IMG/VR virus record: IMGVR_UViG_3300042988_000478 | Location: 1-49,515 of that record | DNA: 49,515 nt | Reading direction: 5' to 3' (one strand) | Source of the DNA: a virus | Shown: piece by piece, positions 1 to 49,515 of the stretch | How the letters are laid out: every line of letters begins with the position of its first letter | How positions within the stretch are numbered: position 1 is the first letter of the stretch | The notes under the pieces: model-generated | Databases searched by the model: none | Seen by the model: the letters and a program-made list of their open reading frames with translations, nothing else | Told to the model about the DNA's origin: nothing | Made by a program: the position numbers and the translations under genes

Positions 1-242
1 ATGCAACACCTGTTTCTTTAGCAGATACCTTCATGTATTTATACTGTATTTCTAGTGGAATTGATATTGTTGCGGCTGCTGCGTTTGTTCCAACAAAAGT
101 AAATTCACGCGCTGTGAGAGTTGATGTTGCTCCAGATGTTGTATCTGTTGGTAGTCGGTACCAATTAACACCATCAGGGCTTGATTCAATTTTTATTTCT
201 ATTGAGTTTGAGCTTTCAGTCGCCCCCATTGTATAGAGCACA
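1..242. repeat. Terminal direct repeat (copy 1) marking genome circularity
   Basis: Bases 1-242 match 49274-49515 except one mismatch (T at 115, C at 49388). Either the contig is a circular molecule with an assembly overlap, or the ends are truly redundant. The gene crossing the repeat stays in frame when the ends are joined, so the genome unit is 49,273 bp. The mismatch makes residue 97 of that gene Thr in this copy and Ala in the other, which points to population variation or a sequencing error. Confidence 0.95.
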
Positions 243-403
243 TCCAAGTTAAAGTGCGTGAATCCTGCGGTCTTAAACGACTTTACGGCCTCTACAGCTT
301 CGTCTGTTTGATAGGTGCTTTCAAGTTCAACTCCTGTTCTTGTTGTACCAGACTTTGAGCCAAATACAGGAAATGTTACATGTGATTTAAATGATTGTGA
401 CAT
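1..403 (-). CDS. Virion beta-sandwich structural protein, N-terminal part (gene wraps across the ends)
   Basis: The ATG is at 403-401. The frame reads to base 1 and continues from 49273 to a TAA at 49229-49227, giving 149 residues in all. The N-terminus is MSQSFKSHVTFP. The middle has a SSPDGVNWYRLP stretch followed by alternating hydrophobic strands (EFTFVG, ISIPLEIQYKYMKVSA), typical of small phage head or tail beta-sandwich proteins with a discoidin-like look. It sits between a 79-residue Lys/Glu-rich gene and a long coiled-coil gene in the late operon, so a virion role is likely. I cannot assign a precise function. Residue 97 differs (Thr/Ala) between the two terminal copies. Confidence 0.8.
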   Translation of the reverse strand, partial: MSQSFKSHVTFPVFGSKSGTTRTGVELESTYQTDEAVEAVKSFKTAGFTHFNLDVLYTMGATESSNSIEIKIESSPDGVNWYRLPTDTTSGATSTLTAREFTFVGTNAAAATISIPLEIQYKYMKVSAKETGVA

Positions 404-408
404 AAAAT

Positions 409-648
409 TTATTTAGTCTTCTTAACCTTCTTTTCCTTCTTATCTTCGACCTCAACTTTTTCCTCAACTATTTTTGGTTCAGTTTTAACAGCAGCTTCCT
501 CAATCATTAGAAAACTGTGAGTTTTCTTCCATTGTGAAGCAATATTGTCATCTACTTGTTCAGAAACATCACCAGCTGCAACAAAGTATTTGTCGCCTCC
601 AATAATTACCTCTGAATCAACATTTGAATTATTTCTAATTTTCTTCAT
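409..648 (-). CDS. Small charged late protein with Lys/Glu-rich tail
   Basis: A 79-residue protein starting at the ATG at 648. The first half reads like a small beta domain (SEVIIGGDKYFVAAGDVSEQV). The last 25 residues are almost entirely Lys, Glu, Val and Asp (VEEKVEVEDKKEKKVKKTK), a disordered charged tail. It lies 5 nt upstream of the wrapping beta-sandwich gene in the late operon and after a 66-nt gap with a hairpin. It may be a minor head or head-tail protein. No family recognised. Confidence 0.7.
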   Translation of the reverse strand: MKKIRNNSNVDSEVIIGGDKYFVAAGDVSEQVDDNIASQWKKTHSFLMIEEAAVKTEPKIVEEKVEVEDKKEKKVKKTK

Positions 649-654
649 ATCTTT

Positions 655-712
655 ATTGTTATGGGATTCGAGTCCCTTATCCTGCCCTCATTAAAGAGCA
701 GGGAAGAGATTC
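655..712 (-). other. Intergenic RNA hairpins in late operon
   Basis: The 66-nt gap between two late genes holds two inverted repeats on the reverse strand: CCTGC/GCAGG flanking an A/T-rich loop (about 683-704) and GGGAC/ATCCC around TCGA (about 663-676). There is no T-run after them, so they look more like mRNA structure or a processing site than a terminator. Confidence 0.4.
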
Positions 713-714
713 GA

Positions 715-1095
715 CTATGATTCTTTAGCCCAGATTCCTCGTACAGCAGTTACCTGCCATGCGTCTATTCCAGACAATGAAGCAATCGTTACATAATCAC
801 CTCTTTTAGCAGTCGCCTTTGTAAGAATCAAATCCTTATCATCGGTCGCACTACCTTTAAAGCTAATTCCATCACTTGCATTCGGGCTGAGGGTGAGAGT
901 TGCTTCTCCATCTTTCCCAGCGTATACGAATGTAAATGTATTTCCAATAGCAATCGCAGGCAGTGTGAATGTTACTGTAGACTCGACGTAAAACGTCTTA
1001 CCAGCATCGGTACTTGTAACTACTGTATAATCAGAAGTTTTCTTTACCGCGTTAGTGTCTAGAATACCATTCTCAAATCTTGTCATTTTAGCCAT
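715..1095 (-). CDS. Predicted virion protein (capsid-adjacent, beta-rich)
   Basis: A 126-residue protein with the ATG at 1095, directly downstream of the major capsid gene (21-nt gap). It is rich in Thr, Val and Ala with alternating beta strands (TVTFTLPAIAIGNTFTFVYAG) and looks like the compact beta-sandwich proteins that decorate heads or sit in tails. The C-terminus ends in WQVTAVRGIWAKES. Position and composition support a structural role, probably head decoration, but no family is recognised with certainty. Confidence 0.65.
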   Translation of the reverse strand: MAKMTRFENGILDTNAVKKTSDYTVVTSTDAGKTFYVESTVTFTLPAIAIGNTFTFVYAGKDGEATLTLSPNASDGISFKGSATDDKDLILTKATAKRGDYVTIASLSGIDAWQVTAVRGIWAKES

Positions 1096-1116
1096 GTGTA
1101 TTGCTTAGATTAATAA

Positions 1117-2085
1117 TTAGCTTGAGTAAGCTGAAAGGTCTCCCTTTGAGCCCCACTTTCGTCTCCAGTCCTTAACATAGTTTGCCCATCGAGCATCTAC
1201 GGTAAAGGTTACTGACTTAGAAAGGATGTCAACATCACTATCAAGTTGTGGAGCCTGACGTACCTCGTGGTACTGCTTATCACGACCAGGGATGACAACG
1301 AACCATGCTGTGTCTGAACCACCATTTAATGCTGCAAGGTGAGTTGAAACTGCTACATCTACCGTACCTCCAGTGAAAACGTTGATAGCGTTGTTCGCTG
1401 TTTCTGGGTCGAGAGCCGATTCAGTCTCTTCTTTTGCCTCATGCATAAGTGCTGGTGGAACAACAAGACGTGGCTTACCCATCAATGCGAGTGGGACACC
1501 ATCATCTGTTTGCTGTTCAATAAGTGCAACGTGCGCCGTCTCAAGTGAGTCATGACCAAACGCAATACTTGTTGAAGATGCGTTAGATTGTGTTGAACCA
1601 CCTGGAACAACTGTTGGGTGAACAGTTGAGTAGGTTGGTACACCGTCACCATAAAAGGTCATAGTGTAACCATTAACCTTAGATGTGGTTGCAAAACCTC
1701 CATTAAACAATTGAAGTCCTGACTTGTCTTGTGCAAAGTTTGCTGCAATTGAAATATCTTTCATCTCGTCAAGCTGTGCATCGAAGTCTCGGTCTTCAAT
1801 ATTGTACTTCGTTACTTGTACACCATTACCATAACTATTGTAGACAACCTTCGTGGTGTACGTCTTGTGTCGTCTTCGGAGTGGAATATCGTCTCCTTCC
1901 TCAAACTGGAACAATTCTCCAAGTCCAGTTTTTCCAGTGAAGTTTCGCTCTGCGCCTACACCAGTTGAAGTTGTGAGTACGTTTCCGATTCCTGGCATGT
2001 ACTCCTCCTGGCCTAGGTCAAATACTTCAGCAATCTGAAGTCCTACACCAGCGATGAGATCTGTCCATGTACCTCTATTTTCCAT
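1117..2085 (-). CDS. Major capsid protein (HK97-fold, Mu gpT-like type)
   Basis: A 322-residue protein. Its central section matches the Mu-type capsid pattern: TVHPTVVPGGSTQSN, then a Ser/Thr-rich stretch, SLETAHVALIEQQTDDGVPL, and a LVVPPALMHEAKE motif. This is the layout seen in many phage major capsid proteins whose N-arm is followed by a loop region and P-domain. The C-terminal half has repeated VDARW and TFTVDARWANYVKDWRRKWG elements. It follows scaffold-like and decoration-like genes in the expected order (portal, scaffold, capsid). No protease domain is visible nearby, so maturation may be protease-free or use the host. The start ATG at 2085 is preceded by an A/T-rich sequence without a Shine-Dalgarno. 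Confidence 0.85.
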   Translation of the reverse strand: MENRGTWTDLIAGVGLQIAEVFDLGQEEYMPGIGNVLTTSTGVGAERNFTGKTGLGELFQFEEGDDIPLRRRHKTYTTKVVYNSYGNGVQVTKYNIEDRDFDAQLDEMKDISIAANFAQDKSGLQLFNGGFATTSKVNGYTMTFYGDGVPTYSTVHPTVVPGGSTQSNASSTSIAFGHDSLETAHVALIEQQTDDGVPLALMGKPRLVVPPALMHEAKEETESALDPETANNAINVFTGGTVDVAVSTHLAALNGGSDTAWFVVIPGRDKQYHEVRQAPQLDSDVDILSKSVTFTVDARWANYVKDWRRKWGSKGDLSAYSS

Positions 2086-2104
2086 ACTAAATTCTTATAA
2101 CTGA

Positions 2105-2623
2105 TTAAACGCCAAATACTGAGCTTTCGTAGATATTTACAATTGCCTGTGCGGTATTGTCAGGGTCTACTCCCCAACCGTGGTACTGTGCTGTTCCAGT
2201 TGTAGCTGTTGATTCATCGAGTGTATCTTCGTCTACAATGTCCATGTTGTAACCATCAAGGTTTGAACCAGTTGTGGTACCAATAGCTGCATCTACCTCT
2301 GCTGAGTATAGAGAGAACTTTGAAATATCACACTTAGCCTTAACCTTTGCTACAGTCTGATTGTTTGAAGCAGCTGTAAAGGTTCCAACATAACTACCTG
2401 AAGCTGAACCTGTTGCACCTGAAGTCTCCATACCAACACCTGCGTTGGTTACGTGACTTACTAGGTGACCAAAAACAAGTGCGCCAGTAGTACCAAGTGC
2501 AGCGAAGCCTGATGCAGTCTTGATAGAATCAAGAACCGTTGAGACAACGCTGTTTGTGATTATTGAATTACGAAGCACTGGTGCGCCGTGTGGATTCAAT
2601 GAACCTACTTGTGTAAAAGCCAT
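2105..2623 (-). CDS. Predicted head decoration or auxiliary capsid protein
   Basis: A 172-residue protein between scaffold-like and major capsid genes. It is rich in Gly, Ala, Ser and Thr with very few charged residues. It begins MAFTQVGSLNPHGAPVLRN and has a loop of TSGATGSASGSYVGTF type. Such small-residue-rich proteins next to the capsid gene are commonly head-stabilising proteins. A TATAAA box ends 8 nt before the ATG, so the gene may also be transcribed separately. No family is recognised with confidence. Confidence 0.6.
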   Translation of the reverse strand: MAFTQVGSLNPHGAPVLRNSIITNSVVSTVLDSIKTASGFAALGTTGALVFGHLVSHVTNAGVGMETSGATGSASGSYVGTFTAASNNQTVAKVKAKCDISKFSLYSAEVDAAIGTTTGSNLDGYNMDIVDEDTLDESTATTGTAQYHGWGVDPDNTAQAIVNIYESSVFGV

Positions 2624-2645
2624 AAATTTGTTTTATAATAAATTT

Positions 2646-3281
2646 TTAATCTACGAACTTAAGCAAGGTATTTATGTAGCCTGTCTGTTTGTCTCGTAGC
2701 TTAAGATATCTCTCCTCAGTGAATCCGTGTCTTCGGATAAGAGTTTTTTCCTTATCAGACAACGTTTGGTTGTCATTACTTGGTGTCGAACTAGAACCCT
2801 TCTTTGTTGAGGCATATGGATATTCAGTAGAAGCTTCTTGCCTCTTACCTCTATTCATAAACTCATGAACCTCTTTTAGTCGGTTCTTAAATTGTTCTTT
2901 TGAACGAATTCCTTCGAAATTAAACTTTGACATTTCTTTTTCAAATGCCTTAAATTTAATATCCCCTGGGTCGTTATCAACACTAAAGTCTGGAATAGAG
3001 TTTCGAAATTCATTGATTGCCTCCTTTTGGGCTTCCTCAATTTCTTTCTTCTCTTTCTCCTTTAGAACTTTTTCTACTTGTGAAGGGACATCTTCTATAT
3101 CTTCCTTTTTGGTTCCTTTTAGGGCAGCAATCTCTGCGTCCTTCGCTTGAAGTTCTTCGTTCTTTTTTGCACGAAGCTCTTTAAGTTCTTCAGACATTTT
3201 TCGAACAGCCTCTTTTTCAGCTGCTAGTTCTTCGATTACCTTTGGATCTACCTCAATCTTTTCTCCGTTTGGATCTGACAT
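2646..3281 (-). CDS. Predicted scaffolding protein
   Basis: A 211-residue, strongly charged and helical protein. Residues 1-100 are a Glu/Lys coiled coil (EELAAEKEAVRKMSEELKEL). A middle acidic segment (FSVDNDPGDIKFKAFEKEM) is followed by a Ser/Asn-rich linker and a basic C-terminal helix (LSDKEKTLIRRHGFTEERYL). Composition, size and position immediately before the capsid genes fit a scaffolding protein that binds capsid subunits through its C-terminal helix. It is preceded by a 200-nt gap with a promoter and RNA structure. Confidence 0.7.
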   Translation of the reverse strand: MSDPNGEKIEVDPKVIEELAAEKEAVRKMSEELKELRAKKNEELQAKDAEIAALKGTKKEDIEDVPSQVEKVLKEKEKKEIEEAQKEAINEFRNSIPDFSVDNDPGDIKFKAFEKEMSKFNFEGIRSKEQFKNRLKEVHEFMNRGKRQEASTEYPYASTKKGSSSTPSNDNQTLSDKEKTLIRRHGFTEERYLKLRDKQTGYINTLLKFVD

Positions 3282-3289
3282 AATATTTT

Positions 3290-3466
3290 ACTAATTCAAA
3301 CTCCCTTATAGATACACTTTTTTACAAGGTCATGCCCTTGGTGGTTGAGTCCACAAGTTTGTTCAAATATTATTTTAATAAGACTGCCACGTTACGCAGT
3401 CTGTTCTGCCAGTTGGGAGAAATTCGGGGTAGGAATCAACTGGCAAAGCAGGCCAAATAACTATAA
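3290..3466 (-). ncRNA. Candidate structured RNA / leader upstream of the scaffold gene
   Basis: A 200-nt gap in an otherwise packed late operon. Reading the reverse strand downstream of the promoter at 3479-3471, a perfect 8-bp helix GCCAGTTG/CAACTGGC comes first (about 3444-3408). A perfect 7-bp helix AGACTGC/GCAGTCT with an 8-nt loop follows (about 3402-3381). Next come CTTGTGG/CCACCAAG with one bulge and CAAGG/CCTTG (about 3356-3326). The helices are close together and more stable than the surrounding A/T-rich DNA. It may be a leader controlling scaffold translation or a separate small RNA. Confidence 0.5.
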
Positions 3467-3470
3467 ATAA

Positions 3471-3479
3471 ATTATACCA
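3471..3479 (-). promoter_or_regulatory. Extended -10 promoter TGGTATAAT inside late operon
   Basis: The reverse strand reads TGGTATAAT (extended -10) just after the 111-residue gene ends. The same nonamer occurs upstream of the portal gene, the 570-residue tail gene, the gene at 28866 and the forward block at 8711. It would start the structured leader and the scaffold/capsid genes. Confidence 0.6.
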
Positions 3480-3481
3480 TT

Positions 3482-3817
3482 TTATTTTCCATATCGCAAG
3501 TTTTCCAACTTAGTTTCACCCCTCTTTTGCTTACATAATGATAGAAAGTAAGATGTTCTTGCTATTCCACCTCGGATAATATCTCTTGACCTTTCATCTG
3601 GAGCAGAAAAGTATCTCTGCATATCAGCGGCTATTGTTGCTTTAAGATAATCTGTCGCTCCGTCAAGTGTTGCAAACTGTTCAAAAAGAACTTTCTCAAA
3701 TTTTGAATTAATTTCATATTGTCTAATGTCGCCGATTTCTTCAGCAAACATTGTGTAAATATCTTTATCCTTTAGAGCTTTTGTGTACCCAAATCTTTTT
3801 AGAATTTTTTCAATCAT
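3482..3817 (-). CDS. Conserved-position protein after portal, unknown function
   Basis: A 111-residue, mostly helical protein. The ATG at 3817 is 1 nt past the portal stop, and GGGGT lies just upstream. It begins MIEKILKRFGYTKALKDKD and contains FATLDGATDYLKATIAADMQRYF and a basic end (CKQKRGETKLENLRYGK). It is translationally coupled to the portal gene. A head-completion or portal-associated role is possible but only inferred from position. Confidence 0.65.
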   Translation of the reverse strand: MIEKILKRFGYTKALKDKDIYTMFAEEIGDIRQYEINSKFEKVLFEQFATLDGATDYLKATIAADMQRYFSAPDERSRDIIRGGIARTSYFLSLCKQKRGETKLENLRYGK

Positions 3818-3818
3818 A

Positions 3819-5846
3819 CTACCCCGTTATCATTTGTGATAATTCTTGTAATCCAGCAGCGTTTCCACCTTGTAGTCCATTTGCAATATTGTTTGCGGCA
3901 TTACCAGAAGGTTGTGTATTCAATGCTTGGTTGCCCTCTGTATTTGTATCTATTGGTTGTGGGTTCAAAATATCTTGTCGAAGAATCTTTGCTGGGTCTT
4001 TACCCATCTTCTCAATAAGTTCAGCGGCAAGTTCATTCCTGTCAACAAGATCTGGGAAGAATGAATTAATAACACGTACAAATTCAAGATTAAGAGCCTT
4101 TTCAACTTCCTTAGTTGACTCAACTTTTGGATTAGGAACAAGTTTAACATCAAACCTTATATTTCGAATATACTCTGGAGTGATTGCCTCAATAACAGTT
4201 TCTTTGTTTGTTTCAACCTTATTAATCAAGGCACGAGCTTGGAGTTTTCCTTTCTTTGGAATATCTTCCTCCTTTTGATACATCTCAATGATTTTAATTC
4301 CTCGCTTACCACCAGAAAGAACTGCGTCATTTATCTCAAATATATTAAACGCCTTGCTCATTTGTTTTGACGCATCATCACCAAGGATTCTTCTTATCAA
4401 AGGGGCTTTAGGGTCTGTTCCAAATTGAAGGATGTTTGAAGCTTTGAGTAGAGACTTTCTCTTCAAAGAGTAGTTAATCATACGAGAGAACAATTGTAGG
4501 ATAGATGTTACTCCTTCTGCTGCGATTCGAATTTCCTGTGCGGTCGTTCTGTCTCCAACACCAGCTTGTCCTTGGCTAACTCTGTCTAGAGATGCCTCTT
4601 CCATAATCTTTCTTGTATACTCAAGAATGTATTGATGCCATCCAGTAGGTGTCCCAAGGTCAAGTTTTTGAACAGCAGAGCTAATTGGGAGACCTTGTGT
4701 ATCAATTGGGGTCCTTCGCCCTGGTCGCAAGTAATCATCCTCAATACTATCAAATCCGTTTGTTAGAAGTGGTGGGAATATTGTCAAGAATGATTGGTCG
4801 AGAAGCATGTTTGTCAACACGTTCAAAACATCTTGTAGAGACTTAAGTCTGTCTGGTAGAGATTTACCGTAGAAGAAATCACCAAAGAAATCAAATTTAC
4901 ACTCAAAGAACGGAAGCTCTTTGTGTGTGAAAGGAAGAGGGCTAATATCTTCAGAGCCATCTTTTGACTTAATTGGATTCAACCATATACCATTAGCAAT
5001 AATAATATATTGGTCGTTCATTCTGTCGTAGAATCTTATTATCTCAACAGAACCCTCTTGGACATCTTCTGTTACGAAGTCAAAGTAGTATGGTCGATAT
5101 TCATCATCAGAGAATGTTCGTTTTGCCTCAACATATTCTGACTGTGCGAATGAGCCCCACTCATCAAGAAATTCTGTATACGGAACAACCCTTCTCCAGA
5201 AACAGAAAGGCATGTCTTTAAGTTTTCGAATAGAAACAGACGATGGATAAAATTCCTCAAGCGGAACTATTGAAGCGTAAAGGTTTACATTAACCTCTTT
5301 GTTTTCTGTAATAATTATGTCGTCTCCATACCCTTTGACGTCGCGAATCTTTCTTTCTTGTCGCTCCATCCCCTCGTACCCAATAGCTGTACCTTTTACA
5401 ATAGCCTCCAAAAGGTAGTGAGTCATGAACTCTTCGTAATCATCTAACTCTTCAATGTACTCATATAGGTTTGTTAGAATTGTTGTCTTGCGAGTATCCT
5501 CATCACCACGAGGAACGAACTGAGCAATAGGAAGCACACTCATAACCTTACCAAGAACAGCTAGAACTTTGTTTCTTGTGAATGGTTCGTTAGCTCTTGC
5601 TTGCCAATCTTCAAGCCCTTCACGTTCAAATATGTTTGTATTGAATCTTTGTACAGAGTCTTCAATATACTCAATAAGATTTAAACCATCAAAGTATTGG
5701 AATCTTTTATTTCGTGCGTCAGCTGAACGTCTAAATAAGTCAACGGTGTCAGAAACTACAACCCTTTCTTTATCTGAACATGTATATGTTTTTCTATCGC
5801 CCGATGTTTGAGCCTGTAATTTAACAGGAGACTTGTTTTTCACCAT
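3819..5846 (-). CDS. Portal protein (P22-like)
   Basis: About 675 residues. The portal is the dodecameric ring through which DNA is packaged and ejected. The N-terminal part (NTNIFEREGLEDWQARANEPFTRNKVLAVLGKV) and the following strands, the long helix with RVSQGQAGVGDRTTAQEIRIAAEGV and a C-terminal Gln/Asn-rich tail match podovirus P22-type portals in size and order. An upstream TTG at 5867 is in frame, but the TATAAT at 5861-5856 lies between it and the ATG at 5846. If that promoter is used, only the ATG at 5846 can start translation. The gene lies in the usual terminase-portal-scaffold-capsid order, with one small gene before it. Confidence 0.88.
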   Translation of the reverse strand: MVKNKSPVKLQAQTSGDRKTYTCSDKERVVVSDTVDLFRRSADARNKRFQYFDGLNLIEYIEDSVQRFNTNIFEREGLEDWQARANEPFTRNKVLAVLGKVMSVLPIAQFVPRGDEDTRKTTILTNLYEYIEELDDYEEFMTHYLLEAIVKGTAIGYEGMERQERKIRDVKGYGDDIIITENKEVNVNLYASIVPLEEFYPSSVSIRKLKDMPFCFWRRVVPYTEFLDEWGSFAQSEYVEAKRTFSDDEYRPYYFDFVTEDVQEGSVEIIRFYDRMNDQYIIIANGIWLNPIKSKDGSEDISPLPFTHKELPFFECKFDFFGDFFYGKSLPDRLKSLQDVLNVLTNMLLDQSFLTIFPPLLTNGFDSIEDDYLRPGRRTPIDTQGLPISSAVQKLDLGTPTGWHQYILEYTRKIMEEASLDRVSQGQAGVGDRTTAQEIRIAAEGVTSILQLFSRMINYSLKRKSLLKASNILQFGTDPKAPLIRRILGDDASKQMSKAFNIFEINDAVLSGGKRGIKIIEMYQKEEDIPKKGKLQARALINKVETNKETVIEAITPEYIRNIRFDVKLVPNPKVESTKEVEKALNLEFVRVINSFFPDLVDRNELAAELIEKMGKDPAKILRQDILNPQPIDTNTEGNQALNTQPSGNAANNIANGLQGGNAAGLQELSQMITG

Positions 5847-5855
5847 ATATGAATT

Positions 5856-5864
5856 ATTATACCA
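5856..5864 (-). promoter_or_regulatory. Extended -10 promoter TGGTATAAT just upstream of portal ATG
   Basis: The reverse strand reads TGGTATAAT with 9 nt between the last T and the portal ATG at 5846. At the normal start distance of 6-8 nt the mRNA would begin at or within 2-3 nt of the ATG, so it would be leaderless. It lies inside the region that an upstream TTG start would translate. Confidence 0.55.
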
Positions 5865-5870
5865 CAAACA

Positions 5871-6245
5871 TTATTTAATAGTCAACTGTTTATACGCATT
5901 GAAAGCCTTTTGTCTAAATTCATCATTGTTCTTTAACATATAGGCTCGTGTCTTTATTGTGTCTAGAGAATCATAATAACCTTCAACGAAATTCTTTATT
6001 GTTCTAATTAAAGATATTTCATCCTCAAATTCTTGGAAATATTGTTTATTCTCAATACGAGGGTCTTCTATTTCTATATCATAACCTTTTTGTGGCATCT
6101 CCTTGTATACCTCATGAATATACGCATTCTTCCAATAAATGCGATAGAAGCCCATTTTGAGCCTTACAAGCCTATAATGAGGGCTTATCTTCCTAAGCTC
6201 CCTTCTAAATCGTCTAAACCAAACACTTCCTTCTGCTGTTCTCAT
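5871..6245 (-). CDS. Small conserved-position protein between terminase and portal
   Basis: A 124-residue basic protein beginning MRTAEGSVWFRRFRRELRKISPHYR and continuing with KMGFYRIYWKNAYIHEVYKEMP, then an acidic helix (YFQEFEDEISLIRTIKNF). The ATG is immediately before the terminase stop. I do not recognise the family. Its position suggests a packaging or portal accessory role. The mix of aromatic and basic residues in the N-terminal half would suit nucleic acid or protein contact. Confidence 0.65.
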   Translation of the reverse strand: MRTAEGSVWFRRFRRELRKISPHYRLVRLKMGFYRIYWKNAYIHEVYKEMPQKGYDIEIEDPRIENKQYFQEFEDEISLIRTIKNFVEGYYDSLDTIKTRAYMLKNNDEFRQKAFNAYKQLTIK

Positions 6246-6246
6246 A

Positions 6247-7887
6247 TTAGTATCTAATTACTCTTCTTCTCCCATAACCATCAAATCTTGGAATCTCTTT
6301 AATTTTATCTTTTGGTTGCATCACTCTATGAGTAAAGTTTTCAAGACCAAGAGCTAAATATTCAAATGAAGACCTAAAGTGTGATGTCCAGTCATGTTTT
6401 GGCTTCAATGAACGTATTTCCTCCTCACCTTGTACCTTAACTTTTGGATATGCAGCCTGTTCAATACACATAGCAAAGTGTTCTGTCATGTCATTACGGT
6501 TTATATTTATACCCTTCATGATTAAAGTCTTTGCTGCACGCTTTCGTTTTTGGTGTGGCTGCCAATCTTTATTAAAGTTTACTACAATTCCATGCTCTTG
6601 CAGGACAGAGAGGACAGTTGCGTCAGTTACTTGGTTCTGGTTCCTTCCTGCAGGGTCGCCAAAGTGGGTTCCTTTCTTCCAATATTTATGTCGCTCAATC
6701 ATCTCAATTTCACGTTTTGTGTATTGATAGAAATCAGATGAAATATACCCATTAATAAATGGCACAAAGAAATCAATATTCTTTCCAACTTTATAGTAAC
6801 AATCAATAATATTTAATTGACCATTCTTTAGTTGTGCCCAAATAATTGCAGTAGGGTCTTCCTTACCAAAGTCCCAACTAACATAAAGCGGTAGATTCTC
6901 ATCATACTCATACAAACCAAATCTAACATTATCGTCTCCCCATTCAGGATAGACTCTACCTTCCTGAGATTTTGAGTATGATATATCAAGCTCTTGTGCT
7001 ATTTCTTCTGGGCTTCTTCGAGAACATTCAAAACGATACCATTGTTCATCTTTTAATGGGTGCAGCTTCCAATGCAATGTAAGAACGTCAATACCAGAGT
7101 TGCGAAGTTTTGCATAAAAGTTAAAACCTTTAGGCGTTGAGTTTACAATTCGGCAGTTTGTAACATCGCCAGTAGATTCAAAAGCATCCTTAGCATAATC
7201 CCAGGAACCAAGCTCGTCGAAGAATATTGCTGTTTTACGAGAACCACGTCCAAAGTCTGGGTTCATAGTATCACCTGAGATAAGATTACTATTGACAGGA
7301 TTCCTTAATTGCAGTTTAACTCGATGTTTCTTTTTTGAGAAACCTTTTGGTAGTAACCATTTCGGCAACGAATCCAACGCATAATCAAGACGGCCAAACA
7401 TAGAGTCATCAGAACGGTTGTCTACAAGAGCCTCCTTATAAGAACCAAGAAGAAGGTTAATACCATCTCTAAATAACCAGAACCATAAGAATACCCAACA
7501 TGTCAACCATGTCACACCCATATCTCGAGACTTCTCAATCAATCCATCTCGACCATTTTCAATATGGTCAACAAGCCATCGAATAGCTTCTTTTTGAAAC
7601 TCGTACAGAAAGAACGGTTGATGAGCTGAGTGGCCAGTGTTTAACATACGGGCGTTATACGTCCATCCAAAATTCTCAATGAAAAAAATACATCCTTCTG
7701 CTGAATTATCAAGACGCTCACATAACTTCCATGCAAGTATTTGAGCTTCAAGTTCTTTCTGAGAAGCAGCACTTACCTTGAGACGAGACATAAGTCTTTC
7801 CCTCATGTCTTCAGAGTTAAAATACTCATCAACAATTTTGGAGCGTCGTTCCTCTTCTAGTTTTGCTAAATCTAATACTTCTTCCAT
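6247..7887 (-). CDS. terL: Terminase large subunit
   Basis: A 546-residue DNA-packaging motor: ATPase plus nuclease that cuts concatemers and pumps DNA through the portal. Visible motifs are a Walker A variant IEKSRDMGVTW near residue 115, Walker B AIFFDELGSW near 222, the coupling motif STPKGFNFY near 254, and a nuclease domain starting YVSWDFGKEDPTAI near 334 with GDPAGRNQNQVTDAT near 420. The Walker A has Asp-Met-Gly-Val in place of the usual Gly-Lys-Thr, a known variant in P22- and N4-type terminases. It directly follows the small subunit (2-nt gap). GGGGT precedes the ATG. Confidence 0.93.
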   Translation of the reverse strand: MEEVLDLAKLEEERRSKIVDEYFNSEDMRERLMSRLKVSAASQKELEAQILAWKLCERLDNSAEGCIFFIENFGWTYNARMLNTGHSAHQPFFLYEFQKEAIRWLVDHIENGRDGLIEKSRDMGVTWLTCWVFLWFWLFRDGINLLLGSYKEALVDNRSDDSMFGRLDYALDSLPKWLLPKGFSKKKHRVKLQLRNPVNSNLISGDTMNPDFGRGSRKTAIFFDELGSWDYAKDAFESTGDVTNCRIVNSTPKGFNFYAKLRNSGIDVLTLHWKLHPLKDEQWYRFECSRRSPEEIAQELDISYSKSQEGRVYPEWGDDNVRFGLYEYDENLPLYVSWDFGKEDPTAIIWAQLKNGQLNIIDCYYKVGKNIDFFVPFINGYISSDFYQYTKREIEMIERHKYWKKGTHFGDPAGRNQNQVTDATVLSVLQEHGIVVNFNKDWQPHQKRKRAAKTLIMKGININRNDMTEHFAMCIEQAAYPKVKVQGEEEIRSLKPKHDWTSHFRSSFEYLALGLENFTHRVMQPKDKIKEIPRFDGYGRRRVIRY

Positions 7888-7889
7888 AT

Positions 7890-8528
7890 CTACCCCGTAA
7901 ACTTATCTGCAACTGTCTTCTCCCTCATCTTGACAAGCATTTCCATTTGTTGTTCTGGTGTAAGCTTATCATCAACCTTTGCTAGGACAGCAATATGTTC
8001 AGTTGCCTCGCCTTGAATAATCTGTGATTTATCAAACATAATACCAAGAACCTTTGCAAGATTCACAATACTCTCCTTCTCAAGTTTCTTTGGTGATTTC
8101 GCTAGGATGTCCATTTTCTTATGCAGAAGAACGGCAGCCTTGTCTCTACCTTGCTTAAGAAGACCTGTTATATCATTAGGGTCTATTGGAGATAGTTTCT
8201 CAAACTCTGGCGCAACTGGCTTACGATTTGGAATAGACTTTCTCGAAGCCATAGCATCTTTAACCATAGTGACAACCTCATCAGATATACCAAAGTCTTC
8301 ATGATTAACCAATACCTCGTTGTATATTCTATTAACAGCTTGACGAATAGCGTTTCTATCAGCATAATATTTATCAAGCCCAAAATCAATACCTACCTCA
8401 TATAAAGGCTTAGTAGCTAATGCTTTAAAAATTGAATGTTTTCTTTCTGGTGTTATTGTTACCCCCATAAGCAGAGTGCGAGGGATGAGATGTCTCATAC
8501 GTCTTAATTGGACACGAGATACAATCAT
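7890..8528 (-). CDS. terS: Predicted terminase small subunit
   Basis: A 212-residue protein and first gene of the late block, 2 nt from terL. It has an N-terminal helix-turn-helix-like region (PLYEVGIDFGLDKYYADRNAIRQAVNRIYNEVL). A central helical oligomerisation-type region follows (LLKQGRDKAAVLLHKKMDILAKSPKKLEKESIVNLAKVL), then a charged tail. DNA-binding small subunits that recognise the packaging site have this plan. Assignment rests on gene order and architecture more than on sequence identity. The ATG at 8528 is 98 nt from the predicted late transcription start. Confidence 0.75.
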   Translation of the reverse strand: MIVSRVQLRRMRHLIPRTLLMGVTITPERKHSIFKALATKPLYEVGIDFGLDKYYADRNAIRQAVNRIYNEVLVNHEDFGISDEVVTMVKDAMASRKSIPNRKPVAPEFEKLSPIDPNDITGLLKQGRDKAAVLLHKKMDILAKSPKKLEKESIVNLAKVLGIMFDKSQIIQGEATEHIAVLAKVDDKLTPEQQMEMLVKMREKTVADKFTG

Positions 8529-8607
8529 CCCCCATACTCTACTCTCAATGGTTACATAAACGATTGAGTTGTAGAGCGATTAGTAATCCTAACCATAAAA
8601 AGGAACG

Positions 8608-8624
8608 AACACTTTTTAAGTGTT
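8608..8624. promoter_or_regulatory. Perfect inverted repeat at late transcription start (operator or 5' hairpin)
   Basis: AACACTT-TTT-AAGTGTT is a perfect 7-bp palindrome lying just downstream of the predicted late start site (about 8626, reverse strand). It could be an operator covering the start region or a hairpin at the 5' end of the late mRNA. Confidence 0.5.
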
Positions 8625-8632
8625 ACATTAAT

Positions 8633-8661
8633 ATTATAACATTATAAAATAAAAAATGCAA
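8633..8661 (-). promoter_or_regulatory. Late operon promoter (TTGCAT-17-TGtTATAAT)
   Basis: On the reverse strand a -35 TTGCAT (8661-8656) is followed after exactly 17 nt by TATAAT (8638-8633) with an extended TG. This is near-consensus for sigma70 and lies in the divergent gap before the terminase genes. It is the obvious driver of the 24-kb reverse-strand late block. Confidence 0.75.
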
Positions 8662-8682
8662 GTATTTTACAAAAAATAAATA

Positions 8683-8691
8683 TGGTATAAT
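8683..8691 (+). promoter_or_regulatory. Extended -10 promoter TGGTATAAT for the first forward genes
   Basis: TGGTATAAT lies 19 nt upstream of the ATG at 8711. It is divergent from the late promoter, with the two -10 boxes about 50 bp apart. No good -35 is visible, which is usual for extended -10 promoters. An AAAGGAAAGG stretch before the ATG may act as ribosome binding site. Confidence 0.6.
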
Positions 8692-8710
8692 ATAAAAGGA
8701 AAGGTTCTAT

Positions 8711-8902
8711 ATGTGCATTGAAGAACGAGCTTACCAATTGGAATTGGATCTTCGCGATCCTGATCAACCTCTGCTTCCTCTCTTTGATGAGGCAGCGTCG
8801 GCCGAGTGTAACCCAGTTACTGGGAGGAAGGTTCTTGAGAGGGAATCAGCCAGACACATCGGGGAAATCATCAAACAAATCACAGCTGAACTGAACGGAT
8901 GA
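8711..8902 (+). CDS. Small acidic protein of unknown function, coupled to HNH-like gene
   Basis: A 63-residue protein (MCIEERAYQLELDLRDPDQPL) with acidic first half and an Ala-rich helix; it ends IGEIIKQITAELNG. Its codons are visibly more GC-rich than neighbouring DNA. The TGA overlaps the ATG of the next gene (ATGA-type coupling). No family recognised. The pair looks like a small bacterial cassette. Confidence 0.7.
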   Translation: MCIEERAYQLELDLRDPDQPLLPLFDEAASAECNPVTGRKVLERESARHIGEIIKQITAELNG

Positions 8903-9144
8903 GCAGGAAGAAAAAGGGTTGTCCCCAAAAACTTACCCGCCACCATCGCAAACCAAGAAGTCGTGGAGGAGTCTCTAGTAAAAAGAACATCTCGTATGTT
9001 CCGGAGAATCTCCATACTGCGTGGCATACTCTCTTCAGCAACCACACCCCAGAAACAATCGCCTCAATCATCAACGAGAAGTGGATTGACCCAAACTTTG
9101 TCTTCATCTGCCTACCCAGAAAGAAGGAGTACAAACCAAGGTAA
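8899..9144 (+). CDS. HNH-like small protein
   Basis: An 81-residue protein with LTRHHRKPRSRGG followed by KNISYVPENLHTAWHTLFSNHTPETIASIIN. The HH, the Asn and the later His residues fit a compact HNH/His-Me finger nuclease fold, although two-Cys zinc knuckles are absent. Very similar short HNH-like proteins occur in bacterial genomes as genomic islands. It may nick DNA or be a degenerate, non-catalytic form. It is coupled to the upstream gene and followed by a terminator. Confidence 0.65.
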   Translation: MSRKKKGCPQKLTRHHRKPRSRGGVSSKKNISYVPENLHTAWHTLFSNHTPETIASIINEKWIDPNFVFICLPRKKEYKPR

Positions 9145-9164
9145 CCTTTACCATCTTCTTAATT

Positions 9165-9195
9165 AAAGCCTTATGGCAATAAAAGCCTTATGGCA
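9165..9195 (+). repeat. Tandem 14-bp direct repeat
   Basis: AAAGCCTTATGGCA occurs at 9165-9178 and 9182-9195, 17 bp apart, between the HNH-like gene and the terminator. It could be a binding site or a slippage product. Confidence 0.7.
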
Positions 9196-9201
9196 GTTAA
9201 G

Positions 9202-9229
9202 CCACCTGTAGAAATATGGGTGGTTTTTT
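9202..9229 (+). terminator. Rho-independent terminator after HNH-like operon
   Basis: CCACC (9202-9206) pairs with GGTGG (9219-9223) and is followed directly by six T residues. It ends the two-gene cassette. Confidence 0.75.
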
Positions 9230-9242
9230 CTTTATCAACCAC

Positions 9243-9271
9243 TTGCATTATTATTTAATATATGCTATACT
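9243..9271 (+). promoter_or_regulatory. Strong promoter (TTGCAT-17-TGcTATACT) for a small RNA
   Basis: TTGCAT at 9243-9248, a 17-nt spacer, and TATACT at 9266-9271 with extended TG. Predicted start is about 9278-9279. No open reading frame follows, only structured sequence. Same architecture as the promoter at 26694-26722. Confidence 0.75.
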
Positions 9272-9278
9272 TATATAC

Positions 9279-9427
9279 ATCTTGGGTGATAAAAGGCTGT
9301 AGCTCCCCCAAGAGGCTATGGCCTTTTGTTATTAAAGAGTTTGCACCCCATCAAAGGGTTCTATCGTGAGGTAGAATAGTGGTGATATTTCAACATACCC
9401 AGAGAATACTCTATATGTGTGTTGGAA
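9279..9427 (+). ncRNA. Candidate small structured RNA
   Basis: Downstream of the promoter a 13-bp helix (9291-9303 with 9315-9327) has two G-U pairs and an 11-nt loop. The loop contains CCCAAG (9307-9312), which is complementary to CTTGGG at 9281-9286 just before the helix, so a pseudoknot or a switch between two folds is possible. Next comes a 7-bp hairpin capped by a GTGA tetraloop (9359-9376), enclosed by CACC/GGTG. A further hairpin lies near 9391-9426. No matching known class recognised; the 3' end is uncertain. Confidence 0.6.
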
Positions 9428-9712
9428 CAGTTATGGTTTGGGGGGACATTTCTTTTTCTTTTCTTTAATTCTTCTAAGGTACTTCTTAAGGATTCTTTTC
9501 ACTTTTCTTTAAAAGTAAAGAAGGTCGTCAGATATATCCCAATAGAATATCCTATCCAGATATATGAAGGTGTGATACGAGTATATATGATATATGTAAT
9601 ACATACATATGGTAGGTGAAAGTTGTGGAGGGTAATTAATCTAAATTGGTTCCGCATACCCCCGTACCCCTGCCACCAGCTATCTCCTATTTACATTTAT
9701 GATTTTCTATGC

Positions 9713-9740
9713 TCTAGTATACACACGCATATATACTAGA
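9713..9740. repeat. Perfect 9-bp inverted repeat
   Basis: TCTAGTATA and TATACTAGA flank a 10-nt spacer. Spacing between half-site centres (about 19 bp, near two helical turns) suits a dimeric DNA-binding protein. Confidence 0.6.
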
Positions 9741-9920
9741 ATATATATACTTTATGGTACTTTTATATGGTATATGGTATATATGAGCCTCAAAATTGAC
9801 CTATAACGAGCGTTTGAAGTGGTACTGGTAGGTAGTATCCTATAATGTGAGCATGTGAGGGCTATATAAAACAGTGGTATGTATGTATAGGGAGAGGGTG
9901 AGGGGAGAGAGGTATATAGA

Positions 9921-10000
9921 TTGCATATATTTAAATACTCTTACATACACTTGCATATATTTACATACGTCTACATATATCTTTCCTTTTCCTTGCATAT
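9921..10000 (+). repeat. Three TTGCATAT direct repeats (iteron-like)
   Basis: TTGCATATAT begins at 9921 and 9951 (30 bp apart), and TTGCATAT recurs at 9993. They lie amid TACATA repeats. They could be iterons or initiator sites. Confidence 0.5.
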
Positions 10001-10259
10001 ACCTTTATATATCGTTACTTCTTTTTATGTATTCATAGTGTTAGATAGTGAGTGTGTATATATATGGTTTGCTGTACAGGGAATGGGAAGCAATCCTTTT
10101 TAGTATACTGTTCTATACTGTTTACTGCGCCATACTGTTTTATCTTTGTATATGGGCAGGTTATCCACATTTTATTTTTATTGTATAGTTGCATGGTTGC
10201 TGTATGGGTATATAATGTATTCATACAAGTTAAAAAGATTGTATATGGTACAAAGCACA

Positions 10260-10403
10260 ATGAAAAAAGAATTCCGTTACAAGTACATCAAGGCACGAAT
10301 TGCTACTATACTATTCTATGGTGTTGTAGGGTTTGTGATTGGATCAATGTATATTGTACACAAGGTTGTGGACGCATATTTATCGTTATTGGTTAGCATG
10401 TAA
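10260..10403 (+). CDS. Small membrane protein
   Basis: 47 residues from the ATG at 10260: a basic N-terminus (MKKEFRYKYIKARIA), then one transmembrane helix (TILFYGVVGFVIGSMYIV) and a short tail. An in-frame upstream extension to 10146 is possible but begins in repeat-like DNA. First gene of a five-gene run ending at the terminator at 11255. Function unknown. Confidence 0.5.
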   Translation: MKKEFRYKYIKARIATILFYGVVGFVIGSMYIVHKVVDAYLSLLVSM

Positions 10404-10405
10404 GT

Positions 10406-10633
10406 ATGGCTATTGAGAAAGAATTTACCATACGCTATATTGTACGCAATAGCACACGATATGGACGTGAGAGAGAATATCATGACGTTGTGCAAGTATT
10501 TGCCCCTACTGTTGAGAAAGCATATAGAAAGGCGTGCAAATGTATTCCTAGTGGGTGGTTGGTTGATATGGAAGTGAAGTGTGGACAGCGTGGAGAATGG
10601 CACAGTGTAGGAAGTTTACAAGATAAAAAATAA
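10406..10633 (+). CDS. Small protein of unknown function
   Basis: A 75-residue protein (MAIEKEFTIRYIVRNSTRYGRE) that reads as a compact alpha/beta domain with a YRKACKCIPSGWLVDMEV stretch. It starts 2 nt after the previous stop and ends QDKK. Likely expressed early. Not recognised. Confidence 0.6.
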   Translation: MAIEKEFTIRYIVRNSTRYGREREYHDVVQVFAPTVEKAYRKACKCIPSGWLVDMEVKCGQRGEWHSVGSLQDKK

Positions 10634-10635
10634 TT

Positions 10636-10761
10636 ATGTACAAAGTAAAAACAAGCAAGCGGTGGTACTTTTTCAGACACAAAAGACATGCTGAAAAAAT
10701 GTACTCTACTGTAAAGGGTGCCGTTATGGTATGCGATACGATAAATAATAGAACATGTTAG
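10636..10761 (+). CDS. Very small basic protein
   Basis: A 41-residue protein starting MYKVKTSKRWYFFRHKRHAEK, strongly basic in its first half and ending NNRTC. The ATG is 2 nt after the preceding stop and its end overlaps the next start by 7 nt, which supports translation. Function unknown. Confidence 0.5.
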   Translation: MYKVKTSKRWYFFRHKRHAEKMYSTVKGAVMVCDTINNRTC

Positions 10762-11048
10762 CCTTGCCCTTGTTCGTGTATGCGGACTATGTAAAAGACG
10801 GTAGAACAAAAACTGCTCATATACAAACTAGAACATTTGGGGATCAAAAGCAGGATTGCAAGATAGGCGATTTTAGCGAGAATTGGTACTTGCGACCGAA
10901 AAAGGCAGTACAATGTAAGGAATATAAAACCGTAGCAGACTATAAAAGGGCTATAAGGTTGTGTATTCAAAAAAACCTTAATTGCAAAGTGTTGCGTGTG
11001 TATGCTCAAATTGAAGCGGGTGGGAACTTATACGATAAAGAATTATAA
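10755..11048 (+). CDS. Small protein of unknown function with Cys residues
   Basis: A 97-residue protein with four Cys (KQDCKIG, AVQCKEY, IRLCIQ, LNCKVLR). It begins with a short hydrophobic stretch (MLALPLFVY) too weak to call a signal peptide. The second half is helical (KTVADYKRAIRLCIQKN). It overlaps the previous gene by 7 nt. No family recognised. Confidence 0.55.
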   Translation: MLALPLFVYADYVKDGRTKTAHIQTRTFGDQKQDCKIGDFSENWYLRPKKAVQCKEYKTVADYKRAIRLCIQKNLNCKVLRVYAQIEAGGNLYDKEL

Positions 11049-11049
11049 A

Positions 11050-11247
11050 ATGATAAAGGCAATCACAAAAACAAACAAGGGCGAGGTATGGGCGCAAAGT
11101 GCTGGTTGTATGGTTTCAAATATCATGCTAGGGGATCGTGAGGTGGCAAGATTGACTATTACACAAAGACACACGCAAGGTTTTGCTCAAATTACGCTCG
11201 GCGTGGCAGGTAAGAAAAGACACGAAACATATATCATAAAATTGTAA
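11050..11247 (+). CDS. Small protein of unknown function
   Basis: A 65-residue protein from the ATG at 11050 (MIKAITKTNKGEVWAQSAG), a beta-rich sequence ending KRHETYIIKL. It is the last gene before the terminator at 11255. The longer reading starting at 10996 overlaps the previous gene deeply and is less likely. Confidence 0.55.
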   Translation: MIKAITKTNKGEVWAQSAGCMVSNIMLGDREVARLTITQRHTQGFAQITLGVAGKKRHETYIIKL

Positions 11248-11254
11248 ATAAAAA

Positions 11255-11274
11255 TAGCCCGTGAGGGCTTTTTT
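11255..11274 (+). terminator. Rho-independent terminator
   Basis: AGCCC (11256-11260) and GGGCT (11265-11269) enclose a GTGA tetraloop and run into a T-tract. Ends the 10260-11247 mini-operon. Confidence 0.8.
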
Positions 11275-11304
11275 CTTTAAGTGATTGTATAGGGTGCTGC
11301 TTTT

Positions 11305-11332
11305 GCGTTCGTTATAGGGCAGTTTTGAGCCT
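11305..11332. repeat. Recurring intergenic motif (TTCGTTATAGGGCAGTTTTGAG)-type copy
   Basis: Shares GTTATAGG and TTTTGAG with the reverse complement of 9785-9810. Weaker related copies are at 18591, 18669, 20281 and, inverted, 35021-35057. All lie between genes. Core is C-A-A-A-A-T-T-G-A-G. Confidence 0.45.
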
Positions 11333-11357
11333 TGTACGGCGTGTAAGTGCCTTGTAT

Positions 11358-11546
11358 TTATGCTGTTGCCTTGAAAATGTAGCAGTGTCTACAGGTAGGG
11401 ACACGCTTTCTTTTTTCTTTTCTGATCTGTTCTATTTTTGGAGTTTCGTATACTTTGCTGCTGTTTTGGATTGTAAGGGCGTGAGAAAAATCAAAGCCAG
11501 CAAGAAAAAATGCGAGTGTGATAAATAGTAATATAATAGTTTTCAT
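11358..11546 (-). CDS. Predicted secreted 62-residue peptide on the opposite strand
   Basis: It begins with a clear signal peptide: MKTIILLFITLAFFLAGF followed by a likely cleavage site after HA (residue 23). The mature part is short, basic and has two Cys (CRHC). The ATG lies 7 nt from the -10 box of a good reverse-strand promoter (11582-11554), so both expression and an export signal support it, although it runs against the forward-strand block. A toxin, lysis or superinfection-exclusion peptide would fit the size. The forward-strand frame opposite it is less convincing. Confidence 0.45.
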   Translation of the reverse strand: MKTIILLFITLAFFLAGFDFSHALTIQNSSKVYETPKIEQIRKEKRKRVPTCRHCYIFKATA

Positions 11547-11553
11547 ACGCCCT

Positions 11554-11582
11554 ATAATAGCATACTATTTTATGGGTGTCTA
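11554..11582 (-). promoter_or_regulatory. Promoter (TAGACA-17-TGcTATTAT) for the secreted-peptide gene
   Basis: Reverse strand: TAGACA at 11582-11577, a 17-nt spacer, and TATTAT at 11559-11554 with extended TG. Seven nt separate it from the ATG at 11546, so the transcript would be leaderless. Confidence 0.6.
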
Positions 11583-11625
11583 TTGACTTTTTGTATGTCA
11601 AGTTGTGTGGTATCACTATCCACAC
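11583..11625. promoter_or_regulatory. Two operator-like inverted repeats between divergent genes
   Basis: TTGAC/GTCAA (11583-11601) and GTGTGG/CCACAC (11605-11625) lie side by side between the reverse-strand promoter at 11554-11582 and a forward TATAAT at 11647. They are well placed for a repressor controlling both directions. Confidence 0.45.
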
Positions 11626-11646
11626 ACGCAATATATAGTGTTACTG

Positions 11647-11677
11647 TATAATGAATAACGCCTACAGAAACGTAGGC
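11647..11677 (+). promoter_or_regulatory. Forward -10 box and leader hairpin
   Basis: TATAAT at 11647-11652 without an evident -35 is followed by a GCCTAC/GTAGGC hairpin at 11660-11677. Both precede the gene at 11700. Confidence 0.45.
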
Positions 11678-11699
11678 ATTACTCATAAAAAGATTGTAT

Positions 11700-11990
11700 A
11701 TGATGTTACCGCAAGTGACTTGCTATGGTTCGTACAAGTCAGAAAATTACGGTGTGAACGCTTTATGCTTTACGTTCCCGTATATTGTAGACGTTTATTT
11801 TAGTTATAAAACTATAGTTGCTATCCGATACAATGGCGATCTGTTAGTTAGCGAAAACTGTTACAGCACCACCACTGGAAAGCATATAAACGCTATAGAC
11901 GGTGGGAATAAAGCAACACGGCTGCCACGTTCTCAATTTGAGCAACGTGTAGAGGCGATACTAGCAGAATTGAAACAGAAAGCAAGCTAG
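11700..11990 (+). CDS. Conserved phage protein with TTTGKH...DGG motif
   Basis: 96 residues from the ATG at 11700 (a second ATG follows at once). It contains YGSYKSENYGVNALCF, an FSYKTIVAI stretch and SENCYSTTTGKHINAIDGG followed by RLPRSQFEQRV. The Tyr-Gly-rich start and the TTTGKHxNAIDGG signature are shared by small proteins common in phages and metagenomic virus contigs. Biochemical role unknown. Followed by a terminator. Confidence 0.65.
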   Translation: MMLPQVTCYGSYKSENYGVNALCFTFPYIVDVYFSYKTIVAIRYNGDLLVSENCYSTTTGKHINAIDGGNKATRLPRSQFEQRVEAILAELKQKAS

Positions 11991-12053
11991 TACAAAAGAT
12001 ATACAATAAAGGCGAATACATAGCAAGGGCTACAAAGTCCACAAGCTAACAAA

Positions 12054-12093
12054 GCCACGATCTCAATATGTGAGGCGTGGTTTTTTGTTTTAT
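12054..12093 (+). terminator. Rho-independent terminator
   Basis: CCACG (12055-12059) pairs with CGTGG (12076-12080), with an inner CTCA/TGAG extension, and is followed by six T residues and TGTTTT. Confidence 0.8.
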
Positions 12094-12467
12094 AGACGCA
12101 CATAGAACATACAAAAGACAAGAATACGCCACATACTAGACCACAAAACCCAAACGAATACACTTATCCACAGATAAACGTAAACCGAATATTGACTTTT
12201 TCTCTCACTCGTATATACTCACAATGAACAGCAGAAATATGTAGCCCAGATTATATAAAAATGCGCTTGGGGGTTTTCATTCCACCCGAATATGCAAATG
12301 GGGGTTTTACATTCTGTTGTTGGTCATTCATAAAGTATATTGGGTCGCAAACCCTTATACTATGTTGGGGTAATTCACAAGTGTTTTACTCTGATGAAGT
12401 CTACGGACAAAAATGATAGTAAACTATCAAAAGGGTACATTCAGTGTACGATACTAGGTGCTTGTAG
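12094..12467 (+). other. Gene-free leader before tRNA-Ile
   Basis: Contains the promoter at 12192-12219 and two GGGGGTTTT-type stretches (12270-12316), but no convincing gene. A ribosomal start with a long frame is absent. Confidence 0.5.
12192..12219 (+). promoter_or_regulatory. Promoter (TTGACT-16-TATACT) for tRNA and noncoding RNA region
   Basis: TTGACT at 12192-12197 and TATACT at 12214-12219, separated by 16 nt. No protein gene follows for 1.4 kb, so its products are the tRNA-Ile and the noncoding region after it. Confidence 0.65.
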
Positions 12468-12540
12468 TGGCGGTTAGTTCAGTTGGTAGAACACTCGTCT
12501 TATACACGGGCAGTCATAGGTTCAAGTCCTATACCGCCAA
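12468..12540 (+). tRNA. tRNA-Ile (anticodon TAT, reads AUA)
   Basis: Full cloverleaf: a 7-bp acceptor TGGCGGT/ACCGCCA, D-stem GTTC/GAAC, anticodon stem CTCGT/ACGGG with one G-U, loop CTTATAC, and T-stem ATAGG/CCTAT with loop TTCAAGT. Discriminator A at 12540; the full CCA is not encoded (A-CA). The TAT anticodon serves AUA, frequent in this A/T-rich genome. Confidence 0.92.
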
Positions 12541-13059
12541 CACAGGCACTTAGTAGTAAATACTTTTATAAAGTATACGTTCTATACAAAGGAGTTATCC
12601 ACAGGTGTGCAGTTGACATTAAATCAAAACCTGCTAGTATGGAACATGTGAGGGGCGCAGGTTCCTCACACAGCTAAAGTAGCCTACGGGTGTACACAGC
12701 TCTAGTTATATCTTAGGATATACACAACCCACCACATTCTAACATAGTGTAGCAAGGTGTGAGCATACACAGGTCGTCTGTTATCTCTCTCACTAGGAAG
12801 CGAAGCTAACCTTATCGTAAAATAGGGTACATGTGGTCTGTAGCGTGTGGGCGTTTCCAACACTCACACACTCTACTGGTAAAGCCATTGGGTTCTGGTC
12901 ATTCTTATGCATGTAAGCATTAAAAGCCATGTAAAAATGGTACTAACGTGTTCCCCATTACAACATACACCACAATTACCTTGTATGGTACAGTGCGCCA
13001 GTCCGCAAGGGCAAAGAAGCGACAATATAAACAGCGTGTTATGTGTATTGGGGACAAAT

Positions 13060-13132
13060 GGGCTAGTATGGTTACTAGGACGCAAAAGAAGGATAAGCGT
13101 ATATACTTAGGGTTCGATCCCCTTATAGCCCA
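13060..13132 (+). ncRNA. tRNA-like element with enlarged anticodon-arm loop
   Basis: A 73-nt unit. Acceptor GGGCTAG/ATAGCCC pairs 6 of 7; the T-arm is AGGG/CCCT with canonical loop TTCGATC; discriminator A then CA. The middle lacks a normal anticodon arm. Instead ACGC/GCGT encloses a 13-nt purine-rich loop containing AGAAGGA, so no anticodon can be read. Either a decayed tRNA or a tRNA mimic. Confidence 0.5.
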
Positions 13133-13156
13133 CAAGCCTACATTATGTAGGTGACA

Positions 13157-13237
13157 TGGACGGAAGTTAGCTATTACCACCACAACAGAAATGGAGTGGT
13201 ACCAGAGGTAATATAGGTGCAATTCCTGTACGTCCAC
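13157..13237 (+). ncRNA. Second tRNA-like element with nested stems
   Basis: Ends pair as TGGACG/CGTCCA. A T-arm-like ATAGG/CCTGT holds loop TGCAATT. Inside, ATTACC/GGTAAT encloses ACCAC/GTGGT with a 12-nt loop containing AGAAATGGA. No readable anticodon. It resembles the previous element in plan: acceptor plus T-arm plus an enlarged purine-rich loop. Confidence 0.4.
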
Positions 13238-13641
13238 AACCATTATCAAAATGGTGATAGTGGCAGTATTTATTGTGTAGAAAGACAATAGTCAATATAC
13301 GCTATACAATAGTGCGAGGATATTGGCAGAGAAGTTATTGCGGGTCGTGTGCTTTCAAGGTACACGTTGTTCGACGCACAAAGTCTAGATACATACAATT
13401 ACACAATTTTTTCAGATGTTCCGTGTAGTATGTATTTACGGTTGGTATTTACCAGATATTGAGTGTTTAGAGCAAACGGGCAGAACATGAAAAACGGCTG
13501 CTAACATGGTGTATGTTCAAGTATAAATGTCATTCCAACAATTCCGTAAATTGTGATAGAGTGTTCTATTGCGGTGAAAAGGTCAGTTTTGGTCATAGTT
13601 TTGAGGACTACACAGGGTGTTTCAAGTAAAAGCAGATGTTC

Positions 13642-13666
13642 TATGTGGGGTGCAATTCCCCACATA
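13642..13666 (+). ncRNA. Perfect 9-bp hairpin with TGCAATT loop
   Basis: TATGTGGGG (13642-13650) pairs with CCCCACATA (13658-13666). The 7-nt loop is identical to the T-arm-like loop at 13219-13225. It could mark the 3' end of the noncoding region, 32 nt before the next gene. Confidence 0.5.
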
Positions 13667-13697
13667 TCCTTATGTAGATTATTATTTAAGTACATTT

Positions 13698-13886
13698 ATG
13701 TTTGAAGATAAACAAATGTTCATGTTGTTTGACAAAAAAAACAAATTTTTTGCAACAAGAATTACAGCAATACATTTTGACATAACTGGTTCACCTACAT
13801 GTGTTGATTATTGTGCAAACAATAGTGATATGGGGCCAGTTGTAGAGTGTTGGAACGAAGATATTGTTTTATTAAAAGTAATTTAA
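13698..13886 (+). CDS. Small protein of unknown function
   Basis: A 62-residue protein from the ATG at 13698 (MFEDKQMFMLFDKKNKFFATRI), then HFDITGSPTCVDYCANN and an acidic end with CWNEDIVLLKVI. A longer frame from 13617 would run through the 13642 hairpin and is less likely. It starts the forward gene run leading to the amidoligases. Function unknown. Confidence 0.55.
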   Translation: MFEDKQMFMLFDKKNKFFATRITAIHFDITGSPTCVDYCANNSDMGPVVECWNEDIVLLKVI

Positions 13887-13890
13887 ATAT

Positions 13891-14316
13891 ATGGACACAA
13901 TAGACAAAATGTATCAAGACTTTACAACACATATTGCACCAAAACTTGCAGAGGGTCTTGTGATCACAAAAGATTACTTTATCGACTTGTTCGGGAGGTA
14001 TGTCAAGTATTTGATAGTTATTGACTCGTTTCAAGTCCTAGCTAGTGTGCTACTTTTAGTTGTTGCGCTTATATCATTTAAAAAGTGGTCAAAATTTATA
14101 AATGAGGCACCAGAGGAAAAATACATATACAGTAATGAGCTAAAAAGAAGTGGTAGACAAGACGCTAAAATAGCGGTGTCCTTTATTGTCGCTATGTTGG
14201 GTACGATAATTGGGATTGCCTCAATAGTATCGACAACACAAAACCTTATAAAGTCAATATATATTCCAGAGGTTCGTATCATTGAGGAGTTACGGTCTTA
14301 TAACATTAACAAATAA
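13891..14316 (+). CDS. Membrane protein with two transmembrane helices
   Basis: A 141-residue protein. TM1 is around residues 45-62 (FQVLASVLLLVVALISF) and TM2 around 95-113 (IAVSFIVAMLGTIIGIASIV), with a charged loop between (KKWSKFINEAPEEKYIY). The short gap to the next gene (3 nt) puts it in the same operon as the first amidoligase, so it may anchor that system at the membrane or deliver its product. That role is inference from position. Confidence 0.7.
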   Translation: MDTIDKMYQDFTTHIAPKLAEGLVITKDYFIDLFGRYVKYLIVIDSFQVLASVLLLVVALISFKKWSKFINEAPEEKYIYSNELKRSGRQDAKIAVSFIVAMLGTIIGIASIVSTTQNLIKSIYIPEVRIIEELRSYNINK

Positions 14317-14319
14317 TAT

Positions 14320-15291
14320 ATGAACATAGAACATAAGTATTGTGTAATGGGGAGTGATCCAGAATTCTTTTTCAAGCGTGACGGTAAGATTGTTGAGAGT
14401 AAACAATGTCTTGCAGATAAGGGGTTGAAGTATATTGTTGAGGACGGTATACAAGGTGAAATTCACCCTACTCCTAGCCAGTGTCGTGCAATATTGGGGG
14501 CAGAGTTCACAGATATATTCAATATAATGAGACAACAAAACTTAGAGGCACTTGCAGACTTCTCACAAAATGTCAAGTTGACAAAGGAGGAAATGGATAG
14601 TATACCAGATGATTGTAAGCGACTTGGTTGTAACCCTAGCTTAAATGTTAGTGAAGATGTCATACCTGTCAATATTGACGGCTTAGAATATCCATATCGT
14701 AGTGCAGGGGGTCACATACACATTGACACTGGCTCTAATACTAAAAATGAGCAGCTACGAAAGGACGCTATAAAGTTTATCAAACTTATGGACGTTGTTG
14801 TTGGCAATACTTGTGTGCTTATTGACAGGGATAAGGGCAACATAACACGTCGAAAGGTGTATGGACGTGCTGGTGAGTATCGTATAAAACCATATGGGTT
14901 GGAGTATCGAACATTATCAAACTTTTGGCTACGAAGCTACCCACTATACACATTTGTGTTCGGGCTGGCAAGGTATGTTATGTCACTCTACTTAAATGGA
15001 AAGACAGATGAGGTGCTTAGTCTAGTAGATTACAAAGACATACGGGAGGCGATAAACAAAAACGACAAAAAGTTGGCAAAGGCTAACTTTGATAAGATTA
15101 AAGGTATATTCCCTACTGGTGATTATAATAGAGCGCAATACTACAAGTCAGTGTTGGATCAAGAGACTATTCCAGTATTTGAGAAACTTATCAAGACTGG
15201 TATCATGGGGCGGTTCTCTAGTAAGGTTATTAGTAATTGGTTGGATAAACCTAGAGTTTCATTTGAAACTTGGATATTAAAGTACAAGTAA
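14320..15291 (+). CDS. COOH-NH2 ligase, phiEco32-type amidoligase
   Basis: 323 residues. Glutamine-synthetase-fold amidoligases join a carboxyl to an amine using ATP. Family features visible are GSDPEFFFKRDGKIV near residue 10, DGIQGEIHPTPSQCRA near 45, CNPSLNV near 105, YRSAGGHIHID near 127, and EYRIKPYGLEYRTLSNFWLR near 187-206. The acidic and His residues are those expected to bind metal and ATP. In phage phiEco32 this family occurs with an ATP-grasp enzyme and a class-II amidotransferase, all three of which are present here. Substrate unknown: peptide, amino acid or cell-surface group. Confidence 0.85.
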   Translation: MNIEHKYCVMGSDPEFFFKRDGKIVESKQCLADKGLKYIVEDGIQGEIHPTPSQCRAILGAEFTDIFNIMRQQNLEALADFSQNVKLTKEEMDSIPDDCKRLGCNPSLNVSEDVIPVNIDGLEYPYRSAGGHIHIDTGSNTKNEQLRKDAIKFIKLMDVVVGNTCVLIDRDKGNITRRKVYGRAGEYRIKPYGLEYRTLSNFWLRSYPLYTFVFGLARYVMSLYLNGKTDEVLSLVDYKDIREAINKNDKKLAKANFDKIKGIFPTGDYNRAQYYKSVLDQETIPVFEKLIKTGIMGRFSSKVISNWLDKPRVSFETWILKYK

Positions 15292-15292
15292 T

Positions 15293-15661
15293 ATGACGGT
15301 ACTAGAAAGCACTTTTTGTTGTGCAGTTGGAGAGTTAGACCATTTAGGTTTCTCAAAATCACCACAAGAGGCATTAAAAGATATTGGTGGTCATTATTGG
15401 CACAGTGACGAAAGAGCCTTTATATTCTTTACAGAGGTAAGGCGAAAGGGGCGGTCAAAGAAAGTGACAGGTCGTTACGGTGAAAAGCTCAAAGCATACA
15501 TAAAAAAACATAAACTTGGTACGGTTATTGCAACAGATACTAAGAAAAATGTAAATAGTGGCAACCATGTTCGTATGTATGTGTGGACAGTAAACAAGAC
15601 AAACTTTAAAAAGTGGTGTAAACTACATAACTGTTACAATAACTTTAACGATTGGTTCTAA
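15293..15661 (+). CDS. Protein of unknown function in the amidoligase operon
   Basis: A 122-residue basic protein (about 20% Lys/Arg) beginning MTVLESTFCCAVGELDHLGF and containing AFIFFTEVRRKGRSKKVTGRYG. It ends with an aromatic cluster (CYNNFNDWF). It starts 1 nt after the upstream amidoligase stop and ends right before the next start, so it is co-translated. No family recognised. Conserved Cys residues at positions 9-10 and 108-114 are possible functional sites. Confidence 0.6.
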   Translation: MTVLESTFCCAVGELDHLGFSKSPQEALKDIGGHYWHSDERAFIFFTEVRRKGRSKKVTGRYGEKLKAYIKKHKLGTVIATDTKKNVNSGNHVRMYVWTVNKTNFKKWCKLHNCYNNFNDWF

Positions 15662-16084
15662 ATGCAAACATTCCTACCTTATGCAGACTTTCAAAAATCA
15701 GCACAATGCTTAGACAGGGCAAGGCTTGGTAAACAACGTGTAGAATGTCTACAAATACTACAAGCTCTCACTGGTGAGCGAAAAGGTTGGACAAACCACC
15801 CTGCTACTAAGATGTGGAAAGGTAATGAGGTGTGGTTGGTTGACTATGCAATAACTATTTGTCGTGAGTGGTTATTGAGAGGTTACAAAGATACATGCCT
15901 ACAAAAAATACACCTTATTATCTTAAACTGGGACACACTTAAAATAAACAAAACAACACCATGTTGGCTTGGGGATCAAGACTTCCACGACAGGCACAAG
16001 TCTAACCTACTTAGAAAAGCACCAGAACATTATCAGCAATTTAACTGGGACGTACCAGATAATTTACCGTATCGTTGGCTATGA
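15662..16084 (+). CDS. MSMEG_6728-family protein
   Basis: A 140-residue protein. The start MQTFLPYADFQKSAQCLDRARLGKQRVE, then ILQALTGERKGWTNHPATKMWKG and ICREWLLRGYKDTC, are the family signature. The family is widespread in bacteria and phages, and some members are annotated as pyrimidine-dimer DNA glycosylase-like, but the function is not established. The KQR and WxNHPA motifs are intact. It sits inside the amidoligase operon, and its TGA overlaps the next ATG. Confidence 0.8.
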   Translation: MQTFLPYADFQKSAQCLDRARLGKQRVECLQILQALTGERKGWTNHPATKMWKGNEVWLVDYAITICREWLLRGYKDTCLQKIHLIILNWDTLKINKTTPCWLGDQDFHDRHKSNLLRKAPEHYQQFNWDVPDNLPYRWL

Positions 16085-17385
16085 GTGATATAATAAAATC
16101 AAATAGGAAGTTCGGGGTAGAAATAGAAGTGTATGCAGACTGCTCTCGTAGTATTGACAAAATGATTGATGTGTTGCGTACACAAAAGTACCGTGACTAT
16201 TCTGTACATTCGGACGGCAGCATACAAGGGCCTAATGGTCGTGAGTATGTTACTCCACCACTTGTAAAAAAAGATGTACCAACCTTTATATCTTTTGTCA
16301 AGCATATAAAAGAGGCAGGATTTAAAGTTGATCCTAGTTGCGGTCTACATGTTCATTTTGGAGTTGAGGAGTACCTACAAGATACATTGTGGGACGTTAT
16401 TCCAGCGTCAGAGCTTATCAGCAAATATGGCAAAACAAAACTAAATAAGGTTATCTTTATCAAAAAGGAGTTGAACACAAAAGAGAACGTAAATGCACTT
16501 AAACATTTTTTTCCTCCAACAGAGCAGGAAATACATGATTTTGGTGGTAAAATTGTGTACACTCTCCCTAATTGTAAAGAGAATACTGTACTCAAATACA
16601 ATAGAATAAATGTTGCAAAAACGGTATATGTTGGCGTAGTTGATAAAGGGCTATACGATAAGTTCCAACAAGATCACTACAAAATAAGAAAAGATAGGGA
16701 CGTTGCGGATGCTTTAAATAGCGAACCACTTGACTTCCGTATTCCACCGTGGGACATAGAGTATAAAGAGAAAAAACAAAAGTTGTTATCAGAGTTCGAT
16801 AAAAAAGTATTTGAACAAGCGACTTTCACTGGTAACGACTATGTTATTGTAGAATACTACAACACTACAACACACCAAACGCTAAAGAATATCTTTGCTT
16901 TCTACCTTGTGTTTTCAGATGTAATGCAGATGTTCCTACCTAAAACACGACGAAATAACAGATATTGTCAAGACCTGCTTAGCAAGTATACCCTTAAAGA
17001 GATACAAGACATAAAATCATTTGAGGACTTTGACAAAGTGTGGTACAAAGAGCATAAACCAGATAGTATTCGTCGAATGAAAGGTGAAAAGTACCATAGT
17101 AGTAGATACTATGCAGTAAACTTTCACAGTTTGTCAAGGCACAAAACAATAGAGATAAGATCACATTCAGGGACGACAAATATAAAGAAAATACTTTATT
17201 GGGTCGCCCTCCACCAGAGTATCATTGACACCGTAGCAGAGGATAAAAACTTTGACACTTTTATTGAAAGTGTCAATTCTATTACAGATAAGGACACCAA
17301 ATTACAAGTGTTCTATGAGTATATAAAGGCACCTAAAGATATGGTGAAATACCTTAATTCTCGCATTAACATTCTTAAAAACTAA
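16081..17385 (+). CDS. Second amidoligase (Amidoligase_2-like)
   Basis: 434 residues from the ATG at 16081, which overlaps the previous stop. The glutamine-synthetase-like features are FGVEIEVY near residue 11, HSDGSIQGPNGREYVTPPLV near 41-60, CGLHVHFGV near 84, and KTIEIRSHSGTTN near 357. These place it in the amidoligase_2 family, distinct from the first enzyme. The middle (about 120-300) is longer than usual and lacks recognised motifs. Two different amidoligases in one operon suggest two successive ligation steps or two substrates. Confidence 0.82.
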   Translation: MSDIIKSNRKFGVEIEVYADCSRSIDKMIDVLRTQKYRDYSVHSDGSIQGPNGREYVTPPLVKKDVPTFISFVKHIKEAGFKVDPSCGLHVHFGVEEYLQDTLWDVIPASELISKYGKTKLNKVIFIKKELNTKENVNALKHFFPPTEQEIHDFGGKIVYTLPNCKENTVLKYNRINVAKTVYVGVVDKGLYDKFQQDHYKIRKDRDVADALNSEPLDFRIPPWDIEYKEKKQKLLSEFDKKVFEQATFTGNDYVIVEYYNTTTHQTLKNIFAFYLVFSDVMQMFLPKTRRNNRYCQDLLSKYTLKEIQDIKSFEDFDKVWYKEHKPDSIRRMKGEKYHSSRYYAVNFHSLSRHKTIEIRSHSGTTNIKKILYWVALHQSIIDTVAEDKNFDTFIESVNSITDKDTKLQVFYEYIKAPKDMVKYLNSRINILKN

Positions 17386-17390
17386 ACAGT

Positions 17391-18560
17391 ATGTGTGGTA
17401 TTATTTTTGGAAGTAGAAAGGACGGGAAACCTATAGCAAAGGCACTACTAAAGAGGTACCGTAACCAAAGTCACCGTGGTAAACAGGGTTTTGGTTATGT
17501 GACAATAACAAATGGCAAACTTGGTGATGTCAAGCGTTTTGAGAATGAGAACGAAATGGAGGCAAGCATTATCAAAGAGACAGCAGGTGAGATACTTTTT
17601 CACCACCGCTTCCCTACGTCTACACCAAACCTTGCAGAGCTAAACCACCCATTCGTAATAGATGATGAGCGTTTTGCAAACAAGTACATTGTAATTCACA
17701 ATGGGGTTATATCAAACGCCCACAGTCTAAAATACGAACACGAAAAGAAAGGGTATTCTTATAAGTCATTCCTAGAAACTGTAACCACAGTAATAAAGCG
17801 TACCCTTGCAAGAAATGAGGAGGCGAGCGAAACTAAGACGACTGTATTTAACGATAGTGAGGCACTTGCCTTTGAGTTAGCAGAATACTTTGAGGGTATC
17901 AAGACTAAAATTGCTGCGATAGGGAGTATTGCTTTCATTTGTCTAGAGGTTGACAGGGACGATAATGTGTTGAAAATACACTATGGTCGCAATCATGGAA
18001 ACCCTATTGTTGTTGAGCGTGATCTGAAAAGTGGTATATACTTTTTCAAGTCAGAGGGAGGTGGCTACAAAATGGAAGCGGATCAGATTGCAACCATTGA
18101 CTATGCCACAGATGATGTGTCATTACAAGAGGTGGAAGTTGGAGAAACGTATACAAAGCCAAAATCAGCAACAAAGTGGTTAGAGGATAGGGAAAAGGAA
18201 AAAGCACGTATTGTTGGCTTCAATACAGACAAAGTTCGTAGTATTCCGTTGCATGAGATAGATATTGACGACGATAAGTCAAACCAGCCTATCATAGATG
18301 AGCTTGTTGGTGAGATTGAGACTAAAATTGCAGACTTGTCAGCAGAGGAAGAGGACGTTGTTCGGTGCATTAGCGACCTTAACCTACAAATTGCAGCAGA
18401 GAGAAACTATCGTGACAAAGATATGCTCACAATAGAGCGAGAACAATGGTGTCAAGAGCTTGTTCGTATACGAAAGGAAATGTCAAAACTAGAGGATCAG
18501 GTTGAGCAGATTACTGGTAACAGTGAGGCTCTTAAAGAGATACAAGAATATCATAGCTAA
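17391..18560 (+). CDS. Class-II glutamine amidotransferase with coiled-coil tail
   Basis: 389 residues. The N-terminus MCGIIFGSRKDG places the catalytic Cys at residue 2, exposed after Met removal. The usual NTN-type signatures follow in altered form: SHRGKQGFGYV near 27, HHRFPTSTPNLAELNHPF near 66, IVIHNGVISNA near 100, and a SEALAFELAEYFEG acidic site near 153. It would hydrolyse glutamine to release ammonia for an amide ligase. Residues about 305-385 form a charged coiled coil (LSAEEEDVVRC to EDQVEQITG) not needed for catalysis, perhaps for binding the amidoligases. It follows the second amidoligase by 5 nt. Confidence 0.87.
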   Translation: MCGIIFGSRKDGKPIAKALLKRYRNQSHRGKQGFGYVTITNGKLGDVKRFENENEMEASIIKETAGEILFHHRFPTSTPNLAELNHPFVIDDERFANKYIVIHNGVISNAHSLKYEHEKKGYSYKSFLETVTTVIKRTLARNEEASETKTTVFNDSEALAFELAEYFEGIKTKIAAIGSIAFICLEVDRDDNVLKIHYGRNHGNPIVVERDLKSGIYFFKSEGGGYKMEADQIATIDYATDDVSLQEVEVGETYTKPKSATKWLEDREKEKARIVGFNTDKVRSIPLHEIDIDDDKSNQPIIDELVGEIETKIADLSAEEEDVVRCISDLNLQIAAERNYRDKDMLTIEREQWCQELVRIRKEMSKLEDQVEQITGNSEALKEIQEYHS

Positions 18561-18717
18561 ATAAGGCTAAAATAGCATATGCCCTTAAAACGCCCAAAAT
18601 TGAGCGTGGTGAGGAGTTTATATCAAAAGGTATATTGGTACTATTTTGGTGTAAACTATCCACTACAGTCAAATTTGAGCCTTATAGGGGTATATTTAAA
18701 AGCTACCTAACCACACT
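18561..18717 (+). other. Intergenic region with two copies of a recurring motif
   Basis: 157 bp without a gene. CGCCCAAAATTGAGCG at 18591-18606 and GTCAAATTTGAGCC at 18669-18682 belong to a motif also found at 9785, 11305 and 20281. Probable binding sites or transcription-control elements. Confidence 0.45.
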
Positions 18718-18981
18718 ATGATTACTACTACAAATTCAGAACAAGAGAACATTCCAACAACATTGTCAATGTTCGACACACATGCACCGTTGGCAACAGT
18801 ACACGACTTTTATCAAGAGTATGAAAGAAAGGTAAAAATCATTCGTGGTGCAAACTACAAAGCAGACGCAAAGGGTTTTATTGGGTGGCTCTCTACACAA
18901 CACGGCAGAATTATTATCAAGGTTAGAGATACACCTCCTCCTAAACTAACAGCACTATTACCATATAAGGTTGACTTATAG
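18718..18981 (+). CDS. Small protein of unknown function
   Basis: An 87-residue protein beginning MITTTNSEQENIPTTLSMF, continuing with HDFYQEYERKVKIIRGANYKAD and ending with a Pro-rich turn (RDTPPPKLTALLPYKVDL). It stands alone between two regulatory gaps. No family recognised. Starts at the ATG at 18718 without a Shine-Dalgarno. Confidence 0.6.
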   Translation: MITTTNSEQENIPTTLSMFDTHAPLATVHDFYQEYERKVKIIRGANYKADAKGFIGWLSTQHGRIIIKVRDTPPPKLTALLPYKVDL

Positions 18982-19011
18982 GTAGTATTGTTTCTTATTA
19001 CTATTAACCTA

Positions 19012-19040
19012 TTGACTTATGTAATACCATTTGTTATACT
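19012..19040 (+). promoter_or_regulatory. Promoter (TTGACT-17-TGtTATACT) for the ATP-grasp operon
   Basis: TTGACT at 19012-19017, a 17-nt spacer, and TATACT at 19035-19040 with extended TG. Predicted start near 19047, giving a 210-nt leader full of palindromes ahead of the gene at 19258. Confidence 0.7.
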
Positions 19041-19061
19041 ACTTCCAACAAGGACTTTGAC

Positions 19062-19206
19062 AACAGACATATAGCTATATATACCTTATATAAAGACATA
19101 TATAGCTATATATAAGTTTAAATATAGCTATATAGACATATATATAGCTATATACCTTATATAAGGTATATGTCTTATATAAGGTATATTATATATTATA
19201 ACATAT
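19062..19206. repeat. Dense AT palindromes (TATAGCTATA and ACCTTATATAAGGT)
   Basis: The self-complementary core ATAGCTATAT recurs at least four times. CCTTATATAA appears three times, once as a perfect palindrome ACCTTATATAAGGT. Base composition is almost entirely A/T. The tract can form cruciforms or RNA hairpins and may be a replication origin, an iteron array or an attenuating leader. Confidence 0.6.
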
Positions 19207-19257
19207 GTGTCAAGTGTTCCTGTTTTGGCTTTAAATTATTCAAATTTTAATAAATAT

Positions 19258-20019
19258 ATGCCAACAAAATACCGTATTTATCCATACAAAATAGGTTCAG
19301 CTTCAGCTAAGGCACTAGCACAAAGTCTAGGTGGGTGGTGCGTATACTCTAACAAACGCTTCCCTGCACGCAAGGATCACAAGATAATAAATTGGGGCAA
19401 CACAGAAAACCCTACTTGGCGCAAACCAGACACTTTCATACTAAACAAACCAGAGTGTGTTGCTTTAGCTACTAACAAACTTTCTACTTTTGAAAGGTTG
19501 GCAGAGAATGGAGTTCCTGTACCAGATTACACAACAGATTACAATGTTGCACAAGGTTGGGTAAATGACGGTAGTTCAGTTTATGTACGCAAGGTTCTAA
19601 ATGGTCATGGCGGTAACGGTATTGAGGTATGTCGTGGGGGCATTTTACCACGGGCGCACCTTTACACTAAGGCTATTACTGTAAAAGCAGAGTACCGTGT
19701 ACACGTTTTTAACGGAAAGGTTATTGACTATGCAAAAAAACGTAGACGAATTGATGATGTTCCAAATGAGGATCAGTTGTCAGTTCGTAACCATGAGAAC
19801 GGCTGGATATTTACCAGAGAAAACTTGCGACGACTAGAACGTGTTGAGCAAATGGCTATAAATGCAATCAAATCATTGGGGCTGGACTTCGGTAGTTGTG
19901 ATATTGTTCGTGATATTAACAATGATTGCTTCGTTTTAGAGGTAAACACCGCAAGTGGTATTGAGGGTACCACATTAGAAAATTATACTAACGCTATTCG
20001 GGAATTTTATGGACAATGA
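19258..20019 (+). CDS. ATP-grasp ligase
   Basis: 253 residues from the ATG at 19258. ATP-grasp enzymes activate a carboxylate as acyl-phosphate and join it to an amine or thiol. Features are KLSTFERLAENGVPVPDY near 80, VRKVLNGHGGNGIEVCR near 113, KAEYRVHVFNGKVIDYAKKRR near 150, and the metal-binding end GLDFGSCDIVRD then CFVLEVNTASGIEG near 230. A GTG at 19207 gives 17 more residues but lies in the palindromic leader. It is the third ligase of the predicted amide-forming system, with its own promoter. Confidence 0.85.
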   Translation: MPTKYRIYPYKIGSASAKALAQSLGGWCVYSNKRFPARKDHKIINWGNTENPTWRKPDTFILNKPECVALATNKLSTFERLAENGVPVPDYTTDYNVAQGWVNDGSSVYVRKVLNGHGGNGIEVCRGGILPRAHLYTKAITVKAEYRVHVFNGKVIDYAKKRRRIDDVPNEDQLSVRNHENGWIFTRENLRRLERVEQMAINAIKSLGLDFGSCDIVRDINNDCFVLEVNTASGIEGTTLENYTNAIREFYGQ

Positions 20020-20236
20020 AATAAGAGAGTGGGACGAAAGAGATGACGAGAGTTTATTCTCAAGAGAACACCCATATATTACTTTTGATGAGTTTGAGGG
20101 GGCGTTTCCTGTTTTTACTAGAGGGCCGATACAGTCTACAGGCAGCTTCCAACCAGACGAGTTTATCAAAGCTCTAGACGAATTAGCAAAGTCACCAGAC
20201 GAGGAAGATATAGAGATAGACGATAGTGATATGTAG
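20009..20236 (+). CDS. Small highly acidic protein, candidate substrate of the ligase system
   Basis: A 75-residue protein in which about one third of residues are Asp or Glu. The N-terminus is MDNEIREWDERDDES, the middle has a FTRGPIQSTGSFQP linker, and the end is EEDIEIDDSDM. It overlaps the ATP-grasp gene by 11 nt, so the two are translationally coupled. Acidic side chains are typical targets of amidoligases and ATP-grasp peptide ligases, so it may be the protein that is modified, or a DNA-mimic inhibitor. Both are inference. Confidence 0.55.
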   Translation: MDNEIREWDERDDESLFSREHPYITFDEFEGAFPVFTRGPIQSTGSFQPDEFIKALDELAKSPDEEDIEIDDSDM

Positions 20237-20344
20237 TAGAGGTAGGTAGTATCATTTTTAATAAATACGCCTCACAGTGAGCCGTTTTGAGCTTTCTAGG
20301 GGTATGTATGGTAGCCACACAGCTACCATTTTTAATGCAATAAT

Positions 20345-20515
20345 ATGACACAATTAGGATCACCACCATACAGTGTGGTGAAAAAAGGAAACCGTTTTAT
20401 TGTTTATGACGGTGATGTTTTTGTTGATAGGTTCAAAGATAAAAGGTTGGCGGATAATTTTGTACAATATTTAATAGGGTTTTCAGAGTTTAAATCAAAT
20501 GACAATACAGGATAG
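20345..20515 (+). CDS. Small protein upstream of helicase-primase
   Basis: A 56-residue protein (MTQLGSPPYSVVKKGNRFIVY) with a short beta-rich core, KDKRLADNFVQYLIGF and a KSNDNTG end. Its last 17 bases overlap the start of the TOPRIM-helicase gene, suggesting coupling. Preceded by an intergenic motif copy at 20268-20310. Function unknown. Confidence 0.55.
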   Translation: MTQLGSPPYSVVKKGNRFIVYDGDVFVDRFKDKRLADNFVQYLIGFSEFKSNDNTG

Positions 20516-21950
20516 AATAAAGTCTCTACGAGAGGGGCTTGGGGTTGAGTATATTCGCCCACCCATTGAGAAGCTAGATAAAATGTGTGAGGACTTAAAG
20601 ATGAATGAGGAAGCGTTAGAGTATTTACATATTGAGAGAGGGTTGTCAGATGAGACTATAAAACATTTTCGACTTGGTTACGATCAGGAACGTGACGCAA
20701 TAGCAATACCTATTTTTAAAAAAGGTGAGCTGGTCAACATAAAATACAGAATGTTGCACCCAGATAAAAATAAATACAGTGGCGAGAAAGGTGCAGAGGT
20801 GTGGGTTTTTAATGAGGACGGTGCAAATGTTGGACTGCAAAAACAAGCGGTACTTATTGTTGAGGGAGAGTTTGATTGTATGAGCGCATGGCAAGCTGGT
20901 TTCAAATCAGTTGTCTCCACGTCAGCAGGTAAGGATAGTTATGGTATATGGCTAGAGCTACTTGATCCTATTCCAGTTGTGTTTATCGCATACGATAATG
21001 ACAAGGCAGGTCAAGGGGCAGCTATAAAGTTGGCAGAGCGAATAGGCACAGAGAAGTGTTTTGAGATACAGTACCCAGAGGGTACCAAGGACGCAAACGA
21101 GTTTTTTAAATCACACACACGTGACGACTTTAATGAGCTAAAGAATAACGCAAAACCATTCTACAAGTATCAGTTTAAAGGAATTGGTGACGTTATAAAA
21201 AGTTTACGAGAGGACGAGAGTGAGTATTTGAAAACCGAATATATACCAGATGTTGACTTTCAAAAAGACTGGATAGCGGTTATATCAGGCGTTTCAAATG
21301 TTGGAAAGACTAGCTATTGTATGAACGTAGCAGACGACTTTACAAAGAAGGGGCTTCCTGTTTTGGTTATGCCATTTGAACGTGGGACAGACAGTGTTGG
21401 GCAACGGTTCCTCCAAGTAAAGTTTAATAAAACTCGGGACGACTTTAAAATGATGGACGAAACCGAATGGCAAGAGGTTATCAAAGATTGTGTTGACTTA
21501 CCAGTATACTTTTCTGTTCCAAAGCGTGAGCAGATAGTTGATACAATTATAAAGTCTAAACGAATATTTAACACTGGGGTAGTTATCATTGACCACCTAG
21601 ACTATGTGGTACGACATGTGAGTGGAAACAGAGAGGCAGAGATAGCAAATACAATTCAAAACCTTAAACGAGTTGCGGAGGAACACGGAGTTTTAATTTT
21701 GATTGTCACACACATTAGAAAAATTGATAGTGCTGGTGCAGAAGTTAGACGGAAACCGAATATCGAAGATTTAAAAGGAAGTGCCTCACTTTATCAAGAC
21801 CCAGAGTGTGTTGTCATGTTGCATAAGAATGAGGACACAGAAAGAATTGAGGTTGCCGTTCTAAAAAATAAAGGGAAAATGACTACAAAGGAATTCACTT
21901 GTAATTTTGCAACAGGTAAAATGGAGTTATCAGATTTTGACAGTTTTTAA
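20499..21950 (+). CDS. TOPRIM primase-DnaB-type helicase (gp4/Twinkle-like), zinc-binding domain missing
   Basis: 483 residues. The N-terminal half is a TOPRIM primase: LIVEGEFDCMSAWQAGFKSVVSTSAG near 124 with the catalytic Glu, then VFIAYDNDKAGQGAA with DxD near 163. The C-terminal half is a DnaB/RecA-type helicase: Walker A GVSNVGKTSYCMN near 264, LPVLVMPFERG near 285, Walker B VVIIDHLDYV near 361, and LIVTHIRK plus LKGSASLYQDPECVVML at the end. It would unwind at the fork and make primers. The expected N-terminal CHC2 zinc finger is absent here but encoded separately at 22447. Confidence 0.9.
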   Translation: MTIQDRIKSLREGLGVEYIRPPIEKLDKMCEDLKMNEEALEYLHIERGLSDETIKHFRLGYDQERDAIAIPIFKKGELVNIKYRMLHPDKNKYSGEKGAEVWVFNEDGANVGLQKQAVLIVEGEFDCMSAWQAGFKSVVSTSAGKDSYGIWLELLDPIPVVFIAYDNDKAGQGAAIKLAERIGTEKCFEIQYPEGTKDANEFFKSHTRDDFNELKNNAKPFYKYQFKGIGDVIKSLREDESEYLKTEYIPDVDFQKDWIAVISGVSNVGKTSYCMNVADDFTKKGLPVLVMPFERGTDSVGQRFLQVKFNKTRDDFKMMDETEWQEVIKDCVDLPVYFSVPKREQIVDTIIKSKRIFNTGVVIIDHLDYVVRHVSGNREAEIANTIQNLKRVAEEHGVLILIVTHIRKIDSAGAEVRRKPNIEDLKGSASLYQDPECVVMLHKNEDTERIEVAVLKNKGKMTTKEFTCNFATGKMELSDFDSF

Positions 21951-21951
21951 T

Positions 21952-22047
21952 ATGGAAGAAGATATTAAAGATTTGTGGGCAGTATTACTTTTCCAAATTG
22001 GATACTGGAATAAAGACAGGTTTATAGATTATCATTTAAATAAGTAA
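21952..22047 (+). CDS. Tiny ORF of 31 residues
   Basis: MEEDIKDLWAVLLFQIGYW followed by NKDRFIDYHLNK. It starts 1 nt after the helicase stop and ends 1 nt before the next ATG, which supports translation as part of the operon. Function unknown. Confidence 0.5.
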   Translation: MEEDIKDLWAVLLFQIGYWNKDRFIDYHLNK

Positions 22048-22048
22048 T

Positions 22049-22300
22049 ATGTACGACCTTATAGACTACAAAGGAAAGTTTACAATCATTCAAGATAAAA
22101 ACCGAATAGATAAAACTTGGGACTATGTTGTTGGAGAAATTAGTCATGAGAATGCCCTATTAGAAATTCCTAATCGAATAGACGCAGCAGACTACTATGG
22201 TGTCCCTGTTTATATTGGGAAGAATAAAGAGCTAAATAATTTAATAGATAAATTAACTAAAAATGTGTACGGCTGGAAACAGTACGAAGATGAAGAATAG
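22049..22300 (+). CDS. Small protein of unknown function
   Basis: An 83-residue protein (MYDLIDYKGKFTIIQDKNRID), mixed alpha/beta, with an acidic end (YGWKQYEDEE). Its last bases overlap the next start (22290). It lies between the two parts of the split primase. No family recognised. Confidence 0.6.
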   Translation: MYDLIDYKGKFTIIQDKNRIDKTWDYVVGEISHENALLEIPNRIDAADYYGVPVYIGKNKELNNLIDKLTKNVYGWKQYEDEE

Positions 22301-22499
22301 TATCACCCTTGAGCTTCCAAGTGATTGGACTTACATAATAACATTATATGCTTTTCTTGATTGGGTTATAAGAAAAAATGGTGGTGTTGGCATTAATGAA
22401 CCGAACATACTTGACTTATCAAACAACGACTTTGCTCAATACTACAATGAATTCATCAAAATTCACACCAGAGGAGATACAGAAAGCAAGGGAAGTTAG
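22290..22499 (+). CDS. Small protein overlapping the zinc-finger primase gene
   Basis: 69 residues from the ATG at 22290 (MKNSITLELPSDWTYIITLYAF), with a hydrophobic first half then NEPNILDLSNNDFAQYYNEF. It overlaps the previous gene by 11 nt and the CHC2 gene by 53 nt in another frame. Function unknown. Confidence 0.5.
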   Translation: MKNSITLELPSDWTYIITLYAFLDWVIRKNGGVGINEPNILDLSNNDFAQYYNEFIKIHTRGDTESKGS

Positions 22500-22713
22500 T
22501 ATACACTCCTTGTTGGGGCTAAACCATAACCGAAGAGTTGCGATAAGGTGCCCGTTCCACAACGAACGCACCCCATCATGTAACATATACCCAGACAACA
22601 GCTACTATTGCTTCTCCTGCCAAGCAAAAGGTAATAATGCAATTGATTTTGTAGTTGGTATGGGGGCAACATTTAACGAAGCAGTAAAAGAACTTATTGG
22701 AGATAATAAATAG
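22447..22713 (+). CDS. CHC2 zinc-finger primase domain, encoded separately
   Basis: 88 residues from the ATG at 22447 (MNSSKFTPEEIQKAREVSIHSLL). It carries the primase zinc-binding signature: CPFHNERTPSCNIYPDNSYYCFSCQAKGNNAIDFV, with Cys and His spaced as in DnaG and T7 gp4 N-termini. It ends GATFNEAVKELIGDNK, where a full primase would continue into TOPRIM. The partner TOPRIM-helicase lies about 1.95 kb upstream, so the primase is split and reversed in order. It would recognise the priming trinucleotide in trans. Confidence 0.88.
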   Translation: MNSSKFTPEEIQKAREVSIHSLLGLNHNRRVAIRCPFHNERTPSCNIYPDNSYYCFSCQAKGNNAIDFVVGMGATFNEAVKELIGDNK

Positions 22714-22715
22714 AT

Positions 22716-22913
22716 ATGAAGTCAGAAAATACCATGGTGGCAATTATTATAATAACAATGTTTTGTTTGTTTTTTTCGGCAATCTACTTTGATATAAAAA
22801 ATAGACAATCGGTAGCCAACGCTACTACTAATGAAGAACTTGAGGCGGCTTGCCAAAACTTTACCGTCCAACGAGCCCCATTGCAATGTTTAACGGGTCT
22901 TAATGGATACTAG
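22716..22913 (+). CDS. Small single-pass membrane protein, LNGY C-terminus
   Basis: A 65-residue protein with a strong N-terminal TM helix (VAIIIITMFCLFFSAIYF). A short exported or cytoplasmic tail has two Cys (AACQNF, PLQCLTG) and ends LTGLNGY. The next two genes also end in LNGY-type sequences, at both peptide and DNA level. Function unknown. Confidence 0.6.
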   Translation: MKSENTMVAIIIITMFCLFFSAIYFDIKNRQSVANATTNEELEAACQNFTVQRAPLQCLTGLNGY

Positions 22914-22915
22914 GT

Positions 22916-23119
22916 ATGGCTATGCGAGAAAAAGATTTTGGGTACGAGTATCCAATTAGAGCAAGAAGGTACGATTGTGAAATAAATGTAAGACGTATGC
23001 GAAAAGACGAGATGCCTGAAGATGGGATAACGTATTATTGTGAACAAGATGGAAGCATCTACTCTGATGGAGAACCAAACTTTGAAATCATTGAAACACT
23101 TAACGGATATAACCAGTAA
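22916..23119 (+). CDS. Small acidic protein, LNGYN C-terminus
   Basis: A 67-residue protein beginning MAMREKDFGYEYPIRARRYD and ending FEIIETLNGYNQ. The region YCEQDGSIYSDGEPNFE is acidic. Starts 2 nt after the previous stop. Its 3' end shares the stretch CTTAACGGATATAAC with the next gene. Function unknown. Confidence 0.55.
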   Translation: MAMREKDFGYEYPIRARRYDCEINVRRMRKDEMPEDGITYYCEQDGSIYSDGEPNFEIIETLNGYNQ

Positions 23120-23121
23120 CT

Positions 23122-23286
23122 ATGGAAGAATTAAAAAATAGGTGGGTAGGTTTACTACGAATGAAGGCTTCGGAATATGAACACAAAGCACGAAAGCGAG
23201 GTGAAGTGGTGTATGAGCCAAGCCTTGATGATATTTGTAACGAAATGGAAGCGTTCTTTACTGGACTTAACGGATATAACAACTAA
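23122..23286 (+). CDS. Small helical protein, LNGYN C-terminus
   Basis: A 54-residue protein (MEELKNRWVGLLRMKASEYE), then HKARKRGEVVYEPSLDDIC and an end FFTGLNGYNN. Only 2 nt separate it from its neighbours. Shares its 3' terminal sequence with the previous gene although the rest is unrelated. Function unknown. Confidence 0.55.
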   Translation: MEELKNRWVGLLRMKASEYEHKARKRGEVVYEPSLDDICNEMEAFFTGLNGYNN

Positions 23287-23290
23287 AGGT

Positions 23291-23569
23291 ATGAAATACA
23301 TCATAGTAGGAATAGCAATTATTGTGGTGACTTATACCGCTTGGTTCTTTACCACACATACCTACGTGTGCGAGGAGTACAAAACATTCTTCTATGTAAA
23401 AGAGAGGAACACAGGGGTCGGGGTTGGTGTTTCATTAGCTGGAAACACTACTGTAATGCCTGTGGTTGGTTCATCAAAAAGATATATTGACCCGATTGAT
23501 TACAGTAAATATCCAAAAGTATTTACGGAAGAAAGGTGCATTAAAGGAGAAAATTGGGCTAACAAATAA
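23291..23569 (+). CDS. Membrane or secreted protein
   Basis: 92 residues from the ATG at 23291. The N-terminus MKYIIVGIAIIVVTYTAWFF is a signal anchor, followed by a Cys-containing soluble part (YVCEEYKTFFYVKERNTG) with a Gly/Val stretch and YIDPIDYSKYPKVFTEERC. Possibly periplasmic or surface-exposed. The longer upstream frame overlaps the previous gene and is rejected. Function unknown. Confidence 0.6.
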   Translation: MKYIIVGIAIIVVTYTAWFFTTHTYVCEEYKTFFYVKERNTGVGVGVSLAGNTTVMPVVGSSKRYIDPIDYSKYPKVFTEERCIKGENWANK

Positions 23570-23573
23570 CACT

Positions 23574-23885
23574 ATGAAATACACACACGGACAACGAGTA
23601 AAATGCACTATTGACGGCATAGACATTACAGACGCTAAAATCTCAATCAACAAAAACGGCAGGACATACATTTGTCAGAATGAAATTGATGGCGCTGAAG
23701 CAGATGACTTACTCGGCTACAAGTATTCTTGGGTTTTGAACAATGACTTTACCAGTTATGCATTAACAAACCTACGCCCAGCAGAAAAAGACTGGGACAC
23801 ACCTACAGACCTGATTGAAGTAACCCTCGAAGAAATCGCCAAGCTAAAAGGCGTGACAGTAGAGCAGATTAGAATTAAGGAATAG
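23574..23885 (+). CDS. Small cytoplasmic protein of unknown function
   Basis: 103 residues from the ATG at 23574 (MKYTHGQRVKCTIDGIDITD), beta-rich, then GYKYSWVLNNDFTSYALTNLRP and an acidic helical end (LIEVTLEEIAKLKGVTVEQIRIKE). Starts 4 nt after the preceding stop. The C-terminus resembles a small helical adaptor. Function unknown. Confidence 0.6.
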   Translation: MKYTHGQRVKCTIDGIDITDAKISINKNGRTYICQNEIDGAEADDLLGYKYSWVLNNDFTSYALTNLRPAEKDWDTPTDLIEVTLEEIAKLKGVTVEQIRIKE

Positions 23886-23889
23886 GCGT

Positions 23890-23961
23890 ATGACAGGCAT
23901 TGAAATTGTAAGTGCTTTATGGTTTATTTTTGGGTTTATTATTGGCTCTTTGCTTAAATAA
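23890..23961 (+). CDS. Tiny membrane peptide, 23 residues
   Basis: MTGIEIVSALWFIFGFIIGS plus LLK, essentially one transmembrane helix. It is bracketed 4-6 nt from its neighbours, supporting translation. Could be a small membrane regulator. Confidence 0.45.
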   Translation: MTGIEIVSALWFIFGFIIGSLLK

Positions 23962-23967
23962 CCACCT

Positions 23968-24273
23968 ATGACAATACAACAAATACTACTAGAGGCGATT
24001 GGTGATAATGAAGAAACAGACGATTCAATATATACAAACCGTCTATTTTGGAAATCGGGTTACAACCAAGCCCTAGCAGACCTACGAGCAAAAATACCAG
24101 AGATTGAGAAGAAGATTGTTGAGGAAGTGCGAAAAGATACTTTGAAAGAGCTTATACAAGAGTATCAAGTCAATGAATTAGAGGGTAAAGGATATGATTT
24201 CTACTTTGCTATAAGAACAAAACTAGACGAAATTATAGAAACACTTAATAGATATAACGAAAAATTAAAATAA
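23968..24273 (+). CDS. Small helical protein, paralogue of the 24375 gene
   Basis: A 101-residue protein. The N-terminus MTIQQILLEAIGDNEE and the later NQALADLRAKIPEIEKKIVEEV match the start of the gene at 24375 (MSIKSILEEAIGEDK; NKCLADLRNKIPEISQKIIEE). The C-terminus IIETLNRYNEKLK recalls the LNGYN ends of earlier genes. Probably a duplicated module that has diverged at its 3' end. Function unknown. Confidence 0.6.
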   Translation: MTIQQILLEAIGDNEETDDSIYTNRLFWKSGYNQALADLRAKIPEIEKKIVEEVRKDTLKELIQEYQVNELEGKGYDFYFAIRTKLDEIIETLNRYNEKLK

Positions 24274-24275
24274 GT

Positions 24276-24362
24276 ATGACACCAGAAAACATAAATAACT
24301 TAATAGAAGTCATAGGACTTGTTTCAGTATTAGCTCTATTGGTTTGGTATTTAAAAGATTAA
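24276..24362 (+). CDS. Tiny membrane peptide, 28 residues
   Basis: MTPENINNLIEVIGLVSVLA followed by LLVWYLKD, a single transmembrane helix of about 20 residues. Starts 2 nt after the previous stop. Function unknown. Confidence 0.45.
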   Translation: MTPENINNLIEVIGLVSVLALLVWYLKD

Positions 24363-24374
24363 CTTAAAATAGAT

Positions 24375-24812
24375 ATGAGTATCAAATCAATCCTTGAAGA
24401 AGCTATTGGGGAGGATAAGCCAACTGTATCAAGATATTCTACTAGTGATATTCAACAGGTATCAAGTACAGATATTGAATTATTTAAGAACGCTGGGCAT
24501 AACAAGTGTCTAGCAGACCTTAGAAATAAAATCCCAGAAATATCTCAAAAGATTATTGAGGAGATAGAGAAGATGAAAGACAAATGGGTTTCTGTGAACG
24601 AAAATCCACCATTGAATAAACCTGTTCTAGTGGCAATGAAATGGTTTTCAAAGCCAGACGATATTGTGTACGCTGTACTTAAATATGTTGAAGAAGACGA
24701 CCACGATTGGGTAACGGCAGATGATGAGTCTGAAATATCTCACGCACTATATCCTGTCGCTTGGAAAAGAATAGAACCTATTGATAACATTATTAAAAAC
24801 CTAACATCATAA
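24375..24812 (+). CDS. Protein with duplicated N-terminal helix module and DUF551-like C-terminus
   Basis: A 145-residue protein. Residues 1-65 are paralogous to the gene at 23968. Residues about 68-130 (KDKWVSVNENPPLNKPVLVAM, then VTADDESEISHALYPVAWKRI) match the short DUF551-type domain common in phage and prophage genes. It thus looks like a fusion of a local helical module with a widespread phage domain of unknown function. Confidence 0.65.
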   Translation: MSIKSILEEAIGEDKPTVSRYSTSDIQQVSSTDIELFKNAGHNKCLADLRNKIPEISQKIIEEIEKMKDKWVSVNENPPLNKPVLVAMKWFSKPDDIVYAVLKYVEEDDHDWVTADDESEISHALYPVAWKRIEPIDNIIKNLTS

Positions 24813-24814
24813 GT

Positions 24815-24967
24815 ATGCACGAAATATACACAATGGAACTACACGCAGAAATTAAGATAGACCATTATTATGTGTCACGTGTTGCTGGTGGTTGGATTTA
24901 TACACCAAGGCATCAAGAAAACGTACCAGGTGTGTTTGTGCCATTCAATAACGAGTTTCAAAACTAA
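24815..24967 (+). CDS. Small protein of unknown function
   Basis: A 50-residue protein (MHEIYTMELHAEIKIDHYYV), beta-rich, then GGWIYTPRHQENVPGVFVPF and ends NNEFQN. It starts 2 nt after the previous stop and ends 2 nt before the next ATG. Function unknown. Confidence 0.5.
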   Translation: MHEIYTMELHAEIKIDHYYVSRVAGGWIYTPRHQENVPGVFVPFNNEFQN

Positions 24968-24969
24968 CT

Positions 24970-25134
24970 ATGACTACACACCTAGAAGAAGTAAAAGACA
25001 GCACAGACGATTGTTACTTGTTGTGGGGTGAAGATGGACATATGACTTGCAGTTTTAACCACAAGGCAGGAGAAGAATGTCTAGCGTTGGATTGTAAGTA
25101 TTGCCATAAGTTTAGATGTACGTGCTATGAGTAA
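24970..25134 (+). CDS. Small Cys-rich (probable zinc-binding) protein
   Basis: A 54-residue protein with seven Cys, ending CLALDCKYCHKFRCTCYE. The CxxC/CxC arrangement suggests a zinc ribbon or knuckle. Its last codons overlap the next start (25127). May be a nucleic-acid or protein-binding regulator. Confidence 0.55.
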   Translation: MTTHLEEVKDSTDDCYLLWGEDGHMTCSFNHKAGEECLALDCKYCHKFRCTCYE

Positions 25135-25183
25135 AACCCACAAACAACAAGAACTATTACAAGCTAAGGAAATGTTAAAATGA
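25127..25183 (+). CDS. Minimal ORF (18 residues) ending in QAKEMLK
   Basis: MSKTHKQQELLQAKEMLK. It is almost nothing but the shared 3' cassette seen at the ends of the next three genes. It overlaps neighbours on both sides by ATGA or longer. It may be a translated leader or the remnant of a gene whose body has been lost. Confidence 0.4.
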   Translation: MSKTHKQQELLQAKEMLK

Positions 25184-25440
25184 AAGAACAATTTGTAAAA
25201 AAGTGGCAAGCAAAATACGAAATACACCCAACCGATCTTGGGGAAATGTATGAAGACTTGGTTGCAACTTTAATCACAGACGCAGAAGCATTTGATGACT
25301 ACCGAGGTAAATTGTGGAGCACCGCTATTCAGAAATGCTGGGAAGCACCGTTTCCACTTGTCGCAATGCAGTACCTGCTACAACGAGTGTACGCAAAAGC
25401 CAAAGAGGAAGCCTTACAAGCTAAGGAATTATTGAAATGA
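25180..25440 (+). CDS. Small helical protein with QAKELLK end
   Basis: An 86-residue, helical protein (MKEQFVKKWQAKYEIHPTDL), then AFDDYRGKLWSTAIQKCWEA and ends EEALQAKELLK. ATGA overlap on both sides. Its end is shared with 25437, 25604 and 25127 genes. Function unknown. Confidence 0.6.
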   Translation: MKEQFVKKWQAKYEIHPTDLGEMYEDLVATLITDAEAFDDYRGKLWSTAIQKCWEAPFPLVAMQYLLQRVYAKAKEEALQAKELLK

Positions 25441-25607
25441 AAAAGAAACTTACCTTTTGGTGGCACTTCATTACAGACAGCTCATTTAGGCACTATGTAT
25501 ATCTACACGATGCACAAAAGATGAACGATGAGTTGGAGCAGATGATGAGAGAAAAGCAACAACACGAATCGAGGCTTATTTATCAAGCTAAGGAATTATT
25601 GAAATGA
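25437..25607 (+). CDS. Small protein with QAKELLK end
   Basis: A 56-residue protein (MKKKLTFWWHFITDSSFRHY), an aromatic start followed by a charged helix with MNDELEQMMREKQQ, ending IYQAKELLK. Body unrelated to its neighbours, C-terminus nearly identical. Coupled by ATGA overlap. Function unknown. Confidence 0.55.
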   Translation: MKKKLTFWWHFITDSSFRHYVYLHDAQKMNDELEQMMREKQQHESRLIYQAKELLK

Positions 25608-25780
25608 TTTGGCTAAGGAAATGGAAAATGAGGTGGTACTTAACAACCCAACCGAAAGATAGTGTAATTCATTGTGACTCCAAAGGAGAGTTTTACGCTG
25701 TTTACTATTCTGACCTGAAAAAGTGGGTAATAAAAGACGGAGATTACTGTAATTTACAAGCTAAAGCATTATTGAAATGA
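25604..25780 (+). CDS. Small protein with QAKALLK end
   Basis: A 58-residue protein (MIWLRKWKMRWYLTTQPKDS), then a beta hairpin-like GEFYAVYYSDLKKWVIKDG and an end NLQAKALLK. Fourth member of the run sharing the 3' cassette. The middle resembles a small WxxY-rich fold. Function unknown. Confidence 0.55.
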   Translation: MIWLRKWKMRWYLTTQPKDSVIHCDSKGEFYAVYYSDLKKWVIKDGDYCNLQAKALLK

Positions 25781-26022
25781 GTATAGACAAAAATGAGTTA
25801 ATTGATAAGGTGATAAAAACAAGTGATTCATATGGGCTGCTGTATGTTGACCAAGTAATTCAAATCATACAGGGTTTAGACCCAGAGAAAACAGAATGGT
25901 ACAATGAAATCGCAACCGAATTCATAAAAGAAATAGAAAGCCGAATCAAAACACAAACAGATTACAAGTTCATATCTGGTATGTATGAGGCAATGGATAT
26001 TATAACTGAGATGAAGAAGTAA
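25777..26022 (+). CDS. Small acidic helical protein
   Basis: An 81-residue protein (MSIDKNELIDKVIKTSDSYG), acidic helices with QIIQGLDPEKTEWYNEIATEF and an end DIITEMKK. Lacks the QAKELLK end. It closes the run of tiny genes and precedes the Mom-like gene by 4 nt. Function unknown. Confidence 0.6.
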   Translation: MSIDKNELIDKVIKTSDSYGLLYVDQVIQIIQGLDPEKTEWYNEIATEFIKEIESRIKTQTDYKFISGMYEAMDIITEMKK

Positions 26023-26026
26023 TAGT

Positions 26027-26668
26027 ATGGAAAATAAATCTATTACAAATGGGTTTATTATATTAACAGAAGTTGCTTCATCTAAAGTTAGGAAACTCAT
26101 AGAGGAAAACCATTACAGCCATAAATGCACACCAAACCACTTTCTATCATTTGATATTAATAATGGCTTGGGGGGGATACAGTTAGGTTTTGGGATAAGA
26201 CCTCACATTAAATCGTCTGTGAGCAAATTAATAACAAAAGATAATTATTGTGAGTTTGATAGAATGTGGGTTGATGACAGATTACCTAAGAATAGCGAAT
26301 CACAAATAATTAGTTTGTTATTGAAGTATCTTAAAATAAATTACCCTAGAATTAAATTTGTTGTAACCTATGCAGACGGTTCTGTTGGTAATCGTGGAAT
26401 AATTTATCAAGCAACAAACGGCATTGAAATAAAACCTATACTTTGTGATTTTTATGAGACCGAAGATGGAGAGAGAATACACCCAGTATCAATGTGGCAT
26501 CGCCACAAAACAAGAGCTTGGTCATTTTTACAGAAAGAATATCCAAATATAAAACATATAAAGGGAACAAAGAAGAAACCTATTTACCAATATAGGTATG
26601 TTTATGTACTTGATAAAAAATTAAGAAAACAGTTTTTAAAAGAATTAGGAATTAGTAGATTAAATTAA
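26027..26668 (+). CDS. mom: Mom-like DNA adenine modification protein (GNAT-fold)
   Basis: 213 residues. Phage Mu Mom adds a carbamoylmethyl group to N6 of adenine, protecting DNA from restriction. Family features here are IEENHYSHKC near 27, FDRMWVDDRLPKNSESQIIS near 82, VVTYADGSVGNRGIIYQATN near 115 with the conserved Tyr-Ala-Asp and YQATN, and a basic C-terminus (YVLDKKLRKQFLKELG). Many phage genes with this pattern are annotated as adenine methylcarbamoylation proteins. Unlike Mu there is no com gene next to it, and expression may be tied to the operon. The Glu/Asp-rich substrate site is intact. Confidence 0.8.
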   Translation: MENKSITNGFIILTEVASSKVRKLIEENHYSHKCTPNHFLSFDINNGLGGIQLGFGIRPHIKSSVSKLITKDNYCEFDRMWVDDRLPKNSESQIISLLLKYLKINYPRIKFVVTYADGSVGNRGIIYQATNGIEIKPILCDFYETEDGERIHPVSMWHRHKTRAWSFLQKEYPNIKHIKGTKKKPIYQYRYVYVLDKKLRKQFLKELGISRLN

Positions 26669-26693
26669 ACAATAATTAATAATGTATGTCTAG

Positions 26694-26722
26694 TTGTATT
26701 TTGTAATACAATATGATATACT
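26694..26722 (+). promoter_or_regulatory. Strong promoter (TTGTAT-17-TGaTATACT) for the 26.73-kb RNA
   Basis: TTGTAT at 26694-26699, a 17-nt spacer, and TATACT at 26717-26722 with extended TG. Predicted start about 26729-26731, within 4 nt of the closing helix of the RNA described next. Confidence 0.75.
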
Positions 26723-26728
26723 TCCTGT

Positions 26729-26960
26729 TGAATTGATATATCCAGCCCCCACCGAAAGGTGGGAAGACTTGAGAGGTCTTAGCGTAATGAACTAATTTCA
26801 TAAAATGATTCACCCCAACTTATGTTTGGGGTTGGGTATATCAAATGGTGTGTAGATGACGACGGTTCTCTTGGCGAGTAGCTACCCTCTAGGCGCATGG
26901 TAGTAATTGGTATGATTCCAAAAACTGTCGACACCTGCACATCAGACAGGTTTAATAATA
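26729..26960 (+). ncRNA. Candidate multibranched structured RNA upstream of the SSB gene
   Basis: An 11-bp closing helix pairs 26733-26743 with 26834-26844. Inside lie four hairpins: CCCACC-GAAA-GGTGGG (26748-26763), AAGACTT-GAG-AGGTCTT (26764-26780), a bulged stem TGAA.../...TTCA (about 26788-26813), and CCCCAA/TTGGGG (26813-26831). The five-way junction starts at the predicted transcription start. A further 115 nt reach the SSB-like gene, with GTAG/CTAC and CTGTC/GACAG stems. No terminator follows, so it may be a leader as well as an RNA. No known class recognised. Confidence 0.65.
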
Positions 26961-26971
26961 ATTTAAATAAT

Positions 26972-27337
26972 ATGAGTAAAGCAAAAGTAACATTAACAAA
27001 AGTATTTCGTGGAGAACAAGAGACACCATATGGTCTGCGTACAAAGGTTGGAATTAAGATTCAAGAGGAAGATATTATTCTTGAAGATGGACGAAGCGCA
27101 AATGTAGCAGATAAGTGGTTGACAATGTTGGCAAAACCTGGTACTACTACAGGAACAGAGGAATGGGAGACGGGAGCCAGTGTTGAGATTGAGATAAGTG
27201 AGAAGAAAGGATACTACAATTTCAAGGTTGTTGGAAACAGTTTGGAGGACAGGGTTAAGAAGTTGGAGGACACCGTATTTGGTGCAAAGATTGTTAAGGA
27301 AGATGAACCTCTTAATATTGACGATGTAGATTTCTAA
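26972..27337 (+). CDS. ssb: Probable single-stranded-DNA-binding protein
   Basis: 121 residues from the ATG at 26972 (MSKAKVTLTKVFRGEQETPY). It is beta-rich as expected of an OB fold (GLRTKVGIKIQEEDIILEDG, ASVEIEISEKKGYYNFKVVG), and the acidic C-terminus DEPLNIDDVDF resembles SSB tails that recruit partner proteins. A longer frame from 26897 lies in the leader RNA and is rejected. The gene begins the replication/recombination run 26972-28786 and may be controlled by the RNA upstream. Confidence 0.65.
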   Translation: MSKAKVTLTKVFRGEQETPYGLRTKVGIKIQEEDIILEDGRSANVADKWLTMLAKPGTTTGTEEWETGASVEIEISEKKGYYNFKVVGNSLEDRVKKLEDTVFGAKIVKEDEPLNIDDVDF

Positions 27338-27341
27338 TATC

Positions 27342-27830
27342 ATGCATGAAGAACTATTACAAAAGATACAAGAGCACAGACTGTTGACACTACAGATAGG
27401 AAGTCTTTTGTCTGGTTTGAAACATGATGACAATTTTGAGAATGAGACTGGTGTGGATAGTTGGTATGATTACATCTCCCAACCAGAAATAGGTCTGTCT
27501 AATGCAGAAGCAAACAAACTTATGTTGGTTGATAATATTTTTAAAGACGTAGATGTCGTACAACTTGTTAATATACCATTCAAAAATCTGCTTGTCATAG
27601 CGAAGACAGACAAGCCCACAGAACATCTGACAGACGCAGAGGTATTGTCTCATAAGGATTTGAAAGAAAGGCTCTATGAGAAGAAGACAGAAGACACTAT
27701 CAACAGGACATACAAATATATGGTAATGAAGAAATGTGTTGAGACTGGCAATCTAAGCAAAGTTCATGATATAGAAAGTGAGACAATAGAAGAGACGTTT
27801 AATTTAAACGAAGATGGAATACGAGATTAG
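27342..27830 (+). CDS. Protein of unknown function in DNA-metabolism run
   Basis: 162 residues, mostly helical (MHEELLQKIQEHRLLTLQIG), then GVDSWYDYISQPEIGLSNAEANKLMLV, and a Glu-rich end with ESETIEETFNLNEDGIRD. The helical core and a GLSNAEA turn suggest a helix-turn-helix-like or adaptor protein, but this is not certain. It starts 4 nt after SSB and overlaps the next gene by 17 nt. Confidence 0.6.
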   Translation: MHEELLQKIQEHRLLTLQIGSLLSGLKHDDNFENETGVDSWYDYISQPEIGLSNAEANKLMLVDNIFKDVDVVQLVNIPFKNLLVIAKTDKPTEHLTDAEVLSHKDLKERLYEKKTEDTINRTYKYMVMKKCVETGNLSKVHDIESETIEETFNLNEDGIRD

Positions 27831-27990
27831 TAAAGGTCAAATTCTACAAACACTTGAGGACATTTGGCAAATGTTCCCCGATAAAGACTTTGGTCAGATA
27901 ATTGAGATGACGGTTGGTAAGGAGATATTCTATCTAAATGATAGACATCTAATAGAAGTCCTTAGGGATTTCCAACTTCAGAATATGTGA
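27814..27990 (+). CDS. Small acidic protein
   Basis: A 58-residue protein (MEYEISKGQILQTLEDIWQM), then FPDKDFGQIIEMTVGKEIFY and ends LRDFQLQNM. It overlaps the previous gene by 17 nt and is followed 1 nt later by the nuclease gene. Function unknown. Confidence 0.55.
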   Translation: MEYEISKGQILQTLEDIWQMFPDKDFGQIIEMTVGKEIFYLNDRHLIEVLRDFQLQNM

Positions 27991-27991
27991 T

Positions 27992-28786
27992 ATGATATAT
28001 AAATTCGACAGTGGGCAACATGTCCACGCAATGGTTGATGATGACGGAAATGTGCGTCCACTCACGGGGACAACAAGTGTCCTTGATGTTTTGGCAAAAC
28101 CTCTTACATGGTGGGCCTCTGGTCTTGCCTGCCAAGAAATGGGGTGGCACCCAAACAAGGTTGATGGTAAGTTTATAAATAAAACGGAAAGACTTGCCCA
28201 CACCTCAAAAGAGTTTGAAAAGATAAAGGCCCTAACTCCAGAAGAGTATTTTGCAAAACTAGATACAGCTTATGCAGCACATAATAATGTAAAGAACAAA
28301 GCTGCTGTTGGAGGAACAAGTTTACATAACAAGTGTGAGGAGTGGATAAAGGGACAAATTGACGGCACAAACACACCACCAGATAAACAGATATTGCCTC
28401 TTGTAAAGTGGGCAAATATGAATGTTGAAAAGTTCTTGTGGTCTGAAGTTAATTGTTTCTCAACCGAACATTGGTTGGGAGGTATAAGTGATATTGGTTT
28501 TCTTGACAAAGAAGGGCGTGTTGGTATTCTTGACATAAAGAGTAGTAAAGACGCATATGCAAGCCAATTCATACAGTGTGCTGGATATGATATACAAATC
28601 TCAGAGAATGGTGGATATACACCGACAGGAGAGAAAGTGTTTGATCTTGATGGTAAGAAGATAGATTACTATGCAATCCTTCCATTCGGTATGGCTGAAC
28701 CAGAAGTTATTGAGCGACACGACACACAACAGCTTAAAGAAGCTTTCCTTGCGTGTCTAAAATTGTATAGAATATTAAACAATTAA
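27992..28786 (+). CDS. PD-(D/E)XK nuclease (RecB/Cas4-like exonuclease)
   Basis: 264 residues. The core motif is GGISDIGFLDKEGRVGILDIKSSK near 162-185, providing the catalytic Asp and DxK, with a His at GTSLHNKCEEW near 111 and Gln in FIQCAGYDIQI near 193. An N-terminal domain (about 1-95) carries GTTSVLDVLAKPLTWWASG. Such nucleases process DNA ends in phage recombination and replication. It sits directly after the SSB-like operon. No Cys cluster is present, so it is not an iron-sulfur Cas4. Confidence 0.83.
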   Translation: MIYKFDSGQHVHAMVDDDGNVRPLTGTTSVLDVLAKPLTWWASGLACQEMGWHPNKVDGKFINKTERLAHTSKEFEKIKALTPEEYFAKLDTAYAAHNNVKNKAAVGGTSLHNKCEEWIKGQIDGTNTPPDKQILPLVKWANMNVEKFLWSEVNCFSTEHWLGGISDIGFLDKEGRVGILDIKSSKDAYASQFIQCAGYDIQISENGGYTPTGEKVFDLDGKKIDYYAILPFGMAEPEVIERHDTQQLKEAFLACLKLYRILNN

Positions 28787-28822
28787 TATTAATATCTGTC
28801 AATAATAAACATAAAGACTATA

Positions 28823-28831
28823 TGGTATAAT
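28823..28831 (+). promoter_or_regulatory. Extended -10 promoter TGGTATAAT
   Basis: Predicted start near 28838, 27 nt upstream of the small membrane gene at 28866. Same nonamer as at 8683, 3471, 5856 and 42729. Confidence 0.55.
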
Positions 28832-28865
28832 TAATTATATCTATACCTTGCGTATAGTTTCGTTT

Positions 28866-29054
28866 ATGGACAAAAGAATAATAAATAGGTTCAAATCTCT
28901 AGCTTGGAGATTAGGCGCAACAATATTTGTTTCCACTACTGCTTTGGTTGTGGAACCAGATGTCGCCCAAGCACTCAATCTGCCCACTATAGTTATCATC
29001 CTACTTTCATTGGTCGCTGGAGAAGTAACTAAGTGGTTGAATAAGACTGAGTAA
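28866..29054 (+). CDS. Small two-TM protein, possible holin
   Basis: 62 residues from the ATG at 28866: a basic start (MDKRIINRFKSLAWRLG), TM1 around 18-30 (ATIFVSTTALVV), a loop PDVAQALN and TM2 (LPTIVIILLSLVAGEV), and a charged tail. Size and topology fit a holin. Its neighbours downstream are a lytic transglycosylase and, later, an M23 peptidase, supporting lysis. A second holin gene lies at 43536. Confidence 0.55.
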   Translation: MDKRIINRFKSLAWRLGATIFVSTTALVVEPDVAQALNLPTIVIILLSLVAGEVTKWLNKTE

Positions 29055-29112
29055 TTAAAATTAAACTAGGTTTATTAAACGTAGTAAAATTTACTTACTT
29101 GTATTTTGTTTG

Positions 29113-29481
29113 ATGTCAGTATTGATGTCTGGAACAATTATACAAGAAGCACTGTCTCTTGGTAAGTTGTACGATTCGACACCAGTTGTCGAGCCATACA
29201 AACCAAAGACAATAGAGCAGAAAATTGAATATTACGCAGAGAAATACAACGTATCAAAATACGTTATGCACACAGTTATAAATTGTGAAAGCAGCTACAA
29301 TCCAAATGCTATTGGTGACGGTGGAAAGTCTCGTGGTCTATCGCAGATACACAAACCAAGCCACCCAAATGTTACTGATGAGCAAGCCTTCGACCCAGAC
29401 TTTGCTATAGATTTTATGGCAAAGCATATGTCTCAAGGCAACTCATGGATGTGGACTTGCTACCGAATAAACTTTACATAA
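29113..29481 (+). CDS. SLT-type lytic transglycosylase
   Basis: 122 residues from the ATG at 29113. The SLT core is IEYYAEKYNVSKYVMHTVINCESSYNPNAIG with the catalytic Glu in CESSYNP, then GGKSRGLSQIHKPSHP and DPDFAIDFMAKHMSQGNSWMW. It cleaves glycan strands of murein by forming anhydro-muropeptides. No signal peptide, so release would need the holin. The last bases overlap the next start (TAATG). Confidence 0.82.
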   Translation: MSVLMSGTIIQEALSLGKLYDSTPVVEPYKPKTIEQKIEYYAEKYNVSKYVMHTVINCESSYNPNAIGDGGKSRGLSQIHKPSHPNVTDEQAFDPDFAIDFMAKHMSQGNSWMWTCYRINFT

Positions 29482-29801
29482 TGAAACAAGAGGGGTATAA
29501 AGGTAATATCATAACCGTAACATACCCGAAGACCTTAACTGGTCAGACGGTATGTGTGATTTTTAAACTCAAAGGAGACCAACACTATTTAGTGTCAGAT
29601 GAGTTTCCTATGACTTATAAACACATGGATATGGTAGAGGAGAACTTAGTTAATCAAGTAAAAAATATAATAGATATGCAAGAAGAAGCACAAAACGAAG
29701 GTGTTGTAACAGAGGTGACTGATAATCAAACAATAGATATATCGACATCAAGTATTGTAGAGGATCCAGCAGAGGCAACTCAATGCGATTCTTGTCAATA
29801 A
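29481..29801 (+). CDS. Protein of unknown function with acidic tail
   Basis: 106 residues from the ATG at 29481 (MKQEGYKGNIITVTYPKTL), a beta-rich half followed by a Gln/Glu-rich tail with IDMQEEAQNEGVVTEVTDNQ and ending DPAEATQCDSCQ. Coupled to the transglycosylase by a TAATG overlap, so possibly a lysis accessory protein. Function unknown. Confidence 0.55.
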   Translation: MKQEGYKGNIITVTYPKTLTGQTVCVIFKLKGDQHYLVSDEFPMTYKHMDMVEENLVNQVKNIIDMQEEAQNEGVVTEVTDNQTIDISTSSIVEDPAEATQCDSCQ

Positions 29802-29826
29802 ATTTTAGAACTTCAACTTAGCTTGC

Positions 29827-29861
29827 AAAACCACTATTTCTTGAAAAGAGATGGTGGTTTT
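29827..29861 (+). terminator. Strong hairpin terminator
   Basis: A 16-bp helix (AAAACCAC... with ...GTGGTTTT) around a GAA loop at 29843-29845, followed by TTTTGTTTATT. Ends the lysis genes just before the tRNA-Gln. Confidence 0.85.
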
Positions 29862-29867
29862 GTTTAT

Positions 29868-29938
29868 TGCACAGTCGTCTAATGGTAGGACACAAGACTT
29901 TGACTCTTGGAATCGAGGTTCGAAACCTTGCTGTGCAG
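29868..29938 (+). tRNA. tRNA-Gln (anticodon TTG)
   Basis: Acceptor TGCACAG/CTGTGCA, D-stem GTC/GAC, anticodon stem CAAGA/TCTTG with loop CTTTGAC, T-stem CGAGG/CCTTG with loop TTCGAAA, discriminator G as usual for tRNA-Gln. The anticodon TTG reads CAA. Confidence 0.93.
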
Positions 29939-29981
29939 CATTGACATAATATAATATATATACCGTAATGTGATAAGTGTA

Positions 29982-30010
29982 TTGCACTGTATTACTATAT
30001 ATGATATAAT
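29982..30010 (+). promoter_or_regulatory. Promoter (TTGCAC-17-TGaTATAAT) before tRNA-Met/tRNA-Arg
   Basis: TTGCAC at 29982-29987, a 17-nt spacer, and TATAAT at 30005-30010 with extended TG. Predicted start about 30017, 21 nt upstream of the tRNA-Met-like gene. Confidence 0.7.
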
Positions 30011-30037
30011 GTAACACAGATAAATAGTACACAGAAC

Positions 30038-30104
30038 TGCGGGTCTCAGGTGAGTGTTGGTGGCCCATAACCATTGGAAACGAGTTCGATTCTCGTACCC
30101 GCAT
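30038..30104 (+). tRNA. Atypical tRNA-Met (anticodon CAT) with short D-arm
   Basis: Acceptor TGCGGGT/ACCCGCA and T-stem ACGAG/CTCGT with loop TTCGATT are perfect. The anticodon loop reads CCCATAA with CAT. Oddities: the D-arm region is only 14 nt, position 33 is C (as in eukaryotic initiators), and the base after the acceptor is T rather than A. It may be a degraded or specialised tRNA. Confidence 0.55.
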
Positions 30105-30120
30105 CTTTGTGTACTAATAT

Positions 30121-30190
30121 GCCTTCGCCTATTGGATTAGAAGCGGGCGTTCTAAGCCTGGCTATGGGGGTTCGAATCCCTCCGAGGGCA
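30121..30190 (+). tRNA. tRNA-Arg (anticodon TCT)
   Basis: Acceptor GCCTTCG/CGAGGGC with one G-U, a reduced D-arm CTA/TAG, anticodon stem CGGGC/GCCTG with loop GTTCTAA, T-stem GGGGG/CCCTC with loop TTCGAAT, discriminator A then CA. The anticodon TCT reads AGA. Confidence 0.88.
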
Positions 30191-30228
30191 CATTCTTTGA
30201 CAACAAAATATTTTTAACGCAATAAACA

Positions 30229-30987
30229 ATGAGTAAAAGTAAAATACTATTATTTGATATAGAAATATCACCATCTCTCGGATATACATGGCAGAAATGG
30301 GAAGCAAACGTACTAGAATATGAGAAGGAGTGGTACATGCTTTCATTCTCTGCTAAGTGGTTGGGAGATAAAAAGTTTATAACAAAAGGTTTGTGTGATT
30401 ACAAAACATACAAAACAGATAAGACTGATGATGGGGAACTCGTTAGGGAATTATGGAAACTATTTGATGAAGCAGATATTATAGTGGCACATAATGGAGA
30501 CGCTTTTGATATTAAAAAAGCGAATGCAAGGTTTTTATATCACGAGTTAAATCCACCATCACCTTATAGAACAGTTGACACAAAGAAGGTTGCAAAGAGA
30601 TATTTCTCTTTCAACAGCAATAGCTTAAATGATTTAGGAAAGCTTCTTAATCTTGGTGTTAAGTTACAACACACAGGATTTGAGATGTGGCTTGGATGTA
30701 TGGCTGGGATTAAGTCATCATGGAAGCAAATGCTTGACTACAACAAGCAAGATGTGGTCTTGTTGGAAAAGGTATATCTTGAATTGAGAAATTGGATGAC
30801 TAATCATCCTAATCTTAATCTTATTACAGAAGAGATAGACGCATGTCCAATCTGTAATGAAAAAAAGCTACAGAAGAGAGGGTTTGGAGTAACTAGAACA
30901 ATGAAGTACCAAAGACTACAGTGCCAAGCGTGTGGTGGTTGGTGTCGTGGTCGAGCAAAGAAAGTTGAAAATTTTGAGATAAGATAA
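30229..30987 (+). CDS. DnaQ/RNase H-fold exonuclease with zinc ribbon
   Basis: 252 residues. Exonuclease motif I LLFDIEISPSLGYTWQ near 7, motif II VAHNGDAFDIKKANARF near 86, and motif III YNKQDVVLLEKVY near 168 give the DEDD acidic residues. The C-terminus has two Cys pairs (CPICNEKK and CQACGGWC), a zinc ribbon likely to bind DNA. It would remove 3' ends in repair or recombination or support the host polymerase. The tRNAs are immediately upstream. Confidence 0.82.
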   Translation: MSKSKILLFDIEISPSLGYTWQKWEANVLEYEKEWYMLSFSAKWLGDKKFITKGLCDYKTYKTDKTDDGELVRELWKLFDEADIIVAHNGDAFDIKKANARFLYHELNPPSPYRTVDTKKVAKRYFSFNSNSLNDLGKLLNLGVKLQHTGFEMWLGCMAGIKSSWKQMLDYNKQDVVLLEKVYLELRNWMTNHPNLNLITEEIDACPICNEKKLQKRGFGVTRTMKYQRLQCQACGGWCRGRAKKVENFEIR

Positions 30988-30988
30988 T

Positions 30989-31426
30989 ATGTTGAAGAAG
31001 AAAAAAGCGGAAGACGCTGCTTACAAAACATTCGTAATAAATCATATAAGAAATATATTTGGGGTTGCGAATCTTGATGACTTTGATATTGGAGTTGCAT
31101 CACTGACTAAAGACGATACAGAAGACGATAATGTGTCGGCAACAATGGATGTTGATTATGAATATCTTAGGGCAACAATAAAGTGCAGCGATAAATGGTT
31201 TAAAGAAAGATATGAAGAGGGTTCGTATTACACACTATTGAATGTGTTGTGCCATGAATCTGCTCATGTCATAACATCAGAGCTTCCAGACCTTGTTGGG
31301 TTGGACTACAAAGGAGACATGAAGTTCTATCTCGAACGAATGACGGAGCGTGTTGGACGCATTATACATAGATTGTATAGTCAATGGATGACCGACAATA
31401 AAATAAATATACAGACAGGTAAATAA
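30989..31426 (+). CDS. Predicted zincin metallopeptidase (SprT-like)
   Basis: 145 residues. VLCHESAHVITSE near 88 is an HExxH zinc motif, followed by FYLERMTERVGR near 110, which supplies a possible third ligand. It starts 1 nt after the exonuclease gene, in a run of DNA-metabolism genes, so a role in DNA-protein crosslink or repair, as for SprT family proteins, is plausible. An ImmA/IrrE-type protease is an alternative. Confidence 0.6.
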   Translation: MLKKKKAEDAAYKTFVINHIRNIFGVANLDDFDIGVASLTKDDTEDDNVSATMDVDYEYLRATIKCSDKWFKERYEEGSYYTLLNVLCHESAHVITSELPDLVGLDYKGDMKFYLERMTERVGRIIHRLYSQWMTDNKINIQTGK

Positions 31427-31427
31427 A

Positions 31428-31559
31428 ATGAATGAAGTTAAGAATAAGTTTATCATCATTAGAGTGACAGAAGATGTCAAAACTAATGTTGTGAAACTAG
31501 CAAAGAAAGGCAACCAAAGTATCTCTGATTTTATTAGGGATATTCTTGAGAAGCTATGA
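31428..31559 (+). CDS. Ribbon-helix-helix DNA-binding protein
   Basis: A 43-residue protein: MNEVKNKFIIIRVTEDVKT, then NVVKLAKKGNQSISDFIRDI. A beta strand then two helices with the usual S-x-S-x-F-I-R-x-x turn is the CopG/Arc-type fold. It likely represses its own or a neighbouring operon. ATGA overlap with the next gene. Confidence 0.75.
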   Translation: MNEVKNKFIIIRVTEDVKTNVVKLAKKGNQSISDFIRDILEKL

Positions 31560-31978
31560 AAAGAACAAAGTTAAGAAAGAAGTCTAAGTCTCAAACAAAG
31601 AAGTTGCAAGATGAGCTTTGGGAATTATGTAAACAAATCATACGGAAGAAGTATGGTAATGTTTGTTACACTTGTGGAAAAGAAAACCTAAAAGGTAGTA
31701 ACTGGCATACTGGGCACATGATAGCAAAAGCTTCTCTTGGGGCGTTTCTTAAATATGACTTGAGAGTATTGAGACCACAATGTTATCACTGTAATGTCAA
31801 CCTTGGTGGCAATGGTGCAGAGTTCTACCGAAGAATGGTTGAAATAGAAGGTAAGAAGTATGTTGAATCAATCTATAAAGATAAACAAATACTTCTAAAA
31901 GCAGATGAGCTGTGGTACAACAATAAAATAGAAGAATACAAATTAATACTAGAAGAATTAAATGGTAAAACAAAATAA
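31556..31978 (+). CDS. NinG/Rap-like recombination nuclease
   Basis: 140 residues with VCYTCGKENLKGSNWHTGHMIAKA near 33, LRPQCYHCNVNLGGNGAEFYRRM near 75: zinc-binding Cys pairs and the HNH-type histidines of lambda NinG (Rap), a branched-DNA endonuclease that promotes homologous recombination. Start overlaps the RHH gene, and its end overlaps the M23 gene by 17 nt. The basic N-terminus fits DNA binding. Confidence 0.85.
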   Translation: MKRTKLRKKSKSQTKKLQDELWELCKQIIRKKYGNVCYTCGKENLKGSNWHTGHMIAKASLGAFLKYDLRVLRPQCYHCNVNLGGNGAEFYRRMVEIEGKKYVESIYKDKQILLKADELWYNNKIEEYKLILEELNGKTK

Positions 31979-32609
31979 GTATCCATTCCTGTTTAAGCCA
32001 ATATCTCCATACACTATTACTCAAACCTTTGGAGAGAATAGAGCTTGTATAGACAAGGCAACAGGCAAAATAACAATAACATGTGATGGTTTGAATCCAC
32101 CATTAGGGTATAGAAGTATTTATTCAAGAATGTTGGGACATAATGGAATAGATATGAAGGCGATTAGAAACACGCCAATCTATTCTAGCCAAGATGGAGA
32201 GGTTGTTGAGATTGTTGATGAGAAGGTTCGTGGTCTTGGTATTGGAATTATAACAGACAATAAATTCTGGTGTACAGAGACACAATCATTCGAACATTTC
32301 AAAATAAGGTACTGGCACAATCTTGTTAATCTAGTTAGAAAAGGAGATAAGGTTAGTATTGGTCAACATATCGCAAATGTTGACAACACAGGGTATTCAT
32401 CTGGAGACCATCTCCATTTTGAGATTAAGCCAGTTAAGATAACAAAAAGAAACAAGGATGGAACTATTAAGTCATACGAGAACATTCTACAAAACAATGG
32501 ATACTTTGGGGCAATAAACCCTCTACCGTATCTTAGAGAAGAGAATGCTTCACGTTTACAAGGAATACGTTCTGTATGGGAAAGAATATTATGGGCGATA
32601 AGTATTTAA
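31962..32609 (+). CDS. M23 (LytM-type) murein peptidase, probable endolysin
   Basis: 215 residues. GHNGIDMKAIRNTPIYSSQDGEV near 58 and GDHLHFEIKP near 146 supply the zinc-binding His-x-x-x-Asp and HxH of M23 peptidases. An upstream SNxxPPLGYRS stretch and a C-terminal WERILWAISI complete it. No signal peptide. It would cut peptide cross-bridges, complementing the transglycosylase. Located next to recombination and chaperonin genes rather than in a lysis cassette. Confidence 0.85.
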   Translation: MVKQNKYPFLFKPISPYTITQTFGENRACIDKATGKITITCDGLNPPLGYRSIYSRMLGHNGIDMKAIRNTPIYSSQDGEVVEIVDEKVRGLGIGIITDNKFWCTETQSFEHFKIRYWHNLVNLVRKGDKVSIGQHIANVDNTGYSSGDHLHFEIKPVKITKRNKDGTIKSYENILQNNGYFGAINPLPYLREENASRLQGIRSVWERILWAISI

Positions 32610-32612
32610 TTA

Positions 32613-34187
32613 ATGAATAAAAAGGTTTATAAATTTGAAGATATTCAAGATAAAATTATCAAAGCGGTTGATACAATAGCCGATCCTGTAATCCAAACAC
32701 TATCACCAAAAGGTTCGAATGTATTGTATGAAGACGCTAAAGGTAATCAGTATGTAACAAATGACGGAGTTACTATTGCAAAGAATATAAATGTTAAAGA
32801 CCCAGTAGAGAATGCTATTATTGAGGTCATTAAACAACCAGCTCTACAAACTAACTCTATTGCAGGAGATGGAACAACAACAACTATCCTGCTTAGTAAG
32901 GTTCTTATAAAGGAAGGTTTGAAGGCTATTGCAGAAGGAATGAATCGAATGGTTCTAAAGCAGTATCTTGAAGAGATGTCTGATAAGATTAAGGCTAACC
33001 TAAAGAAGCTGTCGGTAAAGATACATGACAAGAAAGACATCTTCAGGATTGCCAAGATTAGTGCAAACAATGATGAGGTTATTGCGAAAGATGTACAGCG
33101 TATCATTGAGGTTGCTGGCGAAGAGGGAATGGTATTTCTTGAGCCTCATCACAAAGTAGACACAGAGCTTATTGAAGACACTGGGTTCACTGTGGATTGT
33201 CCACTCAATGAGGGTTTAACTCTTGGTCGTTCATTCACAGCAAACTATCAAAACATTCCAGTTCTCATCACAGATAAAAGACTCTATTACAAAGAGGAGG
33301 CAGAGACAATTTTGAAGGTTGCTCTTGAGGCTGGATGGAAGAGCGTTGCCATTGTTGCGAGAGACTTTATTGGTAAGACAGAGAACTTCTTTATTGCAAA
33401 CCATAGGCAAGGAGTTATTAATGTATTGCTGGTTAAAGACCCACAAGCGACAGAGAAAGACACAACTTCTCTTAATGACCTAGCTGCATATCTTGGTGGT
33501 GAGGTTGTTACAGAAAAGACTGGCTCACTTGTCAATCGAGTTAAGCCAACACAGTTTGTGTTTGCAAAGAAGATAGTGTCTAATCCAATGAAGACTGTTA
33601 TTGTTACAGATTCACCTGGTAATAAGAAACTGAAAGAGCTTGTAGCAACTCTAAAGGATGAGGTTGAGAAGGTTAAGGAAAACAAGAAGATTAAATCACG
33701 CCTAGCAAACCTAACTAATGGTACAGTTACTGTAAAAGTCGGAGGAAGAACACCACTTGAGGTGCAAGAAAGATTGTTTAGATATGAGGATGCAGTTAAT
33801 GCTGCAAGAGCCGCAGTAAAAGACGGGTATCTTGTTGGTGGAGGACTTGCCCTATACAAATCATTTAAACCAGAAGAACATAAGAACATTCCTGGTATAG
33901 CAAAAAGATTCTGTGAGGCATCTATAAGACAGATTGCAAAGAACTGTGGCAAGCACGAAGAAGCTGTTCTTGAGAATGTTGTAGCCGATAAGAATATTGG
34001 ATACAATGCAAAAACAAACCAGTTTGAAGACCTGCTTACTGGTGGTGTAATAGACCCATACAAAGTTACAGAGATGGCAATTGATAACTCAGTTTCAATC
34101 GCAACACACCTGCTTAGTTCAGGATATTTAATTGTTAATGATATAGAAGATTATGGCAAAAACAAAGAAGACAGAGAAGAATACTAA
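32613..34187 (+). CDS. groEL: GroEL-type chaperonin
   Basis: 524 residues, close to the 548 of E. coli GroEL. Group I motifs are NDGVTIAK near 50, GDGTTTTILLSKVL near 85-98 with the ATP-binding Asp, and GGRTPLEVQERLFRYEDAVNAARAAV near 375 leading to GGGLALYKSF near 408. The last glycine/methionine-rich tail of GroEL is missing; the protein ends KNKEDREEY. Phage chaperonins fold large virion proteins, and the cognate GroES lies 195 nt beyond. In phages of this size a full pair is unusual. Confidence 0.93.
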   Translation: MNKKVYKFEDIQDKIIKAVDTIADPVIQTLSPKGSNVLYEDAKGNQYVTNDGVTIAKNINVKDPVENAIIEVIKQPALQTNSIAGDGTTTTILLSKVLIKEGLKAIAEGMNRMVLKQYLEEMSDKIKANLKKLSVKIHDKKDIFRIAKISANNDEVIAKDVQRIIEVAGEEGMVFLEPHHKVDTELIEDTGFTVDCPLNEGLTLGRSFTANYQNIPVLITDKRLYYKEEAETILKVALEAGWKSVAIVARDFIGKTENFFIANHRQGVINVLLVKDPQATEKDTTSLNDLAAYLGGEVVTEKTGSLVNRVKPTQFVFAKKIVSNPMKTVIVTDSPGNKKLKELVATLKDEVEKVKENKKIKSRLANLTNGTVTVKVGGRTPLEVQERLFRYEDAVNAARAAVKDGYLVGGGLALYKSFKPEEHKNIPGIAKRFCEASIRQIAKNCGKHEEAVLENVVADKNIGYNAKTNQFEDLLTGGVIDPYKVTEMAIDNSVSIATHLLSSGYLIVNDIEDYGKNKEDREEY

Positions 34188-34380
34188 TGTTGCTAATGCG
34201 CAGTCAAATATTGATGAGGAGCTTATTGCTTTCGCACAAGAGTTAAACGAATGGATGAAGGAACGAGGTTTGGCGCTACAACCATTCATCCGACCATTGG
34301 TAACAAAGACAGGATTTAAGTATGGTGAGGCTGCATCAGTTGACCTAGTACGGTTTAACCCAGAAGTAAACGTAGACTAA
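34153..34380 (+). CDS. Small protein between GroEL and GroES
   Basis: A 75-residue protein (MAKTKKTEKNTNVANAQSNI), a helical middle with AFAQELNEWMKERGLALQPF, and an end VRFNPEVNVD. It overlaps the end of groEL by 35 nt in another frame and is followed 1 nt later by groES. Possibly a chaperonin regulator or substrate. Function unknown. Confidence 0.65.
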   Translation: MAKTKKTEKNTNVANAQSNIDEELIAFAQELNEWMKERGLALQPFIRPLVTKTGFKYGEAASVDLVRFNPEVNVD

Positions 34381-34381
34381 C

Positions 34382-34687
34382 ATGAGTAAGTTCGACATTA
34401 CAAAGCACACAATGTTGCACGATAATGTCCTTATCCGTGCAATTAGAGCAGACGAGATTGAAAATAAAAGTGGCCTTATCGACCCTGAACAGTATGAAGA
34501 TAAACCAGAGTGGGGTGAAGTTCTTGCTGTAGGAGATGGTCGCATGCTTGAGAATGGAACTCGTTCACCTATTAGTGTAAAACCAGGAGATATTGTTCTC
34601 TACGGTAAATACTCTCCATATCAAACACGAGTTGATGGTGAAGACTATCTTATTGTAAGAGATGAAGAGATTCTCTCAAAAGCTTAA
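34382..34687 (+). CDS. groES: GroES-type co-chaperonin
   Basis: 101 residues. It contains the co-chaperonin core LHDNVLIRAIRADEI near 12, PEWGEVLAVGDGRMLENG near 42, VKPGDIVLYGKYS near 66 and DGEDYLIVRDEEIL at the end, matching the 97-residue E. coli GroES. The mobile-loop position (about 25-35, NKSGLIDP) has a hydrophobic tripeptide typical of GroEL contact. The order groEL-groES is reversed compared with bacterial groESL. Confidence 0.9.
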   Translation: MSKFDITKHTMLHDNVLIRAIRADEIENKSGLIDPEQYEDKPEWGEVLAVGDGRMLENGTRSPISVKPGDIVLYGKYSPYQTRVDGEDYLIVRDEEILSKA

Positions 34688-35004
34688 TGACTAAGTTATT
34701 TGTATACGGGACATTAAGGCACAAGAATATCCTACAGGCCGTTTTAGGAAGAGAGAAAGTTCCATCATATACAGAGGCGATATTGAAAGACTACTTCAGA
34801 AAGAGTTTAAATATATATGCTTGGCCAGGCTCAAGTGTTGATGGTTATATTATAGATGTATCAGATGATGACCTTAAGAAACTTGATAAATATGAAGCCG
34901 TGGATGAAGAATTGTACAAGCGCATCACTGTGAGACCTGTACTTGAAGATGGTACCGAAGTTGAATGTATTGCATATCAGTTATGTGGTACTGATGAGGA
35001 CTAA
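34687..35004 (+). CDS. Gamma-glutamylcyclotransferase-like (AIG2/GGCT) protein
   Basis: 105 residues. MTKLFVYGTLRHKNILQAVLG at the start is the family signature (YGTLRxxxxxxxxLG); WPGSSVDGYIIDVSDDDLKKLDKYEAVDE near 45-75 follows with the catalytic-type Glu position. These enzymes release 5-oxoproline from gamma-glutamyl amines. The family is found in predicted amidoligase/GAT-II/ATP-grasp gene sets, so it may trim the product of that system here, although it is 15 kb away. Overlaps groES by 1 nt. Confidence 0.8.
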   Translation: MTKLFVYGTLRHKNILQAVLGREKVPSYTEAILKDYFRKSLNIYAWPGSSVDGYIIDVSDDDLKKLDKYEAVDEELYKRITVRPVLEDGTEVECIAYQLCGTDED

Positions 35005-35059
35005 TAAGTAGGCCACAGATATACCCTTAGAAGCCTTAAAATTGCGTTCTAACGAACGA

Positions 35060-35104
35060 AAAGACCCGAGTGGTACATAGATACCATATCGGGTTTTTCT
35101 TTTA
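35060..35104. terminator. Bidirectional terminator between converging blocks
   Basis: ACCCGA/TCGGGT outer and TGGTA/TACCA inner stems form a hairpin with T-runs on one side and A-runs on the other, so it works on both strands. It ends the forward block (GGCT-like gene) and the reverse late block (internal-type gene). Confidence 0.85.
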
Positions 35105-35155
35105 TCCTGGGGGATTTTAGATCCCTTTTAAAACTCTCTTTTGGTAGTTCATTTC

Positions 35156-38100
35156 CTACCTCTGCTCTGGAAGAACAAACCTTGAGAATGAGTATCCAAC
35201 ACCAGCTGCATCAAGTTTAGCTTCAATCTGTTTGATGAGTTCTTTCTCCCGTCGTTGTTCCTCAACATCAAGGTTGAATGAGTATGGTTTATATCCTGTA
35301 AGGAATCCAATTATCTTGTATTGTTCGTCAACATCAACCGCCTCCATTTGTTTAAGAGAAGAGAATACTCTAGACAAACCAGGTAGATTCATAATAGCAT
35401 ACATTCTCTCTGGTCTAAGGGCAACAGAGTATTTATACTCAGTCCCGTCTGGTCTTTTACCTTTAACCTCTGAGAATCCGATAAAATCTTTAATAACATC
35501 TGGAGCACTATTAAATGCAGATGCGTTATCAATCTGGTCAATACTCTTCTCATGGAAGAATGAGTACCCTGACATAAGCTCTACTGGGTACTTAACCAAA
35601 GGAGATACACCGCCAAGAATACCAGTAGGAGTTGCTTGTGCAAAAGCTGCTTCAAGAGGTGTGCCAGCACTACCAAGAATAGTTACATCTTGCCCACGCT
35701 TTCTAAGAAGGATTTGCTGACCATCCTTAATCCAATCTGGCAACTTCTCTTTATCCTCTTCAGAGAGACTTGATGACGAGATAACATCTCCAATATTCTC
35801 AATAAACTTAACTTCTGCAGCAATACGTCCTGGGTCTTTAAGGAGAGTCTTTACTTGGAGTTCCATGTTCTTTCTTGCAAAGGTATAGAATGGTATTATC
35901 CGCTTCATAACTTTACGTTCAAAGTCTGTAATGTTTGAGTAATCAAATAGGAACTGCTTTGTTCTCTGTGCTGCAAGGCCAACATCTCCAACATTCTTCA
36001 TATTAGCAAGGAAATGAACCATACGTGCGTGATTCTCAACCATCTTACCCATCTCACCTCCAGTAGACATCAATAGGTTATCCATAAGATTCTTGCTACC
36101 GATAACCCTAGTTCTCTTTTCTGTAATAGGATTCTTAAATGAGATTCCTTTTTGAATCTTTCCACGTATTGTGTCAGGAGTATAGAGACCTTCGAACATG
36201 TCCTCCAGTGCTTCATTAGGAAGTTTATTGTAGTCGATTGCCCCAGTAATATTAGGTTGGAACGCAATTACATTCTCTTTCAATGTCGCTCTTAGTTCAG
36301 AGAAGTTCCACTTACGTCCAAATGCATCCTCAAAGACCTCCATTTGGTTTAGTTTCGCAAGTTGACCTTGTGCTTCAATAGCTTTCTTGTATAGGTCTGA
36401 ATTCTTTGGTGCGAACAACCCTTGACCAATAATATTCTCAAGACGTGTCGCTTGGTAGTTTTTGACAGTAAGAGCATTTGCGGCAACATGGTACTCTGGT
36501 CTCAATGCGTTAATACCAAGGTCTAGGTAGTTTAGAAAAACGTTTGAAATAGCATTTCTTCCATGGAAGGCTGGCCAGATAGATGTTACTGATGCCTTGA
36601 AGAAGTTTTGAATTGAATCATATGCCTTAAAGAATTCATCTGTTGGGTCTCCTTTAGCTACACCACCTACAAACTTCTCAGCATACTCTGCAAGCTTTGG
36701 GTGGAACACAATCTCTTCTCCTTTCTTTGATAGAATGTAGTTAGTAAGAGAACCACCAGTCTCTTTAAGTTCTGCAACATTAATAGCCCTCCATCCAGCA
36801 GGAGCTTCTGACGCTGGCTTACCAGCAATCTTTGCAAAGTCAGTAAGGAAGTCTCTTTGTACTGTAAAGTTAATTACATCAAAACTATTTCTTACAGCGC
36901 CAAGGATTGCACGCTCTTCAAACTTAACAGAACTATCTAACTTATTCACCTCATCAACGGTTGCACGAACACGTTTTATTTGTTCTCCTGTTAGACCATC
37001 AAGGAATACATCTTTATCAGTTGTCTTTTCGAGGACTTTTTTCTCGGTAACTTTACCAGCTTCATCCAACACATTAACCTCAAGTGTTTGTTTAGAACCC
37101 TTACCTTTGAACTCACCATAACCAAGGATTCTTTCGCCCGCTTCATCAATGAATGCAGAGAACCCAGCAGCTTTTTGTGAAGCAACTTTACCAGCAGTTT
37201 TTAATTGCTTTGGGAGAAACGGAATCTTAACTTGTTCTTTAACAAGAAGATGTGGAAAGTAGTTTGATTGTTCAGTAATAGGAACACCACGAGCTCTAAG
37301 TTCTTTTAGATTATGTTTAAGTTTTGATTTAACAAATCCTGCGGCATTAAGAACATCAGCAGGAATAACATTTTGGTCTGGTTCGATACCATTAAGAGAA
37401 TCCCATACGGCAGCAAGTCTTTGGTCAGCAGGACGTTTATCTGCTTCAATTGCTGCACGTATCAACTTCTCTTCAGTCTCAGTTATGTTCAATCCTTGGT
37501 ATAGATTCTCTGCTTGTGATAGGAGTTCATTCTTCTTTATTGTGGCAAGGTCTTTATATTTCCTTCTTAGAGTAGATATTTCTGCTGATTTAAAACCTGG
37601 TGCAATATAGTCTGGGTCAAATAGGCTGCTAACCTTGTCTCTTATCGGCATTGTTGCATGGTCAAGCCACGTCATTCCAGGAATAACTTGTTTAACCGCC
37701 TTTAGTCTTTGTCCAGAAAGAATTGACTTACTAAAGAACTTAATACCTCCTTTGTCTAAGAAGGTTTCCATAAGAGCAGGGTTGTTCTCAAGCAGATTAG
37801 AAACAGTGTTTAGAGTGAACTCAGTATCAAGCCTCTTACCAAGAGTTGCTTCAATCATTGCATCAGAAGTCTTTCTTGATATCTCCTTTAATTGTGAAGC
37901 AACTTGCACCTCATCAACCACGCCCCCGGCTTTTCTAATAGATGATGTTATCACATCTCTTTGTTGTTTCAAGAATTGGCTTCTAAGACCATTCTTTTGA
38001 GACTTCATTGCCTCTTTGAAATACTTAAATCCCTTCTCAGAAAGAACTGCATCTTCTCCAACTTCAATACCAAGTTTCTTAGCAACATTAGCTCCAGCTT

Positions 38101-38545
38101 TAATTCTTGGAAGTGCACGGACTCCCATAACTCCAGCAGACGCACCAAAAGTGACGTATGTTAATGGGTCAAGAAGAACATCAACAGCAAACCTTTTTGA
38201 AAACTCTCCTGTCTTTTGTATAAAAGTATCTGTCTCATCTTGTTCTCCAAACAAAACATCTGAAGGAGTAACATCATACTTCATTGCTTCGCCAATTGTG
38301 TAGTCTGAAGAAAGAGCCCCCGCTACAATATTTTGCGGCATTTGAATAACGTCAATGAATCCAGAAAAAGCATTCTTGAATCCATCACCAACAGTAGAGA
38401 ATATGGAACGTCTTGGATGTGTTAATTCCTCAGCAACCTCAGCGATAGCCCCACCCTCCAGCTTTGCTGCCGCCAAGAGTGTTTGTATTCTTTGTTTGCT
38501 TTCCTCCTCTTTCCTATTGGCTTGTACTACTGTACTTAAAGCCAT
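35156..38545 (-). CDS. Large internal-virion or ejection-type protein
   Basis: 1,129 residues, the longest gene and the last on the late strand. The N-terminus includes SIFSTVGDGFKNAFSGFIDV and hydrophobic helices near 125-165 (TYVTFGASAGVMGV). A region near 655-890 resembles large polyvalent phage proteins (FHGRNAISNVFLNYLDLGIN; MKRIIPFYTFARKNMELQV near 895). The protein is amphipathic and Gln/Ala-rich in parts, as expected of proteins that sit inside the head and form an ejection conduit. Assignment by size, position and weak similarity only. Confidence 0.55.
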   Translation of the reverse strand: MALSTVVQANRKEEESKQRIQTLLAAAKLEGGAIAEVAEELTHPRRSIFSTVGDGFKNAFSGFIDVIQMPQNIVAGALSSDYTIGEAMKYDVTPSDVLFGEQDETDTFIQKTGEFSKRFAVDVLLDPLTYVTFGASAGVMGVRALPRIKAGANVAKKLGIEVGEDAVLSEKGFKYFKEAMKSQKNGLRSQFLKQQRDVITSSIRKAGGVVDEVQVASQLKEISRKTSDAMIEATLGKRLDTEFTLNTVSNLLENNPALMETFLDKGGIKFFSKSILSGQRLKAVKQVIPGMTWLDHATMPIRDKVSSLFDPDYIAPGFKSAEISTLRRKYKDLATIKKNELLSQAENLYQGLNITETEEKLIRAAIEADKRPADQRLAAVWDSLNGIEPDQNVIPADVLNAAGFVKSKLKHNLKELRARGVPITEQSNYFPHLLVKEQVKIPFLPKQLKTAGKVASQKAAGFSAFIDEAGERILGYGEFKGKGSKQTLEVNVLDEAGKVTEKKVLEKTTDKDVFLDGLTGEQIKRVRATVDEVNKLDSSVKFEERAILGAVRNSFDVINFTVQRDFLTDFAKIAGKPASEAPAGWRAINVAELKETGGSLTNYILSKKGEEIVFHPKLAEYAEKFVGGVAKGDPTDEFFKAYDSIQNFFKASVTSIWPAFHGRNAISNVFLNYLDLGINALRPEYHVAANALTVKNYQATRLENIIGQGLFAPKNSDLYKKAIEAQGQLAKLNQMEVFEDAFGRKWNFSELRATLKENVIAFQPNITGAIDYNKLPNEALEDMFEGLYTPDTIRGKIQKGISFKNPITEKRTRVIGSKNLMDNLLMSTGGEMGKMVENHARMVHFLANMKNVGDVGLAAQRTKQFLFDYSNITDFERKVMKRIIPFYTFARKNMELQVKTLLKDPGRIAAEVKFIENIGDVISSSSLSEEDKEKLPDWIKDGQQILLRKRGQDVTILGSAGTPLEAAFAQATPTGILGGVSPLVKYPVELMSGYSFFHEKSIDQIDNASAFNSAPDVIKDFIGFSEVKGKRPDGTEYKYSVALRPERMYAIMNLPGLSRVFSSLKQMEAVDVDEQYKIIGFLTGYKPYSFNLDVEEQRREKELIKQIEAKLDAAGVGYSFSRFVLPEQR

Positions 38546-38549
38546 ATTT

Positions 38550-39704
38550 TTACTTGTTAAAACCTGCTAAGAAATTTGTGAAGGCATCAGTATCATTAAA
38601 GTCTTCAGCCCCATAAGTAAATTTAGTTCTACTTGGTTGACTCTTTTGTGTTGGTTTATTACTAAACAATGATTCAGATAACTTTTGTAATGCCCCCTTC
38701 TCTTTTGGGCGAGCCTTGATAGATGTTGCTATTTCAAGAACATCATCTGTATTGTAAACTTTAGGAGATTGAGATATCTTCTCCATGAACTCTGCCTCGT
38801 TTCTTGAAGATGCGGCTATTTGTTCAAGTTGCTTCTTATTGGTTGCACGCAACTGACTACGAGCATCCATAATACTTGCTCTCTGTTGACCATTAAGGTC
38901 GATTATCATTCCAGCGTCAACCTCTCCTGTGTCAATTTTTTCTGCAAGTAGGGCGGCAGTAAGTGCGTCAAATGGAGAATCTCCAGGGTCGCCTTGCATA
39001 GCTTTAGCGGCCTGAGCACGACTGTTCGCAATATCAGCACGAATCTGTTCAAGTTTAAGTTTCCTATCTTCAGTAGCAAGAGGAGCTGCCTTCGCAACAA
39101 CAGAGTCAATGGTGTCATTCTCACTGATAGGAAGACCAAACTCGAGAGCAATCTGACTAATAGCAGAACGTTCTGCAAAGTCTTGTGCCCTTTGCTGACG
39201 CTTTTCTTGCCGTACAGAAAGCCCAAAATTGCTCATAGACAAGAGATTTTGGAAAGCTTGTTGTTCTGCTTGTTGTTTGAATTGAAGAGCATTAAGTTGG
39301 AGTTCTGCTATCTTTGATGCAGCAGCAGCATTACCTTGAAGAATAAGCTCTTGCTTACGTTGCTCAAGGTCATTAACATTCTTATTTGTATCCTCATTAA
39401 TCTTTTTAAGTAGACCGACGTTGGTTGCGAAACCTCTCTGCTCTTCCATCCCGCCAGTAAATGCGTAGTTACCAGCCTGTCGAACATCTTGTATTTGCCT
39501 GTTGAAAGAAGACTCGGTTGCCCTGTTTGTAAGCTCAGTTGATTCCTTTACACCCTTAACAGCCCCTTTAATAACCTTCTCAATTTCACTTGATGCAGAT
39601 GATACTGCCCCAGATTGTCCAAGGAGCTTCTCTTGCATAGTTGTAATAAACGCATCAGCGTCTATTATCTCCTGTGTGTTAGTCTTTGGTTTTGTGTCTT
39701 CCAT
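38550..39704 (-). CDS. Coiled-coil virion protein
   Basis: 384 residues, rich in Gln, Ala, Lys and Ser, with long coiled-coil potential (about 30-240, for example NRQIQDVRQAGNYAFTGG and AAAASKIAELQLNALQFKQQ). The end is disordered (FSNKPTQKSQPSRTKFTYG). It lies between the 1,129-residue internal-type protein and the probable head-tail protein, as internal core proteins do. No family recognised. Confidence 0.6.
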   Translation of the reverse strand: MEDTKPKTNTQEIIDADAFITTMQEKLLGQSGAVSSASSEIEKVIKGAVKGVKESTELTNRATESSFNRQIQDVRQAGNYAFTGGMEEQRGFATNVGLLKKINEDTNKNVNDLEQRKQELILQGNAAAASKIAELQLNALQFKQQAEQQAFQNLLSMSNFGLSVRQEKRQQRAQDFAERSAISQIALEFGLPISENDTIDSVVAKAAPLATEDRKLKLEQIRADIANSRAQAAKAMQGDPGDSPFDALTAALLAEKIDTGEVDAGMIIDLNGQQRASIMDARSQLRATNKKQLEQIAASSRNEAEFMEKISQSPKVYNTDDVLEIATSIKARPKEKGALQKLSESLFSNKPTQKSQPSRTKFTYGAEDFNDTDAFTNFLAGFNK

Positions 39705-39706
39705 AA

Positions 39707-40966
39707 TTATCTTCGATTAAATCGTGCTCTTCGATTTGAAAAATTAACTCCTAATACTTTAAAACTCTTTTCCTCTCTTGCTTTACTTGATTCAAAATTC
39801 TTTCTGTATCTATCCAAAGCCTTAATTGCTTCAGCTTCCTCAGAGAGGGCTTCTTCCCTTAGTCTTAAGGTTCGGAAAGCTATAGCTGCTGCTTGGTGAG
39901 CTACTGCATATTTGTACTGGTCATAAACACCAGAAAAGAACGGGACATCGTTTGTCGCTGTGAAAGCATTTATATCAGCCCCCGCATTACTGGTTCCAAT
40001 AAATGCAGAGATATAGTGGAAAGTAAGCTTCTCTGGTCGTGCAATGTAGAGGTCATCTATTCTGTAGTCAGTATCATCACCTTGACTTGCCCCATAGTTA
40101 ATGTTGAATTGAAAGTATTGTATTGAATCAGAATCAGGTGTTCCTGTTGCTGTTGCGTCAGACCAATTAATCTTTATTGTGTTCCAACCATCAGATAATG
40201 AATTTCCATTAACATCAGTTGTTGCTGTTGCAGACCAATAGTTTGCAATAGTTGAAGGCGTTGCAGAAGCATCTGAACCCCAGTAGAAAGTTACAGAAGA
40301 TGTATAGGTATTATCTGGAATGTATACCTTAAAAATAAAAGAACCTAAATCTTCTAGTTCAGACAAGTCGTATACTGTATCCATTGGGTTGTATACAGTC
40401 GCCCTGTTATTCCCAGACTGAGATACATCAATATCAAAATTCAAAGAACCTGCGCCTTGTTTATATTCGACAGAGTCTGATGTTACGTTGGTTGCGTCCG
40501 AGTTCGTTGTGTCTGCTGTCCAAGTACCACCACCATCTGATGTTAGTGTATCAAATGTAGCTAGTTGATTACGACCATATTTTGTTGCATGGTTAATAAC
40601 CAGATATGAATCACCGTCATATCTATCAATAGCCCAAGATAAGGTTGGTTGTCCCTGCCCAATTTCTTCGGCAAGCTCTCGTGGTGACTTCCTTGTAAAT
40701 GATTGTTTATGGTCTAGTTCTGGTCGTCGCAAATCAGCACCAACTAAAAGGTCTGCAATAGAACTTGTTATTTTATATCGATATACACCATCGACAAAAT
40801 TAATATCGTATGTGTCAACCATGTGCTCATTACCAAGCTCCTCAAGAAGCCAAGCCATTGCTTCTGTTAGATATTGAAATCGTTCTGCTTGTGAAATTCT
40901 ATCGGTAGATGAATCTCCGATATATGAATCAAAGTTGGTTATTAGATTCGAAACTGTGACTGCCAT
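39707..40966 (-). CDS. Probable tail or head-tail protein with inserted beta-sandwich
   Basis: 419 residues. The N-terminus (MAVTVSNLITNFDSYIGDSS, then RISQAERFQYLTEAMAWLLEEL) resembles head-tail connector and tail tubular proteins. Residues about 150-300 (TSDGGGTWTADTTNSDATNV, SYWSATATTDVNGNSLSDGW) look like an inserted carbohydrate-binding beta-sandwich. The C-terminal part returns to helices (YAVAHQAAAIAFRTLRLREE). If correct, it is a connector bearing an added binding domain. Promoter-like TATAAT sits 11 nt before the ATG. Confidence 0.55.
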   Translation of the reverse strand: MAVTVSNLITNFDSYIGDSSTDRISQAERFQYLTEAMAWLLEELGNEHMVDTYDINFVDGVYRYKITSSIADLLVGADLRRPELDHKQSFTRKSPRELAEEIGQGQPTLSWAIDRYDGDSYLVINHATKYGRNQLATFDTLTSDGGGTWTADTTNSDATNVTSDSVEYKQGAGSLNFDIDVSQSGNNRATVYNPMDTVYDLSELEDLGSFIFKVYIPDNTYTSSVTFYWGSDASATPSTIANYWSATATTDVNGNSLSDGWNTIKINWSDATATGTPDSDSIQYFQFNINYGASQGDDTDYRIDDLYIARPEKLTFHYISAFIGTSNAGADINAFTATNDVPFFSGVYDQYKYAVAHQAAAIAFRTLRLREEALSEEAEAIKALDRYRKNFESSKAREEKSFKVLGVNFSNRRARFNRR

Positions 40967-41007
40967 AAGATATATATATTATACAATATTTAGATGTAAA
41001 ACACAAG

Positions 41008-42720
41008 CTATACAATACTAGAAGTGTGGGTATTTGTTGCTTCGTATGTAAGAACTCCAATAGATGGTAGAAAATCATCTGTTCCCATAACAAGAGAGGT
41101 GTCCCATTCTATCTCAATTTGTATAGCATTTACATATGATTTATTTATATCGATTGGAACGTATCCTTGTGCCGCCTCTTTTTTAGTCACAACCTTTGTC
41201 ATACTAGCAGTAGTTGATTGATTAAAGTAAATCTTAATCGTCGCAATTGTGGTAGAGTCGGAGGTTGTTCCTGGTGCACAATAGATAACAAGATTTTTTA
41301 TGTCAGACAAATAAGGTAGGTAGTATACTGGGCTGTATACATTTCCAATATTTGCTACAATAGGAAGGTCGGCAAAGTAGTCTTGTCCTGAAGCACCATT
41401 ACCGTCAGATAAGGTGCCTGTTGCATAGAAGAACCATCTCTTAATCTTTGCATTTGTTCCAGATTCTTTGTATGCAATATACAATGATGGGCGTTCGTCT
41501 GTTGTGTTCGCGGTTGTTGCATCAAATGAGTCCGCTCCTGCGTACAAAAGAACTGTTCCTCCACCAGAATCAAGTGTTGATGTTGTGTATTGTAGTAATC
41601 GGTAAATAACGCCACGGTTACCCTTAAAGTCATATCCATATACATACCCATCATCTCCAGCCCACACAGTAAGCCCCTCTGCAACAGTTAAACCATCATG
41701 CACAGATATCTTTGCGTTCTTTGGAAGCTCTCTTACTAATTCAAATTGATTTCCTGTGAATCTTCTAATTTGTGTAAGGTTATTAGCACCAATAGTCATG
41801 GCGTGGATTACACCATCAGTATGTACCCAAAGTCTTGATATCGCCTTAATACCAGGGATTCTTATGTAGTCACGCATTCTAACTGCCGTAGAAAGCCTAT
41901 CCCAGATGTAAACTCCACAGTATGGAATATCGAATATGTACTTGTTATTCTTTGTGTTATATAGTTGTTGGAAGCCAACATAGTTCAAACCAATGTACAT
42001 TAGGCCACGATTATCAACCGCATCAGAAATAGTAAAAAGAGAATCTGGGAATATAAGAACGTCCATTGTGGCAGTTCCATTTGTTCCACCAGTTGAGTTA
42101 CCGTCAATTTTATGAACAGCGTGGTCGTCAAAGATATACATAAAACCATTATCTGCAACCCGCATAAATGCTCCAAGCCCATCTGTGCTGTGAAGAGTCG
42201 TTCCCCCAGCGGCTGTCACTGATAACCAAGTTGTATCATCTGGATCAAAATCATTTTCTTCTGTTATGCCGACATCTGCTCCAGATATATAGAAAAGTTT
42301 CTTTTGTTCATTAACTAAATAAATTTCAAAATCTCTAATATCGTTTCCGTGGTCGCCAGAGTCTTCAAACTTAACAGCATCGAGTTCAGAATATGTGTAG
42401 GTTATAGTGCTATCAACAAAAGAGTAGTCCGCTGAGTAAATCTTATCGTCGGTGCTACCAAAACCCATAGTTCTGAAACCAGCCTCAATAAATCCACAAG
42501 TAAATGGCGTGGTTATTGTTGGAACAGTCATTGTTAGTAATGAGTTGTTTGATGGGGCAAGATACCCTTTGTACATTAAGGGGTTGTAGATTCCTTCCGC
42601 CATTTCTCCGTCACTTGCATCATATCGGAGATTTGGCTGAGAAGCTGTTCTGTGCCTATCTCCCCAAAACCTGTCTGTCAAACCAAGGTTTCCAGTGAGG
42701 TCTAATACTTTCTGTGCCAT
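41008..42720 (-). CDS. Beta-propeller-like tail protein (possible nozzle/tube)
   Basis: 570 residues, strongly beta, with recurring Gly-Asp turns (AGDDGYVYGYDFKGNRGVIY, DNGFMYIFDDHAVHKIDG, TDGVIHAMTIGANNLTQI) spaced roughly as blades of a propeller. Podovirus tail tube or nozzle proteins of this size are propeller-rich. Starts at ATG 42720 with TGGTATAAT just upstream. No catalytic motif visible. The family is not recognised with certainty. Confidence 0.6.
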   Translation of the reverse strand: MAQKVLDLTGNLGLTDRFWGDRHRTASQPNLRYDASDGEMAEGIYNPLMYKGYLAPSNNSLLTMTVPTITTPFTCGFIEAGFRTMGFGSTDDKIYSADYSFVDSTITYTYSELDAVKFEDSGDHGNDIRDFEIYLVNEQKKLFYISGADVGITEENDFDPDDTTWLSVTAAGGTTLHSTDGLGAFMRVADNGFMYIFDDHAVHKIDGNSTGGTNGTATMDVLIFPDSLFTISDAVDNRGLMYIGLNYVGFQQLYNTKNNKYIFDIPYCGVYIWDRLSTAVRMRDYIRIPGIKAISRLWVHTDGVIHAMTIGANNLTQIRRFTGNQFELVRELPKNAKISVHDGLTVAEGLTVWAGDDGYVYGYDFKGNRGVIYRLLQYTTSTLDSGGGTVLLYAGADSFDATTANTTDERPSLYIAYKESGTNAKIKRWFFYATGTLSDGNGASGQDYFADLPIVANIGNVYSPVYYLPYLSDIKNLVIYCAPGTTSDSTTIATIKIYFNQSTTASMTKVVTKKEAAQGYVPIDINKSYVNAIQIEIEWDTSLVMGTDDFLPSIGVLTYEATNTHTSSIV

Positions 42721-42728
42721 ATATAGTT

Positions 42729-42758
42729 ATTATACCACATTAATTTAATTTAGTCGAA
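42729..42758 (-). promoter_or_regulatory. Promoter with leaderless spacing (TTCGAC-18-TGGTATAAT)
   Basis: Reverse strand TTCGAC (42758-42753), then TATAAT (42734-42729) with extended TGG. Only 8 nt separate it from the ATG at 42720. Confidence 0.6.
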
Positions 42759-43534
42759 GTTCCGGCTTCATCTCTCCAGTATAAATCTCCAGCAGAGTCC
42801 ATGTAAAGCAAACCATTCTGCCCACCATTAGTGTCTCCACCTCCGAATCGTAGCCCACCAGTAGTACCAGCTAGAGTGTAGATTCTTCTCCAAGGGAACT
42901 GAGCCGAGCCTAAGTAGATTGGCATAAAAACTGTCCAATCAGCACCAGACTCTGAAGAAGACCATGTTCCTCCTGTTATTGTTAGTTGCGATGATGTATT
43001 AGAAGTTATTTCAAAGAAATCAAACTCTCCAGGAGCAGTTGTCACAATTACAAACGCACCAGCCAATTCATTGCTTGTCCAGTTAAATGTTGACTGAGAC
43101 ATAGTTGTTCCACCAGACGTAATTGACGCGTCAGAACCTGTATAAAAAGGGCCTCTGAATCCGTACATAAAAGTATCCAATCCATCAAATTGGTGTTCGA
43201 TTGATATTTGAGAATTGTTTGAACCATCTACTGGATTCAAATCATTCCCAACACTCCATGCCCCAATAAACCTATCAGAGTTTCTTTCTCCTGTACCGTA
43301 TGAAATCCCCTCTAAAATACTACATCCAGTCTTGATATAAGTACCCTCTGGAAGCTCCAAATTTGACCGTAGACGAACGGAATCATCATCACCTGTATGT
43401 CCATGCTTCTTAAAAACATCCTGCTGCCTATCAAGTTCTCTCTTAAGTTCTTTGTTCTCTTTTTCAAGGTCTTGAAGTTTTCTCTCCATGTCTTGGAAAG
43501 AGTTCTCTAGTTTTATTAATCTTTCCTGTTCCAT
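42740..43534 (-). CDS. Tail fibre or spike protein with coiled-coil base
   Basis: 264 residues. Residues 1-45 are a parallel coiled coil (RLIKLENSFQDMERKLQDLE) that should trimerise. The rest is Gly/Ser/Thr-rich beta, for example TGDDDSVRLRSNLELPEG and YGFRGPFYTGSDASITSGGT, ending GGQNGLLYMDSAGDLYWRDE. Typical small trimeric appendage. It lies between the holin and the large propeller-like gene. Confidence 0.7.
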   Translation of the reverse strand: MEQERLIKLENSFQDMERKLQDLEKENKELKRELDRQQDVFKKHGHTGDDDSVRLRSNLELPEGTYIKTGCSILEGISYGTGERNSDRFIGAWSVGNDLNPVDGSNNSQISIEHQFDGLDTFMYGFRGPFYTGSDASITSGGTTMSQSTFNWTSNELAGAFVIVTTAPGEFDFFEITSNTSSQLTITGGTWSSSESGADWTVFMPIYLGSAQFPWRRIYTLAGTTGGLRFGGGDTNGGQNGLLYMDSAGDLYWRDEAGTSTKLN

Positions 43535-43535
43535 A

Positions 43536-43991
43536 TTACTTCTTAAACATTGACTTTATAAAATCTTTAAATCCACCAAGGGTTGTCTTTAGTATAAATT
43601 TAACACCATCAAACTCCGGCTTATCTTCTCCTGTGTAGATTGAATATATGTTTCCAAGTATCGAGTAGAGCTCTGACGCAATAAGACCACCAAGGATTAC
43701 TTTTGCCCCAAGTAATAGATCAACCCCCATACCGTGTCCAGCCAATGTGACTAACCACGGCACAACAAACATGTGCCCCTTTTTAAGTAAGCCAAGAGAC
43801 AACCTCGAACTTGTCACACTTCGTCCACCAGATGTTACAAGGCTTCTTGTTATACCTGTTCCAACATCTAGAATAATAAACAATGCAAGGATTGAATAAC
43901 TTTCAATGGAAAGACCAATAATACAAGCAGGAATGTATCCAAGGGCTGTTAAACAATATGTTATTATTTTATTATTAATAAACCACTCCAT
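43536..43991 (-). CDS. Holin (phi29/toxin-secretion type)
   Basis: 151 residues with three or four hydrophobic segments (ITYCLTALGYIPACIIGLSI, SILALFIILDVGTGITRSLV, VVPWLVTLAGHGMGVDLLLG, KVILGGLIASELYSILGNIY). The pattern LDVGTGITRS followed by basic Gly/Ser residues, then ASELYSILGN near the end, matches the holin 4/1 family. It would make the lesion for murein-hydrolase release. Expressed late with tail genes. Confidence 0.8.
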   Translation of the reverse strand: MEWFINNKIITYCLTALGYIPACIIGLSIESYSILALFIILDVGTGITRSLVTSGGRSVTSSRLSLGLLKKGHMFVVPWLVTLAGHGMGVDLLLGAKVILGGLIASELYSILGNIYSIYTGEDKPEFDGVKFILKTTLGGFKDFIKSMFKK

Positions 43992-43992
43992 A

Positions 43993-44652
43993 TTATGATA
44001 TATTAAATACTCTTCTGTCTACCGCTGGTGCGAAGGCTGCCATGACAATACCAAGGTTTGCAGATGAACCAGGTGTAAAGGTCATTGAATATGAACCAGC
44101 TGGAGTTTTAGGGCCATTACTATCTCCAAGCATAACACTTGAATCGTTTGAACCATCTCCAATTACACCACGGCTAGTAACGCCTGTACCTGCGGCAATC
44201 GCTCCTGTTCCTCCTGTCTCTGCTCCACAACCAATAACCCATGCGTTATCAGAAAGTGTTGTTACTGAATCTGTAATAGATGTTGCTGTAGCAATAGACG
44301 AATCAGTCGCTTCTGGAGCCTGTTGTTTTACTCCTGTGTAGTATGAGGCAGCTGCTAATACGTTTGTTGGAGAACCAGAGGCTGTCACTGAAATAGATAT
44401 GTTGTTCGTACCAGTATCTGGATTTAAAATATAGTACAATCCAAGTCTTCGGTTAGATTCAACACTTTGCACCGTAGAGATAAGCGTCATGTTGTCGCCG
44501 TTGTGGGTTGGTGTGCTAATAGCACTTGCTCGAACACCGTAAACAGCTAAAACAAGCAAGGTATTTGACCCAGATATGTTTGGTGAGCTGAACGTTAAGT
44601 CACTCGCACCAAGATTACTTCCTGTTGTCGCTGCTCCAAATGCTATTGCCAT
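43993..44652 (-). CDS. Small beta-sandwich virion protein
   Basis: 219 residues, unusually rich in Ala, Ser, Thr, Gly and Asn with little charge (MAIAFGAATTGSNLGASDLT, TNNISISVTASGSPTNVLAA). It resembles Ig-like or immunoglobulin-type phage appendage proteins that bind surfaces. Starts 3 nt from the fibre stop. Role: tail or head decoration. Not recognised further. Confidence 0.6.
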   Translation of the reverse strand: MAIAFGAATTGSNLGASDLTFSSPNISGSNTLLVLAVYGVRASAISTPTHNGDNMTLISTVQSVESNRRLGLYYILNPDTGTNNISISVTASGSPTNVLAAASYYTGVKQQAPEATDSSIATATSITDSVTTLSDNAWVIGCGAETGGTGAIAAGTGVTSRGVIGDGSNDSSVMLGDSNGPKTPAGSYSMTFTPGSSANLGIVMAAFAPAVDRRVFNIS

Positions 44653-44655
44653 ATA

Positions 44656-45993
44656 TTATGCGTCTTGTCTGTAGAAGACGGTTACATTAAGACTTGTCGG
44701 GGTGCCTGAAAGGGCAGTTGTTTCGAGCCACACAAAACTGTCAGCTGGTACAGTCGCGTCATTAAATGTTGTAACAACATTACCAGTGGTGCCTGAGTTT
44801 ACTGTTGTGCCTGATGTTACAACCTCGTTACCTGTTGCGCTTCTGTCTGTTGAGTGCCGAATTGTTGTTGTAACAGATGTTGAGCCAGTGATTACAAATA
44901 CTATTTTTGTGATGGTGATTGCGTCATCTGTATAGAACATTGAGATATCTTCAGACGCTGTAGGGTTTTCAATGGTAATAGATTTGCTCATTACTGGGTT
45001 GACTACCGCCTCTGCTGTTCCATCATAAAAGTTAAATGTGCGAGAAGTGCTGTCTATAGTAACCTCTCCAGTCGCGTCTATGGTTGTTCCACCTGCTCCG
45101 TTTGGAATTTCAAAACTTGTTGCTCCACCAAAATCATAAACTCCTGTGCCCGTGTCTCCAGAATCAGAAAGTTTACCATTAAGTTGTGTTTGAATAGCAC
45201 TTGTTAAACCTTTAATGTAAGAAAGTTCTGTTAAAGAAGGATATGTTGTAGTTGATAGAGAGGTAAGTCCTTTTGATGCACCAAAAGAAGCAATAGTATT
45301 AGCGGTTGCTCCATCAAAATTCCAAGTTCCATATGCAGTAGCATTTACACCACCACCAGAACCAACCAAAAGAACATCACTACCGTCACTTGCTTCTAGT
45401 GCGAGTCCTCCAGAACCATCTGCTTTAATACCATCTGCTTGGATGTTACCAACATTTGTTATGTTTCCTTCTCCTAAATCAAGCCCAGCAAAGGTTGGTG
45501 AGTCTGCTGTTCCAAGACCAAGAGATGCGCGGGCAGTAGCACCACTCTCTGCCACCCAGTTCGTTCCGTTACCAACAATTATGTTTCCATCAGTGACCGC
45601 TAGACCAGCGATATCAGTAAGACCAGCATCATATGCTTGTACATCAGTACCGATTTCAAGATTAACAGTGGCCTTGAATGTTGCCTCGTCTTGCCCTTCA
45701 ATTGTTCCATCACCAGTCCATACAGCAACCTGATTATCAACAGGTGTTCCAACTTTAGATACATTACCACCGCCAGAACTAACTGTTTCCCATGATGGTA
45801 AACCTGTTGTTACTGTTAAAACTTTACCATTGGTTCCTATTGGTAATCTTGTTAAATTGGTTCCATTATAATATAAAATATCACCAGTTGAGTATGATAA
45901 ACCAGCGATATTCTGAACAAAAGCCTCTTCTGTTTCTGTTAGAACATCTATAAGAGCAACACCAGGATTATTTGATTCGAAGGGGTTTGACAT
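44656..45993 (-). CDS. Tail fibre A (shared N-terminal anchor)
   Basis: 445 residues. The N-terminus MSNPFESNNPGVALIDVLTE and SYSTGDILYYNGTNLTRLPIG is nearly the same as in the larger fibre at 46431 and is probably the virion attachment anchor. Then repeated fibre strands (LTDIAGLAVTDGNIIVGNG, GEGNITNVGNIQADGIK) and a different C-terminal receptor-binding beta domain. A promoter with leaderless spacing lies directly upstream (TATAAT at 46006-46001). Confidence 0.8.
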   Translation of the reverse strand: MSNPFESNNPGVALIDVLTETEEAFVQNIAGLSYSTGDILYYNGTNLTRLPIGTNGKVLTVTTGLPSWETVSSGGGNVSKVGTPVDNQVAVWTGDGTIEGQDEATFKATVNLEIGTDVQAYDAGLTDIAGLAVTDGNIIVGNGTNWVAESGATARASLGLGTADSPTFAGLDLGEGNITNVGNIQADGIKADGSGGLALEASDGSDVLLVGSGGGVNATAYGTWNFDGATANTIASFGASKGLTSLSTTTYPSLTELSYIKGLTSAIQTQLNGKLSDSGDTGTGVYDFGGATSFEIPNGAGGTTIDATGEVTIDSTSRTFNFYDGTAEAVVNPVMSKSITIENPTASEDISMFYTDDAITITKIVFVITGSTSVTTTIRHSTDRSATGNEVVTSGTTVNSGTTGNVVTTFNDATVPADSFVWLETTALSGTPTSLNVTVFYRQDA

Positions 45994-46000
45994 ATTTAAT

Positions 46001-46029
46001 ATTATACTATATTAAATCTATTTTGGCAA
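46001..46029 (-). promoter_or_regulatory. Promoter TTGCCA-17-TATAAT with leaderless spacing
   Basis: Reverse strand TTGCCA (46029-46024), a 17-nt spacer, and TATAAT (46006-46001). Seven nt precede the ATG at 45993. The strongest of the leaderless-type promoters. Confidence 0.65.
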
Positions 46030-46041
46030 TATTAATTCAAA

Positions 46042-46413
46042 TTAAATAACCTCTTTTAAACTTATTATCTTTTCTAAAGTTTGGGCAGTAGATTGTTTTA
46101 TTTTAAATAATTGCTCAAGTTTATGTAATTCTTTTGCTGCTCTGTACGCCATAGCCTGAAGTGTTTCCAAGTCTTTGTATGGCAACATTATTGTTTCTTC
46201 ATCTATAATTCCTGTTGTTACATTTACAAGGTCATCACCATCAAAATGTAATGCAAGTGGTAATACCCAGTTCCCTTGTGGAGCGTATTGAGAAACTAAT
46301 TCTTTATTGTCATCTGCTGAAATTTCTTCATAAGCAATATTTAAAGTTGTTAAAGTTTCTTTTACCTTTTTGCAATTTCCACAATTTTCTCTTGTAAATA
46401 ATTTTATTTTCAT
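46042..46413 (-). CDS. Glutaredoxin/thioredoxin-like protein
   Basis: 123 residues. MKIKLFTRENCGNCKKVKETL carries CxxC (CGNC) after a beta strand, then NIAYEEISADDNKELVSQ and NWVLPLALHFDGDDLVN with a cis-Pro position. This is the glutaredoxin fold; a helical C-terminal extension (from about 85) is added. It would reduce or exchange disulfides or glutathione adducts. It sits between two fibre genes, one of which (46431) is extremely Cys-rich, so it may help keep that fibre's thiols or disulfides in order. Own promoter-like TATAAT 6 nt before the ATG. Confidence 0.8.
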   Translation of the reverse strand: MKIKLFTRENCGNCKKVKETLTTLNIAYEEISADDNKELVSQYAPQGNWVLPLALHFDGDDLVNVTTGIIDEETIMLPYKDLETLQAMAYRAAKELHKLEQLFKIKQSTAQTLEKIISLKEVI

Positions 46414-46419
46414 ACTTTT

Positions 46420-46428
46420 ATTATAACA
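46420..46428 (-). promoter_or_regulatory. Extended -10 TGtTATAAT with leaderless spacing
   Basis: Reverse strand TATAAT at 46425-46420, TG at -15/-14, 6 nt before the ATG at 46413. No clear -35. Confidence 0.5.
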
Positions 46429-46430
46429 AA

Positions 46431-48476
46431 TTAGCTTCCAAATTTATACCAGTTACGAGAACTTATATAAGTACCTCCACAAGTTGAATCACCAGAACTC
46501 CAAACACAACCATTTGTATTTGTACAATTTATTTCATCACCATTAAATACGGAGCAATCAGATGTCCTTTGAAAAGCTGAGATATGCACCCATTCTTTAT
46601 CTCCTGTTAGTGAGTAACTTGTTGTTTGATTGATTAAATCAGAACCAGTTGGAGTTATCGTAACTGTACCTGTTGAACCATCTTTATAAATCCAATAATC
46701 TCTATGCTCACAAGTTGATATATCTGGTAATGTCGCTACTAGTGTTGTTGACCAAGTACAACCTGTTTCGTTTCCGCAGTTTGTTGAATTATCAAACCCA
46801 GAACAATCAGCTGTTCCTGTACAACTAGCTCCATAAGTACCTGAACAACCGCCAGTATTGTAATTTCCGTTACATACATTTCCGCTAACATAATTTCCTG
46901 AACAAGATGAAAAGTATGTTGCAGAGTTACAACTAGATTCATCAAAATAACCAGAACAAGACCCACCGCCGTCACAGCTTGAACCATTCCAAGAACAGTT
47001 AGTGTAATTAGGATAACAACCTGATGTACTGGTACAACTAGATTCATCAGCATTAAATGCAGAACAATCGGCATAACTAATATCCCAAGAACAAGACCCG
47101 CCATAAGCGTCATCTTGAGCAAGACAACTTGTTTCATCTCCTGCACCTGCACAACTTGCAGTTACGACTGTACACCCAGAAGTTCCTGAACAAGTACCCA
47201 TACCTGATTCGTTATCAAAGGCAGAACAAGGGTTACCTGCGTTCCAAGTACAACCATTGTGTGCATTATTTGCTTCACAAGTCGATTGGTCACTATATGA
47301 ACTACAATTAGTGCTTGGTGTTCCTGTACAAGAACTTGCATTAGTAGCGTCTATAATCCATTTTGAAGCTGTGTTATCAAGAGTTGTGCTTGATGTAATT
47401 CTTTTAACTTGCAATGCAATTCCTCCTCTTGATTGTAATGTACTTTGAGCAGGTGTTAAATTTCCTGCATTTAAAGATGTTGAGAATTGACCTCGACCAT
47501 AATGTACAAACTCTGTTGGTGTAGAATATTGATACAAACTATTTCCTGAATTGTTATAAAGTGCAAAATAGCTACCGCCTCCTACATAAAAACTTAGTTC
47601 ACCTGTGCTAAGTGCCCCCATTGTTGCTTTTCTAACTCCACTAAAATTAAAATCTAGCCAAGTATAAGAACCTGTATTATCAAATGCAATAGCTTTTGTG
47701 GTTCCAGGTGTTGTATTGCTTCCTTCAAATCCAAGTGTTAATTCTTTTGTTGTAAGTTTACCCGCTCCAATTCCACCTTCTGAAAGTTGTTGTAGAGAAC
47801 AAGTATCAATAGTTAATCTTGCTGTATTTGTTGGTGTAAGTGTAAACCCAGTCCCTGCTGTTGTTGGTGCTATAAACCACCCTGAATATGTACCATTAGC
47901 ACTAGCTGTTACAAGTGTTGTTGCTCCACAAGACAGAGTTACTGAACCCACAGTTAAATTCGATACCACAAAACTATATCTGTATATTGCCCCGCTGTAT
48001 AAACCATAGGCTTGTAGAAGTGCACCTGTACCATTAGAAGTTTTAGAAACAGAGTTACTAGAATATACCCAGCCTGTGTTTAATGTCCACCCTGTTGCAC
48101 TTCCTGTAAAATTAGGATTTGTTAATCTTTCTGTTAGAGTTTTACCTACAAAAAGCCTGTCATTTGTGTCGTCAAAAAAGAAGTGGTCGTTGTCTTCTGT
48201 TCCGTCACCAAGGGCATCAATAAAAACCACCGAGCCATTTGTAAAACCAGATATTCCACCAGAAGAGTCTTGCCAGCTTGGAATACCAGCTGAAACAGTA
48301 AGGACTTGTGAGTTCGTACCTATTCCTAAATTTTGTAACTCAATTCCGTTGTAATAAAGAATATCCCCAGTAGAATATGGGAGTGCGGCGAGGTCTTGAA
48401 TAAACATCTCTTCATATGAAGTCAATTCATCAAGCCCAGCAATTCCTGGATTGTTTGACTCAAATGGGTTAGACAT
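46431..48476 (-). CDS. Tail fibre B with Cys-rich repeat domain
   Basis: 681 residues. Same N-terminal anchor as fibre A (MSNPFESNNPGIAGLDEL, YSTGDILYYNGIELQNLGIG). The middle is a normal beta fibre (about 90-380). Residues about 385-600 form a repeat domain with several tens of Cys: CSAFDNESGMGTCSGTSGC, CSAFNADESSCTSTSGCY, SCSGYFDESSCNSATYFSSC. Each repeat has C-x(3-4)-DES-C and TSGC or GCTW ends. The C-terminal end (DCSVFNGDEINCTNTNGCVW) carries one more. Such a domain would be disulfide-stabilised and probably binds the host surface. Confidence 0.8.
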   Translation of the reverse strand: MSNPFESNNPGIAGLDELTSYEEMFIQDLAALPYSTGDILYYNGIELQNLGIGTNSQVLTVSAGIPSWQDSSGGISGFTNGSVVFIDALGDGTEDNDHFFFDDTNDRLFVGKTLTERLTNPNFTGSATGWTLNTGWVYSSNSVSKTSNGTGALLQAYGLYSGAIYRYSFVVSNLTVGSVTLSCGATTLVTASANGTYSGWFIAPTTAGTGFTLTPTNTARLTIDTCSLQQLSEGGIGAGKLTTKELTLGFEGSNTTPGTTKAIAFDNTGSYTWLDFNFSGVRKATMGALSTGELSFYVGGGSYFALYNNSGNSLYQYSTPTEFVHYGRGQFSTSLNAGNLTPAQSTLQSRGGIALQVKRITSSTTLDNTASKWIIDATNASSCTGTPSTNCSSYSDQSTCEANNAHNGCTWNAGNPCSAFDNESGMGTCSGTSGCTVVTASCAGAGDETSCLAQDDAYGGSCSWDISYADCSAFNADESSCTSTSGCYPNYTNCSWNGSSCDGGGSCSGYFDESSCNSATYFSSCSGNYVSGNVCNGNYNTGGCSGTYGASCTGTADCSGFDNSTNCGNETGCTWSTTLVATLPDISTCEHRDYWIYKDGSTGTVTITPTGSDLINQTTSYSLTGDKEWVHISAFQRTSDCSVFNGDEINCTNTNGCVWSSGDSTCGGTYISSRNWYKFGS

Positions 48477-49225
48477 TATTCTATCTTAAATACTAAATCT
48501 GGGAACAATTCCTTGTGTTTTTTCGCCAATCTTTTTCGAACAACCATTGAATCCTGTTCTCTTCTATGGATGCGTGCCTCACGTTCCTTAAGAATATCTT
48601 GAGAGTTCTTTATAAAATCAACCTTTTCAGTATATTCTTTTTCAATATCAGAAAGCTGTTTTGTTTTAAGAACTATCTCATCATCTATCCCTTTTACAAC
48701 ATTTTTTAGTTGCTCTATATTAGAATAGAATTGTTTTATACTTTTTTCAGATATTTCTTCCTCTAATTTTCTCGAATCCTTTAGGGTTTGTATTGTTTCT
48801 TCCATTGTCTCAACTTCTTTTATCAAGGATGCCAATTTTTGTGAATTAACATCAATCTGATTTATAATTGAATGATTTTCAATGGAAAGAAGTTTTGTCT
48901 TTGCTTCTGAGTCTCTAAGTTTTGCAGATATGTCATCCTCTTTTTTTTGAAATTCTTTCTTTTTGCTTTCTTCAAACTTTACAAGAGAATCTTTCTTTGA
49001 TTGGATATCAGAAAGAACATTATCTTTTTCTTGTGTTATTTTTTGTAGTTCAGAAAATTCAATGTCAACTTTAGCCTTAACTGAATTTAGTGTGTCAATT
49101 TGTTCTGATAATTCTTTCTTAATAAGAGAAAGCTCATTAGACGCCTGGGCAATATCGCTCAAAATGGTTTTATAGTGGGCCTCAAAGTTTTGAAGCTTAA
49201 TTTCTTTTTCCAATTGCCCTTTCAT
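48476..49225 (-). CDS. Long coiled-coil virion or assembly protein
   Basis: 249 residues that are coiled coil almost throughout (SLIKKELSEQIDTLNSVKAK, EISEKSIKQFYSNIEQLKNV), with a basic end (RRREQDSM, VVRKRLAKKHKELFPDLVF). The end overlaps the fibre start by 1 nt (TAATG). Could be a fibre chaperone, whisker or internal spacer. No family recognised. Confidence 0.65.
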   Translation of the reverse strand: MKGQLEKEIKLQNFEAHYKTILSDIAQASNELSLIKKELSEQIDTLNSVKAKVDIEFSELQKITQEKDNVLSDIQSKKDSLVKFEESKKKEFQKKEDDISAKLRDSEAKTKLLSIENHSIINQIDVNSQKLASLIKEVETMEETIQTLKDSRKLEEEISEKSIKQFYSNIEQLKNVVKGIDDEIVLKTKQLSDIEKEYTEKVDFIKNSQDILKEREARIHRREQDSMVVRKRLAKKHKELFPDLVFKIE

Positions 49226-49226
49226 T

Positions 49227-49515
49227 TTATTTTCCGCTTAACGTGACCTCTCCGTAGATAGTACCTTTATTTGATGCAACACCTGTTTCTTTAGCAGATA
49301 CCTTCATGTATTTATACTGTATTTCTAGTGGAATTGATATTGTTGCGGCTGCTGCGTTTGTTCCAACAAAAGTAAATTCACGCGCTGCGAGAGTTGATGT
49401 TGCTCCAGATGTTGTATCTGTTGGTAGTCGGTACCAATTAACACCATCAGGGCTTGATTCAATTTTTATTTCTATTGAGTTTGAGCTTTCAGTCGCCCCC
49501 ATTGTATAGAGCACA
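49227..49515 (-). CDS. Virion beta-sandwich structural protein, C-terminal part (same gene as 1-403)
   Basis: Continuation of the gene at 1-403. On the circular unit, codons run from 403 down to 1 and on from 49273 to the stop at 49229-49227. In this window the last 242 bases repeat codons already read at 1-242, with Ala instead of Thr at residue 97. The unique part is 49227-49273 and encodes the end KGTIYGEVTLSGK. Confidence 0.8.
   Translation of the reverse strand, partial: VLYTMGATESSNSIEIKIESSPDGVNWYRLPTDTTSGATSTLAAREFTFVGTNAAAATISIPLEIQYKYMKVSAKETGVASNKGTIYGEVTLSGK
49274..49515. repeat. Terminal direct repeat (copy 2)
   Basis: Second copy of bases 1-242, with C at 49388 in place of T at 115. 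Confidence 0.95.

Follow-up and report, generated by a model that had tools for sequence, protein, structure and literature searches.

Genomic setting of the predicted RNA

The window, by which we mean the whole stretch of 49,515 bases analyzed here, is the virus contig IMGVR_UViG_3300042988_000478. The same reading frame occurs at both termini (33 to 236 and 49306 to 49509), which suggests a complete genome whose ends overlap. From 8528 leftward lie the late genes (terminase, portal, and major head protein), and from ∼10.3 kb rightward lie early-type genes (primase-helicase, exonuclease, GroEL, and amidoligases). The region under study, 9243 to 9427, lies between the two. The kin of this phage are other uncultured phage contigs, and a Patescibacteria host is plausible since a neighboring protein has homologues in a Candidatus Taylorbacteria genome and a few further genomes of the same phylum. 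Two strong hairpins surround the terS start (8471 to 8582; the 70-nt segment at 8471 folds with −28.5 kcal/mol, z −5.8), and one of them includes a GGGGGATGA stretch just 5' of the probable terS start codon.

An inserted cassette (8711 to 9144, + strand) precedes the region and carries a 63-amino-acid (aa) open reading frame (ORF) (8711 to 8902) and an 81-aa HNH-like ORF (8899 to 9144). Its promoter at 8663 to 8691 ranked 11th with the clade-trained matrix described below, and a terminator scan placed the intrinsic terminator of the cassette at 9202 to 9232 on the + strand with a d score of 24 (24.4 for 9202 to 9223). The 81-aa protein has homologues in other phages and in Patescibacteria, and its matches to the Pfam HNH model (E 0.035) and to an IscB model (E 0.07) were both below threshold. 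It belongs to a small family of HNH-like proteins of 65 to 85 aa (window 8899 to 9144; L012 to L018, L026, L027, and L032 to L035) with the motif HHRKPRS-GG-N-H-AWH-LF and no zinc cysteines, with members scattered over unrelated phages and over Patescibacteria, among them an apparently interrupted copy in Taylorbacteria (L027). We rejected a tie between the RNA and the HNH-like gene: no such RNA accompanies the relatives of this gene in L012 to L018, L026, and L027, and the gene itself is served by its own promoter and terminator. A HEARO or IscB omega RNA was also rejected, the neighbor being only this 81-aa, sub-threshold HNH-like protein and a corresponding Rfam match being absent.

Searching the whole window with Rfam at gathering score returned two tRNAs and nothing else. 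In a separate part of the genome (29982 to 30190), a promoter-like site that ranked 6th in the clade matrix lies after tRNA-Gln and precedes two tRNA-like folds that ARAGORN did not detect; one of these (30121 to 30190) is a sub-threshold Rfam tRNA (24.1 bits versus 29).

Promoter and fold

We built a promoter matrix from the terS promoters of 25 relatives, with the window excluded; their common pattern is TTGnnn-17-TGnTATAmT. Across ∼99,000 window positions on both strands, the promoter at 9243 to 9271 (+ strand) ranked 2nd and the phage's own terS promoter 4th, and the remaining top sites were mostly directly 5' of genes. This result bears out the predicted TTGCAT-17-TGcTATACT promoter, which consists of TTGCAT (9243 to 9248), a 17-nt spacer, and TATACT (9266 to 9271) with a TGc extension and has an expected transcription start at ∼9277. 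A generic sigma-70 scan did not include 9243 to 9271 among its listed sites because TTGCAT/TATACT fits only 4 + 5 of the 12 consensus bases. The clade-trained rank is the best evidence that this region may be transcribed. A promoter near-identical to it (TTGCATTATTATCCATGATATGCTATAAT) lies upstream of terS in L144 (90 to 335), and the same phage contig has an array of 15 tRNA genes (L144:1152-3418).

The main hairpin (9280 to 9338, + strand) has 19 continuous pairs (9285 to 9303 with 9315 to 9333), two apical pairs past a one-base bulge at 9314 (9304 to 9305 with 9312 to 9313), four basal pairs (9280 to 9283 with 9335 to 9338), and the loop CCCCAA (9306 to 9311). The 13-bp helix that had been proposed therefore exists, but its length was understated. 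The + strand (9285 to 9336) folds with −24.6 kcal/mol (z about −5.0) versus −15.4 (z −2.3) for the − strand, a difference due to six G-U pairs among the 19 continuous ones. This strand bias suggests that selection has acted on the + strand RNA rather than on symmetry of the DNA. Among 2,826 overlapping 70-nt segments from both strands, the main hairpin had the 3rd lowest energy and the 12th lowest z. As a whole, 9243 to 9427 gave a z of −4.2, with none of 200 shuffles as stable.

Two further hairpins follow. The GTGA-capped hairpin of the original prediction is present with a lower stem at 9349 to 9384 (+ strand; 9349 to 9353 with 9380 to 9384, and 9358 to 9365 with 9370 to 9377) and forms part of the minimum free energy structure, but alone it is not significant (z −1.0 to −1.5). 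The third, at 9388 to 9427 (+ strand), has 11 + 4 pairs and is significant (dG −13.6, z −3.45). Beyond it, a G run leads into a T/C-rich tract, TTTGGGGGGACATTTCTTTTTCTTTT (9437 to 9462, + strand), and the loop segment CCCCCAA (9305 to 9311) is complementary to the G run (9437 to 9445), with a duplex energy of −15.0. Taken together, the promoter rank and the strand-specific fold support a transcribed, structured RNA well, and the reading first given to it stands in part.

That reading included a possible pseudoknot or two-state switch built on pairing between CTTGGG (9281 to 9286) and CCCAAG (9307 to 9312). The complementarity is real and extends to 7 bp, with TCTTGGG at 9280 to 9286 and, by direct reading, CCCAAGA at 9307 to 9313 (both + strand); a 7-bp match arose in 0.23% of shuffles of both 12-nt stretches (P = 0.002). 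When we folded the growing chain, the 7-bp alternative was best (−10.1) for nascent 3' ends from 9314 to 9320, and the long hairpin took over from 9323. At equilibrium in a 60-nt chain, the hairpin reached −25.0 versus −8.2 for the alternative (−10.1 with inner pairs), a gap of ∼15 kcal/mol. The two pairings had been thought to compete or coexist, and competition holds only as a predicted cotranscriptional intermediate. Full coexistence looks geometrically implausible since in a full H-type pseudoknot 0 nt would cross the 17-bp stem and 1 nt the 7-bp stem; a shortened pseudoknot, with ∼4 pairs and a 9-bp stem, would fit the geometry. We rejected a regulated attenuator or riboswitch, as the mutually exclusive folds are so unequal. 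The complementarity fits a transient folding intermediate in these models, and a true switch or pseudoknot, in which this pairing would decide whether the transcript continues and for which no homologues were found that could display covariation, is very unlikely.

Conservation and the gene-free stretch

The original prediction looked to relatives for conservation of the helices, and we found none; the closest relatives by capsid, L002 and L003, stop short of the site. The capsids of the L002/L003/L011 lineage are ∼86% identical. The RNA had no Rfam family match, with just spurious miRNA matches around it (E up to 5), and neither exact nor purine/pyrimidine-relaxed hairpin patterns matched anything in viral and bacterial collections. 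A blastn search against phage records and related contigs gave no real match to the RNA. Covariance models (R1 and R2) of the whole RNA and of the hairpin recovered the window alone from related records and ∼115 fetched loci, among which were counterparts of the site in relatives, and these models rest on one sequence, so distant relatives could escape. The whole-RNA model, run without a positive control, found only the window itself when 379 genomes of the Patescibacteria phylum were included. A search for closer relatives through the gene at 14320 found none, and a literature search returned nothing on the window RNA.

We rejected a conserved RNA family of the phage clade: the relatives inspected go from terS to a conserved noncoding element without the RNA. 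Compared with L004 and L011, the nearest relatives that cover the site, the window has ∼900 bp extra between terS and this element, made up of the two-ORF cassette with its promoter and terminator and then the RNA, which places the RNA in lineage-specific inserted sequence relative to those inspected. On present evidence, the RNA appears to be an orphan rather than a new class.

The conserved element (GGGGTA - spacer - CCCCNTACCCC) lies at 9628 to 9669 on the + strand. Of the 42 relatives scanned, 21 carry it, where shuffles predict 0.85. In the inspected relatives, it follows terS by ∼100 to 900 bp. Upstream of terS, also in L004, L047, L131, and L051, it reads ATAAAATTT-nn-GGGGGTA, 15 to 45 nt, and GTCCCCNTACCCC, and a second G-rich block lies some 100 to 250 bp beyond it. 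The element could be an origin, a packaging site, or an early-control site. Strong promoters lie 5' of the element in the window, L134, L045, and L063 and 3' of it in L131 and L047. None of these loci has strong promoters on both sides, which hints weakly that the promoter in the window may substitute for a downstream early promoter.

No protein gene was expected downstream for ∼980 bp, and this is confirmed: the next credible start codon is at ∼10262, ∼835 bp past 9427 and ∼985 bp past the expected transcription start. The further step, that the RNA is likely the product since no gene follows, finds no support, because relatives without the RNA share a long gene-free stretch after terS. A long AT-rich, gene-free stretch at 9560 to 10250 has TACATA/GCATAT repeats with 10-bp spacing (9921 to 9977) and lies near the cumulative GC skew minimum (∼9 kb). 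It is likely a replication or packaging control region.

L045, a more distant relative and a single comparison case, has an RNA at the same genomic site upstream of terS. Its promoter, TTGACG-17-TGaTATACT, is directly divergent from its own terS promoter and, like that of the window, is a strong TTG-N17-TGnTATACT promoter leading into folded sequence. The L045 RNA (L045:910-1006, − strand) has 80 nt and a z of −4.5 and forms a three-way junction, whereas the window RNA forms a long hairpin. Searches for homology between the two in sequence and structure, in both directions, gave no significant match. In both loci, GGGGGAC-TTTTCTTTT and then the conserved element follow the RNA; the tract is GGGGGACTTTTCTTTT in L045 and, in the corresponding position, GGGGGGACATTTCTTTTT in the window. 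The resemblance may be coincidence. An improbable alternative is that, in this phage clade, the interval from terS to the conserved element serves as a niche for early RNAs that are promoter-driven and strongly folded and whose sequence is replaced completely from one lineage to the next, the window and L045 RNAs being independent, with a shared GGGGGAC-T/C tract and with the window RNA folding via a switch-like intermediate.

Proposed roles: structured leader or small RNA

The feature is real, though an orphan, and most likely of an ordinary kind: a lineage-specific RNA leader or small RNA. In our best explanation, to which we give a little less than even confidence, the RNA is the folded 5' part of a transcript that is noncoding or an early leader. 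Transcription would proceed rightward from ∼9277, driven by a host-type promoter belonging to the class that the clade uses before terS, and the initial 150 nt would be strongly folded and carry no coding sequence. The main hairpin would arise within the first 60 nt via the short-lived CTTGGG:CCCAAG hairpin and could then protect the 5' end, slow RNA polymerase, or both. The most likely continuation is read-through into the gene-free control region on the early side, because the hairpin would be a weak terminator at best (borderline score of 0.8 at 9295 to 9323, with the tail TTTTGTTATT, versus 24.4 for the cassette terminator) and a scan of 9340 to 10262 found no other before the early genes at ∼10262. 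The quality of the promoter, the fold with its strand preference, and the absence of homologues and of a strong terminator downstream are results of the analysis; production of the transcript, its read-through, and a protecting or pacing role of the fold are inferred.

Besides the 2nd-ranked promoter and the + strand fold (z −4 to −5) with its six G-U pairs, two comparisons favor the structured leader. Other gene-distant promoters of the same matrix in the window (3499−, 8661−, and 19012+) also lead into folded leaders (z −3.5 to −3.8 over 100 nt) and those abutting a gene do not, a pattern noticed after the fact. In L045, the corresponding position is taken by a different structured RNA behind a strong promoter, with GGGGGACTTTTC and the conserved element farther on, although this is one case. 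Against the structured leader, 985 nt is long, and most relatives have no such promoter before the conserved element, so the clade does not require one. As a side observation, the promoter-like site at 19012 to 19180 is followed by AT-rich hairpins (TATAGCTATATA repeats), and the genome's most extreme z (−6.3) belongs to the 70-nt segment at 19041.

The weak terminator score also bears on the suggestion that the hairpin chiefly serves as an additional terminator or an insulator after the HNH cassette, the RNA itself being of little importance. The layout of A-tract, stem, and T-tract and a position 50 bp past a strong terminator would suit that role, but the hairpin comes after, not before, one of the genome's best promoters, with no known gene between them, and the G-U pairs favor a + strand RNA. 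We consider this role quite unlikely.

The main rival to the structured leader is a trans-acting small RNA, which we regard as possible but doubtful. An autonomous regulatory RNA of ∼55 to 170 nt would have its 3' end either at the main hairpin or close to the T/C tract, and its C-rich loop (CUCCCCCAAG) would pair with G-rich mRNA sites, such as GGGGGAU 5' of terS. The dedicated strong promoter is consistent with this proposal, as is the hairpin followed by its T-rich tail with a positive, if borderline, terminator score. The top predicted target of the loop was the terS leader (−13.5 kcal/mol), but 13% of shuffled loops matched or beat it when phage start regions were scanned, and neither a homologue nor covariation speaks for retention of the loop. 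Bacterial small RNAs with C-rich loops include the RNAIII-type RNAs with UCCC loops. Like them, the window RNA has a stable hairpin exposing a C run; unlike them, its predicted targets are at chance level, and its 3' end is only putative.

By the clade-trained matrix, then, a likely Patescibacteria phage has, beside its packaging genes, a strong promoter into highly folded noncoding sequence. If transcribed, this would be an RNA to study in phages whose hosts' RNA biology is hardly known. For the structured leader, the nearest known systems are the promoter-proximal hairpins of phage mRNA leaders, which include 5' stabilizers, pause or attenuation hairpins, and the HK022 put-type antiterminator RNAs. 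The window RNA differs from these in its absence from relatives, and any antitermination by it would be conjectural. Like these leader hairpins, the put type included, it begins to fold within a few nucleotides of a strong promoter, and a long gene-free stretch leads from there to the early genes.

What the first reader, a model, noticed from the sequence alone, without database searches (positions are those of the whole stretch)
13891..20236. Amidoligase / GAT-II / ATP-grasp cassette, a predicted tagging or ligating system
Five enzymes of amide-bond chemistry are encoded: a phiEco32-type COOH-NH2 ligase, an Amidoligase_2-like enzyme, a class-II glutamine amidotransferase, an ATP-grasp ligase and (at 34687) a GGCT-like cyclotransferase. 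They are accompanied by a two-TM protein, an unknown 122-residue protein and an MSMEG_6728-family protein. The motifs are visible in the sequence. The association of these families in phage gene sets is known from comparative genomics of amidoligases by Aravind's group. That the system modifies a protein, a peptide or the cell surface is inference. The two different amidoligases plus a coiled-coil amidotransferase make this set larger than the phiEco32 version.
Basis: partly seen in the sequence, partly recalled or inferred. Interest (0 to 1): 0.85.

Follow-up and report, generated by a model that had tools for sequence, protein, structure and literature searches.

The report
Phage glutamyl-amide ligase gene cassette
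This uncultivated phage carries a divergent version of a gene cassette already known from hundreds of phages, whose enzymes join molecules through glutamate-type amide bonds early in infection, probably to alter the host cell envelope, though its real target has never been tested.

Summary
Profiles place 14320-15291 in COOH-NH2_lig, 16081-17385 in Amidoligase_2, 17391-18560 near class-II glutaminases, 19207-20019 near RimK-type ATP-grasp glutamate ligases, and 34687-35004 in GGCT, with the core catalytic motifs intact. It is not a new system. The same genes in the same order, ending at the primase/helicase, occur in phiEco32 itself (gp86-85-84-83-80-77-75), LUZ24, tf and UFV-P2, and are published as a 'peptidoglycan modification cassette'. 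So the claim that this set is larger than phiEco32's is wrong.

What is new is a second clade of the cassette, known here only from environmental contigs. It lacks the otherwise conserved phrog_4877 protein and often carries a novel 122-residue family (P122) found only beside the cassette. The window and its nearest relatives lack Shine-Dalgarno sites, as Bacteroidota phages do. Fifty records split the cassette into a core (amidoligase, glutaminase, ATP-grasp) and a gamma-glutamyl unit (COOH-NH2 ligase plus GGCT or a C26 hydrolase). This fits adding, then removing, a gamma-glutamyl group; few independent events support it. The target (envelope, metabolite or protein) remains inference. The acidic 75-residue, two-TM and MSMEG_6728 proteins are not conserved parts.

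The parts
13891..14316 (+). 141-aa protein with two predicted membrane segments; adjacent gene, not a conserved cassette member
   Evidence: two hydrophobic segments 37-67 and 91-117; weak phrog_23747 hit; no relative in 160+ cassette loci
14320..15291 (+). C: COOH-NH2 ligase (glutamine synthetase/GCS fold), predicted gamma-glutamyl-type amide ligase, second-clade form with C-terminal extension
   Evidence: PF14395 7.7e-12; phrog_3815 1.7e-39; GxDPE, HxH, EYR motifs invariant; AF2 pLDDT 91.6; PDB matches glutamine synthetase, YbdK, GmaS, GCL, PafA
15293..15661 (+). P122: new small alpha/beta family with CC(G/A) motif, linked to the second-clade cassette; lies in the slot where phrog_4877 sits in other phages
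   Evidence: 22 aligned members; 21 hits in 12 of 50 whole records, all inside the cassette loci; absent from 50,697 phage records by tblastn; model pLDDT 85.5 with no clear PDB fold
15662..16084 (+). MSMEG_6728-family protein (Pyr_excise domain); inserted gene, not a cassette member
   Evidence: NF038085 4.8e-50; PF03013 9e-27; no relative in cassette loci; overlaps next gene by 4 bases
16081..17385 (+). A: Amidoligase_2
   Evidence: PF12224 1.7e-24; ExE, HxH, R290, N347, ExR conserved
17391..18560 (+). T: class-II glutamine amidotransferase (glutaminase) domain with helical, probably coiled-coil tail
   Evidence: phrog_13807 9e-8, GlmS-like N-terminus 4.7e-11, iterated profile 5.8e-49; Cys2, Arg73, Asn104-Gly105, Asp155 conserved
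18718..18981 (+). 87-aa ORF between T and G; not conserved
   Evidence: no relatives in cassette loci
19207..20019 (+). G: RimK-like ATP-grasp ligase (start uncertain; Met18 at 19258 aligns with most relatives' starts)
   Evidence: phrog_2599 4.1e-73; profile matches alpha-L-glutamate ligase RimK 7qyr 7.3e-12; 33-45% identity to five phage homologues, conserved ExN motif
20009..20236 (+). 75-aa acidic protein overlapping the end of G; not conserved
   Evidence: net charge -18, overlaps G by 11 bases; no phmmer relative; by-eye likeness only in L008
20499..21950 (+). DNA primase/helicase that closes the cassette in most relatives (positional marker)
   Evidence: phrog_239 7e-60; follows G in most loci
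34687..35004 (+). g: gamma-glutamyl cyclotransferase (GGCT/BtrG-like), here 14.7 kb from the cassette, after groES
   Evidence: PF06094 6.5e-15; YGTL motif present; lies just upstream of C in the nearest relatives L008-L011 and L067

Best explanation
A divergent member of the widespread early 'peptidoglycan modification' amide-ligase cassette of LUZ24/phiEco32/Zobellviridae-type phages. Shown: the four enzymes and GGCT are present, intact and (GGCT apart) syntenic with that cassette. Inferred chemistry: T frees ammonia from glutamine. A and the RimK-like G activate carboxylates with ATP and form amide or peptide bonds on a common acceptor. C (glutamine synthetase/GCS fold) attaches a gamma-glutamyl-type group to an amine. 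GGCT, or in other phages a C26 hydrolase, later removes a gamma-glutamyl group. Least certain: the acceptor is most likely a host envelope precursor, modified at the start of infection. Rough weights: membership 0.97, glutamyl add/remove logic 0.5, envelope target 0.35.
For: Synteny with phiEco32, LUZ24, tf and UFV-P2 and with 99 contigs carrying the whole core. C model matches glutamine synthetase, gamma-glutamylmethylamide synthetase, glutamate-cysteine ligase and PafA. G is closest to alpha-L-glutamate ligases. GGCT or C26 occurs in 32 of 41 C-bearing records and 1 of 9 C-lacking ones; within C-bearing records the two are largely alternatives (2 of 41 have both). Cassette genes of Pseudoalteromonas phage HP1 are expressed immediately on infection (PMC7082346). 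LUZ24-like U17 DNA is cut by 11 of 16 restriction enzymes, so dense DNA modification is unlikely (PMC11945000).
Against: No enzyme of the cassette was found with a biochemical test in the papers held. On the ATP-grasp tree C changes only 4 times and few independent pairs exist, so the C and GGCT/C26 link is not significant once relatedness is counted. Seven of 19 second-clade C-bearing records have neither GGCT nor C26 by Pfam. No transporter or lipid-linked enzyme marks an envelope target. C's PDB matches are mostly weak (one hit under E 0.001, TM about 0.4).
Confidence: 0.55

Rival explanations
1. The cassette makes a soluble peptide-like metabolite (an inhibitor, signal or capped amine), not a surface modification; gamma-glutamyl is a protecting group as in butirosin synthesis.
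For: ATP-grasp plus a GGCT (tf_25 annotated BtrG-like) with several ligases resembles butirosin logic (established knowledge); LUZ24 gp9 binds the host gamma-glutamylpolyamine synthetase SpuB in yeast two-hybrid, not confirmed (PMC4635203).
Against: No carrier protein, tailoring enzyme or exporter is conserved; no product is known.
Confidence: 0.25
2. The cassette tags a host or phage protein with glutamate or amide groups, RimK-style.
For: G is closest to RimK-type alpha-L-glutamate ligases; C's fold is shared with the Pup ligase PafA.
Against: No conserved small substrate protein: the 75-residue protein has no relatives, and the small genes after G are unrelated between phages. G scores under the RimK family cut-off.
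Confidence: 0.15
3. Auxiliary nitrogen metabolism: the enzymes feed glutamate and related amino acids to the host cell.
For: Proposed for phage ZRK32, which carries the cassette (PMC10945688; locus L006).
Against: Two or three different ligases, a fixed order and removal enzymes are not needed for nitrogen assimilation; the ZRK32 effect was measured with whole phage, not with these genes.
Confidence: 0.08
4. The cassette hypermodifies phage DNA, perhaps with the Mom protein at 26027.
For: Mom is present in this phage (PF25680 5e-41).
Against: Mom is in 0 of 50 cassette phages while the same search finds it in the window; DNA of the cassette phage U17 is cut by 11 of 16 enzymes.
Confidence: 0.04

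Closest known systems
phiEco32 gp86-gp75 cassette (Kuravirus phiEco32, NC_010324)
   Same: C, A, class-II glutaminase, ATP-grasp, GGCT and primase/helicase in the same order
   Different: phiEco32 has a phrog_4877 protein (gp85) between C and A, a longer glutaminase (676 aa) and ATP-grasp (397 aa), and GGCT inside the cassette; the window has P122 and an MSMEG_6728 protein between C and A, and GGCT 14.7 kb away
'Peptidoglycan modification cassette' of RIO-1/PSA-HP1/LUZ24/tf/PaP3/CW02 phages (PMC5498523, citing Hardies 2013 and Iyer et al.)
   Same: two amidoligases, ATP-grasp, GGCT and glutamine amidotransferase, among early genes
   Different: the window's C, A and T are highly diverged (T has no tblastn match in 50,697 phage records); no phrog_4877
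Amidoligase + GATase genes of OM43/HMO-2011-type marine phages (PMC10580990)
   Same: Amidoligase_2 and GATase together
   Different: the ATG-only contigs seen here, which may be of that type, lack C, phrog_4877, GGCT and C26
Butirosin BtrJ/BtrG and Puu gamma-glutamyl pathways (established knowledge)
   Same: an ATP-dependent ligase adds a glutamyl group and a cyclotransferase or C26-type hydrolase removes it
   Different: functional analogy only; different folds for some steps and unknown substrate

Membership tests
Phage amide-ligase ('peptidoglycan modification') cassette | COOH-NH2 ligase (PF14395) with GxDPE/HxH/EYR motifs | tested here: met
   45.4 bits vs cut-off 25; motifs invariant
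Phage amide-ligase ('peptidoglycan modification') cassette | Amidoligase_2 (PF12224) | tested here: met
   87.5 bits vs cut-off 22; conserved residues kept
Phage amide-ligase ('peptidoglycan modification') cassette | class-II glutaminase with N-terminal Cys | tested here: met
   GATase_6 just under cut-off but 5.8e-49 with family profile; Cys2 and active-site set kept
Phage amide-ligase ('peptidoglycan modification') cassette | ATP-grasp of phrog_2599 | tested here: met
   4.1e-73
Phage amide-ligase ('peptidoglycan modification') cassette | gamma-glutamyl removing enzyme (GGCT or C26) | tested here: met
   GGCT at 34687, 56.2 bits vs 22.8, though not adjacent
Phage amide-ligase ('peptidoglycan modification') cassette | order C-A-T-G followed by primase/helicase | tested here: met
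Phage amide-ligase ('peptidoglycan modification') cassette | phrog_4877 protein next to C (marker of the classic clade; treated as accessory because both other groups lack it) | tested here: not met
   0 hits in the window and in 28 non-classic records, 22 of 22 in records chosen as classic
Phage amide-ligase ('peptidoglycan modification') cassette | modifies peptidoglycan | not testable with these tools
   no biochemical data found in the papers held
RimK alpha-L-glutamate ligase family (TIGR00768) | score over family cut-off | tested here: not met
   49.2 bits vs 143.4; related, not a member
R2K clade ATP-grasp | score over R2K_2/R2K_3 cut-offs | tested here: not met
   17.4 vs 26.2 and 14.3 vs 26.3
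T4 endonuclease V-type pyrimidine dimer glycosylase (15662 gene) | Thr2 nucleophile after Met removal (established knowledge) | tested here: not met
   sequence begins MQTFLPY, residue 2 is Gln; best named MSMEG_6728 family
LysW-type amino-group carrier (75-aa protein) | zinc-ribbon cysteines and C-terminal Glu (established knowledge) | tested here: not met
   no Cys in the protein; it ends ...DDSDM
Mom DNA-modification protein (26027 gene) | score over PF25680 cut-off | tested here: met
   141 vs 27.1 bits

The most novel reading that the evidence does not exclude
A second, uncultivated lineage of the cassette, perhaps partly in Bacteroidota phages, has replaced the phrog_4877 subunit with the new P122 family. 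The whole system works as two separable units: a core ligase unit (amidoligase, glutaminase, ATP-grasp) and a gamma-glutamyl protect/deprotect unit (C plus an interchangeable GGCT or C26 hydrolase). That would be a protecting-group pathway carried by lytic phages.
Probability: 0.3. Interest if true: 0.65.

Novelty: new variant of a known kind. Interest (0 to 1): 0.4.

Why it matters
The cassette is in over 300 sequenced phage records, including laboratory and therapy phages, and its function rests on a genomic prediction from 2009. The modular pattern gives a concrete, testable prediction: gamma-glutamyl intermediates that accumulate when GGCT or C26 is removed. The second clade and P122 add a natural variant that shows which parts are essential.

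Tried and rejected
Single-protein scans of viral contigs with the ATP-grasp, glutaminase and P122 found nothing; alignments were needed. P122 as a remote phrog_4877 homologue: hhalign 0.2% probability. P122 related to tf_13 and LUZ24 gp12: suggested by fold search (matching the hits to these two genes rests on protein length), not supported by profile (E 0.075 and 0.3). Small acidic or zinc-ribbon proteins after the ATP-grasp as LysW-like carriers: sequences and C-termini not conserved. Mom as part of the system: 0 of 50 cassette phages. Bacteroidota promoter motif: no significant excess. Independent-contrast test of C with GGCT/C26: too few events. Iyer 2009 and Hardies 2013 could not be read; both are cited through papers that were.
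Full report
WHAT WAS CHECKED. The window is the whole of one IMG/VR virus record of 49,515 bases, with rightward early genes and leftward structural genes (terminase, portal and head). Profile searches place 14320 in COOH-NH2_lig, 16081 in Amidoligase_2, 19207 in the phage ATP-grasp family phrog_2599, 34687 in GGCT and 15662 in the MSMEG_6728 family. The glutaminase at 17391 scores slightly under Pfam's cut-off, but a profile iterated from phage relatives gives 5.8e-49, and its N-terminus is GlmS-like. Alignments to five named phages show the active-site residues intact in all four enzymes.

IT IS A KNOWN CASSETTE. phiEco32 itself carries gp86 COOH-NH2 ligase, gp85 (phrog_4877), gp84 Amidoligase_2, gp83 class-II glutaminase, gp80 ATP-grasp, gp77 GGCT and gp75 primase/helicase, in that order. 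The same order is in tf, LUZ24 and UFV-P2 (PMC3890496). tblastn finds C in 305 and G in 310 phage records. PMC5498523 calls it a seven-gene peptidoglycan modification cassette, conserved in phiEco32, 7-11, PA11, tf, LUZ24, PaP3 and CW02.

HOW THE CASSETTE VARIES. 160 environmental loci were fetched with the ATP-grasp and C alignments and annotated with iterated profiles. 99 contigs carry all four core enzymes; the order is C-A-T-G in 57, T-C-A-G in 19 and G-C-T-A in 13. Three groups emerge. Classic: with phrog_4877. ATG-only: 27 contigs with A, T and G but no C, phrog_4877, GGCT or C26; the C profile was negative in the ATG-only records tested, while positive controls rang. Second clade, with the window: C present, phrog_4877 absent from all records tested and from the window, C with a C-terminal extension and a shared 'CR' motif, and P122 in 12 of 20 whole records tested. 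All 21 whole-record P122 hits fall inside the fetched cassette loci. P122 has no tblastn match in 50,697 phage records.

CHEMISTRY. C's model (pLDDT 91.6) matches glutamine synthetase (E 7.8e-4), YbdK, gamma-glutamylmethylamide synthetase, plant glutamate-cysteine ligase and PafA; all but the first are above E 0.001, so this places the superfamily, not the substrate. G's nearest solved relatives are alpha-L-glutamate ligases. GGCT and C26 both act on gamma-glutamyl bonds (established knowledge). In 50 whole records one or the other is present in 32 of 41 with C and in 1 of 9 without C (Fisher p 3e-4). Among C-bearing records the two tend to exclude each other (2 both, 17 GGCT only, 13 C26 only; p 0.0014). 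These p-values ignore relatedness: on the ATP-grasp tree C changes only 4 times and independent pairs are too few for a test. The pattern is a lead, not proof, that C's product is a gamma-glutamyl species later removed.

TARGET. Early expression is reported for the HP1 cassette (PMC7082346). Dense DNA modification is unlikely: U17 phage DNA is cut by 11 of 16 enzymes (PMC11945000), and Mom does not travel with the cassette. Envelope, soluble product and protein tagging remain open; the envelope is preferred because the cassette is early, lacks a conserved protein substrate and has that published proposal. The 75-residue acidic protein, 87-residue ORF, two-TM protein and MSMEG_6728 protein have no relatives in the cassette loci.

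HOST HINT. None of 37 window genes with an ATG start has a Shine-Dalgarno-like site (7% expected by chance). Flavobacterium and Porphyromonas phages are also near chance, while LUZ24 has 76%. The window's nearest relatives (L008-L011, L067) are likewise near chance, but other second-clade members are not. A Bacteroidota host is plausible for the window; the promoter motif did not confirm it.

VERDICT. Observation confirmed; interpretation partly supported; a new variant of a known cassette. What is added here is the two-unit structure, the second clade and the P122 family.

Noticed in passing
26027-26668: Mom-family DNA modification protein (PF25680 5e-41), not found in 50 other cassette phages.
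   Followed up: yes
32613-34687: Phage-encoded GroEL (NF009487 2.7e-106) and GroES (PF00166 4.3e-23), with GGCT directly after GroES.
   Followed up: partly
whole window: No Shine-Dalgarno-like site upstream of 37 ATG-start genes, as in Bacteroidota phages; suggests an SD-independent host.
   Followed up: yes
15293-15661: P122 family has 2-3 paralogous copies around the cassette in some contigs (L099, L103, L107), meaning unknown.
   Followed up: partly
46431-48476: Leftward 681-aa protein with a long Cys/Ser/Thr-rich repetitive C-terminal part; no Pfam match.
   Followed up: no
9145-13600: About 4.4 kb with only short ORFs, holding a tRNA-Ile with the unusual anticodon TAT at 12468.
   Followed up: no
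L109, L113, L129, L136, L149, L161: A further cassette arrangement (g-h-G-h-C-T-A); L129, L149 and L161 are very AT-rich (GC 0.24-0.29) and also lack Shine-Dalgarno sites.
   Followed up: no

Follow-up and report, generated by a model that had tools for sequence, protein, structure and literature searches.

The window analysed here is the whole of one virus record of 49,515 bases (IMG/VR record IMGVR_UViG_3300042988_000478), which carries a 242-nt direct terminal repeat and is therefore probably a complete genome. Its genes include those for a portal, a terminase, a primase-helicase, an exonuclease, a chaperonin, an amidoligase and a Mom-like protein. The host is probably a member of the Patescibacteria (Paceibacterota), since a search of the genome collection for relatives of the exonuclease found just one (45% identity), on a Candidatus Paceibacterota MAG contig; this is a single contig that could itself be viral. 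Shine-Dalgarno-like motifs are found at 4 of 41 phage genes. Between positions 23084 and 25780 the window also holds runs of small ORFs whose common C-terminal endings (LNGYN-like, LQAKELLK) form direct repeats across gene ends.

The element described here is a structured RNA between the Mom-like and SSB-like genes, a placement given in an earlier note on this DNA and confirmed here. The SSB-like protein has an acidic tail, NIDDVDF, where its relatives mostly end in DDIPF-like residues (alignment of 8); searches of Pfam, PHROG and the PDB returned no match for it, and its fold model is poor (pLDDT 54). An upstream in-frame ATG at 26897 is unsupported as its start, because most relatives in the same alignment start near the equivalent of 26972. 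The stretch immediately before that codon has a mean unpaired probability of about 0.5-0.6.

Table 1. Features of the locus, in window coordinates.
Feature	Position	Strand	Basis
Mom-like gene, upstream, outside the leader	26027..26668	+	Pfam PF25680, E=5e-41
Perfect inverted repeat TTGTATT-TTGT-AATACAA over the -35 (candidate operator)	26694..26711	.	sequence
Extended -10 promoter, TTGTAT-17-TGATATACT	26694..26722	+	sequence; motif statistics
Domain I, four hairpins within an 11-bp closing helix	26733..26844	+	fold z -4.14; helix probability 0.97
Domain II, imperfect helix with hairpin cap CTACC/GGTAG	26847..26943	+	z -3.54; probability 0.95-0.99
A/U-rich stretch leading to the SSB-like start codon, lacking a Shine-Dalgarno	26951..26971	+	sequence
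SSB-like gene, first cistron behind the leader	26972..27337	+	alignment of 8
Downstream cistrons of 162 aa and 58 aa (function unassigned), then exonuclease	27342..28786	+	ORFs
PHROG exonuclease	27992-28786	+	phrog_298, E=1.2e-11

The promoter consists of TTGTAT (26694-26699), a 17-nt spacer, TG (26714-26715) and TATACT (26717-26722), and predicts a transcription start at about 26729-26731, that is, 2-4 nt 5' of the 11-bp helix. The promoter and the helix of the earlier proposal can be read directly in the sequence. In a generic sigma-70 scan, promoter-like sites showed no excess, and the present promoter was not listed. The extended -10 motif TGNTATA(A/C)T is, by computation, strongly concentrated between genes: 11 of its 15 sites in this phage are intergenic, compared with 11.6% of the DNA (P=4.5e-8), as are 19 of 24 in a relative, G010 (P=5e-11), and 150 of 279 across 145 related loci, where 20% would be expected (P=2e-35). 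Overlapping ancestry among the loci makes these P values optimistic, but the pattern is strong. In these 145 loci the distance to the gene peaks at 5-10 nt 5' of the ATG, a spacing that implies leaderless mRNAs. Leaderless placement is seen for 37 of 119 sites of the TATAAT variant versus 1 of 31 of the TATACT variant, and it is this latter, almost never leaderless form that precedes the element. The promoter is therefore independently supported by a group-specific motif. The inverted repeat over its -35 region, a possible operator, is the sole copy in the window even with 3 mismatches allowed.

Domain I is closed by the pairing of TTGATATATCC (26733-26743) with GGGTATATCAA (26834-26844), which includes one G-U pair, and its four hairpins lie at 26748-53/26758-63 (with a GAAA loop at 26754-26757), 26764-70/26774-80, 26787-91/26797-801 and 26812-18/26826-32. 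This structure evaluates to -41.7 kcal/mol, compared with a minimum free energy (MFE) of -43.6 kcal/mol for 26725-26860, and none of 200 dinucleotide shuffles folds as well as this stretch (z -4.14). Folds were predicted with ViennaRNA, used here without pseudoknots. For a transcript from 26730, the 11-bp helix has a pair probability of 0.97, the GAAA hairpin 0.99, hairpin 2 0.91, hairpin 3 0.74 and hairpin 4 0.53. The five-way junction proposed in the earlier note is thus borne out in its closing helix, its GAAA hairpin and its stability beyond shuffles; its least certain part is hairpin 4, which leaves room for a variant of the five-way arrangement. When the folded sequence ends at 27072, the 5' end pairs with SSB-like codons at about 27046-27062 at the expense of the 11-bp helix, which returns to 0.97 once the whole SSB-like ORF is included. 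An outer helix, CCUGU/ACAGG (26724-26728/26946-26950), was also predicted and was dropped because the predicted start falls downstream of its 5' strand.

The RNA had been described as a single domain, and that description holds for domain I but missed the large domain II that follows it. The helix of domain II spans 21 positions with two mismatches (26847-26867/26923-26943), and the domain alone beats all dinucleotide shuffles (z -3.54). The computed fold of both domains together (26730-26950) reaches a z of -4.86 and beats all 200 shuffles. Each keeps its fold in nearly all downstream contexts, with domain II at about 0.99 in most. A tRNA cloverleaf can be drawn for domain II, but it is 4.2 kcal/mol worse than the MFE and fails the sequence tests: the best alignment to 128 tRNAs scores 44.5 against a null of 42.5 +/- 4.1, and a search of the window with RF00005 found three places, none of them at domain II.

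Within the contig, the leader region ranks among the more structured parts but is not the most structured, which is 19032-19203, an array of AT-rich TATAGCTATA palindromes between convergent TGTTATACT/TGTTATAAT sites. A very stable long hairpin (z -5.5) occupies 18540-18720 before an ORF at 18718, and, judged by eye, similar GAGC-TAGGGGTAT text occurs again at 20220-20345, before an ORF near 20346. At 9263-9460 a structured stretch (z -3.7) directly adjoins the promoter TGCTATACT and has no ORF shortly after it, which makes it a candidate for a free RNA. About 1.4 kb around the tRNA-Ile (12240-13700) holds no clear genes, several structured stretches, two T-arm-like GGTGCAATTCC hairpins and, at 13179-13229, a weak similarity to RAGATH-21 (19.5 bits, gathering threshold 70.3). 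Four tRNA-like elements missed by ARAGORN (30042-30107, 30121-30190, 13056-13131 and 13151-13230) gave better alignments to real tRNAs than did any of their shuffles, and RF00005 assigns 24 bits to the one at 30121; they are possibly eroded tRNA genes. The relative G010 has 21 tRNAs.

In agreement with the earlier observation that the RNA resembles no known class, an Rfam search of the whole window at the gathering threshold recovers only its two tRNAs, and at E<=10 there is no credible match over the element. Neither blastn of the element against 50,697 phage records nor a search of IMG/VR for its exact 26-nt core gave a match. Relatives were reached through the Mom-like, exonuclease and HNH-like proteins; the SSB-like and terminase proteins led to none in IMG/VR. 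Covariance models, one per domain and each built from a single sequence, were run on 72 related records (22 + 50) plus 100 further loci and detected no homologue. Their sole extra match, of model R2 to the tRNA-Ile region of this phage (E=0.6), is carried by a long helix. Since models of this kind reach only fairly close relatives, the missing homologues are weak evidence; they also leave no covariation across relatives by which to judge the fold, and the lack of homologues neither supports nor refutes it. No such RNA adjoins the SSB-like gene in seven relatives or the Mom-like gene in seven relatives. A leader conserved specifically with the SSB-like gene is thus unsupported.

Between the RNA and the ATG at 26972, 22 nt downstream, the computation finds no terminator-like site on the + strand. 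Of the options offered in the earlier note, this favours a leader of the SSB-like operon rather than a free RNA. The locus has the layout of a generic structured leader: a promoter directly upstream, a stable fold and no terminator before the ORF. Related phages provide a wider setting, as leaders of 60-400 nt behind the TGNTATAMT motif have a median z of -1.41, compared with -0.27 for other intergenic DNA (P=8e-4; this window and T-run stretches excluded). They precede different genes, among them a transglycosylase homologue and unknown ORFs, and therefore fit a general feature of operon heads. Strongly folded leaders right behind such promoters lie at L041 7354-7500 (G018 27354-27500), L016 3458/4120, L144 2634 and L165 4535. 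An RNA at G018 27368-27490, with a GNRA hairpin inside a long helix, was noted for its resemblance and set aside as a look-alike, being unmatched by model R1. The leaders of relatives show no enrichment for a helix that closes the 5' end (10 of 30 versus 161 of 631, P=0.22), which weakens a sealed 5' end as a group-wide mechanism.

We tentatively propose, with about even confidence, that the element, roughly 240 nt long, serves as a structured 5' leader to a replication operon (SSB-like, 162 aa, 58 aa, exonuclease) and most likely acts in cis. The extended -10 promoter would initiate a transcript that reaches the 11-bp helix after its first 2-4 nt, the proximity of which to the predicted start would seal the 5' end of the mRNA. 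A sealed end may slow 5'-dependent decay of the operon mRNA, the structured block would insulate and may also gate translation of the SSB-like gene, and ribosomes would initiate at the partly open A/U-rich stretch without a Shine-Dalgarno site. We infer the start site, co-transcription and the stabilising or gating role.

A free or processed RNA, cut from the SSB-like mRNA and acting in trans, would suit a big compact fold with its own promoter, and other promoter-headed structured stretches occur in this phage (for example 9276-9460, z -3.7, with no ORF close behind). This reading is nevertheless rather unlikely, as neither a terminator nor a clear processing site precedes the SSB-like ATG, and the sequence of domain II is not tRNA-like, so that tRNA-type processing is not indicated. 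It is quite unlikely that the element represents a new class of RNA, in which a leader of two domains would enable a Patescibacteria phage to sense its SSB-like protein or the state of infection and to set expression of the replication operon, in what may be a system that lacks Shine-Dalgarno sites and has leaderless genes. A riboswitch-like response to a ligand or to temperature would find a multi-branched helix close to the transcript start, and the duplex between the 5' end and the SSB-like codons (-28.8, null -21.2 +/- 2.7) is equalled by only 4 of 300 shuffles; however, the complementary stretch lies partly upstream of the predicted start, shortening of the 5' end weakens the duplex, and with neither a credible Rfam match at E<=10 nor conservation we regard such a switch as very unlikely. 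That the structure is non-functional or the remnant of a decayed element would fit the lack of homologues and the several stretches of the contig that are equally or more structured, but two adjacent domains, each past all shuffles and placed exactly behind a supported promoter, make this highly improbable.

The SSB-like gene itself suggests a further alternative, in which excess SSB-like protein binds the leader, spreads over the A/U-rich stretch GUUUAAUAAUAAUUUAAAUAAU and blocks ribosomes. In T4 gene 32, binding of gp32 is nucleated by a folded element and extends from there across the UUAA(A) repeats at the start codon (PMC535899, PMC3014915). The T4/RB69 gene 32 operator and the present locus share their layout, in which a folded element precedes an A/U-rich stretch that overlaps the SSB(-like) start, and the 22 nt before the ATG contain UUUAAU and UUUAAAU here. 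The T4 operator, however, is a pseudoknot of about 28 nt accompanied by a Shine-Dalgarno site (PMC535899, PMC3014915), whereas the leader described here is a two-domain fold of about 215 nt, modelled as nested helices by a program without pseudoknots and with none recognised, and has no Shine-Dalgarno site. A/U-rich regions before start codons are common in this phage, the model leaves the stretch concerned only about half unpaired, and the SSB identity is putative, as the database searches and the poor fold model described above indicate. The parallel to gene 32 is attractive, but the leader is absent from seven related phages that have the SSB-like gene, and autoregulation of this type appears unlikely.

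Gene expression in Patescibacteria phages is little known, and the promoter motif, a by-product of this analysis, may outweigh the RNA itself. It provides a usable promoter signature for the related phages, in which promoters often have the spacing that implies leaderless mRNAs while a subset heads long folded leaders, and the survey yields a list of candidate regulatory RNAs.

The proposed cis-acting leader may be compared with several known systems. Among these are the 5'-terminal stem-loops of the ompA type, which protect bacterial mRNAs and likewise place a helix within a few nucleotides of the 5' end; the leader here is much larger, and its start site, and with it the position of the helix, is a predicted one. 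Among large structured RNAs, GOLLD and ROOL have been reported in phages. Both are large and ornate (PMC12286853), whereas the present leader is smaller, lies directly before an ORF and has no Rfam match. In the tisB mRNA, a standby site serves a sequestered ribosome-binding site about 100 nt away and needs S1 (PMC7708055); here, by contrast, the start codon region follows directly after the fold.

Follow-up and report, generated by a model that had tools for sequence, protein, structure and literature searches.

The window, as we call the whole 49,515-nt stretch of viral DNA analysed here, encodes a GroEL and a GroES that probably make up a self-contained, ATP-driven phage chaperonin pair. 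In our reading, the two proteins partner with each other, the major capsid protein is their main client, and a 75-residue protein encoded across the 3' end of groEL serves as an accessory at the GroEL tail. Non-native phage proteins would be bound by a ring of this GroEL, with the GroES encoded beside it acting as the cap. The locus and the other features discussed are compiled in Table 1.

Table 1. Window features discussed in the text, with positions and supporting matches.
Feature	Position	Strand	Description	Support
Major capsid protein	1117..2085	-		PF25209 2.8e-7
M23 peptidase/endolysin gene	31962..32609	+		PF01551 5e-17
groEL	32613..34187	+	Group I-type chaperonin, 524 aa, without Gly-Gly-Met tail	PF00118, phrog_5725
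75-aa ORF	34153..34380	+	+1 frame, overlaps groEL 3' end	
groES	34382..34687	+	Co-chaperonin, 101 aa	PF00166 4.3e-23
GGCT/AIG2-like gene	34687..35004	+	Operon end	PF06094 6.5e-15
Hairpin and T-run	35060..35103	+	Probable terminator between convergent early and late operons	-19.3 kcal/mol, z -3.9
1,129-aa protein	35156..38545	-	Probable virion protein	

Chaperonin cassette and lineage

The original prediction, that chaperonin and co-chaperonin are both encoded with their key motifs, is borne out, as is the placement of the small ORF between them and of the GGCT-like gene behind; all four genes are intact. groES starts 2 nt past the small ORF and overlaps the GGCT-like gene by one base. Early genes of the window run rightward and late genes leftward, and the chaperonin cassette closes the rightward unit. 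The genome ends are identical 242-bp direct repeats (1-242 and 49274-49515), indicating a complete genome with a real size of ~49.3 kb. The phage belongs to an undescribed lineage and is plausibly a podovirus, with weak matches of its portal to podoviral portals and a gene layout like that of podovirus RIO-1.

Further features of the genome include a cluster at 14320-20019 of a COOH-NH2 ligase, an amidoligase, a GlmS-like amidotransferase domain, and a RimK-like ligase, as in RIO-1. The GGCT gene lies inside this amidoligase cluster in RIO-1 and 3' of groES in the window. Since it was not seen beside the chaperonin cassette in relatives, we regard it as a neighbour and not as a conserved part of the cassette. 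A Mom-like DNA modification protein is encoded at 26027-26668 (PHROG 1.6e-36), and the primase/helicase (20499-21950) has its CHC2 zinc finger on a separate downstream gene (22378-22713), likewise in the relative G001. No DNA polymerase gene was recognised in the window, though a polymerase-type exonuclease subunit is present. tRNA-Ile (anticodon TAT) and tRNA-Gln (TTG) lie at 12468-12541 and 29868-29939, respectively.

Window GroEL matches Pfam Cpn60_TCP1 (PF00118) over residues 22-507 (2e-38, 132.7 bits, cut-off 34.3) and the PHROG chaperonin groEL family (phrog_5725) at 1.3e-104, while GroES matches Cpn10 (PF00166) over residues 10-100 with 81.6 bits (cut-off 21.1). The GroEL score is barely above the cut-off of the NCBIfam subfamily NF009487 (356 vs 352 bits) and below that of the GroEL equivalog TIGR02348 (329.3 vs 582.1 bits). 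Its AlphaFold2 model has a mean pLDDT of 87.5, and the best Foldseek matches of this model are all group I chaperonins (to GroEL, E 6e-42, TM 0.78). The GDGTTTT motif is present. Moreover, the ATP-site residues T30, D52, D87, T89-91, D398, G414/G415, and D495 (E. coli numbering, as for all GroEL residues below) are kept, with G32 replaced by Ser. Residues were compared across 80 bacterial and 92 phage GroELs and then across six clade members, namely the window and the five relatives described below; all six keep T30, P33, D52, D87, T89, T91, S151, D155, D398, G414, and G415, and all six carry Ser at position 32. The predicted fold makes the window pair a group I-type chaperonin plus co-chaperonin, though one in which neither the groove nor the loop anchor is canonical.

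The relatives were reached via the replication exonuclease gene, followed by two-sequence (paired) alignments; IMG/VR scans with one protein at a time (GroEL, TerL, or the 75-aa ORF) yielded none. The five are G001 (51.2 kb), G009 (47.5 kb), G010 (50.9 kb), G012 (51.3 kb), and the fragment L233/G013. G001 has a capsid protein 72% identical to that of the window and shares the terminase, the portal, and other late genes. GroEL and GroES occur together in each of the four contigs of 47 kb or more that were found with the window capsid protein (G001, G009, G010, and G012), and also in L233/G013; the fragments with the capsid but without chaperonin genes are about 24 kb or shorter. Judged from this gene content, and with groES retained next to groEL or close by in each of the six, the two genes form a conserved cassette of the lineage. 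The six GroELs are 42-61% identical to one another, which together with the intact ATP site indicates genes under selection rather than in decay. In a quick tree, where their position among the other GroELs is uncertain, they form one clade with an SH-aLRT support of 100, and the stem leading to it measures 2.96 changes per site. An earlier tree had window GroEL alone on a branch of length 6.2, next to a clade of marine phages; it gave way to the present one when the other clade members were included.

GroEL-GroES interface and the overlapping ORF

The functional roles of the groove, salt-bridge, and loop residues are established from work on E. coli, where R197 and E386 form an inter-subunit salt bridge. 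We checked this bridge as well as D83-K327, and all four residues are lost in every clade GroEL, as is R268. At positions Y199, Y203, F204, L234, L237, L259, V263, and V264, window GroEL has L, gap, gap, E, L, E, I, and A, and the canonical hydrophobic groove for substrate and GroES, which defines function and not fold, is not found; the AlphaFold2 model is unsure at residues 199-207, a part of this groove. Across the clade, position 199 is aliphatic in all six, Y203 is Glu in five and gapped in the window, and V264 is Ala, Gly, or Asn throughout. Position 234 is polar in five members, with G012 keeping V234, compared to none of 80 bacterial GroELs. In contrast, position 259 is variable (E, P, V, L, P, and I) and hydrophobic in some members, so we do not count it among the traits of the clade. 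Moreover, E461, S463, and V464 are changed in window GroEL while R452 is kept, which hints at altered ring contacts.

The mobile loop of GroES is rebuilt as well. Its tripeptide reads LID in the window instead of IVL, and at the position of E. coli L27 the clade members have D, R, L, K, D, and N. Thus, this anchor is polar in five of six clade members, but in none of 72 bacterial GroES, all of which are aliphatic there. It is also hydrophobic in seven of eight head-operon GroES from phages without their own GroEL; a polar anchor is what would be expected if docking on host GroEL were no longer needed. The remodelling of groove and loop is not uniform across the clade, and the loop of L233 keeps VVL. 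Taken together, the matching changes on both sides suggest that the clade pair no longer fits host GroEL or GroES, and the two proteins are most likely self-partnered. That the pair looks adapted to the phage, as originally proposed, has a stronger basis in the changes to the GroES loop, the salt bridges, and the groove of the apical domain, which the initial reading had missed, than in the gene features on which it drew.

The small ORF starts inside groEL and overlaps it by 35 nt. Every clade phage has a member of this family where groEL ends: in five genomes the ORF is separate (73-106 aa) and overlaps groEL in the +1 frame, whereas in G012 (L252) it forms an in-frame fusion with the C-terminus, yielding a GroEL of 616 aa. 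The groEL tail holds a purine-rich stretch and an ATG, which is why internal initiation is favoured over programmed frameshifting into a GroEL fusion, which we also considered. The 75-aa protein matches no Pfam, PHROG, or NCBIfam family, it has no convincing match in PHROGs or the phage collection, and an AlphaFold2 prediction for it from three sequences was uninformative (pLDDT 52). Weak matches to small genes after marine phage GroELs were discarded, as these look like coiled-coil or membrane proteins, and the zinc-ribbon ORFs before the GroES of RaK2 and XaC1 are unrelated.

For this ORF alone, a competing explanation is an unrelated small gene that overlaps groEL by chance, with the G012 fusion as an assembly error. 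The fusion is seen in one metagenomic contig, where a single indel or one-base error could create or remove it, and neither the missing family match nor some of the pairwise comparisons within the set, such as window versus G001 (z -0.9), speak for a common family. However, the ORF has the identical position and +1 frame in five genomes, its members share a motif, and, weak as the sequence similarity is, two pairs are highly significant (z = 10.8 for the window and 11.2 for G009, each against the G012 fusion). We grant chance overlap a serious chance, though below an even one, and prefer the 75-aa protein as most likely a tail-associated GroEL accessory.

Candidate clients

Distant homologues of the window capsid protein (23-30% identity) are found in 22 phage records, ten of which were examined for Cpn10 above the Pfam cut-off. 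Nine of these ten encode Cpn10, in eight the GroES gene lies within the head operon and upstream of that for the capsid, and GroEL is encoded by none. In contrast, none of 24 phages with the exonuclease in common but without a detected match to the window capsid carries Cpn10; one of these, RIO-1, was outside the capsid search. The association of capsid type and Cpn10 (9/10 versus 0/24) has a Fisher p of 2e-7, with shared ancestry ignored, and points to a head protein as client, most simply the capsid protein. This link between capsid and chaperonin is correlative. The arrangement with GroES upstream of the capsid gene is recurrent (L258, L259, L260, L262-L265, and L004), and the phages with a head-operon GroES infect Pelagibacter, Roseobacter, Caulobacter, cyanobacteria, and other hosts. 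Unlike in these distant relatives, window groES lies in the early operon. PDB sequence searches with the capsid and portal proteins gave nothing useful.

In T4, the co-chaperonin gp31 serves gp23. By analogy, the major capsid protein would be the main client here, with the phage supplying the ring as well as the lid, and we rank it as the likeliest candidate, ahead of the large virion protein and the endolysin. Of the two substrates named in the original prediction, the capsid or the 1,129-residue protein, the comparison thus favours the former and leaves the latter as an outside candidate.

That the 1,129-aa probable virion protein is the main client instead appears rather unlikely. Its homologues (1,044 to 1,656 aa in relatives) accompany the chaperonins in every clade phage and also in G002, a contig without a detected match to the window capsid whose GroES-GroEL pair is a different one of canonical type. 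The other contigs searched carry neither homologue nor chaperonin. However, G002 is a 23-kb fragment from which the capsid gene may simply be missing, and the head-operon GroES upstream of the capsid gene in GroES-only phages would be left unexplained. Moreover, a protein of about 125 kDa is too large for enclosure under the GroES lid, as the limit of GroEL lies near 60 kDa.

The endolysin, kept soluble until lysis, is a less probable main client still. Such a role has been described for phages EL and AR9, whose chaperonins act on endolysins (PMC7185714, PMC9598537), and an endolysin gene is found directly upstream of groEL in three of six clade phages: the M23 gene ends 3 nt before groEL in the window, and an amidase gene is directly 5' of it in G001 and G012. 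This neighbourhood is not maintained, though, as an HNH/NinG-like gene and no lysin precedes groEL in G009 and L233, and in G010 the gene before it lies on the opposite strand. Further, the endolysin families differ while the chaperonin is conserved, and the chaperonins of EL, OBP, and AR9 function without GroES. The capsid protein remains our preferred client.

Relation to known chaperonin systems

Compared to bacterial GroEL and GroES, the window pair is alike in its full-length Cpn60 and Cpn10 folds, its ATP-site residues, and its being co-encoded. It differs in the remodelled groove and GroES loop, the loss of R197-E386 and D83-K327, the position below the TIGR02348 cut-off, the missing GGM tail (the C-terminus reads ...DIEDYGKNKEDREEY), and the reversed gene order. 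The order groEL before groES is opposite to bacterial operons and to nearly all phage pairs compared; elemo shares it with the window. Both tail and order had been taken as signs of adaptation to a phage substrate, and both features are real, but since they recur in other phages they argue only weakly for it.

A recently captured host chaperonin lending general stress support to infected cells is highly improbable, for beyond Pfam-level similarity to bacterial GroEL and GroES, the best bacterial identity of window GroEL is 33-35% across many phyla with no near phylum, and the very long stem, the clade-specific interface, and the conservation in the lineage all contradict it. By these sequence comparisons, recent host capture is refuted. 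The phylogeny with phage and bacterial homologues that had been proposed as a check places the six GroELs in one clade on a long stem, and the signs of a recent host copy that would have spoken against the original prediction, frameshifts or a lost ATP site, are absent. Towards the GroELs of the phage collection, identity is likewise about 32% or less.

A full pair in a phage of this size, which had been thought unusual, has precedents. Some phages are known to carry both groEL and groES and many only GroES (PMC7185714). Among deposited phages, we found full pairs in elemo (60 kb), phi40:1/phi38:1 (72.5 kb), cthkR962 (39 kb; its Cpn10 is just below the Pfam cut-off), and immuto (160 kb), and a pattern scan of IMG/VR returned at least 581 GroEL-encoding stretches. 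Given these precedents, neither phage size nor gene order is surprising. Elemo, phi38:1/phi40:1, and cthkR962 have in common with the window a complete pair in a phage of 39-73 kb, but their GroELs are about 27-29% identical to that of the window and fall outside the clade, and no match to the 75-aa family was found near their groEL. A canonical GroES-GroEL pair of another lineage is located at 10952-12830 of G002 (L189) and was apparently acquired independently.

With T4 gp31 and the phage GroES that use host GroEL, the window shares a phage co-chaperonin linked to a capsid protein, a link seen here in the head-operon GroES of phages with a homologous capsid. It differs in that a GroEL is encoded as well and that the loop of its GroES does not resemble those docking on the host ring. 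With the chaperonins of EL, OBP, and AR9, it shares a diverged, phage-owned GroEL-like protein. The latter have been described as co-chaperonin-free and staying open, and the EL protein is 22% identical to GroEL (PMC7185714, PMC9598537). The conservation of groES throughout the window clade speaks against such a co-chaperonin-free function here.

As a tentative extension, for which the odds are somewhat against us, the system may be a three-part, host-orthogonal chaperonin devoted to one capsid type. In it, the rebuilt groove of GroEL would be matched by a loop of GroES that has co-evolved, and the small protein would stand in for the GGM tail as a C-terminal domain that can be removed, perhaps located on the floor of the cavity. 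The association of this capsid type with GroES in nearly all cases, together with one lineage that brings the whole machine of GroEL and GroES, offers a testable answer to why some phages bring their own GroEL. If the interface is truly orthogonal, the clade would be a natural experiment on which GroEL-GroES contacts matter, and the pair might serve as an orthogonal folding tool.
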